Position numbers and translations under genes: made by a program
Part shown: positions 1-30,434 of the stretch, piece by piece
How the letters are laid out: every line of letters begins with the position of its first letter
How positions within the stretch are numbered: position 1 is the stretch's first letter
Source of the DNA: a virus
Direction: 5' to 3' (one strand)
Virus record (IMG/VR): IMGVR_UViG_3300007540_000058
Location: 1-30,434 of that record
DNA: 30,434 nucleotides
The notes under the pieces: generated by a model
Seen by the model: the letters and a program-made list of their open reading frames with translations, nothing else
Database searches by the model: none
Told to the model about the DNA's origin: nothing

Positions 1-3000
1 TAAAAGATATTTCTCCACCAACTCCCTGTGCCATATTAGTTGAATCTGCTGCAAGATATGCAGGTGTAGCAAAGTTTGCTGTACTATCTATAAAAGATTG
101 TATTCTTGAATTTCCATAACCAGATGACCTACCTACTTTTACATTTCCAGAATTGTCTATACGCATTCTTTCTGTAGGAGCAGTATCAGTTGTAACACCT
201 CTTGTTGCAAACACTAAATCTCCTTGAGTACTTCCACCTCCACTTGTTGTAGTATATCCTATGTAAGCAGGAATATTAGTTCCTCCATTATATCCAAAAC
301 CAATTAAGTTATTTTGACCATTATTGCCTTCATAACCTATTTGCAAAATCATATCAGCTTTAGCAACTCCTGTTATACCAGTTCTTTTTATTGTAGTTAA
401 TCCAGAACTGTCTATACGCATTCTTTCTGTTACTGTTGCAACTGCACCTGCTGTTCCTGATGGAGCAGTTCCAAAAGTTATAATTCCATCTTCAATAGCA
501 ACCTTACCTGCTAAACCATCCATTACATATCTAAAAGCAGTATTAGAATCAAGATATAAATTAGCCATCATAGCTGCTCTGTCATCATTTGTATTTCCCA
601 TTAAGGTCATACCTTTACCAAGTTGTAAAACATCTACACCAGAATAAGAAGCATTTGGTGTAATTCCTATTCCTACATTTCCTGCAAAAGTTGAGTTTCC
701 TGAACTGTCTATAGTTAATCTTGGAGTATTAGCAGTTTTAATAGCAAATGAATGTGAGGTACTTGTACCAATAGACATTCTTATTGGACTTGAATCGTGA
801 TAATCCCAATCACTTTTTACTGCTCCACCTGACCTTTGTGCTTCAAATATTTTAACAGAACCACCTCCACTATAAGTTCCTGTACCTATGATAGTACCAG
901 AAGTATCAATAACCAATGAATCGCTTGAAGTTCCATAATTATAAAATCTAAAATTGTCATCTCCTGTATTTCTTAAACCTACTATCCATTTGTCAGCACT
1001 TGCAGTTTGATATTTTGTTATTGCATTATCACTTGTCGCTGCTCTATCTATTTTAATAGTATCTTGAGTTCCTGATGTTGTAATATTTAAACCATTAGTA
1101 GTGCCTCCTGTTATATTAACACTTCCTGTAAAAGTTGCTGAAGTTCCGTTTATTAATAATTCTTGAGTATTGCCCACTCTAAACTCTAAAGCAGTTGAGT
1201 TGTGTCCTGTGTCTATAATACCACTTGAATTTCCACCGCTATATGAAAACAAAAGCCCATTAGTTCCATTTCCAAATAATGCTTCACCACTTACTTGTAA
1301 TGCTTTTGTAGCAGCAACACCTATTCCAACATCCCCTGCAACTAAAGTATTTCCACTTGTAGCATTTACTGTAAACTTGTTTGTATTTACCGCAAAGTCT
1401 CCTGCAACCGAAGCTCCTAGCGTTGTATTTAAAGAACCTGTAACGGTTAAAGCCGTTCCACTTTGAGCGACTATAGAATCTCCTATTGTTGTAGCCGTAG
1501 CAAAAACAGGTAAATTTCCTATAGTACCTTGACCGTCTACTTGACTATGATCTAGTTTAGACCAACGGTTGTCTGCGTCTGCTATAACCCAGTCTCCAAT
1601 AGACCAAGAGTTATTTCCATTTAAGTTAGTAGTACCTGCGTAATTTACTACGTAATAATTTCCTTGCTGAATAAAAGGACTAGCGTCAATAGTATAAGCT
1701 TCTCCACTAAGCATTATATCAGCATTTAAACTTAACTGAGTATTACTGTCAATTACAGTAACAAGAGCCGTTGTTCCGTCTACCTGATTTATAACTTTAT
1801 CTCCTACAGTTATAGTAGTGTTAAAATTTTGTCCTGACTGAATAAGTTTATTTGTAGCTTGTCCTGTTGTCGTTCCTGAGTCTACTTCTCCTCCTCCACT
1901 TGTTAAAGTAGGAGTGTTAGTATCTGCGTCCCAACTGCCTTTAAATATTAATCCATTTGAAATAGAGCTAACTTGAGATTGTAGTTTTCCAAAGGCTTCT
2001 AAGATAGAATCTCCTGCCTGGATATTTCCTGCTGCAGGAGTTGGAAGTCCTGTTAGTACTTTTCCTGTAACTGCAGAGTTTAATAAAGTAACCGCACCAG
2101 ATACGTTCTGAGTACCGTCAACACTACTTATAGTTCCTGTAGCTTCGCTAGTTAAAGATAAATTTCTTGCAGTAGCCCATTTAGTAGCCGTGTCTGCATT
2201 TCCTGTTAGGTTTCCAGTTACGTTTCCTTGTAGGTTTCTATGTACTGTACTAGGTAAGCTAAAAGTTGCAGATTGACCACTCACTGCAGTTGTTACTTGG
2301 TTTGTAGTTCCTGATAAAGTAAACGTCTGAGTGTTGAGGTTTACATCGCCTGTACCTGAATCTCCTGCTATATCTAAATCACTCGCCGCATCTAGTACAT
2401 CAACATACGCAGTAGTAGCAACTTTAGTACTATTGTCTCCTGCTGATTGTGTTGTAGCTACAGAATTATTTGGTAAAGTAACACCTGAAGAAAGTAAAGA
2501 TATAACTAAGCCTTGATTTGAGGCTGCAGTAGTAATTTGATTAGCAGCTCCTGTTATAGCAAAAGTTTGAGTGTTTAAGTTTACGTCTCCAGTTCCACTA
2601 GTACCGCTAAAGTCTAGATCACTAGCTGCATCTAGAGTGTCTACGTAAGCCGTTGTAGCTACCTTAGTAGAGTTATTTCCTGCCGCTTGTGTTACGGCAG
2701 TAGTAGCAGTATTAATAGTTCCGTTAAGGTCTCCTGAGAACGTTGCTCCAGTATAAGTTCCACTAATTGTAATACTATTTGGTAAGCCTATTTGTAGTTG
2801 TTGACCACTTGCTACCGTGTCAATTTCGTTAGTTGTTCCAACAATAGAAAAAACTTGAGAATCTAAGTCTATAGCACTTTGAGTCGTACCGTCTGAAAAG
2901 TCTAAGTCTTGACTTGTTACGTGAGTATCTACATAATCTTTAACTGCTGCCGAAGTAGGAAGGGAAGTGTCATTATCATTTGAAGATATGCCGTCTGCCT

Positions 3001-3226
3001 GATTAACAAGTTTATTGATAGTCACAGAAGTAGAAGTGCCTTTAAAATTAGCAAACTCTAGCGTCCCTGTTGACTTCAGGTCTCCGCCTGTGTTTAAATA
3101 TACACCTGAATTATTCCCTAACCCATCCGACAACTGTTGTAGAGTTGCAGTTAAAATATCATTATCTGAGATTTTAATTAAACTCTTATACGTTAAACTT
3201 ATTTTATTTCCTGTTAGTGTACTCAT
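1..3226 (-). CDS. Tail fibre protein, N-terminal part (3' end beyond left edge)
   Basis: An open frame starts at ATG 3226 (MSTLTGNKISLTYKSLIKIS) and has no stop before the window edge, giving about 1075 residues. The composition is Gly/Ser/Thr/Asn-rich and beta-prone, as in trimeric fibres. Three degenerate repeats carry the pattern 'TKVATTAYVD-x-LDAASDLD' (a weaker first copy near 2898-2938, then 2611-2651 and 2370-2411). Further on, 'ERMRIDSSG' and 'VGIG' motifs recur, which are common in marine phage fibres. It follows the portal and head-tail connector genes and would be a distal receptor-binding or side fibre. The product probably continues into the S74-ending fragment at the right edge, but the junction is absent. 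The distal half uses more TTA and AAT codons than the N-terminus or the core genes, by eye. Confidence 0.85.
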   Translation of the reverse strand, partial: MSTLTGNKISLTYKSLIKISDNDILTATLQQLSDGLGNNSGVYLNTGGDLKSTGTLEFANFKGTSTSVTINKLVNQADGISSNDNDTSLPTSAAVKDYVDTHVTSQDLDFSDGTTQSAIDLDSQVFSIVGTTNEIDTVASGQQLQIGLPNSITISGTYTGATFSGDLNGTINTATTAVTQAAGNNSTKVATTAYVDTLDAASDLDFSGTSGTGDVNLNTQTFAITGAANQITTAASNQGLVISLLSSGVTLPNNSVATTQSAGDNSTKVATTAYVDVLDAASDLDIAGDSGTGDVNLNTQTFTLSGTTNQVTTAVSGQSATFSLPSTVHRNLQGNVTGNLTGNADTATKWATARNLSLTSEATGTISSVDGTQNVSGAVTLLNSAVTGKVLTGLPTPAAGNIQAGDSILEAFGKLQSQVSSISNGLIFKGSWDADTNTPTLTSGGGEVDSGTTTGQATNKLIQSGQNFNTTITVGDKVINQVDGTTALVTVIDSNTQLSLNADIMLSGEAYTIDASPFIQQGNYYVVNYAGTTNLNGNNSWSIGDWVIADADNRWSKLDHSQVDGQGTIGNLPVFATATTIGDSIVAQSGTALTVTGSLNTTLGASVAGDFAVNTNKFTVNATSGNTLVAGDVGIGVAATKALQVSGEALFGNGTNGLLFSYSGGNSSGIIDTGHNSTALEFRVGNTQELLINGTSATFTGSVNITGGTTNGLNITTSGTQDTIKIDRAATSDNAITKYQTASADKWIVGLRNTGDDNFRFYNYGTSSDSLVIDTSGTIIGTGTYSGGGSVKIFEAQRSGGAVKSDWDYHDSSPIRMSIGTSTSHSFAIKTANTPRLTIDSSGNSTFAGNVGIGITPNASYSGVDVLQLGKGMTLMGNTNDDRAAMMANLYLDSNTAFRYVMDGLAGKVAIEDGIITFGTAPSGTAGAVATVTERMRIDSSGLTTIKRTGITGVAKADMILQIGYEGNNGQNNLIGFGYNGGTNIPAYIGYTTTSGGGSTQGDLVFATRGVTTDTAPTERMRIDNSGNVKVGRSSGYGNSRIQSFIDSTANFATPAYLAADSTNMAQGVGGEISF
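2370..2940 (-). repeat. Degenerate internal repeats in the tail fibre
   Basis: Three consecutive fibre segments share the order 'x-AYVD-x(3)-x-SDLDF/I', 'D-VNLNTQTF-x-I/L-x-G-x-x-NQ-I/V-x-T', then a hydrophobic strand. Copies two and three, about 240 bp apart, are nearly identical in several stretches (for example STKVATTAYVD). The first copy is more diverged and about 287 bp upstream. This resembles a repeated fibre-shaft module made by duplication. Confidence 0.7.
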
Positions 3227-3296
3227 TTTTTATTTTTTTTAGATAAACTAATAACTTTTTAAAGTTTGTTTGTTTTATATTATATTCTTTTTTCAT
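3204..3296 (-). CDS. Possible 30-aa lysine-rich peptide
   Basis: An ATG at 3296 overlaps the stop of the upstream connector gene (ATGA) and opens a 30-codon frame, MKKEYNIKQTNFKKLLVYLK plus a short basic tail, ending at 3204 inside the start of the fibre gene. Translational coupling at both ends argues for a real gene. Its length and simple Lys/Asn composition argue for chance. I recognise no family. Confidence 0.3.
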   Translation of the reverse strand: MKKEYNIKQTNFKKLLVYLKKIKNEYTNRK

Positions 3297-3808
3297 AATA
3301 CCCATCCTACCCAGTTAGCTTCTGTGTCTGGGTACATATCGTCATTACTATTAGAATAGTACTCAGGAAATTTAGTTGAAGCGTTATAATTCATATAGTC
3401 TATAAATCGTCTAGTATAGAAATCTGCATAATCTCTATATTTTTGTACTAGAAAATCTATTTCATCTTTTGTAGGTAAGTCTGCATTTTCAGAACGATGT
3501 CTGTATGTACCGCCTTGTTTAACTGCAAAGTTTGAAAACGGTAAGTAATCCACCATAGCAAACATTATTAACATAGGTTGTACATAATCGTTAACCAAAG
3601 TATAATAATTAGGATTCGCTTGTTGTGTAAGAGTTCCTGCAGTAATTAGAGCAGAAATTTTATTATAAAGATCAGTACCTAAATAATTTTGAATGTGCAT
3701 CTGTTGTGCAATTTTTATAAAGGGCAAAAGCTTGTCCGTGTCTACTGACCCATCTATTATAGTATTTCTTACTAAGTCCGTTCTCGATATAAATAATGCC
3801 GTTGCCAT
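3293..3808 (-). CDS. Head-tail connector-like protein
   Basis: A 171-residue protein that is predominantly helical, with a central 'YVQPMLIMFAMVDYLPFSNF' stretch followed by 'KYRDYADFYTRRFIDYMNYN'. This pattern is familiar from Bacteroidetes phage proteins encoded immediately after the portal, usually taken as the neck/adaptor (gp6-type connector) that docks under the portal ring. It begins 6 bp after the portal stop, supporting joint assembly. The C-terminus (SNSNDDMYPDTEANW) is Asp/Asn-rich. Family recognition is from memory, and the adaptor role is inferred mostly from position and helical character. Confidence 0.6.
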   Translation of the reverse strand: MATALFISRTDLVRNTIIDGSVDTDKLLPFIKIAQQMHIQNYLGTDLYNKISALITAGTLTQQANPNYYTLVNDYVQPMLIMFAMVDYLPFSNFAVKQGGTYRHRSENADLPTKDEIDFLVQKYRDYADFYTRRFIDYMNYNASTKFPEYYSNSNDDMYPDTEANWVGWVL

Positions 3809-3814
3809 ATCTTT

Positions 3815-5773
3815 TTATTTTCTATAATTAGGGTCTAAACTCCACCAGTCATTTTTAGGTTGAGCTACTTGAGCAACTTCAGGAACGTTAGTTTCTATTT
3901 GAGCTTCTTTTTTTAGACTAGGGTCTAGAGCTGCAATTTTACGTCTCGCTTCCGCTACTGTTATTCTTTCATTGTTTTTTCTTAAATAAGTTCTTCGCTC
4001 CCAATAATGTTGACAGTTAACTCCTCCCTTATAAAGCCATAAATTATAAGTACTTTGACCTTTAGGTGCTAACTCTGAATTATCAGAACTTTCTTTATTT
4101 AAGTCCTCCATTCTGTAAACTTTTTTAGCAGCCCACATTTTACGACAAAATTCTCTTTCAGGATTATTACTTCCGTAGTATCTATAACGAACTTTTATTA
4201 TACTAGTATCTTGAGAGCTTTTTTTATTAGGAGTACTAGTAGGCACTGAAGCTAAGTCTGTAGCAAATTTTAGAGAGTGATTTAATAACTCATCAAACTC
4301 ATTTGCAGGTCTACTATCTATAAGTTCGTAGCCCTCCATTTCTTCATCTTCTCCTTTTTCTTTTAATTCTTTTAAAATAGCTTTAGTTAATTCTTTATTA
4401 ACATTTAAAGGAACACAGTTAGGAACTTCTTTACCATCTTTTATTTTAGTTCCTATTTGTTCGTAGCCTTTCCAACAAGGTTTTTTTAAGTCTGTATGAG
4501 TTTGACAAGGCATATAATAAATCTTACCGTCCTCTTCGTGTTCGTGATAGCCCATACATCCTATCTCATTGGCTTTACTTTCAGCTTCTTCTATAGTTTC
4601 GTATGCTATTTTTCCGTCTATTACTTTAGACAAAGAAAACTTCTGACCTGTCTCTTCTTCTATCTGTTCTTTATTAGTAGCGTTAGTAAGATCGTTAAAT
4701 TCTAACGGCTGAAGCGTTTTAAAGTATAAATTAAGGACTATCTTGTTGTACGCTAGTATATCGTCAAAAGCGTTTAGTAAAAGCTGCTGAAACGGTCTTA
4801 TAACCGTGTTATCCATTAAAGTACTGGCAGTAACAATTTCTTCAGCATTATTTCCAAAACCTGTCATATCTTTAATACCAAATAAAATAGGACTAGTAAC
4901 TCTGTGAGCTACCATTATTTTTTTCATTGACTCAGTAGATAAAAATTCATACTGCTGCGGAGCGTCACTTAATTGCACCGCTTCCATAGTTGCTGCAGAA
5001 TCTGCAGAATCATTAAAAGCTAATATAAATCTTCCTGCATTAGAAGTGCCCTGGTATTTTGCAGCTATCTTTTGTTCTATAATATTTCTCTCTTCTTCAG
5101 TTGGAGTACCATTATTAAAATTCAGGAGCATTGACGGTGCTAGACCGTTCATAATGTTGTTTAAGTGATAGTTAGCTATTTCTTCTTCTAGCTCTGCATA
5201 TTGAATTCCTCCTTGATAATCTACAGGACTGTAATATTTAAATCCTGCTCTATAAGGTTTTATGTATAGTATTTCTATTTCGTTTCTTGACGTTCCAAAC
5301 ACTGGTAGTCTTTCTAGTTCGTCTCCTTGTTGGAACTCTTCCCAGTCATAATAATAATAATAAGCAGGAATCTCTCCTTCTTCATTACATTTTTCAGCTC
5401 TAAGAGTCTCGATAGGTACGTGTTCAACTTGAGCTATTCTACTTCTGTCTTCACTATATATAACTTGCATAGCACACTGACCCATTAGCTTTAGATCACT
5501 AGCTAATTTCATTTGCATATCCTCAGAAATCATAGCCTTCATATTAGCATACTCTTCAGGTTTCCTATTAGAGTCTGTAGCGTCTAGATAACGCCCTACT
5601 ATCATTTGAGAAATTCCGTTTATTAAAGCGTTGTTAGTTGCTGAACCGTTGTAACGATCTATAAGAAATTGAAAATAGTTATTATCAGCTCCGTAGGCTA
5701 TCCAGTCCTGATTTGATACCTCTTGAACTTCAGGCGTTGTATAAGTACTTAATTGTAAAAAATTTACTTTCAT
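3815..5773 (-). CDS. Portal protein with long C-terminal extension
   Basis: A 652-residue portal protein. Residues 1-365 look like the portal core: an N-terminal 'DWIAYGADNNYFQFLIDRY', a central 'HLNNIMNGLAPSMLLNFNNG', and 'HRVTSPILFGIKDMTGFGNNAEEI' near 290-313, matching the helical stem and crown of PBSX/Bacteroidetes-type portals. Residues about 366-652 are extra. They contain a Cys-containing segment (C406, C423, C433, C453, with 'PCWKGYEQIGTKIKDGKEVP'), an acidic linker, and a terminal domain with C543 and 'YKGGVNCQHYWERRTY' at 581-596. The portal forms the dodecameric DNA gate of the capsid and docks the terminase. The tail may be a fused minor head or protease-related domain, but I cannot assign it. 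Two terminators lie between the capsid gene and this gene, consistent with lower expression. Confidence 0.85.
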   Translation of the reverse strand: MKVNFLQLSTYTTPEVQEVSNQDWIAYGADNNYFQFLIDRYNGSATNNALINGISQMIVGRYLDATDSNRKPEEYANMKAMISEDMQMKLASDLKLMGQCAMQVIYSEDRSRIAQVEHVPIETLRAEKCNEEGEIPAYYYYYDWEEFQQGDELERLPVFGTSRNEIEILYIKPYRAGFKYYSPVDYQGGIQYAELEEEIANYHLNNIMNGLAPSMLLNFNNGTPTEEERNIIEQKIAAKYQGTSNAGRFILAFNDSADSAATMEAVQLSDAPQQYEFLSTESMKKIMVAHRVTSPILFGIKDMTGFGNNAEEIVTASTLMDNTVIRPFQQLLLNAFDDILAYNKIVLNLYFKTLQPLEFNDLTNATNKEQIEEETGQKFSLSKVIDGKIAYETIEEAESKANEIGCMGYHEHEEDGKIYYMPCQTHTDLKKPCWKGYEQIGTKIKDGKEVPNCVPLNVNKELTKAILKELKEKGEDEEMEGYELIDSRPANEFDELLNHSLKFATDLASVPTSTPNKKSSQDTSIIKVRYRYYGSNNPEREFCRKMWAAKKVYRMEDLNKESSDNSELAPKGQSTYNLWLYKGGVNCQHYWERRTYLRKNNERITVAEARRKIAALDPSLKKEAQIETNVPEVAQVAQPKNDWWSLDPNYRK

Positions 5774-5774
5774 A

Positions 5775-6194
5775 TTAGTATATTATATAATCGTTATTTC
5801 CTGAAGAGTTTTCTATGTATTGTCCTGCATTCATATCGTAATAATTATTAGTTTCCTGATCTATAGTTTGGTCAGTACAGAATATTTTGTCTCTAAATAT
5901 AACAGTACCGCTAGTATTTGAAATTTTAATATCATAAAATCTACCTTCTATTAAATTCAAGTTCATTGTAATATACATTAAATCATTAGTTATTACAATA
6001 CCTGCTTCGTCTTCCCAGTCATAGTTTGCTAACTGCCATTGAAAAGTATTTGTATTCCAAAATTGACCAGTAGTTAGAACGCATATTACTTCATTTGTAC
6101 TTTCGTCTCTAATACAAATTTCAGCATCAGTTACATACTCTCTAGGAATTACGTTAAACGTTTGACTAGCAGTCGCAGTAGTTAAAACTATCAT
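5775..6194 (-). CDS. Conserved phage structural protein, unknown function
   Basis: A 139-residue protein with an N-terminal beta-rich half (IVLTTATASQTFNVIPREYV) and a C-terminal pattern 'RFYDIKISN-x(5)-IFRDKIFCTDQ' followed by a Asn/Tyr/Asp-rich tail (NDYIIY). I remember similar proteins next to portals in flavobacterial phages but know no proven function. It lies between the tail tube and the portal, starts 62 bp after a terminator, and ends 1 bp before the portal start. It could be a neck or minor virion protein. Confidence 0.6.
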   Translation of the reverse strand: MIVLTTATASQTFNVIPREYVTDAEICIRDESTNEVICVLTTGQFWNTNTFQWQLANYDWEDEAGIVITNDLMYITMNLNLIEGRFYDIKISNTSGTVIFRDKIFCTDQTIDQETNNYYDMNAGQYIENSSGNNDYIIY

Positions 6195-6255
6195 TTACTT
6201 GTTTAATAGTATAACGTAATAATTCTACTTTTTGCATAATAAATATTTAGTATAA

Positions 6256-6279
6256 AGAAAAAGGGCTATAAAGCCCTTA
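6256..6279 (-). terminator. Rho-independent terminator after tail tube gene
   Basis: On the minus strand GGGCT-TTATA-AGCCC is followed by T-rich sequence (CCCTTTTTCTTT). It sits in the gap between the tail tube gene and the next gene. Some read-through must supply the portal unless a promoter lies in the remaining gap. Confidence 0.75.
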
Positions 6280-6305
6280 ATCCAAACTAAACACAGAAAA
6301 AAATC

Positions 6306-6836
6306 TTATGCAGGGTCTATTGCAGCTCCAATTTGTAAAGCATTAACTACTGCAGTAGCACAAAAGAATGCAGGTAGCACCTCTTGAGCCGTAAATGTCA
6401 TATTAAATCCTGAAAAATCTGCTAACGCAGTTCCTGTTCCTATAGTTCCTGCAGATACATCTGCTCCATTATAAGCACCAACTAAAAAAGTATTTCCGTT
6501 AAAGTCCTGCACAAAAACGTGAGGATTTCCTTTTGCTACGTCTTGCAACTCAGCTTGAGTTTCTTTGTCTAACTTTTGTAATTGTATAGTTACATTTTGG
6601 TCGTAATAGACCGTTCCGTTTTCAGCAGAAGCCGTTATCGTTTCTTCCATTCCAGAAGAACCAGGCTTTACTAAGTATTTATAGGCAGCAGGGGTAGTAC
6701 TAATAGTAGTAACTTCAGCTCCAGTAACCGCTAGGGTTCCTAAAGTTCCAAAGTCTGCTAAAATTATACTCTTAATTCCTCCAACTGATTTGATACAAGG
6801 TAAATTTCTACCTTTTTCTAATAGTGTACAACTCAT
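6306..6836 (-). CDS. Major tail tube protein
   Basis: A 176-residue protein. Several features resemble tail tube subunits of Bacteroidetes siphophages: 'NVTIQLQKLDKETQAELQDV' near 84-103, 'HVFVQDFNGNTFLVG' near 107-121, and a late 'GFNMTFTAQEVLPAFF' strand where tube proteins typically have 'G-x-TLTFTGxE'. Many copies would stack as hexameric rings to form the tail tube. The gene lies between two terminators, one after the capsid gene and one after itself, as expected for a highly expressed structural unit. No collagen- or Ig-like addition is visible. It could instead be another abundant head protein, but the strand pattern favours the tube. Confidence 0.65.
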   Translation of the reverse strand: MSCTLLEKGRNLPCIKSVGGIKSIILADFGTLGTLAVTGAEVTTISTTPAAYKYLVKPGSSGMEETITASAENGTVYYDQNVTIQLQKLDKETQAELQDVAKGNPHVFVQDFNGNTFLVGAYNGADVSAGTIGTGTALADFSGFNMTFTAQEVLPAFFCATAVVNALQIGAAIDPA

Positions 6837-6851
6837 ATTTATATATTTTAT

Positions 6852-6889
6852 AAAAAAAAGGGTAAGTAGGTTGAACCCTTCCTACCCTA
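6852..6889 (-). terminator. Strong terminator after the major capsid gene
   Basis: On the minus strand GGGTAGGAAGG pairs with CCTACTTACCC across a short GTTCAA loop (one A/A mismatch and one G-T pair), followed by eight T. It lies 22 bp past the capsid stop. It probably uncouples capsid mRNA level from tail tube and portal. Confidence 0.85.
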
Positions 6890-6911
6890 ATTTTTTGATT
6901 AATTTAATTTA

Positions 6912-7865
6912 TTAAGAATAAACTACGATGTCTGAAGGAATACCATAATTTACGGCACCACTGAATCTGCAAATAATTCTTGCGTTTTGTGAACCGTCAA
7001 GGTCTGCCATATCTAATAGCTTAACTTCATTCATATTGCCTACTAAAGAAGTACCAAAGTAAATATTAGACTTCTGAGCTGCAAACATAGTGTTATCATT
7101 CATTCCAGGCGATACAAATACTTTAACTCCGTCAAAAGATAAAGAACCGTTATTCCACCACATAGTTCCCATAGAATTAACACCGTTAGCTCCTAGTCCT
7201 GCTGCTCCGAATCCACCTAAAGCTCTTACATAAGCTCTAGCTACATTTTGAGAAACGTATAAGTAAAGGTCTTCCTTACCATATAAAGCTGAAGGAATTT
7301 CATCTACTACTTTCCCCATTTCAGCAATTACGTTAGCAGAAGTTACTGCTCCTGCTGCAATTTTTTGACCTCCAGGAATTGAAGCGTCTGCTGCGGCTAA
7401 AGTAACTAGTCCTGCGTATTCTCCTGCAACTCCTGCAGTTCCTCTCCAGATAGTTTGCTCTGTTTTTTGAGCGATCTCAGCAGCTACGTGAGCTAAGATA
7501 AAATCACTAAAATTTGGAGGAAGATTTTTAAATCCAGAGAACCCCATAGATTGAGCTTCCCAGTCAGATAAAAAGTCTGACTTACATACTTGTAAGTTAA
7601 CCTGTAAATTTGAAGGCTCTAGAATTCTCTCAGTAAGAGTGATAGTAGAGTTAGGACTAAAGTCGCAACTAGCGTCTGAAACTAAAGAACCAGTATCTAC
7701 CTTTTTTAATACTTCTTTATAGTTAATATTTGGTTTAACTGTAATACCACCGTCATTAATTGTACTAGCTGAAAGAAGACTAGCCGCAATATACTGATTT
7801 GCGAAATCTCCAGAATAGCTTGTAGTAATCGAAGTAGTTGTACCTAATTGTATATTTCTTTTCAT
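6912..7865 (-). CDS. Major capsid protein (HK97-like fold, Bacteroidetes-phage type)
   Basis: A 317-residue protein with the features of flavobacterial phage capsid proteins: an N-terminal arm, 'RILEPSNLQVNLQVCKSDFL' near 81-100, a spine-helix-like stretch 'DFILAHVAAEIAQKTEQTIW' near 121-140, and a C-terminal 'NIYFGTSLVGNMNEVKLLDM' A-domain strand. It forms the icosahedral shell. It lies just downstream of the scaffold and decoration genes and is followed by a strong terminator, which is typical for this gene. Its leader is very AT-rich (TAAATAAATAATAAAATG) with no Shine-Dalgarno, as in Bacteroidetes. The fold assignment is from the family rather than from visible catalytic residues. No long N-terminal delta domain is present, consistent with the separate scaffold gene. 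Confidence 0.85.
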   Translation of the reverse strand: MKRNIQLGTTTSITTSYSGDFANQYIAASLLSASTINDGGITVKPNINYKEVLKKVDTGSLVSDASCDFSPNSTITLTERILEPSNLQVNLQVCKSDFLSDWEAQSMGFSGFKNLPPNFSDFILAHVAAEIAQKTEQTIWRGTAGVAGEYAGLVTLAAADASIPGGQKIAAGAVTSANVIAEMGKVVDEIPSALYGKEDLYLYVSQNVARAYVRALGGFGAAGLGANGVNSMGTMWWNNGSLSFDGVKVFVSPGMNDNTMFAAQKSNIYFGTSLVGNMNEVKLLDMADLDGSQNARIICRFSGAVNYGIPSDIVVYS

Positions 7866-7891
7866 TTTATTATTTATTTATTTATTAATTA

Positions 7892-8311
7892 TTATGCTTC
7901 TGAAGCCCATATTCCTACTCCGCCTACAATAAACCACTTTGTTAAAGCTACGGCTCTGATTATTACATAGTCTCCACTGTTTGCAGTTGCTTTAGTGTTT
8001 ACCCAGTCTTTATTAACTACTCCACTTGCTACTGAATCTGCAGCAGCGTTAGCGATAGTTCCGTGAAAACCATCTGTTGAGTGAGGGCTTAAAGTGATTA
8101 TGTTGTTACCGTCTGCTCCTGTATTTCTAAATAAATATGTTAATCCTAAATTTTCAGAATGAATCTGAGGTAGAGAAATAACTAGTGCGTCAGTTGCAAC
8201 GTTTTGGTCTACTCCTGCGTCTCCTGCAGGAATTGATAATGATGCAGAAATAGTATTTTGTGATACTTGTACTCTTACGTCATCGTTACTTGTGTGTATA
8301 AATGTACTCAT
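7892..8311 (-). CDS. Putative capsid decoration (head stabilising) protein
   Basis: A 139-residue Ala/Ser/Thr/Val-rich, beta-prone protein with 'FRNTGADGNNIITLSPHSTD' in the middle and a C-terminal 'DYVIIRAVALTKWFIVGGVG' that reads like a closing beta-hairpin. Its position directly between scaffold and capsid genes is where lambda-type decoration proteins are encoded. I do not recognise a specific family. A minor head spike or fibre is an alternative. Confidence 0.5.
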   Translation of the reverse strand: MSTFIHTSNDDVRVQVSQNTISASLSIPAGDAGVDQNVATDALVISLPQIHSENLGLTYLFRNTGADGNNIITLSPHSTDGFHGTIANAAADSVASGVVNKDWVNTKATANSGDYVIIRAVALTKWFIVGGVGIWASEA

Positions 8312-8322
8312 TGTTTTTATTA

Positions 8323-8937
8323 TTATTTTTTGATTTGACTTATTTTATGTAAAACTCTATCCAGTGTAGTCTCTGCTCTATTTTGACCATACAGGAAAGT
8401 GTCGTTCTTTTTTGGAGGAGCAGAAGATAATGGCTTTCTTGAAGCTTGTTTAGACATTTTTTCTTTTACCTTGTCTACTTCGCCATATTTCTTTTTTAAT
8501 TCTTCTATTTCTTCTTTTACTTCCTCAATAATAGGACTTACTACTTCTACTACTGCAGCAATAATATCTCCCATTTCTGGAGCTACTTCGTCAGGCACTT
8601 CAACTATTACTTCTTCTTCCATATCCTCTCGGATGTCTTCCTTTTCATCTTTAATTCCGTCCTTGTAACCTTCTTCTTCAGCTTCTGGCACAGTTTCGAG
8701 TTTTAACTCGTCTATCATACCGTCTTCTTTTACAATTAACATACGACCATCTTCGATCATATATTCTCCTGCAGGTAGAGGAACTCTCTCGTCTTCGTCA
8801 GTTACGATAAAAACGCTTTCTCCTTTATCATAGGAGTCTGCAAAGATTCTCGTACCGTTATCCAAGATAAGTTCTTCTAGCTCAACATTAACTCCTAGGA
8901 GTGTGTTGATCTTTTTTAACATTTCACTTGCTTTCAT
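8323..8937 (-). CDS. Head scaffolding protein
   Basis: A 204-residue, strongly acidic protein. Residues 21-80 form a beta-rich segment repeating 'LxDGT..' and 'LPAGEYMIEDGRMLIVKEDG'. Residues 88-160 are Glu/Lys-rich and coiled-coil-like (PIIEEVKEEIEELKKKYGEV). A basic Ser/Pro linker then leads to a terminal 'TTLDRVLHKISQIKK' helix, which may bind the capsid. This layout matches scaffold or assembly proteins encoded just before the capsid gene in Bacteroidetes phages. It would guide capsid assembly and be removed, perhaps by the protease encoded at 10761-11384. The family match is from memory; the acidic coiled coil and position are directly visible. Confidence 0.75.
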   Translation of the reverse strand: MKASEMLKKINTLLGVNVELEELILDNGTRIFADSYDKGESVFIVTDEDERVPLPAGEYMIEDGRMLIVKEDGMIDELKLETVPEAEEEGYKDGIKDEKEDIREDMEEEVIVEVPDEVAPEMGDIIAAVVEVVSPIIEEVKEEIEELKKKYGEVDKVKEKMSKQASRKPLSSAPPKKNDTFLYGQNRAETTLDRVLHKISQIKK

Positions 8938-8967
8938 TATTTATTATTTAATTATTAATGTTTATTA

Positions 8968-9429
8968 TTAATTCCAGAAATTTCCTATTCCTGTATAGTC
9001 AGTCACTTCTCTATATTTAGATTTTGCTTCGTCTGACAAACTCTGAGCATTATCTACTCTTTGTTTTAAATTGTCATAATCGTAGTATACTTCACTAGGA
9101 GCTAGACCTAACTCGTCTGCTGCTTTTTCTAATTTATCTAGCATTACTTTTAATATTTCTGCAGCTTCTTCTAAGTCTCTTACATTTCCGTTAATTACAT
9201 AGTCGTCTAGATTATATTTCATTATAAAGTCATCGTAAGCGTCTATTACTTCGTCTCCTAACTCGTAAGCTAAGTAACTAGCGTCAGACTCAGCAGCCTC
9301 GAATCTATCTACTTCATTTTCAATGTCATCTACTAAGGATAAGTCTATTTTTCTTTTTGTGCTTAATACTGCAAAAACTTTATTGTCTTCAGAGTATAAT
9401 TTGTTAAGTATGTTTTTTAATGCTTTCAT
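8968..9429 (-). CDS. Small acidic helical protein, paralogue trio member 3
   Basis: A 153-residue protein of unknown function, acidic and helical. Its N-terminus (ALKNILNKLYSEDNK, then STKRKIDLSLVDDIENEVD) shares the 'ILxKL...S-K-x-xLSLxxD' pattern with the next two genes upstream, so the three look like tandem duplicates that diverged after the first 30 residues. 'AADELGLAPSEVYYDYDNL' in its second half also matches 'SEELGISADTIYPSIEEH' in the 9433-9867 protein. It lies immediately upstream of the scaffold gene, so head assembly or an internal head protein is possible. Confidence 0.65.
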   Translation of the reverse strand: MKALKNILNKLYSEDNKVFAVLSTKRKIDLSLVDDIENEVDRFEAAESDASYLAYELGDEVIDAYDDFIMKYNLDDYVINGNVRDLEEAAEILKVMLDKLEKAADELGLAPSEVYYDYDNLKQRVDNAQSLSDEAKSKYREVTDYTGIGNFWN

Positions 9430-9432
9430 ATT

Positions 9433-9867
9433 TTATACTGATTTTGATTCTCTTAAAAATTCTTCTCCTTGACTAGCAAACTCAGCTAATAAAACTTGTC
9501 CTTCCTCACATAATCTTTTATGTTCTTCTATACTTGGATAGATAGTGTCTGCAGAAATTCCTAGCTCTTCAGATTTTCTATATATTTCTTCTATAATTTC
9601 TAAGTCGTTATTAAAATCTGTCTCTGTAGGAAAAGGCTCTGCATTTTGAAAATATATTGCATAAATGTCTCTTCCTATATCATACCATTGATCAAACTTT
9701 TCAGGAAACCACTCATTAACATTATAGCTTAAAGCACTAACCTGTTCTTCTAACTCATTATATTGACCAAAACTAAAATCGTCTAATAAGCTTAATTCTA
9801 CTTTTTTAGAAAGACTTTCTTTTCTAGCGTTTTTTAGTTTGTTTAGTATTAGTTGTTTTGTGTTCAT
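9433..9867 (-). CDS. Small acidic helical protein, paralogue trio member 2
   Basis: A 144-residue protein of unknown function. It begins MNTKQLILNKLKNARKESLS and continues KKVELSLLDDFS, sharing the N-terminal signature with its two neighbours. The remainder is helical with many aromatic and acidic residues (EWFPEKFDQWYDIGRDIYAI). The 3-bp gap to the next gene shows tight coupling. The conserved 'SLSKKVELSL' segment with a variable remainder could be an anchor or protease-recognition sequence joined to different payloads, but that is speculation. Confidence 0.65.
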   Translation of the reverse strand: MNTKQLILNKLKNARKESLSKKVELSLLDDFSFGQYNELEEQVSALSYNVNEWFPEKFDQWYDIGRDIYAIYFQNAEPFPTETDFNNDLEIIEEIYRKSEELGISADTIYPSIEEHKRLCEEGQVLLAEFASQGEEFLRESKSV

Positions 9868-9880
9868 ATAAATTTATATT

Positions 9881-10366
9881 TTAATTTTCTATATCATTTG
9901 CCCAACTTAATAAACTGATAAAATCTACTCCAACTAAACTTTCTTGTTCATAGTTATAATTATAAATTACACTATCTAAAACTTCATATTTATTTAAAAT
10001 ATCGTAATATTCTCTAACTTCATTAGACATATCATCTAAACCTAATTCTCTTAATCCGTTTTGATATTCAAAAATACTTTCTTTTAAATCTATTGTATCG
10101 TTATTTAAATTGTTATTACTACTTTTTAAGCTTTCATATTCACTAATAAAATCTCTAGCTATAGGTCTTATTTGTTCTAATAAACTATTAAAATTTTTAG
10201 CAATATCGACTACTTTGTCTAAATCTGACTGAGAACTATCATAACCAGATAATGCACTTATAGCATTTTCAACATCACTCTTAAGGCTTAAGTCTACTTT
10301 TTTAGAAAGCTTAGTTTTGTTTTTATGAAGTTTGTCTAGAATAACTTGATTAAATCTAATTGCCAT
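9881..10366 (-). CDS. Small acidic helical protein, paralogue trio member 1
   Basis: A 161-residue protein of unknown function and the first of the trio. Its N-terminus 'VILDKLHKNKTKLSKKVDLS' followed by LKSDVENAI aligns with both downstream proteins. After that it is an Asn/Ser-rich helical protein (SLKSSNNNLNNDTIDLKESI) with a C-terminal 'EYYDILNKYEVLDSVIYNYN'. It overlaps the preceding 65-codon gene by 11 bp. Placement between protease and scaffold suggests head morphogenesis. Confidence 0.65.
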   Translation of the reverse strand: MAIRFNQVILDKLHKNKTKLSKKVDLSLKSDVENAISALSGYDSSQSDLDKVVDIAKNFNSLLEQIRPIARDFISEYESLKSSNNNLNNDTIDLKESIFEYQNGLRELGLDDMSNEVREYYDILNKYEVLDSVIYNYNYEQESLVGVDFISLLSWANDIEN

Positions 10367-10553
10367 ATTTTTCTTTTATATATCCACATATTTTAGGAGC
10401 AGCCTCAGCTCCATATCTTTTAGTTTGATCTGCTATGCATTCGTCCCAAGGGTACTCTTCTAAATTAACCTTAGAATCTATTTGTCTTAAAATTAGAGGG
10501 AAGTTTAAATTGTCCTTAAACAATTTTTCTGTAATCCTGCTTAGTTCACTCAT
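10356..10553 (-). CDS. Small conserved phage protein with 'WDECIADQ...CGYIKEKYG' motif
   Basis: A 65-residue protein. Its second half, 'PWDECIADQTKRYGAEAAPK' then ICGYIKEKYGN, is a short module I have seen repeatedly at the ends of phage head or protease proteins, usually as part of larger polypeptides. Two Cys (in DEC and ICG) flank a helix. Here it stands alone, with 'LILRQIDSKVNLEEYP' in front. Function unknown; a role in head assembly is inferred from context. Confidence 0.6.
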   Translation of the reverse strand: MSELSRITEKLFKDNLNFPLILRQIDSKVNLEEYPWDECIADQTKRYGAEAAPKICGYIKEKYGN

Positions 10554-10588
10554 ACCTATTTAACAACTATAAAAAATATTTTGCATTT

Positions 10589-10783
10589 TCAGGTTATACG
10601 AGTAATTACTCCAATACCTTGAGCCCACAGTGAGCCATCGCAGCACTCTCTTGAGTAAGTGTTTTCGTCTTTACAGTAACACGCTCTAGAACTACTAGAA
10701 GGACTAGCAGGATTCCAACGCTCTTTATAAGGCATAGCTTGACTTCGTCTGTTCATTTTGTTAGTTCTTTTTCTTACTGGCAT
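10589..10783 (-). CDS. Small Cys-rich phage protein
   Basis: A 64-residue protein: a basic N-terminus (VRKRTNKMNRRSQAMPYKER), then a Pro/Ser linker, then 'CYCKDENTYSRECCDGSLWAQGIG' with four cysteines. The 'C-x-C-K...Y-S-x-x-CCDGSLxAQGIG' motif is a short element I recognise from structural regions of Bacteroidetes phages. It overlaps the end of the upstream protease gene by 23 bp. It could bind metal or form disulfides on the virion. Function unknown. Confidence 0.6.
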   Translation of the reverse strand: MPVRKRTNKMNRRSQAMPYKERWNPASPSSSSRACYCKDENTYSRECCDGSLWAQGIGVITRIT

Positions 10784-11384
10784 TTATTAATAGTTTTTTA
10801 ATTTTTAATAACTTAACACCTGCAGAAATTTCAGAATTAAACTCGTCTTTAATTTTTTCTTTAGGTCTTTCTTCTCTATCTAAAAAGAATCCTTCTATAC
10901 TAAAACCTTTAACCTCTCCACTCTTTACAAAGTCTTGCCATATCTCATCGTTATTTACTTTTACCGCACCCATCCAAGTACCGACTGGAACATTCATTCC
11001 GTATAGTGCCGTCTTGTCTTTTTCTTTGTCTTCTACTATCCAGGACTCTACTAAAGTGAGTCCGTCAATATCAAACTTATGTTCTAGAGTAGCATTATTT
11101 TGTTTTCCTTTTTGTAGGAATAACTCACTTGCTTTTTTTACTGTCTCTTTAGAGAAGTATATATAATACTCTTCTTTTCCTTCTTTTCTATAAATAGTTT
11201 TGTTAGGAATTAATAAAGCACCCATTAGGATTTTTTTGTCATCGTCTATTGACTTGAGCTTTATTTCTTTTTGGTCGTTTAGTGCTACGAAGTTTTCTTC
11301 TATAGCAGGACTTTCTACGATACTGATTGCGTCAATACCTGCGTACTCGTCGTCTTCGTCTATAATCAATTCTACTATCTTCAT
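10761..11384 (-). CDS. XkdF-type prohead serine protease
   Basis: A 207-residue protein. 'AISIVESPAIEENFVALN' (19-36), 'ILMGALLIPNKTIYR' (52-66), 'ATLEHKFDIDGLTLVESWIV' (98-117) and 'GEVKGFSIEGFF' (156-167) are the conserved blocks of the XkdF/S78-like protease family. H102 and S162 (in GFSIEG) are the likely catalytic His and Ser. It would process scaffold and head proteins during maturation. The acidic N-terminus and basic C-terminus (LLKIKKLLINASKKKN) are extras. Unusually, it follows the tape measure gene instead of the portal gene. Assignment is by recognised motifs. Confidence 0.8.
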   Translation of the reverse strand: MKIVELIIDEDDEYAGIDAISIVESPAIEENFVALNDQKEIKLKSIDDDKKILMGALLIPNKTIYRKEGKEEYYIYFSKETVKKASELFLQKGKQNNATLEHKFDIDGLTLVESWIVEDKEKDKTALYGMNVPVGTWMGAVKVNNDEIWQDFVKSGEVKGFSIEGFFLDREERPKEKIKDEFNSEISAGVKLLKIKKLLINASKKKN

Positions 11385-11417
11385 ACTTATTTAACGTTTT
11401 AATTATTTATTTTGTAT

Positions 11418-13130
11418 TTAACCTATTGTCGCTCCTTGTACAATATTACGATCTAAACTTTGAGCAGTAGTTACATCGTTACTTACTACAAAAGCTTTTA
11501 TAGGTTCTTGAGTTTGTCCTGTAATAGCTTCAGTTAATTGGTCAGTATTACTTTGACCTACTATATTAAAAGCAGGAGGAGTAAATGTAGGCTTTTGAGG
11601 AGTTGTACTAGAACCTGAAGCAGAACCTCCAACACTAGCAGCAACTTTTTTAGTAGATTTAACTGCACTTATAATTCCACCTATTACACCTGCAGCAGTT
11701 GCTCCGTAAGCAATTAAAGGTAAAATAGCTTTTGGAAAACCTAATTTTAAAGTTTCTCCTAATCCACTAGCTACGGCTTCTCCACCTTTAGCAGCGTCTA
11801 AGTTAGCTTCTGCCATTGTTATACTAGCTTTGTTTTTTAATGCTCCTATGTCTATTAAAAATGCTTTAGCAGCAATTAATTGTTTTGCTAATAAAGCAGC
11901 TTTACCTAATTTAGTTTCTTCTCCAAATAATCTAGCAGTATTATCTAAAGTATCTGTAGCAAAGTCTCGTTGTTTTTGTTGTAGCTCTAACTCAGCATCT
12001 AAAATTTCTTCTTTTTCTTTTATATTAAGTTCAATTTGATCTTGAAATTTCTTTTTATCCTCTGCTTCTTTTGCAGCATCTTCTTCGTCAAACTCTGCTT
12101 GTTTTTGTAATAACTTTTCTCTTTTTGCATCCATTAATGCTAACTCAGTTTCTTCTGTTAGTTCTTCTGACATTATTAAATCAAAGAGTAAATCTTCATA
12201 ATGCTTATTTATATCAGCTCTTTCTTTTGCTCTTTTTTCTTCTTTAGTTATTATAAGAGCATCGTCAATTTGTTCTTGTAGTTTAGCAGAATTTTTTATA
12301 TCGTCTAGTTCTTTTTGTTTTGCTTCTGTTTTTTTCTTTTCAATTTCTTCTATATTTTTCTTTTTTCTGTCAGTTTCCTCTTTATCTAATCTAGCTAACT
12401 TTTGATCTATACTATATGATTTAGATTTTAATTTAGTTATTTCATTTTGTTTTTTCTTTTGTTCTTCACTTTCATCATTTTGAAATTTTATTAAATTGTT
12501 AATTCCTTTTTGAGTATTAAAAACCATATTAAAACCAACGTTTAAATTTTCCATAAACGTTAATTTTTGATCGTCAAGTTTTTGTTGTTCTAATTGTTCT
12601 GTTCTTCTTTCAATTTCTTTATTTAAAATTTCTTGTTGAAGCAATAATTCTTTTCGTAATTCTTTAACTAAGTCTTTTGCACTTTCTCCTCTTAATTTTG
12701 CTATAGAAATTTGTTGTTCTAATATTCCTAAACTTTGATCTAATAATTCTACTGTACGATCAGCTTTGTCATTTAATTTTTGTTGTTCTTCAGATGCTCC
12801 TGTAATAAAATCTACTATGTCATCCCAGTATGTAACTACTAAACCTAGAGCCACAACAAAAGCTCCTATTCCTGTGGCTATCAAAGCAGTTTTCATTCCT
12901 TTAAAACTTTTTGATAATCCTTTAACCGCTACTATACCTTGAGTTACACCTTTTTGAAAGCTTTTAAATTTAGTAATAGCTCCGCCTGTAGCTTTATCTA
13001 ATAAAGAAACTGCATCTCTATTCTCGTCTGTAGTTTCATTAAAAGCATCTAAAGCACCCTGTACGCTAGTTATTTCTTTTTTTGCTTCTTCAGCTCCTTC
13101 TACTTTTATTCTTTGGATTGAAGTTCCCAT
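11418..13130 (-). CDS. Tail tape measure protein
   Basis: A 570-residue protein, the typical tape-measure build: an N-terminal region with hydrophobic stretch 'TALIATGIGAFVVALGLVVT' near 81-100, a long Lys/Glu-rich coiled coil from about 110 to 410, and a second hydrophobic region (FPKAILPLIAYGATAAGVIG near 465-484) before a Ser/Gly/Pro-rich tail. It sets tail length and is injected or ejected with the DNA. By the usual 1.5 angstrom per residue rule its length fits a modest siphovirus tail of roughly 85 nm. No lytic domain is visible. It is preceded by two baseplate genes and overlaps a 51-codon gene. Confidence 0.85.
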   Translation of the reverse strand: MGTSIQRIKVEGAEEAKKEITSVQGALDAFNETTDENRDAVSLLDKATGGAITKFKSFQKGVTQGIVAVKGLSKSFKGMKTALIATGIGAFVVALGLVVTYWDDIVDFITGASEEQQKLNDKADRTVELLDQSLGILEQQISIAKLRGESAKDLVKELRKELLLQQEILNKEIERRTEQLEQQKLDDQKLTFMENLNVGFNMVFNTQKGINNLIKFQNDESEEQKKKQNEITKLKSKSYSIDQKLARLDKEETDRKKKNIEEIEKKKTEAKQKELDDIKNSAKLQEQIDDALIITKEEKRAKERADINKHYEDLLFDLIMSEELTEETELALMDAKREKLLQKQAEFDEEDAAKEAEDKKKFQDQIELNIKEKEEILDAELELQQKQRDFATDTLDNTARLFGEETKLGKAALLAKQLIAAKAFLIDIGALKNKASITMAEANLDAAKGGEAVASGLGETLKLGFPKAILPLIAYGATAAGVIGGIISAVKSTKKVAASVGGSASGSSTTPQKPTFTPPAFNIVGQSNTDQLTEAITGQTQEPIKAFVVSNDVTTAQSLDRNIVQGATIG

Positions 13131-13261
13131 TTTATTTCTTTTTTTAATTTGTTTTTAACATCTCTAAAATTTGTAGTTAGTTTTTTTGAACCTTGAGCAA
13201 ACCTAATATTTTCAGTTTCTCCATTTGCATATTTTAGTAATTCTATTATTTTTTTAATCAT
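13106..13261 (-). CDS. Small basic protein upstream of tape measure
   Basis: A 51-residue frame starting MIKKIIELLKYANGETENIR and ending at 13106, overlapping the tape measure start (13130) by 25 bp in another frame. It is basic and helical (NFRDVKNKLKKEIKWELQSK). It fills an otherwise empty gap between the baseplate and tape measure genes, and the overlap suggests translational coupling. No family recognised. Confidence 0.55.
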   Translation of the reverse strand: MIKKIIELLKYANGETENIRFAQGSKKLTTNFRDVKNKLKKEIKWELQSKE

Positions 13262-13270
13262 AATTTTATA

Positions 13271-15691
13271 TTAAGGTAAAGCACAACTTATGGAAGTTAT
13301 AGCTCCACTTGAATTAAGAGTCATAGCCATAGCAGTTCCGTTATTAGGACAGTGAGTTGTAGTTTCTCCTGTTCCTGTTTGTGTGTATGTTCCTGCTCCA
13401 AGAGGAATAGTTAAATTTGAGTCTGCGTAAATTATGTCTCCATTTTTTAGATTTTCTGCATTTCCAACATTTGATTTATAAAAAACATCTCTACCTACAT
13501 TTTGAAAAAATACATCTGTTAATAGTAAAAAAGTTTGTGAGAAATCATTTAATAATTCTATATCACTTTCTCCAGTTTGAAGATTGGTTTGTATAGTGTT
13601 TATATTAAAAGTTCTATTATTAATTAAAAGTATATCACTAAGTTTTAATTTGTATAATATTTTTAAAGGTAAAAAAGCCTTAATACTTATTAGCCTTCTA
13701 TTAATATCAAATATACTTCTAATGTATTCTCTATAATAATTATTAAATAAAGTACCGCTAAAACTCTCACTAGGACTATACTCGTTAGTTTCCTGATAGA
13801 AGTTAATATTACTTGTACTAGTCGCTGCACTAGTACTAACACTATTAGAAGGAATATAATATTGACTTATTGGAGTATGTGAAGAAGTAGATTCTCTAAA
13901 TGAAATTTGTTTATAATTAGCAGAGCTACTATTAATTAATATAGGATAAAACAATAAAGGTTTTCCGTGATAAGCATCCTGATTGTCGTCTACAAAATAT
14001 CCATACTGTGCAGATGTTTTACCTGTTATAGAAGTTAGTGTAGGATTTGCGTCTACTAGTCTTTCGAACAACACGTGTTCAAATGGAATCTTAATACTAT
14101 AAGTTTGATTATTTCCGTCAAAAGAATCTCCAGTCGTAGTATTATCTCCAGTAAAATTAGCAGCACCCCATAGTTTACCAGTCAACTGATCGTATTGTTT
14201 TGCTAGGAAAGTTTCTGTTCCTTCATAACCAAAACTAATTTGTCTATAAGGTAAAGCTGCGTCAACTGTTTTGTTTTTGACATCTACATATTCTGATATA
14301 TCGTATATATTAAAATCACTGTAAAAATCGTCTAGAGCTTGTACTCTTATTTTTCCTACGTCTGCGTCTGCAGGGTCTTCTACTACATAAGCCGTAAGAT
14401 TAAACATTTGGAACAAAGACGTAAGGAAGTCTAGTATTTTCATTTCAGGAATCTGCTGACTTATAATAAATCTAAAAGTTGCAGTAGCATTAAATGAAGT
14501 TGTAGTAGCATAATCTTCAGTCCAAGGAGTGCCGTTAAAAATTCCTGCTAAAAACCATTTGACTTCTGTAAAAGTTATAGTAACTCCTGTCCCTACAAAT
14601 ATAGTTACAGTATAAGCAGCTTCATCCATTAAAGGCATATCTGCTTTTGTTAAAGTATTTGTTCCTTGTAGATTACTATGAGTAGACCAGACTACACCAT
14701 TTCTGTAAATAATAACGTCATAAGGATTTGAACTAGTAGTAGTAAATCTTATACTTTGTGTAATAGTAGGTAGAGAAGTATTAGGACAAGAAGCACTAGC
14801 ATAAGGATTACAAGAAGAATAAACTTCTAAAGTAGTTCCGTTCAACATTGTAGTTTTTTGCAGAGGTAAATCAAAATCAGTTACAGGAGTAGGGAAACTC
14901 TCTGTTTGTCCTACAGGTTCTACGCTTCCTTTTTTTCTGTGTAACCACATAAATAAATTATAATAAGACGTATTTGTAGTATTAAAGAAATCGTCTGTAA
15001 AAGTTATTCCGTAGTTTGCATTAGCTTGTATAGCTAATATTATTTGATGTATTCTTATTCCGTATTTTAAATCTGAATACAATACTCCGTGATCGTGGTT
15101 ACTTCCTGTATGATAAAATAAATTTCCTGTTCCGTTAGTATGAGCTGAAGTAGCACTGTTATAAAAAAGCCTGGAAGGATTTAAAGGGTCATCTTCATTA
15201 CTTGCTCCTGACGTTATGAGCGGAGCTACAATATGATTTGAAATATTTTGTAGCCTAGCTTTGATAGTAGTCATATTATAATCTAGATCATACGTTGTTA
15301 AATTTAACTCTTGTAATTTAGCTTCTCCTAAAGAATCTTTTAGGCTTACTGTATTTCCGTAGAATACTATACGATAAGCATAAGGACTGTTAAGTTGTAA
15401 ATCTACACCCTCTAGTTTTACAAAACCTTCTTTAAATGTTATGTTGTTTAATTGTATTTCTGCTGCAGTTTTAAATCTAGCGTCATAAAGGTTAGTGCTT
15501 ATATCATAGTTGTAGTAATGCTTAAATATAAGATTGTTAGTTTTTGAAGCAGGAATAGTAAAGTCTTTAGTAAATTCTACAAATATTTTTGCAGGGTCTT
15601 TTATGTTTTGTATAGTTTGATTAAGAGTTACCGTCTCATCTTTAAAAAGATCGACTCTTTGACCTCCAATATATAATTGTAGTTTTTGCAT
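13271..15691 (-). CDS. Baseplate / tail tip protein
   Basis: An 806-residue beta-rich protein. The N-terminus (MQKLQLYIGGQRVDLFKDET, then 'KDPAKIFVEFTKDFTIPASKTNN' near 32-54) is a pattern I associate with conserved tail-tip proteins of flavobacterial phages. A central 'EMKILDFLTSLFQMFNLTAY' near 415 looks like the hub-type segment. The C-terminus carries 'TTHCPNNGTAMAMTLNSSGA' and a final Cys. It directly follows the 330-residue tail protein with a 1-bp overlap. It probably forms part of the tail tip to which fibres attach. Exact structural role unproven. Confidence 0.65.
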   Translation of the reverse strand: MQKLQLYIGGQRVDLFKDETVTLNQTIQNIKDPAKIFVEFTKDFTIPASKTNNLIFKHYYNYDISTNLYDARFKTAAEIQLNNITFKEGFVKLEGVDLQLNSPYAYRIVFYGNTVSLKDSLGEAKLQELNLTTYDLDYNMTTIKARLQNISNHIVAPLITSGASNEDDPLNPSRLFYNSATSAHTNGTGNLFYHTGSNHDHGVLYSDLKYGIRIHQIILAIQANANYGITFTDDFFNTTNTSYYNLFMWLHRKKGSVEPVGQTESFPTPVTDFDLPLQKTTMLNGTTLEVYSSCNPYASASCPNTSLPTITQSIRFTTTSSNPYDVIIYRNGVVWSTHSNLQGTNTLTKADMPLMDEAAYTVTIFVGTGVTITFTEVKWFLAGIFNGTPWTEDYATTTSFNATATFRFIISQQIPEMKILDFLTSLFQMFNLTAYVVEDPADADVGKIRVQALDDFYSDFNIYDISEYVDVKNKTVDAALPYRQISFGYEGTETFLAKQYDQLTGKLWGAANFTGDNTTTGDSFDGNNQTYSIKIPFEHVLFERLVDANPTLTSITGKTSAQYGYFVDDNQDAYHGKPLLFYPILINSSSANYKQISFRESTSSHTPISQYYIPSNSVSTSAATSTSNINFYQETNEYSPSESFSGTLFNNYYREYIRSIFDINRRLISIKAFLPLKILYKLKLSDILLINNRTFNINTIQTNLQTGESDIELLNDFSQTFLLLTDVFFQNVGRDVFYKSNVGNAENLKNGDIIYADSNLTIPLGAGTYTQTGTGETTTHCPNNGTAMAMTLNSSGAITSISCALP

Positions 15692-16683
15692 TATCTAACA
15701 TTGTTTATATAATCGTAAGACATATCAAACTCAAAAGTATATTCTATAAGTTTATTGTTCACTACTGTCTTTTCTACTATGTTGTTTTTCTTTACGTTTA
15801 CTGGCACTACTTCACTTGAACTAGGATTTGTAGGTACTAGTCTAGTAAGCCAGACTTGTTCAGAAAGTATTAACTGCTCAAACCATTGGTTAGCCCATTC
15901 AGGATAAAAGCCTGAACTAAGAACTATATTAGTATTTGCTACAGTATTATAAACTTGTTTAGTATGAGTGTTTACATTGTATGTTCCTGTAGCTGAAATA
16001 ATATTTCTTTGAAACTGATCTTGTTTTTTGTTAGTAGTGTTTTGAGATTTTAGGAAAAACCAAATGTCTTGTAAAGCACCAAACTTATTTACAAATGTAA
16101 CTTTATGTCCGTCTCCGTATTTAGAACAGTCGACTCTTACTATATTCATTTTAATTCCTGCTGGACTACCTGTTATTTCATATTGTGTTGTATTATAACT
16201 TTGATAGCCCATAGTTTCGTTAGCAATTATATAAGGAACAGAACCTGCGGTAGAGTTAGGTACATAAATATAATATTCATCATTTATTCCTGTATGGTTA
16301 GGGTCTCCACTTATAAGCCAAGTAGGTCTGCTTCCAAAAGGTACTACAGGATTTGAACCCTCCATAAAAGTTCCGTAACCGTCATAACCTATGTCAGTAA
16401 AAGTAGAACCGTTTATTAATGCGTCAGCACTAGTGTAAGCATTTACTACTGTAGATACAGTAATAGTTTTTGCCGTATAAGTTCCGTTAAAAGTAATGTT
16501 TAAATAATCTCTACAAAGCTCTGAAATTTCAAATAAGACTGTAGCTGAAGGACTTGTGTTTTTTCTTAATACATATTGAGGACTACCTGCTCCGTCTATA
16601 GTAATTGAACAAGTTGTATAAGCTGCATTTGCTCCTGCAGTTATTGTTTTATATTGTGGGCTTCTTAATGCTATTGCTGACAT
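15691..16683 (-). CDS. Distal tail / baseplate protein
   Basis: A 330-residue Thr/Asn/Val-rich beta protein (MSAIALRSPQYKTITAGANA at the start; 'KVTFVNKFGALQDIWFFLKS' near 196-215; C-terminus 'KLIEYTFEFDMSYDYINNVR'). The 'F-V-N-x-F-G-A-x-Q-D-x-W-F' motif is shared, from memory, by tail proteins of Bacteroidetes phages. It sits between the neck gene and the 806-residue baseplate gene, overlapping the latter by 1 bp. A distal-tail-type adaptor is the best guess from position. Confidence 0.6.
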   Translation of the reverse strand: MSAIALRSPQYKTITAGANAAYTTCSITIDGAGSPQYVLRKNTSPSATVLFEISELCRDYLNITFNGTYTAKTITVSTVVNAYTSADALINGSTFTDIGYDGYGTFMEGSNPVVPFGSRPTWLISGDPNHTGINDEYYIYVPNSTAGSVPYIIANETMGYQSYNTTQYEITGSPAGIKMNIVRVDCSKYGDGHKVTFVNKFGALQDIWFFLKSQNTTNKKQDQFQRNIISATGTYNVNTHTKQVYNTVANTNIVLSSGFYPEWANQWFEQLILSEQVWLTRLVPTNPSSSEVVPVNVKKNNIVEKTVVNNKLIEYTFEFDMSYDYINNVR

Positions 16684-17265
16684 TTAATTTGGTATTGTTA
16701 CGGTTATCTCAGTTGGTTCTTTAGATTCAGATAAAGCTATTTCTATGTCTCTTCCTAAAGCTTCTTCTAGTTCTATTTCTAATTGTTTTAAATATTTTTT
16801 TAAAGGTTTATCAAAAAAGTAACTAGGTTTTAATCCTGTTAAATAAATACTTCTAGTAATTAAAAACACCATAGATTTTCTAGGAATAAACCTACCTAAG
16901 TTATCTCTAACATTACTTAATCCAGGCTTTCTAACTACCCATTTATCTATGGCTCCTCTTAAACCTCCTTTTTTTCCTGAGCCAGAACCAAACTTATAAG
17001 GACTCATAGGAGCTTTATTATAGCGTGATATAGAGTTAGGCGGCATTTTAGAAGGTGCTGCTCCTTGAACTCCTAGATCATAAAAATTAGCATAATTAGT
17101 TCCTATAAAGTTTATTTCAATTTCATTATTGTTACCAGGAATTTTATAATCTAAACTATTATACAAATCTCCATTAGAATTGCCAGATTTTGCTAGATTA
17201 TCTTTAGCTGCAGAAACTACGTTTAAAGCAAAAGCTTCTAGTATTTTATTTACTTCTGCTAACAT
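16684..17265 (-). CDS. HK97 gp10-like neck / tail completion protein
   Basis: A 193-residue protein with the gp10 layout: an N-terminal helix (NKILEAFALNVVSAAKDNLA), then 'GDLYNSLDYKI' (the 'SG-x-L-x-x-S' block), a beta-strand 'EINFIGTNYANFYDLGVQGA' near 51-70 ending in the family's 'Y-A-x-F-x-x-x-G-V-x-G', and a C-terminal amphipathic helix. Such proteins join the tail to the head connector. It overlaps the preceding tail terminator-like gene by 7 bp. Confidence 0.65.
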   Translation of the reverse strand: MLAEVNKILEAFALNVVSAAKDNLAKSGNSNGDLYNSLDYKIPGNNNEIEINFIGTNYANFYDLGVQGAAPSKMPPNSISRYNKAPMSPYKFGSGSGKKGGLRGAIDKWVVRKPGLSNVRDNLGRFIPRKSMVFLITRSIYLTGLKPSYFFDKPLKKYLKQLEIELEEALGRDIEIALSESKEPTEITVTIPN

Positions 17266-17732
17266 ATATAAATATCATTTTCTACAGTTATATTTACATT
17301 CATAGCCCATCCTACTAATTCGTTTTCGAACCTATCGAAAAAAGGTTCAAACGTTACATCTGTGTCTACTTGGTACATATCATTAAATAAAGTTCCTGAT
17401 CTCATCTGCTCTACGAGTCTATTACCTACTCCTAGCTGAGTGTTTAAAATATCCATTTCATCTGTATTTCCTGTAAACTGATCTACTACTACTGCTTTGT
17501 TTACATCTATAATATCCATAAGAAGTATAGTTATATTATAAGTCATTACTTGTCCGCTTTGAACTACGTTATTTATAATAATATGAGACAACGGAAATAT
17601 AGTTTGCTTACGCAAATCTACTTGACTTATATCTCCAAACGTAACTGTCTTTACAAAAGGACTAGCTAGTAACTGTTGTTCTAGTTTTTCCATTATTAAA
17701 TAATAACTTCTTATTCCTCTTTTATTGCTCAT
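17259..17732 (-). CDS. Putative tail terminator / tail-to-head joining protein
   Basis: A 157-residue protein with an N-terminal helix (SYYLIMEKLEQQLLASPFVK) followed by alternating strands (QTIFPLSHIIINNV, MTYNITILLMDIIDV) and a late 'MYQVDTDVTFEPFFDRFENE' plus 'VGWAMNVNITVENDIYIC'. The alternating helix/sheet order with a final strand pair resembles tail terminator (gpU-like) proteins, and its neighbours are a gp10-like gene and the putative tail chaperone. It overlaps both neighbours by a few bases. I assign it mainly by context. Confidence 0.5.
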   Translation of the reverse strand: MSNKRGIRSYYLIMEKLEQQLLASPFVKTVTFGDISQVDLRKQTIFPLSHIIINNVVQSGQVMTYNITILLMDIIDVNKAVVVDQFTGNTDEMDILNTQLGVGNRLVEQMRSGTLFNDMYQVDTDVTFEPFFDRFENELVGWAMNVNITVENDIYIC

Positions 17733-17979
17733 TTCTTTTTAATTTTTGATAACTGTATATTTCCTTTATCTTTTATATACTCTAAAGCACTTAAACATTT
17801 ATGGAAATTTAATTTTGTAACTTCATCTATTTTTGTGACGTCTTCGTTTGCAAGTCTCCAGAGTGAATGATACCATCCATATTTAACATTGAAGTTAGCT
17901 TCTCGTGATAGGTCTGTGTCTTCGGATTTTTCAAAGAGTTCCTCATAACTGATACTAAGTCTCTTTCTAAAGTCCAAAA
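17729..17979 (-). CDS. Tail chaperone -1 frameshift extension
   Basis: A second frame runs below the tail chaperone gene. Entered by a -1 shift at the T9 run (17984-17976), it reads LDFRKRLSISYEELFEKSED and ends with 'KYGWYHSLWRLANEDVTKID' and a basic C-terminus, adding 82 residues after F163 of the upstream product (245 residues in total). This second part, with 'YGWYxSLxxLAxxDxTKIDExTKLN', looks like a genuine conserved segment and not shadow coding. An ATG at 18034 in this frame (MGVNETYASKFSNGMY) exists but would lie inside the conserved part of the first frame, so fusion is the preferred reading. The upstream frame alone gives the short form. Confidence 0.6.
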
Positions 17980-18465
17980 AAAAAGCATACATCCCATTAC
18001 TAAATTTAGAGGCATACGTTTCATTAACTCCCAATAAGTATCTCCTTTATATTCTTCTATTTCGTAACTGCCTTTGTAATTTTGTAAGACAGGTCTATAT
18101 AAAACTGCCATAGCTCTATGCATAGTTTCCCAGTCTGTTATATAAGTATCGACATCTACATACTCTCCAAAAGTCATATCGTCTAGCTGAGGAATAAATC
18201 CAAACTCTATTTGGTCATATTTCCATCTTGCTATTAAGTTAGGTTTTTCGTTTAATGCTAAATTTATTTTTTCACAAATTTCAAAAACATCACTCATTTT
18301 TAATTGAAGACTATGATCTTCAGGAAGACCACAAAATATTTCTAGCATTTTAATAGCTATAAATTCTTCTGACAAATCTTCGTCAGTACATTCTTTTAGA
18401 AACTTTTGATACTGTTCTAAAGTAATATCTTGCATTCTAGTAGGTACGTTTACTTTTAATTCCAT
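17827..18465 (-). CDS. Putative tail assembly chaperone (short form)
   Basis: A 212-residue protein, first gene of the structural block. Its conserved-looking parts are the N-terminus (MELKVNVPTRMQDITLEQYQ), 'GFIPQLDDMTFGEYVDVDTY' near 89-108, 'MHRAMAVLYRPVLQNYKGSY' near 115-134, and 'PLNLVMGCMLFF' ending at residue 163, where the T9 slippery run lies. The pattern 'AMAVLYRPI' is familiar from flavobacterial phage tail genes. Tail chaperones of the gpG/gpGT type are made in two forms by -1 frameshifting and coat the tape measure during tail assembly; the overlapping frame here fits that. The gene lies far from the tape measure (about 4.7 kb), whereas lambda-type chaperones sit right before it. 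A terminator upstream (18500-18529) separates it from the tiny genes. Confidence 0.55.
   Translation of the reverse strand: MELKVNVPTRMQDITLEQYQKFLKECTDEDLSEEFIAIKMLEIFCGLPEDHSLQLKMSDVFEICEKINLALNEKPNLIARWKYDQIEFGFIPQLDDMTFGEYVDVDTYITDWETMHRAMAVLYRPVLQNYKGSYEIEEYKGDTYWELMKRMPLNLVMGCMLFFWTLERDLVSVMRNSLKNPKTQTYHEKLTSMLNMDGIIHSGDLQTKTSQK
17976..17985 (-). promoter_or_regulatory. Candidate -1 ribosomal frameshift site
   Basis: On the minus strand CTT-TTT-TTT-TGG of the tail chaperone frame forms U-UUU-UUU, a slippery heptamer where both tRNAs re-pair after a -1 slip. The first codon of the shifted frame is TTG, continuing LDFRK. The two frames overlap by 208 bp. Confidence 0.6.
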
Positions 18466-18499
18466 ATACTTATATAACGTTAAATTTAATTATTTTTAC

Positions 18500-18529
18500 A
18501 AAAAAAAAGGGCAGCCTTTTGACTACCCT
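18500..18529 (-). terminator. Terminator before the structural operon
   Basis: On the minus strand GGGTAG-TCAAAAGG-CTGCCC (six pairs, one U-G) is followed by eight T. It lies between the cluster of tiny genes and the tail chaperone start at 18465, so it would limit read-through into the structural genes. Confidence 0.8.
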
Positions 18530-18556
18530 AATTTAAACAAAAAAACCATTACTATA

Positions 18557-18721
18557 TTATAGGAAAACAAAACATAATATAGACATTAAAAACAAAGCTA
18601 TAAAAACTACTTTTAAAAGTTTCATAGTCTCGTTTACTTTTCTAGGACTTCTGCCCTGGTTACTTCGATACTGTCTCATCGCTCTAATTTTATTGTGATT
18701 AAACCATTCCTTATTAGTCAT
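18557..18721 (-). CDS. Small membrane protein (54 aa)
   Basis: A frame starting at ATG 18721 that overlaps the stop of its upstream neighbour (TAATG). The N-terminal 34 residues are basic and polar (MTNKEWFNHNKIRAMRQYRS). The C-terminal 20 are a transmembrane segment (LLKVVFIALFLMSILCFVFL). Positive-inside rules would place the N-terminus in the cytoplasm. Function unknown; it may act on the host membrane. Confidence 0.6.
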   Translation of the reverse strand: MTNKEWFNHNKIRAMRQYRSNQGRSPRKVNETMKLLKVVFIALFLMSILCFVFL

Positions 18722-18876
18722 TACGTTAAGTATAAAGTATTAAAAACATTATACAAAACTTTAACTACTGTCATTATTGCTACTGTGCAAAATGCTGCAG
18801 AAAATAGTATAGTACTAAACTGTATTACTAGTCCTGCGTAAAATCTTAAAAAGTTATCTAATTTTTCTTTGCTCAT
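18721..18876 (-). CDS. Small membrane protein (51 aa)
   Basis: A 51-residue protein starting MSKEKLDNFLRFYAGLVIQF and continuing with a hydrophobic stretch (STILFSAAFCTVAIMTVVKV) that would span the membrane once or twice. It is coupled by stop-start overlap to the next gene. No family recognised. Confidence 0.6.
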   Translation of the reverse strand: MSKEKLDNFLRFYAGLVIQFSTILFSAAFCTVAIMTVVKVLYNVFNTLYLT

Positions 18877-18882
18877 ATTTTA

Positions 18883-19029
18883 TTATTTATAATTTTCTTT
18901 GTTAATAATTTTTCCTTCTAAGTCCAGGATAGTATATCCTTGAGACGCTAATAGTCTTATAGCTTTCTTTTGTTCCTTGACTCTTTCCTGGATTCTATAG
19001 GTTTCGAATATTTCGTTTGATATTGGCAT
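18883..19029 (-). CDS. Small hypothetical protein (48 aa)
   Basis: Starts MPISNEIFETYRIQERVKEQ and ends 'KKAIRLLASQGYTILDLEGK' plus a short Asn/Lys tail. A helix followed by 'LLxxxGYxILDxEGKII' suggests a tiny helix-strand-strand domain. No family recognised. It is spaced 6 bp from the downstream membrane gene. Confidence 0.55.
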   Translation of the reverse strand: MPISNEIFETYRIQERVKEQKKAIRLLASQGYTILDLEGKIINKENYK

Positions 19030-19050
19030 AATTATTTATTTAAGGTTAAT

Positions 19051-19069
19051 GGGACGCTTCATGCGTCCC
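19051..19069. repeat. Perfect hairpin GGGACGC-TTCAT-GCGTCCC
   Basis: A 7-bp perfect inverted repeat that contains the stop codon of the 54-residue gene upstream. It is not followed by a T-run on the minus strand, so it may be an mRNA stabiliser or a weak attenuator rather than a classic terminator. Confidence 0.6.
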
Positions 19070-19223
19070 CTTTATTAATGTATCTACCTTGTACTCTCCA
19101 AAATCCTTTACCAGATTTATATTCTTTTGAACCAGGCTTTGCACCGTAGACATCCATTACTTTAAAGTCTGGATTAGTAATTAAATTTGCTAGATCATCT
19201 AGCGTAGTAGCGTAGTAATACAT
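19059..19223 (-). CDS. Small hypothetical protein (54 aa)
   Basis: Starts MYYYATTLDDLANLITNPDF, continues 'KVMDVYGAKPGSKEYKSGKG', and ends 'FWRVQGRYINKGDA'. A helix plus a strand pair with conserved-looking Gly/Trp/Arg ('GFWRVQGRY') suggests a small fold with a basic face. It starts 1 bp after the stop of the zinc-ribbon gene upstream. Function unknown. Confidence 0.55.
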   Translation of the reverse strand: MYYYATTLDDLANLITNPDFKVMDVYGAKPGSKEYKSGKGFWRVQGRYINKGDA

Positions 19224-19224
19224 A

Positions 19225-19374
19225 TTATTTTTTTTGAGTTAATTCGGGAAGACCCCATTGATTGTAAGTAAGTTCTAAGTCTAAAGGAACTCCGCAGTCT
19301 TCTGCTTCACATTTAAAATTGTCTATGTGGTTATCGTGTCCGCAAAGTTCGCAAGGCTTATATTCTTTTCTCAT
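19225..19374 (-). CDS. Zinc-ribbon mini-protein (49 aa)
   Basis: Starts MRKEYKPCELCGHDNHIDNF and contains C8-x2-C11 and C22-x4-C27, the spacing of a small zinc ribbon. The rest is acidic (CGVPLDLELTYNQWGLPELT). It is the first gene after the hairpin-rich non-coding stretch. It may bind nucleic acid or a host protein. Confidence 0.6.
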   Translation of the reverse strand: MRKEYKPCELCGHDNHIDNFKCEAEDCGVPLDLELTYNQWGLPELTQKK

Positions 19375-19422
19375 ACCTAAAGTTACAAAAAGTTATTCAC
19401 ATATACAAATAGTATTATATAC

Positions 19423-19453
19423 AAAAAAACCAGACCTCTCGACAGGACTGGTT
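19423..19453 (-). terminator. Terminator ending the hairpin-rich region
   Basis: On the minus strand AACCAG and CTGGTT pair, followed after a T/T mismatch by CC/GG, around loop TGTCGAGA, and then seven T. It lies about 150 bp after the stop of the 95-residue gene and closes the structured stretch. Confidence 0.8.
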
Positions 19454-19608
19454 TATAAGAGTTGTAAAAGACGTTACTCTTACATATTTTAGTTGCACCT
19501 AAAACATAGTTTATATCACTTCAACTCTTTACGCTTTCTCGAATTAGTTTTAATCTTTTCCGATTATACGCTTGTAAGGTTACAAGTTTTGTAGATGTAC
19601 GAGTCTAC
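19423..19608 (-). ncRNA. Putative structured non-coding RNA or structured 3' UTR
   Basis: This 180-base stretch has no plausible gene but a chain of hairpins on the minus strand: GTAGA/TCTAC (19591-19608), CTTGTAA/TTACAAG with a two-base centre (19571-19586), TTTTAG/CTAAAA with loop GTGCAA (19487-19504), TAAGAGT/ACTCTTA (19456-19482), and a terminator (19423-19453). No tRNA cloverleaf, T-loop or CCA fits. It could be a phage small RNA processed from, or transcribed with, the 95-residue gene, or a DNA site. Only the inverted repeats are seen; expression is inferred. Confidence 0.4.
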
Positions 19609-19892
19609 TCTACCTGACGCTTACTGTTTTTAAGTTTTATCATTTCTGATAATATAGGTTTAAATATATTTTGCTGAAACTCTATAAGAGTAAGCATATT
19701 GTCAGCAGGTTCATCTTTCTTAAATGCAAAGTATTTTCTACATAAATCTAAATACTTCTTATTTCGTTTTTTACTAATTGTTTGTTTAGTATTTAAAACA
19801 TAAACAAAAGATTTAAGCATATTCATTGCAGCTTGAGGATTTTCTTTAAGGTCATCCTTAAAAGTGTTACTTGCAGTCATTTTAAAAATCAT
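19605..19892 (-). CDS. Hypothetical protein, 95 aa
   Basis: Starts MIFKMTASNTFKDDLKENPQ (M5 is an alternative start). It is helical and basic (QTISKKRNKKYLDLCRKYFA near 38-57; C-terminus MIKLKNSKRQVE). No family recognised. It stands alone: an operator-like palindrome and a TAnnTTTG box lie upstream, and a hairpin-rich stretch ending in a terminator lies downstream, so it appears to be its own transcription unit. A DNA-binding or regulatory role would fit but is not shown. Confidence 0.6.
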   Translation of the reverse strand: MIFKMTASNTFKDDLKENPQAAMNMLKSFVYVLNTKQTISKKRNKKYLDLCRKYFAFKKDEPADNMLTLIEFQQNIFKPILSEMIKLKNSKRQVE

Positions 19893-19928
19893 AAATTAAA
19901 AATTAAAGGTTATACATTTTTTACACTA

Positions 19929-19936
19929 CAAACATA
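19929..19936 (-). promoter_or_regulatory. Bacteroidetes-type -7 box (TATGTTTG)
   Basis: The minus strand reads TATGTTTG, matching the TAnnTTTG -7 consensus of Bacteroidetes sigma factors, 37 bp upstream of the 95-residue gene. No clear TTG -33 element is visible. A palindrome occupies that position. Confidence 0.4.
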
Positions 19937-19944
19937 TAAAGTAT

Positions 19945-19965
19945 GTGTGCAGTACACGTGCACAC
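19945..19965. promoter_or_regulatory. Operator-like palindrome GTGTGCA-N7-TGCACAC
   Basis: Perfect 7-bp arms separated by GTACACG. It ends immediately downstream of a zinc-ribbon gene stop and overlaps where the -33 region of the TATGTTTG promoter would be, so a repressor bound here could block transcription. It is more GC-rich than its surroundings. Confidence 0.45.
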
Positions 19966-20091
19966 TTATTTCCAGAACTTAACATCTCCACATTTAGGAC
20001 AGTAGAAATAAAAACCATTTTGCAGAGAACCTGTAGGAGTCATTTGCCTTTCGCACTTTTTACAAAAATTATCTAATTGCGTATTTTCCAT
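19966..20091 (-). CDS. Zinc-ribbon mini-protein (41 aa)
   Basis: Starts MENTQLDNFCKKCERQMTPT and ends with 'FYFYCPKCGDVKFWK'. C10-x2-C13 and C31-x2-C34 form a classic two-knuckle zinc ribbon of the kind seen in many small phage proteins. It overlaps the end of the large terminase gene by 23 bp, so it is translated as part of the terminase mRNA. Confidence 0.65.
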   Translation of the reverse strand: MENTQLDNFCKKCERQMTPTGSLQNGFYFYCPKCGDVKFWK

Positions 20092-21229
20092 AATTAGGTC
20101 TAGCTAGTTTATTATAGATTCCGTAACGCAGACTGTCGCAAAAATGATTCCATTTGTCTTCTGGAGTATTAAGGATATTTCCGTTCTTATCTTCTTTCCA
20201 TTTATAATTACGAAACTCTTTTATAGCATTCTGGCTTTTCTTTGTTACGTGTATAGTATATCTCTTTAACATATCAATTCCAATATTAATAGAGTCACGC
20301 CCTTTTGTACTGGGCTTTATGTTCCATCCATACCTATAGAGTTCGTCAATAGTTTTAGGCTCAGCGGAGTCAGCAAAGATTTCGTCTCTTCTATTAATTT
20401 CTAGACTTAACAATTCATTATGAATATCTCTATTTGTCATTCCAGTACGGTATAACAGTTCTTCGCAATAAAGGTTTGTATCGTGTAAGTAAATTTTAGA
20501 AATGCAAGTAGGGTCATTCGAGTAGCCAAAATCCATTCCATAAGAAACGAACTTAGCATTGTCAGGTATTTTCTCTATTTCTCTAAATTGGAATATAGTA
20601 GCTTTGCTTTGTCCGATCTCTCCAAGTCCATATATTCTCCAGTAGTTTTCGTCTGTGTACTGCAGTCTTTCTATTTCTTTTACTATCGACTCCTCCAGGA
20701 ACTTATTGTCCTTATAAGTAGTCTTGTAAAAGTCTGCGTCTTCTCTTGTTTTTACTTTGTCATATATCCAGTGAAATTCGTCTGAAGGATTATAGTCTAG
20801 TATTATTCTACCTACTGTTCTAAATGCTAACTGATTCCAGTCTTCCCAGAATAATTCGTTAGCTTCATTAATAAAAAGCAAATCTCTTTTTCTACCTCTT
20901 ACTTTTTGTGGAGAGTCTAAAGAAATAAACTCTACTAGGTTTCCGTTTATCTTATACTCGTGACTTGTCTTATTATGATCTTCTTCGTTATACAGTTCAG
21001 TGTTTTTTAGTATCTCAAAAAAATCTCTCATAGCTGAGGTTCTTAATGCAGGAAAAGTTTTTCTACATATAGAGACTACTTTGTTTTTATTTTTTAAACA
21101 GTAACCAAATATAATCCAGATCAGGATGTTATAAGTCTTACCGCTTCTAGAACCACCTTGTTCTATTACTATTTTCTTTTGGCTTTTTTCTAAGTGCTTC
21201 CAGACTACGTTTGTCTTTAAGTCTCTCAC
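20069..21229 (-). CDS. terL: Terminase large subunit
   Basis: A 386-residue packaging motor. Walker A is GGSRSGKT (25-32), Walker B is LLFINEA (117-123, E122 catalytic), and the coupling motif is DYNPS (145-149). The C-terminal RNase-H-like nuclease shows D233 (GMDFGYSNDPT), D287 (FADSAEPK) and D365 (FCDSLRYG). It cuts concatemeric DNA and pumps it through the portal. The start is GTG, overlapping the small subunit stop (GTGA). It matches the Terminase_3 type. The class suggests either headful or cohesive-end packaging, which I cannot decide from sequence. Confidence 0.95.
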   Translation of the reverse strand: MRDLKTNVVWKHLEKSQKKIVIEQGGSRSGKTYNILIWIIFGYCLKNKNKVVSICRKTFPALRTSAMRDFFEILKNTELYNEEDHNKTSHEYKINGNLVEFISLDSPQKVRGRKRDLLFINEANELFWEDWNQLAFRTVGRIILDYNPSDEFHWIYDKVKTREDADFYKTTYKDNKFLEESIVKEIERLQYTDENYWRIYGLGEIGQSKATIFQFREIEKIPDNAKFVSYGMDFGYSNDPTCISKIYLHDTNLYCEELLYRTGMTNRDIHNELLSLEINRRDEIFADSAEPKTIDELYRYGWNIKPSTKGRDSINIGIDMLKRYTIHVTKKSQNAIKEFRNYKWKEDKNGNILNTPEDKWNHFCDSLRYGIYNKLARPNYGKYAIR

Positions 21230-21588
21230 TCTACAACTTCAATTCTAAATTCTTTATTATCTCCAGTGTCTATTTCTTGACGTGGAACATAACCTCTAGA
21301 CTTGCCTATTGTTTTTAAATAGAATATTATAGAAGTTTCTTTTTCGCTTTTAATACAGTCAAATAGTTTAGACTCTACAAAATCTATAGCAGAGTTTTTT
21401 ATATCCAGGACTTTTGCTTTATACTCCTCGTCATCTTCTAACCATCTATAATGAGTTCTTCTGTTTATTCCTGCGTTTATACTTGCAGTCGATACTATAC
21501 CTAAGCAGTCTTCTAAAGCCTGAAGCATTTTATCTTTGTTTTCTGTTTTCATTATATCTTTTTTATAGTGTGACATTTGTGTCATCAC
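21226..21588 (-). CDS. terS: Terminase small subunit
   Basis: A 120-residue protein with an N-terminal helix-turn-helix (LEDCLGIVSTASINAGINRR, then THYRWLEDDEEYK) followed by helices that form the oligomeric ring and a C-terminal tail (KEFRIEVVE) expected to contact the large subunit. Such proteins recognise the packaging site. M1-M2 or M5 could start. The four-base overlap with the large terminase gene confirms the pair. Confidence 0.85.
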   Translation of the reverse strand: MMTQMSHYKKDIMKTENKDKMLQALEDCLGIVSTASINAGINRRTHYRWLEDDEEYKAKVLDIKNSAIDFVESKLFDCIKSEKETSIIFYLKTIGKSRGYVPRQEIDTGDNKEFRIEVVE

Positions 21589-21629
21589 ACTACTAATATA
21601 ACGTAAAATTTTTAAGTTTTAAATAGTTC

Positions 21630-22043
21630 TTATAAACGTATCATATTTTCTTGTTCCTCTTCCTTTAGTACATCCAGGATATTTACTACTTGTTCTATAG
21701 ACTCAATGTTTTCTAGACTTTTAATTTTATCCATAATAAGGAGTAAGACTTCATAAGAAACTGTAGTCTGTTCTATTAGGTTTTGCCAGTTATTAAATTC
21801 TGGTCTTCTATGTTTTATTTCGTCAAAGAGATTAACTCTATAATATACTTGAGAATGGTCAGAGGTTTTTCCTTTAGTGTTGTAGTATTTAGCTATACCT
21901 GTATATGTTTTGTTCTTTACCTTTCTCATTATATAGTCAAAGAAGGCTCTAGCGTCTACGTGTTTTTGTGTTCTTCGGTTCTCGAATATATCTGTCTCAG
22001 TTAAACTTATTACTAAGTCAGCTATCCTGTCGTATTCATTCAT
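21630..22043 (-). CDS. DnaA domain IV-like DNA-binding protein
   Basis: A 137-residue protein. Residues about 25-70 read 'TQKHVDARAFFDYIMRKVKN' then 'YTGIAKYYNTKGKTSDHSQVYYRV', closely mirroring the DNA-binding domain of DnaA: 'R-x-x-A-x-Y' helix, a helix-turn-helix, and the signature 'DHSTV' loop (here DHSQV, 62-66). No AAA+ domain is present. The C-terminus is acidic and helical (SIEQVVNILDVLKEEEQENM). It might bind a phage origin or DnaA boxes. It overlaps the exonuclease gene by 4 bp and precedes the terminases. Confidence 0.6.
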   Translation of the reverse strand: MNEYDRIADLVISLTETDIFENRRTQKHVDARAFFDYIMRKVKNKTYTGIAKYYNTKGKTSDHSQVYYRVNLFDEIKHRRPEFNNWQNLIEQTTVSYEVLLLIMDKIKSLENIESIEQVVNILDVLKEEEQENMIRL

Positions 22044-22819
22044 AATGTCCCTTTTATTATATACTGGTCTATGTCAAAGTCTGATTCTATAAAGTCTTTG
22101 TATATCTCGATACCTGCGTGTACTGAAGCTTCTCCTTTTAAATAGAAACTCTCAGAGCAGTCCCAGACTCCAACGTCTAAATTCTTTTTGTCTATACATA
22201 AAAACTTAAAATCTTTGTAGTCCACATTAAAAAGCTGACAATATATATAAACCTGATTATAATATTTGTAAGCATCTGCAGACTTATAAAAATTCTTTAC
22301 GTCTATAGTAGTTTTTAAATCTACTATGCCTCCTTTGTTTTTCAACACGTCAGCCTTACCTCTAAAAGGATAACCGTTTATAGTATCTATCATAGGAACT
22401 TCAAACTGTGAGTCCTGGATTAATCCTAGAGCAGTCTCGTTTCTTAGCAGAGCATCACATAATCTTTCTGCATCGTTTTTCTCCTTCATAGTAAAAACCT
22501 GATCGTGAAACTTCTTAGCTTCTTTAAACTTATTAGTGTTCTTACTTTGAACATCTACAAAAACTATATCGTTTAGCTTTTCTGGTTCTAAGATCATAGT
22601 GTGAAATAAATGACCGTCTCTAAGCGGTTGCGTTTCTTTTTGACCGTACTTACTTATATACAAATATGTTTTAGCACTATCCAGAAGAAGTTTTATAGAA
22701 CTGCTAGATAAAGCATTTTTTCCTAGATAACCGTAGTAGTAATCGTCAGAGTACATATTGTCTATAACTTCTTGTTTGTCTTCTACTTTACCGTCCAGGA
22801 GTTTAATTGAATTTGTCAT
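22040..22819 (-). CDS. PD-(D/E)XK exonuclease (RecE/RecB-like)
   Basis: A 259-residue protein. 'ALSSSSIKLLLDSAKTYLYI' (36-55), 'RDGHLFHTMILEPE' (67-80), 'FRGKADVL' (152-159, D157), 'GGIVDLKTT' (163-171, D167 and K169) and 'YYNQVYIY' (186-193) reproduce the RecE-type nuclease core in order. It probably degrades one strand of linear DNA for recombination or concatemer formation. No partner annealase is recognised, although the neighbouring OB-like protein might help. It overlaps the upstream 57-codon gene by 17 bp. Confidence 0.8.
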   Translation of the reverse strand: MTNSIKLLDGKVEDKQEVIDNMYSDDYYYGYLGKNALSSSSIKLLLDSAKTYLYISKYGQKETQPLRDGHLFHTMILEPEKLNDIVFVDVQSKNTNKFKEAKKFHDQVFTMKEKNDAERLCDALLRNETALGLIQDSQFEVPMIDTINGYPFRGKADVLKNKGGIVDLKTTIDVKNFYKSADAYKYYNQVYIYCQLFNVDYKDFKFLCIDKKNLDVGVWDCSESFYLKGEASVHAGIEIYKDFIESDFDIDQYIIKGTL

Positions 22820-22976
22820 ACGCTTTGTTCTTGTTTTTTAGAAGTTTAATTATTATTTCTTTGTCAGCTATAATGTCATTTAGCTTATTAGTATTATCTT
22901 TTTCTTTTAAGTATGCAGCTCGTAGACATTGTATTTCAGCTTTATACATTTGCATTAGGCTTTCTCTAGCGGTCAT
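22803..22976 (-). CDS. Small hypothetical helical protein (57 aa)
   Basis: Starts MTARESLMQMYKAEIQCLRA and ends with a Lys-rich helix (IIIKLLKNKNKAYDKFN). Its ATG overlaps the preceding stop (ATGA) and its end overlaps the exonuclease gene, so it is embedded in a coupled operon. No family recognised; coiled-coil-like. Confidence 0.55.
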   Translation of the reverse strand: MTARESLMQMYKAEIQCLRAAYLKEKDNTNKLNDIIADKEIIIKLLKNKNKAYDKFN

Positions 22977-23287
22977 AGGTTAATAAGTTTTTTTAGTTTC
23001 TCTACTTGCTCTTCTAGTTTAACTACCTTCTGGTCTGCTTTACGTGACCTTTCTATTGCTCGTAACTTGTCGCTTCGATACTCCTCAACAATTTTATTAA
23101 ATATAAAACGATCTCTTTGTAAAGTATTTGTATAAAAAACAGTTTCTAGAAAAGACAATATAAATTCCTGGAGTTCTTTATTCTTACTTTCTTTTTTCCA
23201 TTTATTTAATAATTCTAAACAAATAGTCGTATGATTATTGTATTCAATATCCTTAAGGACTTCAGCTTTATCGTGTTTAATTTCCAT
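22973..23287 (-). CDS. Hypothetical coiled-coil protein (104 aa)
   Basis: A helical protein, MEIKHDKAEVLKDIEYNNHT at the start, with 'CLELLNKWKKESKNKELQEF' and a C-terminal heptad-like helix 'RKADQKVVKLEEQVEKLKKL'. No conserved family recognised. Coupled by a 4-bp overlap to the next gene in the replication-recombination operon. Confidence 0.6.
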   Translation of the reverse strand: MEIKHDKAEVLKDIEYNNHTTICLELLNKWKKESKNKELQEFILSFLETVFYTNTLQRDRFIFNKIVEEYRSDKLRAIERSRKADQKVVKLEEQVEKLKKLINL

Positions 23288-23326
23288 TTTCTCTGCTATA
23301 AATTTAAAAAAAATCTATATATTTTC

Positions 23327-23740
23327 CTAATCGTTCCAGTTAATTCTGGAAGCTATACTTTCTTTAAGAAGGTAAACTTCTTTTAATTCTTTTTTTTTGT
23401 CCCAAAGAGAAGTAGAAGGACAGTATTTTTTTTCTACTTCAGGCATTTCAATGTCGTTTAACCAGTATAAGTAATTTCCTTTTTCGTCTGCAACGAAATA
23501 TAACTTAACAATATCTTTATCCATTTTCATTAGTGCATCATATTTATATTTTTCTAATAGTTTTTCAGGATAATATTTATTTCGAAACTTCATTTCTATT
23601 ACACATTTAAAACCTTTAGGAGTTAATCCTGAAGCGTCATAATGCTTATAACCTTTACCAGTCCATTTTAATTCCCATCCGTCTAAGTTTAATAAAAAGA
23701 CTACGGCTTTCTCATACTTCTGGATTTCTTCGAGTTTCAT
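23327..23740 (-). CDS. Putative nuclease-like protein (137 aa)
   Basis: A 137-residue protein with 'HYDASGLTPKGFKCVIEMKF' near 33-52 followed by a helix 'YPEKLLEKYKYDALMKMD'. The D-x(n)-E-x-K arrangement (E49, K51) followed by a long helix resembles the PD-(D/E)XK endonuclease core. Downstream 'LYFVADEKGNYLYWLNDIEM' gives further strands. I cannot confirm activity and a structural homologue without catalysis is possible. It sits between the C-C-S-P small protein gene and the coiled-coil gene. Confidence 0.4.
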   Translation of the reverse strand: MKLEEIQKYEKAVVFLLNLDGWELKWTGKGYKHYDASGLTPKGFKCVIEMKFRNKYYPEKLLEKYKYDALMKMDKDIVKLYFVADEKGNYLYWLNDIEMPEVEKKYCPSTSLWDKKKELKEVYLLKESIASRINWND

Positions 23741-23955
23741 TTTCTTACTCGATATTTTTTAGACTCTTTAAATTTTATATTAAGGTCTTTTATCCATTGT
23801 ACAATAGTCTTAGGGGAGCAGGTACACGGTTTAAAAAAGGAATGAAAATATAACTGTGAGTGTAAAAGACAAACGAGTTCATACTCATCGTTGTTTAAAG
23901 TTTGACTTGTAGACTCTCTAAAGTCTTTCCATTTAAAATATTGTTCTCTAGTCAT
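23737..23955 (-). CDS. Small phage protein with 'CTCSPKT' motif (72 aa)
   Basis: A 72-residue protein in which 'LYFHSFFKPCTCSPKTIVQW' followed by 'IKDLNIKF' is a short conserved-looking phage pattern (C43, C45). The C-terminus is basic (KESKKYRVRK). Function unknown. It overlaps the upstream 53-residue gene by 8 bp and the downstream gene by 4 bp. Confidence 0.6.
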   Translation of the reverse strand: MTREQYFKWKDFRESTSQTLNNDEYELVCLLHSQLYFHSFFKPCTCSPKTIVQWIKDLNIKFKESKKYRVRK

Positions 23956-24109
23956 CTCTTTTAAATTTAAAATTATTTAAAGCATCTCTTCTGTCTTCAC
24001 ATCCGCAGCTTTCGTAACCTAACCAGTCTACTACTATTTTATTTGTTAGCCACTTAATACCAGTCCATTTAAAAACAAACTCTAGTTTATCCCCAATTCT
24101 TAGATTCAT
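23948..24109 (-). CDS. Small Cys-containing phage protein (53 aa)
   Basis: Starts MNLRIGDKLEFVFKWTGIKW and ends with 'DWLGYESCGCEDRRDALNNF'. The 'W-L-G-x(3)-C-x-C-x-x-R-R' motif (CGC near 37-39) recurs in small phage proteins from memory. Its start lies inside the 3' end of the HTH frame of the sigma-like gene, showing tight packing. Function unknown. Confidence 0.6.
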   Translation of the reverse strand: MNLRIGDKLEFVFKWTGIKWLTNKIVVDWLGYESCGCEDRRDALNNFKFKRDD

Positions 24110-24212
24110 ATAATTGTTTTATTTGTTGTCTTATATTTTTTACAGTATTATACAAAGAGTAATAAGAAATATTAGTGTCTCTGCTCAACTGACTTATACT
24201 TTTATTGTTTAA
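24087..24212 (-). CDS. Region-4-like HTH part of the split sigma-like gene
   Basis: In the +1 frame, LNNKSISQLSRDTNISYYSL continues YNTVKNIRQQIKQLYESKNWG and stops at 24087. This is a helix-turn-helix with the 'S-I-x-x-L-S-R-x-T-x-I-S-Y-x-S-L-x-N-x-V' form expected after 'FYQRKVFEEV' of the upstream frame. It has no good ATG of its own (a TTG at 24224-24222 is possible). Removing one T from the T5 run at 24211-24215 would restore a single frame reading FEEVLNNKSIS. Programmed +1 shifting, a mutation, or an assembly error are all possible. Confidence 0.5.
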   Translation of the reverse strand, partial: LNNKSISQLSRDTNISYYSLYNTVKNIRQQIKQLYESKNWG

Positions 24213-24663
24213 AAACCTCTTCAAAAACTTTACGCTGATAGAAATTAAACATTTTATTTTTATCATACTCCTCTAGCTTAGGATTTCTAAGATCAGTCAT
24301 TTCTAAATAGTCTTCGTGTAAAAACCATTCTTGTATAGCTCTATGATTATCTAGATTATCTATTTCAATATTAGTATCTTCTGCAGGTAAATAATCTAAA
24401 TTTTCTATACTCACGACCTTAACTCTTTTTTCAGCTCTTTTTAAATTCTTAAACATATTGTAAAGAGTCAAATAAACAAAGTAGAAATTAACTTCTTTTT
24501 CATTATACATTATAGATTTCTTATGCTTTTTTAAATAAGTATCTATTTGAATGTACATTTCCTGAATCAAATCTTTTGAAGTGTCTATATTACACCCCCA
24601 AGATTTTAAATAGTTATGCCATATTCTTTCGTGCTTAACTAGTTCTTTTATCGACTCTTCCAT
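24202..24663 (-). CDS. Sigma-like (region 2-like) protein, frame interrupted near its 3' end
   Basis: A 153-residue protein whose residues 11-95 resemble a sigma-70 region 2 helix bundle: 'HERIWHNYLKSWGC', 'SKDLIQEMYIQIDTYLKKHK', then 'FYFVYLTLYNMFKNLKRAEK' in place of the promoter-melting helix. An acidic linker follows, then 'FNFYQRKVFEEVF' and a stop. The DNA-binding HTH continues in another frame. If joined, the product would be about 192 residues, close to small phage sigma-like regulators. It would direct host RNA polymerase to phage promoters or act in DNA metabolism. It lies directly after the helicase gene. Confidence 0.6.
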   Translation of the reverse strand: MEESIKELVKHERIWHNYLKSWGCNIDTSKDLIQEMYIQIDTYLKKHKKSIMYNEKEVNFYFVYLTLYNMFKNLKRAEKRVKVVSIENLDYLPAEDTNIEIDNLDNHRAIQEWFLHEDYLEMTDLRNPKLEEYDKNKMFNFYQRKVFEEVFKQ

Positions 24664-24688
24664 TTACCATAGTAAGATAGGAAAAATT

Positions 24689-25588
24689 TTAAAAAGGTTG
24701 TATTATTTTTTTTAGGATAGACATTTTATTAATACTAAAGCCTACATTATTTTTTAAAGCTTTAAGTCTTATAGGTTCATCAATACTTGTAGGTCGACCT
24801 CCTGTCTCCACTTCTTTAACTTTTCTTACGTGAAGTAAACTATACATAAATTCTGTAGGATGTTGTATATATCTATGAACCACTAAGAAATCGTCAGCAC
24901 GGTTGACGAATTTTCCCCCTCCTTCAACGTCTGCAGCATTTGGAGGTATAGGATGTCCTGCGTATTCGTGATCTATTCTATGCACCATTCTTAATGCAGA
25001 AGTATTAGCGTGAGTGTTTACCCAAATAGTAATCTTATTTTTTTTAGCAAATATTCTTAACTCCGTAGTAGCCTGATAGTCGTACTCGTGTCCTCCTACA
25101 GAAGTTATTAATTTACGTTCTTTTATTAGAGAGTTGTAAGGGTCAATAAGTAGTCCTTGATAATTCCAGGCATCTTTAACCACTTTACATAAATCTAGTA
25201 ATTCTCTGTAAGTATAAAGTTTAGTAGAGTCTATTATTTTAAAATGTGTATAAATAAATTTACTGTGTTTTTCAAATTGTTTTTGTGGCACATCCTGGAT
25301 AGGTCTTTCTTCTAAAAACTCTATTAGTTTTCTTACTATAGAATAAGCTTCGTTTTCGGAACTAAATACTAGCCATTTAATGTGGTGCTTAATAGCATAG
25401 GCTAACATTAAATAAAGAACTATAGTTGTTTTACCAGTATTAGAATGTCCTAAAATAATATTAAAAGAACTAGGTTTAAATCTAAAGTAGTCGTCTATTT
25501 CAGGAACTCCTAAAGTTAACCCTTCTTTAATTTTTCCTGTTCGTATGTCTTGTAAATGTGCAGTAACTTTCTCATAGTTTATTAGCAT
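24689..25588 (-). CDS. DnaB/RecA-like replicative helicase ATPase
   Basis: A 299-residue RecA-fold ATPase. Walker A is GHSNTGKT (47-54), Walker B is GLLIDPYN (145-152), with 'VNTHANT' (190-196) as the sensor-type strand and 'VEGGGKFVNRADDFLVVHR' (221-239) as the arginine-finger region of DnaB-type helicases. No N-terminal DnaB domain or primase is present, so it is a minimal helicase core that unwinds phage DNA, probably with host primase and polymerase. A terminator precedes the gene, partly insulating it from the ssDNA-binding pair. Confidence 0.8.
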   Translation of the reverse strand: MLINYEKVTAHLQDIRTGKIKEGLTLGVPEIDDYFRFKPSSFNIILGHSNTGKTTIVLYLMLAYAIKHHIKWLVFSSENEAYSIVRKLIEFLEERPIQDVPQKQFEKHSKFIYTHFKIIDSTKLYTYRELLDLCKVVKDAWNYQGLLIDPYNSLIKERKLITSVGGHEYDYQATTELRIFAKKNKITIWVNTHANTSALRMVHRIDHEYAGHPIPPNAADVEGGGKFVNRADDFLVVHRYIQHPTEFMYSLLHVRKVKEVETGGRPTSIDEPIRLKALKNNVGFSINKMSILKKIIQPF

Positions 25589-25613
25589 TGTTTAAATGTA
25601 GGTATTTTAGATT

Positions 25614-25643
25614 AAAAAAAAAAGGGAGCGTTAACTCCCCTTT
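25614..25643 (-). terminator. Terminator between ssDNA-binding genes and helicase gene
   Basis: On the minus strand GGGAG-TTAACG-CTCCC (with an extra leading G) is followed by ten T. It starts just past the stop of the 94-residue gene. Read-through would still reach the helicase gene, so it may set relative expression. Confidence 0.85.
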
Positions 25644-25644
25644 G

Positions 25645-25929
25645 TTAAAACGGTAGGTCTTCTTTAGCTTCAGCTCTAGGAAGATGAGCTTTTTTAGCAT
25701 CATAATCTTTATTAGTTCTTATGCTTCTTTTGGCATAGAACTTGTTAGGGTCTGCCTTTTTACTCATTACATCTAGGACTACGTTTATCTCTCCTTGGTC
25801 TTTTGCTTTCTGTAACATCTTTAAAGTTTCAGTTACGTCCATTAATAAGTGAAGTTTTATAAATTCATACTTAGATTTATAAGGAGCTACGCAGTTCCAG
25901 TACTCGGTTTCGAAATCATTACTTGCCAT
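25645..25929 (-). CDS. Small protein with SSB-type C-terminal tip
   Basis: A 94-residue helical protein (FETEYWNCVAPYKSKYEFIK near 6-25; a long helix 'DVTETLKMLQKAKDQGEINV') with a basic middle (KRSIRTNKDYDAKKAHLPRA) and the last residues EAKEDLPF. The acidic tip ending Leu-Pro-Phe mirrors the SSB tail 'DDDIPF' that recruits helicase, polymerase and exonuclease partners. It lacks an OB fold, and the preceding gene may supply one. It is therefore a candidate recruitment adaptor. The 11-bp overlap with the upstream gene supports a complex. Confidence 0.5.
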   Translation of the reverse strand: MASNDFETEYWNCVAPYKSKYEFIKLHLLMDVTETLKMLQKAKDQGEINVVLDVMSKKADPNKFYAKRSIRTNKDYDAKKAHLPRAEAKEDLPF

Positions 25930-26314
25930 TTGTTATGTGTTTTAGTTTGTTATAAAATAATTCAGTAGTTTCTAGTACCGTACTACTTTTCACGGTTGGA
26001 TTATTAGAATACAATATAGCTGCAGATCGTAAACAAGACTGAAACTCTATTGAAGACTGTTGAGAAACTGGTTTTTGAAAACTTTTAGTTTCTGTGTTTT
26101 GTTTTCTAATTAGCTTTGCAGTATTATACTTTGCGTTACTAATTTCAAACTCAATTTCTTGTCCTACTTTTAATTCAAACTCAGTTTGTTCAACTCCGTT
26201 CTTTTCTTTTGGTTGGAAGAAACTCCAAGTAACCCCATTAGCTAGAGTTATCTTGTAGACCTGTAATTCTTTGTAGTCTTTTTCTCGGTTAATAAATGTA
26301 ATTTTTCCTGTCAT
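25919..26314 (-). CDS. Putative OB-fold ssDNA-binding protein
   Basis: A 131-residue protein. Residues 1-72 are five strand-like segments with aromatics (KITFINREKDYKELQVYKIT, 'VTWSFFQPKEKNGVEQTEFE', 'VGQEIEFEISNAKYNTAKLI'), the usual OB build with 'K-V-G-x-x-I-x-F-E'. A Ser/Gln-rich linker leads to a helical C-terminus (SAAILYSNNPTVKSSTVLET). It precedes the SSB-tip protein and the helicase, which supports ssDNA binding in replication. No sequence-specific motif proves it. Confidence 0.5.
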   Translation of the reverse strand: MTGKITFINREKDYKELQVYKITLANGVTWSFFQPKEKNGVEQTEFELKVGQEIEFEISNAKYNTAKLIRKQNTETKSFQKPVSQQSSIEFQSCLRSAAILYSNNPTVKSSTVLETTELFYNKLKHITNGK

Positions 26315-26327
26315 TAAATGTGTGTGT

Positions 26328-26456
26328 TTAGTTAATAAGCAGACTCTCTGCTCTTTCTTTTTGAATCGTTAATAATTCGTTTTCTTTTTCTAGCCAGTGT
26401 ATTTTATTGTCTAGAAACTCTATTCTGTCATAGAGATTTTGGATTTCTTTATTCAT
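26328..26456 (-). CDS. Small coiled-coil protein (42 aa)
   Basis: Starts MNKEIQNLYDRIEFLDNKIH and continues 'WLEKENELLTIQKERAESLL'. The whole chain is one heptad-like helix, so it likely dimerises. It is first in the ssDNA-binding/helicase operon, downstream of a promoter-like box. Function unknown. Confidence 0.6.
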   Translation of the reverse strand: MNKEIQNLYDRIEFLDNKIHWLEKENELLTIQKERAESLLIN

Positions 26457-26477
26457 ATTTTTTCTGTGTTATAAATA

Positions 26478-26485
26478 CAAATATA
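26478..26485 (-). promoter_or_regulatory. Bacteroidetes-type -7 box (TATATTTG)
   Basis: The minus strand reads TATATTTG, matching TAnnTTTG, between a terminator (26504-26543) and the 42-residue gene. It is a good candidate start point for the replication operon. The -33 region is AT-rich without a clear TTG. Confidence 0.4.
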
Positions 26486-26503
26486 ATAAAAATATAATAA
26501 ACT

Positions 26504-26543
26504 AAAAAAGGGAGCAGAAGCCAGGCGGCTAAATACTCCCTTT
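26504..26543 (-). terminator. Terminator after the NinG-like gene
   Basis: On the minus strand GGGAG...CTCCC encloses an inner GCC-GCCT-GGC hairpin and is followed by six T. It separates the NinG-like gene from the replication operon. Confidence 0.8.
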
Positions 26544-26577
26544 ACACAGAGAAAATTAGACTGCTAATATACTATAA

Positions 26578-26982
26578 TTAATCTATATTAAACTCACTGT
26601 TTAAAACTTTATAGTATTCTATTTTTTCTAGAAGTTCTGGCGTAGAAATTTTTACAGTCTCTCTACTTATTTGTAAAAGTTCTTCGGCTATATCGTAGCC
26701 GTATTCTTTATTTAAATTAAGAGCGTACTCATATTGACGACCTTGAGAGTGTACGTTGCATCCGTAGCACTGGGGTCGGCAGTTGTCTTCTGACCAACGA
26801 GTCGAATAAAATCTTCTAGACAAAAAATGTCCGCACTGCATAGAGTCTTTATAATGTTTAACTCTATTACAAGTATAGCATTTTACATAGCCGTTATGAT
26901 CTGCGTATTTAAGTCGGATGTATCTACTAAACTCTGCGTCTAGTTTTTTTACAATTTTGCTTCTGGATAATTTTTTTTTCAA
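26578..26982 (-). CDS. NinG/Rap-like recombination nuclease
   Basis: A 134-residue protein with 'KLDAEFSRYIRLKYAD' (13-28), C35-x2-C38, 'MQCGHFLSRRFYSTRW' (48-63), and 'NCRPQCYGCN' (67-76: C68, C72, C75). The Cys cluster and the 'QCGHFxSRR...R-W-x-E-x-N-C-R-P-Q' order match the lambda NinG/Rap family, an HNH-like enzyme that cuts recombination junctions. The start appears to be TTG (26982-26980), 13 bases after an out-of-frame ATG and immediately before an A9 run. It may act with the RecE-like exonuclease in phage recombination. Confidence 0.85.
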   Translation of the reverse strand: MKKKLSRSKIVKKLDAEFSRYIRLKYADHNGYVKCYTCNRVKHYKDSMQCGHFLSRRFYSTRWSEDNCRPQCYGCNVHSQGRQYEYALNLNKEYGYDIAEELLQISRETVKISTPELLEKIEYYKVLNSEFNID

Positions 26983-26992
26983 AATTTACTTG

Positions 26993-27085
26993 CATTATAT
27001 TATATTAATATTATATTAATTAATATTATATTATTAGTAGTACTATATTAATAGTAGTACTATATTAATATTAGTATTATATTAT
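26993..27085. repeat. AT-rich repeat tract with tandem 17-bp units
   Basis: Almost pure A/T sequence made of TATTA and TAATAT steps. It includes a tandem 17-bp direct repeat (TAGTAGTACTATATTAA at 27035-27051 and 27052-27068) with an AGTACT palindrome in each copy. There is no coding potential. It lies between the holin-like and NinG-like genes and could be a duplex-unwinding or origin element, or a promoter region. Confidence 0.65.
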
Positions 27086-27087
27086 AT

Positions 27088-27534
27088 TTATTTTTGAGAA
27101 ATATTTTTAAATTTCTCAGCTCCTCTTGAACCAAAATAAGCTACGTATACAGTTATTAGTAGAGACTTTAATAAGTCGACCCATCCAGAATCTACTCCAA
27201 AGTTTATATCGAATCCGTCTAGCAGTATAAACACTATTAAAGAAATAGTTAAAAAAATTAACGACAGAGGTCTTACGTTTTTAGCTAAACTAGAATCTGA
27301 TTTATTGTCAGACTCCCAACGTTTAGTAATCTCTACTAGCTCGTTATTATCCATTTCTAGCAGTTTTAAGGCAGTTTCTTTGTCTTGTGGAGGTAGAGTG
27401 TCGTCTTTGTCTATTAAGTTCTTTACAAGTCCTAATAATCCTTTGTCAGGAATACTGTCAGTTAGTGATGAAAAAACGCCACCTTTACCAATTAGAAACT
27501 TACCTACTTTTGTATCCTTGAATTTTTTTTTCAT
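27088..27534 (-). CDS. Holin-like membrane protein (3TM family-like)
   Basis: A 148-residue protein with a soluble N-terminal part (FLIGKGGVFSSLTDSIPDKG; 'SLAKNVRPLSLIFLTISLIV' onward) and two transmembrane segments near 91-107 and 122-138, the second in 'LLKSLLITVYVAYFGSRGAE'. The 'V-R-P-L' before TM1 and 'Y-F-G-x-R-G-x-E-K' after TM2 match holins of the gene-transfer-release type. It would form the membrane lesion that frees the endolysin. The amidase lies four genes upstream. Confidence 0.65.
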   Translation of the reverse strand: MKKKFKDTKVGKFLIGKGGVFSSLTDSIPDKGLLGLVKNLIDKDDTLPPQDKETALKLLEMDNNELVEITKRWESDNKSDSSLAKNVRPLSLIFLTISLIVFILLDGFDINFGVDSGWVDLLKSLLITVYVAYFGSRGAEKFKNISQK

Positions 27535-27631
27535 ATATAAATTTTAATACTACTATAAATAATATTACAGTAAATAAGTTAGGGTGCCAGTGATCTCCAC
27601 AGATGCCTAGTAAATGTTTTAAAGTTTCCAT
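27500..27631 (-). CDS. Small single-pass membrane protein (43 aa)
   Basis: Starts METLKHLLGICGDHWHPNLF and has one transmembrane stretch (TVILFIVVLKFIYE) with a basic C-terminus. The 'LG-x-C-G-x-x-x-H-P' motif resembles small proteins of flavobacterial phages from memory. It overlaps the next gene's start by 35 bp and starts 1 bp after the secreted protein's stop. It may be a lysis accessory. Confidence 0.55.
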   Translation of the reverse strand: METLKHLLGICGDHWHPNLFTVILFIVVLKFIYEKKIQGYKSR

Positions 27632-27632
27632 A

Positions 27633-27953
27633 TTAATTTGAATTAATTTTATCTATTATAGCCTGGAGTTCTTCTTTTGAGACTTTTATTTTTAGGCTAA
27701 TATCTCCAATATACTGCATACGAGTTCTACCGTTTTTGTCTAGTATAACTAAAACAGGAAGAGCAGTAATACTTTTTTGAATGTCTTTAGGTTGGTTTTT
27801 TAAATAACCAAATTTTATAGTACAGTTTTTTAAACCTCTAGTATCGTAATTGTTATCCTGATTCCACTTAGCATTAATTTGGAAAACAGTTACTTCTTGA
27901 GCGTTAACATAAACCGCAGCCAATACAAATATCGCACATAATAGTTTTTTCAT
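27633..27953 (-). CDS. Secreted thioredoxin-like protein
   Basis: A 106-residue protein with a clear signal peptide (MKKLLCAIFVLAAVYVNAQE, cleavage near NAQ/E). The mature part has 'VTVFQINAKWNQDNNYDTRG' and 'ITALPVLVILDKNGRTRMQY', the 'P-V-x-V-I-L-D-K-N-G' strand-turn being typical of thioredoxin-fold proteins after the cis-Pro. There is no CxxC: only C44 in the mature chain. So it is probably not a redox enzyme. It would act in the periplasm, perhaps in lysis or cell-envelope interaction. It overlaps the upstream gene by 4 bp. Confidence 0.5.
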   Translation of the reverse strand: MKKLLCAIFVLAAVYVNAQEVTVFQINAKWNQDNNYDTRGLKNCTIKFGYLKNQPKDIQKSITALPVLVILDKNGRTRMQYIGDISLKIKVSKEELQAIIDKINSN

Positions 27954-28228
27954 TTATTAATTATTTCAAACAACTTGTCGTCTATTTTCTTTAACGACTC
28001 AGAGTTTTCTTCTACTTTCTTTCCAGTATTCATTATAGTTTCCCTTATTAAACGGTCTTTTAAATCATACTCAGTCCTAGAAATTTCAGGTTCAGGAAGT
28101 TCTTTTGCTTCTTGAATGTCGGCTTGTAAAGCAAACCACATTCCTATTAACGTAGATAATCCTACTCCTATTCCTATAAGTGTTTTTAAACTTATTTCAA
28201 ATTTACTTTCTTCACTAATTTCATTCAT
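27950..28228 (-). CDS. Membrane-anchored coiled-coil protein in lysis cassette
   Basis: A 92-residue protein with a short polar N-terminus, one transmembrane segment (TLIGIGVGLSTLIGMWFALQ, 16-35), and a helical tail (KKVEENSESLKKIDDKLFEI). The single membrane span plus periplasm-directed coiled coil, directly after the endolysin gene, resembles an inner-membrane spanin or a holin/antiholin. It overlaps the endolysin gene by 8 bp. Outer-membrane spanin partner not identified. Confidence 0.5.
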   Translation of the reverse strand: MNEISEESKFEISLKTLIGIGVGLSTLIGMWFALQADIQEAKELPEPEISRTEYDLKDRLIRETIMNTGKKVEENSESLKKIDDKLFEIINK

Positions 28229-28646
28229 TCGTTAAATCTTTATATTCCTCTTTAGCATTAAAACTAGGACAGGCTTTTTTACTTGTAAAGTCTCTATGAC
28301 CGTATACTATAGAACCAGGATATTTTTTTTGCAGGTCTTTTATTAATTCTATTAACGATGCTTTTTGAGCATCTGTTCTAGTATCTAACCAATTTTCCAT
28401 ATTTTTATCCATACCTCCTATATAACAAACACCTATAGAGCTTCTGTTTTTGCCTTTTACGTGGGCTCCTATTTTATTTTCTGGTCTTGCAAACTGGACT
28501 TCTCCGTCTAGTTTAATAACATAATGATACCCAACGTCAGACCACCCATTTCCGTTAACGTGCCAGTCTCTTATATCCTTAACATCAAAGTCTTTAAACT
28601 CTGGAGTAGCAGAACAGTGTATTATTATTTTATCTATTTTTCTCAT
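28221..28646 (-). CDS. Endolysin, N-acetylmuramoyl-L-alanine amidase
   Basis: A 141-residue T7-lysozyme-like (Amidase_2) enzyme that cuts the bond between muramic acid and the peptide stem. Zinc ligands H10 (IIIHCSATP), H117 (YGHRDF) and C126, with catalytic Y40 (GYHYVI) and K124 (KKACPS), align with the T7 lysozyme residues. H29 and H62 are further conserved His. No signal peptide, so holin-dependent release is expected, and the 51-residue membrane gene just upstream overlaps its start. Single-domain, with no cell-wall-binding region. Confidence 0.9.
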   Translation of the reverse strand: MRKIDKIIIHCSATPEFKDFDVKDIRDWHVNGNGWSDVGYHYVIKLDGEVQFARPENKIGAHVKGKNRSSIGVCYIGGMDKNMENWLDTRTDAQKASLIELIKDLQKKYPGSIVYGHRDFTSKKACPSFNAKEEYKDLTNE

Positions 28647-28785
28647 TATGTATCCACCTACTTATAGTATAACCTATAGTACAGATTAACAAAATTATTT
28701 TTAAGCCCAATTCTATTTCTGTCATAGAAAGGGCTAGAACCGTAGTATTAAAAAAGTATATTTTCAAATCTGTATATTCTAACAT
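28630..28785 (-). CDS. Small holin-like membrane protein (51 aa)
   Basis: Starts MLEYTDLKIYFFNTTVLALS and continues 'MTEIELGLKIILLICTIGYT', ending in a basic tail (ISRWIHNEKNR). Two hydrophobic stretches, short size and its position overlapping the endolysin start by 17 bp suggest a holin. Its ATG overlaps the preceding stop (TAATG). The 'LKIxLLxxTIGYTIxxW' pattern is familiar from Bacteroidetes phage lysis cassettes. Confidence 0.6.
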   Translation of the reverse strand: MLEYTDLKIYFFNTTVLALSMTEIELGLKIILLICTIGYTISRWIHNEKNR

Positions 28786-29015
28786 TAGTCTTCTTTTATA
28801 ACCTCGTAAGAACCGTCTTTTAAATCTACGTTGATCTTGCCGTAGGACTCTTCTAGTTCTTCTTTGGTTTTCTTTTGCTCTAGATCAATAGAGTAAATAG
28901 CTTGTTGAAGTAAAAATATTTGGTATTGTAAGTCTCCAATTCTTAGCTTTAACTCGCCTTTACCGTTTTCTTGTTTTTGTAGTAATTCTAGTTCTTCTTT
29001 TTTTAATTTAGACAT
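28785..29015 (-). CDS. Small coiled-coil protein (76 aa)
   Basis: Starts MSKLKKEELELLQKQENGKG and continues 'GDLQYQIFLLQQAIYSIDLE' then a Glu/Lys helix and 'INVDLKDGSYEVIKED'. It is a helical protein with a C-terminal strand pair, resembling short conserved phage proteins near fibre or lysis genes. Function unknown. Confidence 0.6.
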   Translation of the reverse strand: MSKLKKEELELLQKQENGKGELKLRIGDLQYQIFLLQQAIYSIDLEQKKTKEELEESYGKINVDLKDGSYEVIKED

Positions 29016-29047
29016 TTTATTAATTTTAAAGTGAATAGTAAATATAA

Positions 29048-29272
29048 TTATTTTTTACTCTTCTTTACTACTTTTTTAGTAGACCATAGGTCTTCTGTTA
29101 ATTCTGTTAATTCCCACTTCTTAGCTTTTTCCTTGTCTCCTGACTCTATTAAGTCTTGACCTTCTGAGTAAGCTACTGTAATATTTCCGTTCATAGTATG
29201 ATTTGAAAACCAAATCTTAACCTTGTTGTCCATAAGAATCTCTATTTTTTCTATTTTTTGTATTATTTCCAT
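29048..29272 (-). CDS. Hypothetical protein (74 aa)
   Basis: Starts MEIIQKIEKIEILMDNKVKI; the middle 'WFSNHTMNGNITVAYSEGQD' is strand-turn-strand, and the C-terminus is Lys-rich (DLWSTKKVVKKSKK). No family recognised. It lies between two other small genes in the post-fibre accessory block. Confidence 0.55.
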   Translation of the reverse strand: MEIIQKIEKIEILMDNKVKIWFSNHTMNGNITVAYSEGQDLIESGDKEKAKKWELTELTEDLWSTKKVVKKSKK

Positions 29273-29276
29273 AGTT

Positions 29277-29390
29277 TTAAGTATCTAAGCATTCAGGTTG
29301 TGAAGCTATTTTTATAGTTTGTAAGTTATCATCGTCTCCGAACTCCGATGAGCAATATATTTTTCCCCAATTTATATCGTTGTGTGCCAT
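29277..29390 (-). CDS. Small acidic protein (37 aa) after the fibre gene
   Basis: Starts MAHNDINWGKIYCSSEFGDD and ends 'NLQTIKIASQPECLDT'. The 'W-G-K-I-Y-C-x-S' motif is familiar from small phage proteins near fibre genes. It begins 2 bp after the fibre stop. Function unknown. Confidence 0.55.
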   Translation of the reverse strand: MAHNDINWGKIYCSSEFGDDDNLQTIKIASQPECLDT

Positions 29391-29392
29391 AA

Positions 29393-30434
29393 TTATTTAC
29401 ATTTACATTCTTGCTTTAATAAATCTACTTCTGCTTTTAGTTCTTGTATTGCTTTTAACATAATAGGTACTAATACAGAATATTTAACTGATTTTGTATT
29501 TTCTTCATTTTCTGGGTCTTTTGTATCTTCTACTAAATTTGGAAATACATTTTCAATTTCTTGTGCTATAACTCCTATTTGTTTATCTTCTTGACCAATA
29601 AAATTATAATTACGAATTTTAACTTTCATTAAGTCATCTAATTTTGGAGTAGCATCTACAATATTTTCTTTTAATCTTTCATCTGAAATTGCACCATAAG
29701 AATTATTTTGATTTTTTACATCTCCATTAGAATAAACAAAAAATCTATTTGTTCCACTATTTGGGTCTCCTTGTCTTCCAATTATTAAATAACCTTGTGT
29801 AGTACTTGTTGTTTCAGCTTGATTTAATTGTAAAACACTATTATTAGTAGTACTTGTATTTGAATTTCTTAGAATTAAAGCATATCCCTGTGAAGCATCA
29901 TTTGCAATATGATGAGCACTATAACCATAATTAGTGGTTGTATCTCCTACAAACAATAACCCCCCAGATGTTATACGCATTGCAGTTATATGATTTGTTG
30001 TAGCATCAGAATCAGCATTAACCATAAAATAATGGTTTTGTACTCCTCTGAATCCAGCATCTGCACTACCCCAATATATAGAATTATCATTATTTTGTTG
30101 AAATGTTTGGAAAATACTTGTACCATTTCCCTCGTAGTTATTCATACTTATACCACTTTGTTTATTGGTATTTGCTGTTTGGTTGCTACCTATTCTAATT
30201 GAATTATAACCACCACCTATAATTTCAAGTTTAGCTCCAGTTGATGAGCCTCCTATTCCTACATTTCCCCCATTAAAATAAGAATCGCCATTTGCATTTA
30301 ATCTAATTGTAGCTGTTTCACTTGCATTATAAACATAAAAATTACCTGCATCTCCAGAACCTCCTGGTATAAACTGAAATCTATTCTCAAAACCATCAGC
30401 AGTTGATGTTCTAAATAATACATTCCCTGCTACA
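29393..30434 (-). CDS. Tail fibre C-terminal part with S74 intramolecular chaperone (5' end beyond right edge)
   Basis: An open frame of 346 residues continues past the right edge. The fibre part is beta-rich and Gly/Ser/Thr-rich (VAGNVLFRTSTADGFENRFQ onward, with 'GNVGIGGSSTGAKLEI'). The last ~100 residues are the S74 chaperone: 'GAISDERLKENIVDATPKLD', then a helix 'IGVIAQEIENVFPNLV' and a C-terminal coiled coil ending CKCK. In related chaperones the serine and lysine of 'SDERLK' carry out self-cleavage after trimerisation, so the mature fibre would end just before that serine. It most likely belongs to the same gene as 1-3226 if the genome is circular. Confidence 0.85.
   Translation of the reverse strand, partial: VAGNVLFRTSTADGFENRFQFIPGGSGDAGNFYVYNASETATIRLNANGDSYFNGGNVGIGGSSTGAKLEIIGGGYNSIRIGSNQTANTNKQSGISMNNYEGNGTSIFQTFQQNNDNSIYWGSADAGFRGVQNHYFMVNADSDATTNHITAMRITSGGLLFVGDTTTNYGYSAHHIANDASQGYALILRNSNTSTTNNSVLQLNQAETTSTTQGYLIIGRQGDPNSGTNRFFVYSNGDVKNQNNSYGAISDERLKENIVDATPKLDDLMKVKIRNYNFIGQEDKQIGVIAQEIENVFPNLVEDTKDPENEENTKSVKYSVLVPIMLKAIQELKAEVDLLKQECKCK

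Follow-up and report, generated by a model that had tools for sequence, protein, structure and literature searches.

A conserved T-run joins two reading frames of a tail-block gene in Bacteroidetes phages, which probably encodes a tail assembly chaperone pair

In the window (the whole stretch of DNA analysed here, a record of 30,434 bases from a virus infecting marine Bacteroidetes), one gene probably gives rise to two forms of a protein by a ribosomal -1 slip, and these forms are most likely a tail assembly chaperone pair of the gpG/gpGT kind known from phage lambda. Most ribosomes would read the first frame, ORF1, through to its stop (212 aa), and a minority would slip back by one base on a T TTT TTT heptamer, giving a protein of 245 aa composed of the common first 163 residues and a conserved helical domain of 82 residues. 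In such a pair of chaperones the common part would coat the tape measure protein, the long form would also recruit tail tube subunits, and the slip frequency would fix the ratio of the short to the long form. In this explanation, which we consider the best one, the site, the frame, the open extensions and the selection acting in the -1 frame come from comparison, and the ribosome as the agent, the slip frequency, the binding partners and the function are inferred. The gene is organized as follows.

17827..18465, minus strand: ORF1, the 0-frame product of 212 aa, gpG-like; an N domain of 163 residues ending in Leu-Phe-Phe, then a 0-frame tail of 49 residues
17976..17984, minus strand: T9 run (A9 on the plus strand); codons 161-164 of ORF1 read CTT TTT TTT TGG in the 0 frame
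17977..17983, minus strand: -1 slippery heptamer T TTT TTT (X XXY YYZ)
17732..17977, minus strand: -1-frame extension of 82 codons, a T-like domain with the conserved motif F..KWGWY.S...LA..D
17830..17976, minus strand: 0-frame tail past the slip site, 49 codons
17729-18034, minus strand: mechanical -1 ORF, with a TTG start
17729..17732, minus strand: ATGA overlap between the -1-frame stop (TGA, 17729-17731) and the start of the next gene

ORF1 and the mechanical -1 ORF overlap by 208 bp, and in each the T9 run encodes Phe-Phe. When the frame slips by -1 on T TTT TTT, the 163 residues in common with ORF1 are joined to the 82 codons of the extension, for a product of 245 aa with ILFF|LSFR at the junction. 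The coordinates and the arithmetic of a preliminary description of this DNA (ORFs, overlap, Phe-Phe and a fusion of 245 residues) were all reproduced from the sequence. As for the extent of the second ORF, the fusion of 245 aa stands and the -1-specific part was narrowed to the 82 codons at 17732-17977, the TTG of the mechanical -1 ORF being merely the first start codon past a stop and not credible as the true start. The T9 of ORF1 is the sole coding-strand run of eight or more Ts within any gene of the window.

Conservation of the slip site was evaluated in 224 related loci, a figure in which about ten contigs are counted twice. A T-run was found at the slip point in all 224, as T9 in 174, T10 in 49 and T12 in one, so that more than 200 natural variants of one slip site are now at hand. 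The search with ORF1 retrieved 80 viral loci, at 41-100% identity, all carrying T TTT TTT at the equivalent place; contigs that reach far enough also have the -1 extension, with 82-86 codons. The search with ORF2 added 75 loci, a scan of bacterial genome contigs added six, and a search seeded with gp38 of phage P12024S reached loci at 25% identity to the seed; the T-run was present in all of them. A distant scan seeded with locus L088 gave no matches, and no phage record was matched by tblastn with ORF2 of locus L085. Past the slip, both the 0 frame and the -1 frame stay open in the relatives. The -1-frame extension could be aligned across 42 members, including P12024S, at 30-92% identity to the window, and the 0-frame tail has mostly 46-84 codons, with 16-25 in the P12024 group and about 6-8 in locus L129.

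The overlapping ORFs are therefore joined by a conserved -1 slippery heptamer of the X XXY YYZ type, which lies in the zero frame and is followed by an open downstream frame. The alignment of homologues, which the preliminary description had proposed as a check, showed the slip site to be kept throughout, and no relative of the ORF1 family was found that lacks the homopolymer and has the second half as an independent gene whose start is conserved. The frameshift that had been claimed is strongly supported by the conservation of the site, by the frame relation and by the selection in the -1 frame described below, and from these comparisons we regard it as essentially certain that the -1 frameshift in the ORF1/ORF2 gene is real. 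The locus with T12 (L123, near 6001) has three Ts above T9, and its frames are preserved. Other candidate heptamers, TTTAAAA and CCCTTTG, proved to be chance sites upstream of the T-run itself, and four loci apparently devoid of the -1 extension (L202, L215, L216 and L225) lack it solely because of the contig end, as checked for L215.

Selection on the two frames was evaluated from the differences at the three codon positions among 23 distinct close relatives. Before the slip, these were 0.158/0.089/0.339 in the 0 frame; after the slip, counting in the -1 frame, 0.157/0.075/0.25; and past the 0-frame stop, still in the -1 frame, 0.165/0.116/0.326. The fast (wobble) position passes from the 0 frame to the -1 frame no more than about 30 nt from the slip, and among the codons of the overlap with a single difference 58% are synonymous in the -1 frame versus 22% in the 0 frame. 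Together, the shift of the wobble position and the excess of synonymous differences indicate that the -1-frame part is a real protein, under protein-level selection in that frame; this is in agreement with the earlier remark that the second part looks like one. The same comparison indicates an only weakly constrained 0-frame tail that is nonetheless kept open. In locus L129, near 1612, this tail stops about eight codons past the slip, which suggests that it may be dispensable.

It could be argued that ORF2 stands on its own as a gene, initiated from a start within ORF1. Indeed gp39 of P12024S is annotated as a separate gene, and in the window two potential starts in the -1 frame, TTG and ATG, stand shortly before the slip. 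However, these two codons are not conserved in the relatives, the -1 frame is conserved from the slip onward, a point upstream of where gp39 is annotated to start, and the Met used as gp39 start is not conserved across the family. Moreover, among the more distant relatives, at about 40-49% identity, most have no ATG, GTG or TTG in the -1 frame from the last upstream stop to the slip, so that independent initiation cannot be general, and we consider a separate gene highly improbable. Even less credit can be given to a decayed gene or to an error of sequencing or assembly within the homopolymer. T9 runs are prone to error, but the frame relation is equal in all 224 loci, coming from many samples and also from independently sequenced isolates, and purifying selection is found in both parts of the gene; both versions of this explanation are refuted by the comparative data.

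The T-run itself is unusually strict. In a tree of 131 distinct sequences, neither of the two Phe codons of the slip site is ever TTC, while among five other well-conserved Phe codons, used as a control, four show at least 8 to 22 switches between TTT and TTC and the fifth, next after the slip, is held by an overlapping 0-frame Leu. A C as the last base of the second slip codon would alter neither protein. Such runs are also rare elsewhere: in the other N-free ORFs of the loci (908 kb, partly homologous flanking ORFs whose bases are not fully independent), synonymous shuffles predict about 12 runs of T9 or longer and 46 of T8, and we found 0 and 10, respectively. This count of zero sets aside three residual runs, which are copies of the ORF1 gene missed by the filter, and one further T-run lay in an ORF containing N, outside the N-free count. 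With a T-run in 224 of 224 loci and none in 908 kb against about 12 expected, T9 or longer in the ORF1 gene is far beyond chance. Coding-strand runs of A9 or longer outside the ORF1 gene are depleted less than those of T8 and T9 or longer (30 versus about 100 expected).

These observations bear on whether the ribosome or the RNA polymerase slips. Ribosomal -1 frameshifting at the T9 is favoured. A possible, though somewhat unlikely, alternative is that the two products arise from slippage of the RNA polymerase on the T9, with one U added to some transcripts. Nine As or Ts suffice for slippage of a bacterial polymerase (PMC5009743), and a homopolymer of at least nine Ts stands here at the frame junction and is never shorter in the 224 loci. 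The depletion of T8 and T9 runs in the other ORFs points in the same direction, as does the absence of TTC, since T TTT TTC would keep the heptamer and both residues. Nor did we find a hairpin signal downstream: the 75 nt after the slip fold like shuffled sequence, with a mean z of -0.02 over 79 loci. This also counts against the explanation that we favour; a stimulatory RNA structure is a common, not a universal, feature of programmed -1 ribosomal frameshifting. However, T9 follows largely from the coding constraint plus the heptamer (NTT TTT TTT T[GG/AY]), and well-studied phage tail chaperones use ribosomal frameshifting. By a pairing argument, tRNA-Phe would also be expected to slip by -1 more readily on U UUU UUU than on U UUU UUC, and for this reason the invariance of the run fits ribosome and polymerase alike and the comparative data do not decide between them. 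Transcriptional slippage genes with nine As or Ts, such as Thermus dnaX, are alike in that a homopolymer of about nine opens a second frame; there it is the RNA polymerase that slips, which for the present gene is the less favoured reading. That in this phage group the ratio of the chaperone forms is set by the polymerase slipping on a T-run with an obligatory length of nine or more, such runs being purged from the other genes, seems to us doubtful. Because T9 is absent from the rest of these genomes, whether the ribosome or the polymerase slips can be tested directly.

The gene lies among tail genes, between the large terminase gene and a series of four genes that precede the tape measure gene. 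The neighbours are listed below, with descriptions by appearance where no named match is given.

20069..21229, minus strand: terminase large subunit (TerL), upstream landmark; PHROG E 2e-33
17259..17732, minus strand: g157, 157 aa, tail-terminator-like by appearance; PHROG of unknown function
16684..17265, minus strand: g193, 193 aa, HK97 gp10-like by appearance; PHROG of unknown function
15691..16683, minus strand: g330, 330 aa, probable distal tail protein by appearance
13271..15691, minus strand: 806 aa, probable tail hub protein by appearance
11418..13130, minus strand: tape measure protein, 570 aa; PHROG tail length tape measure, E 6e-8

The order TerL, ORF1/ORF2, g157, g193, g330 and hub-like gene is found in P12024S and, among the relatives whose loci are long enough, in nearly all. 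The g157 gene stands directly downstream of ORF1/ORF2 in nearly all relatives and in most of them starts within a few bases of the -1 stop; the tape measure gene comes next after the hub-like gene in the loci that reach it, and P12024S keeps the full order. The distance of 4.7 kb from the tape measure gene, which had been pointed out in the preliminary description, is real, and with its four intervening genes it recurs in P12024S and in the relatives that reach the tape measure gene. ORF1/ORF2 is thus not immediately upstream of the tape measure gene, a position that is usual for tail chaperones, not biochemically defining. No chaperone gene occupies the usual place in the window, where the 806-aa gene and the tape measure gene are only about 140 bp apart. 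It follows that a chaperone-like frameshift gene can stay away from the tape measure gene, and searches limited to the neighbours of that gene miss such cases.

The most informative named relatives are the isolated Nonlabens phages P12024S and P12024L. Their gp38-gp39 is a true homologue (28% identity in P12024S), with the same position after TerL, the T9 slip site, an equivalent -1 extension and the same downstream gene order; unlike our reading of the window, its annotation gives two hypothetical proteins and no frameshift. The two annotated genes of P12024S (locus L082, 15001-15695) are one frameshifted gene, so that database entries split one protein in two, and a widespread, unannotated gene family of (mostly marine) Bacteroidetes phages gains a label. 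By Foldseek against predicted viral proteins, the ORF1 model matches a large group of phage proteins without names, P12024S and also R9VW65 of Flavobacterium phage 6H (E 3e-4), a member of the Duneviridae. Several proteins of 226-267 aa, likewise unnamed, are hits for the models of ORF1 and of ORF2 alike, as a fused chain would be. Close relatives of the 6H gene (PHROG 25418) consist of one ORF each, of 289-304 aa, and have no usable slip site. The profile of the 6H family aligns with the fusion over the full length (hhalign probability 97%, E 5e-11), more weakly with ORF1 alone (E 3e-9) and without significance with ORF2 alone (E 0.18), and the claim of common descent rests therefore on the full-length profile. 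These comparisons indicate that the more distant relatives of the 6H type, remotely homologous to the fusion, encode both parts as one continuous ORF and, unlike the window, make the fused form only. In the record of phage 6H itself (locus L164, 10352-10927) the protein has 191 aa, against 293 aa in one frame in L228-L230, which are 98-99% identical; the 6H record probably carries an indel or a sequencing error at this point.

In lambda, gpG and gpGT are made by -1 frameshifting at a crucial ratio, and such pairs are widely conserved despite low similarity (PMC5009743). The ORF1/ORF2 gene resembles lambda gpG/gpGT and its counterparts in the overlapping ORFs, the -1 slip on X XXY YYZ near the end of the first ORF, the common N part, the place in the tail block and the single copy. 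It differs from them in having no detectable homology, a T TTT TTT heptamer always within T9 or longer, four genes before the tape measure gene and a 0-frame tail of about 50 residues. By this analogy ORF1/ORF2 is likely to be this phage's version of the lambda chaperone, and there is a fair probability that it acts like the gpG/gpGT pair. The role earlier proposed is plausible on the grounds of architecture, of the position in the tail block and of the lack of a rival candidate by the tape measure gene; against it stand the missing significant named match and the distance from that gene. Searches with ORF1/ORF2 of Pfam, PHROG, NCBIfam and PDB sequences gave no match naming the protein, weak Pfam and PHROG names (DUF7275 at E 0.05 and others) being below the cut-off. 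The AF2 model of ORF1 has a mean pLDDT of 78, with a confident N domain and residues 186-212 below 50; compared with PDB folds it gave nothing significant (best E 0.5, VIA Z at most 3.1), and the model of ORF2 is weak (pLDDT 70, pTM 0.47, Z at most 2.6); we take these fold comparisons as speaking neither for nor against the chaperone. In a viral structure library the first two named matches of ORF1 are 'tail assembly (chaperone) protein', at E 0.07-0.08, below significance. We found no literature on this gene or on tail frameshifting in flavobacterial phages, subscription journals being outside the coverage.

It is also conceivable, if unlikely, that the frameshift is real and that the protein is some other factor of head-tail joining or tail morphogenesis needing two forms. 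This would fit the want of a named homologue, the location directly after the terminase, before neck-like genes and far from the tape measure gene, and the 6H-type relatives, which make the fused form only and whose gene is located behind portal-like and DUF6712 genes. Yet a -1 frameshift conserved in a small tail-block gene is the hallmark of tail chaperones, there is no other candidate, and the viral library matches, though not significant, are to 'tail assembly' proteins. The chaperone pair is therefore the reading that we prefer. Since frameshifting in tail chaperone genes is already well known, ORF1/ORF2 would be an unannotated member, unusual in its position and in the strictness of its homopolymer.

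The structural genes of the window (3293-21588) have an unusual order, with terminase, tail genes and tape measure before protease, major capsid, tail-tube-like, portal (identified by PHROG) and connector genes. A candidate tail tube protein is encoded at 6306-6836. Finally, the C-terminal part (SDERLKENI...IGVIAQE) of the ORF at 29393-30145 looks like what we take to be an S74-type intramolecular chaperone of a tail fibre.
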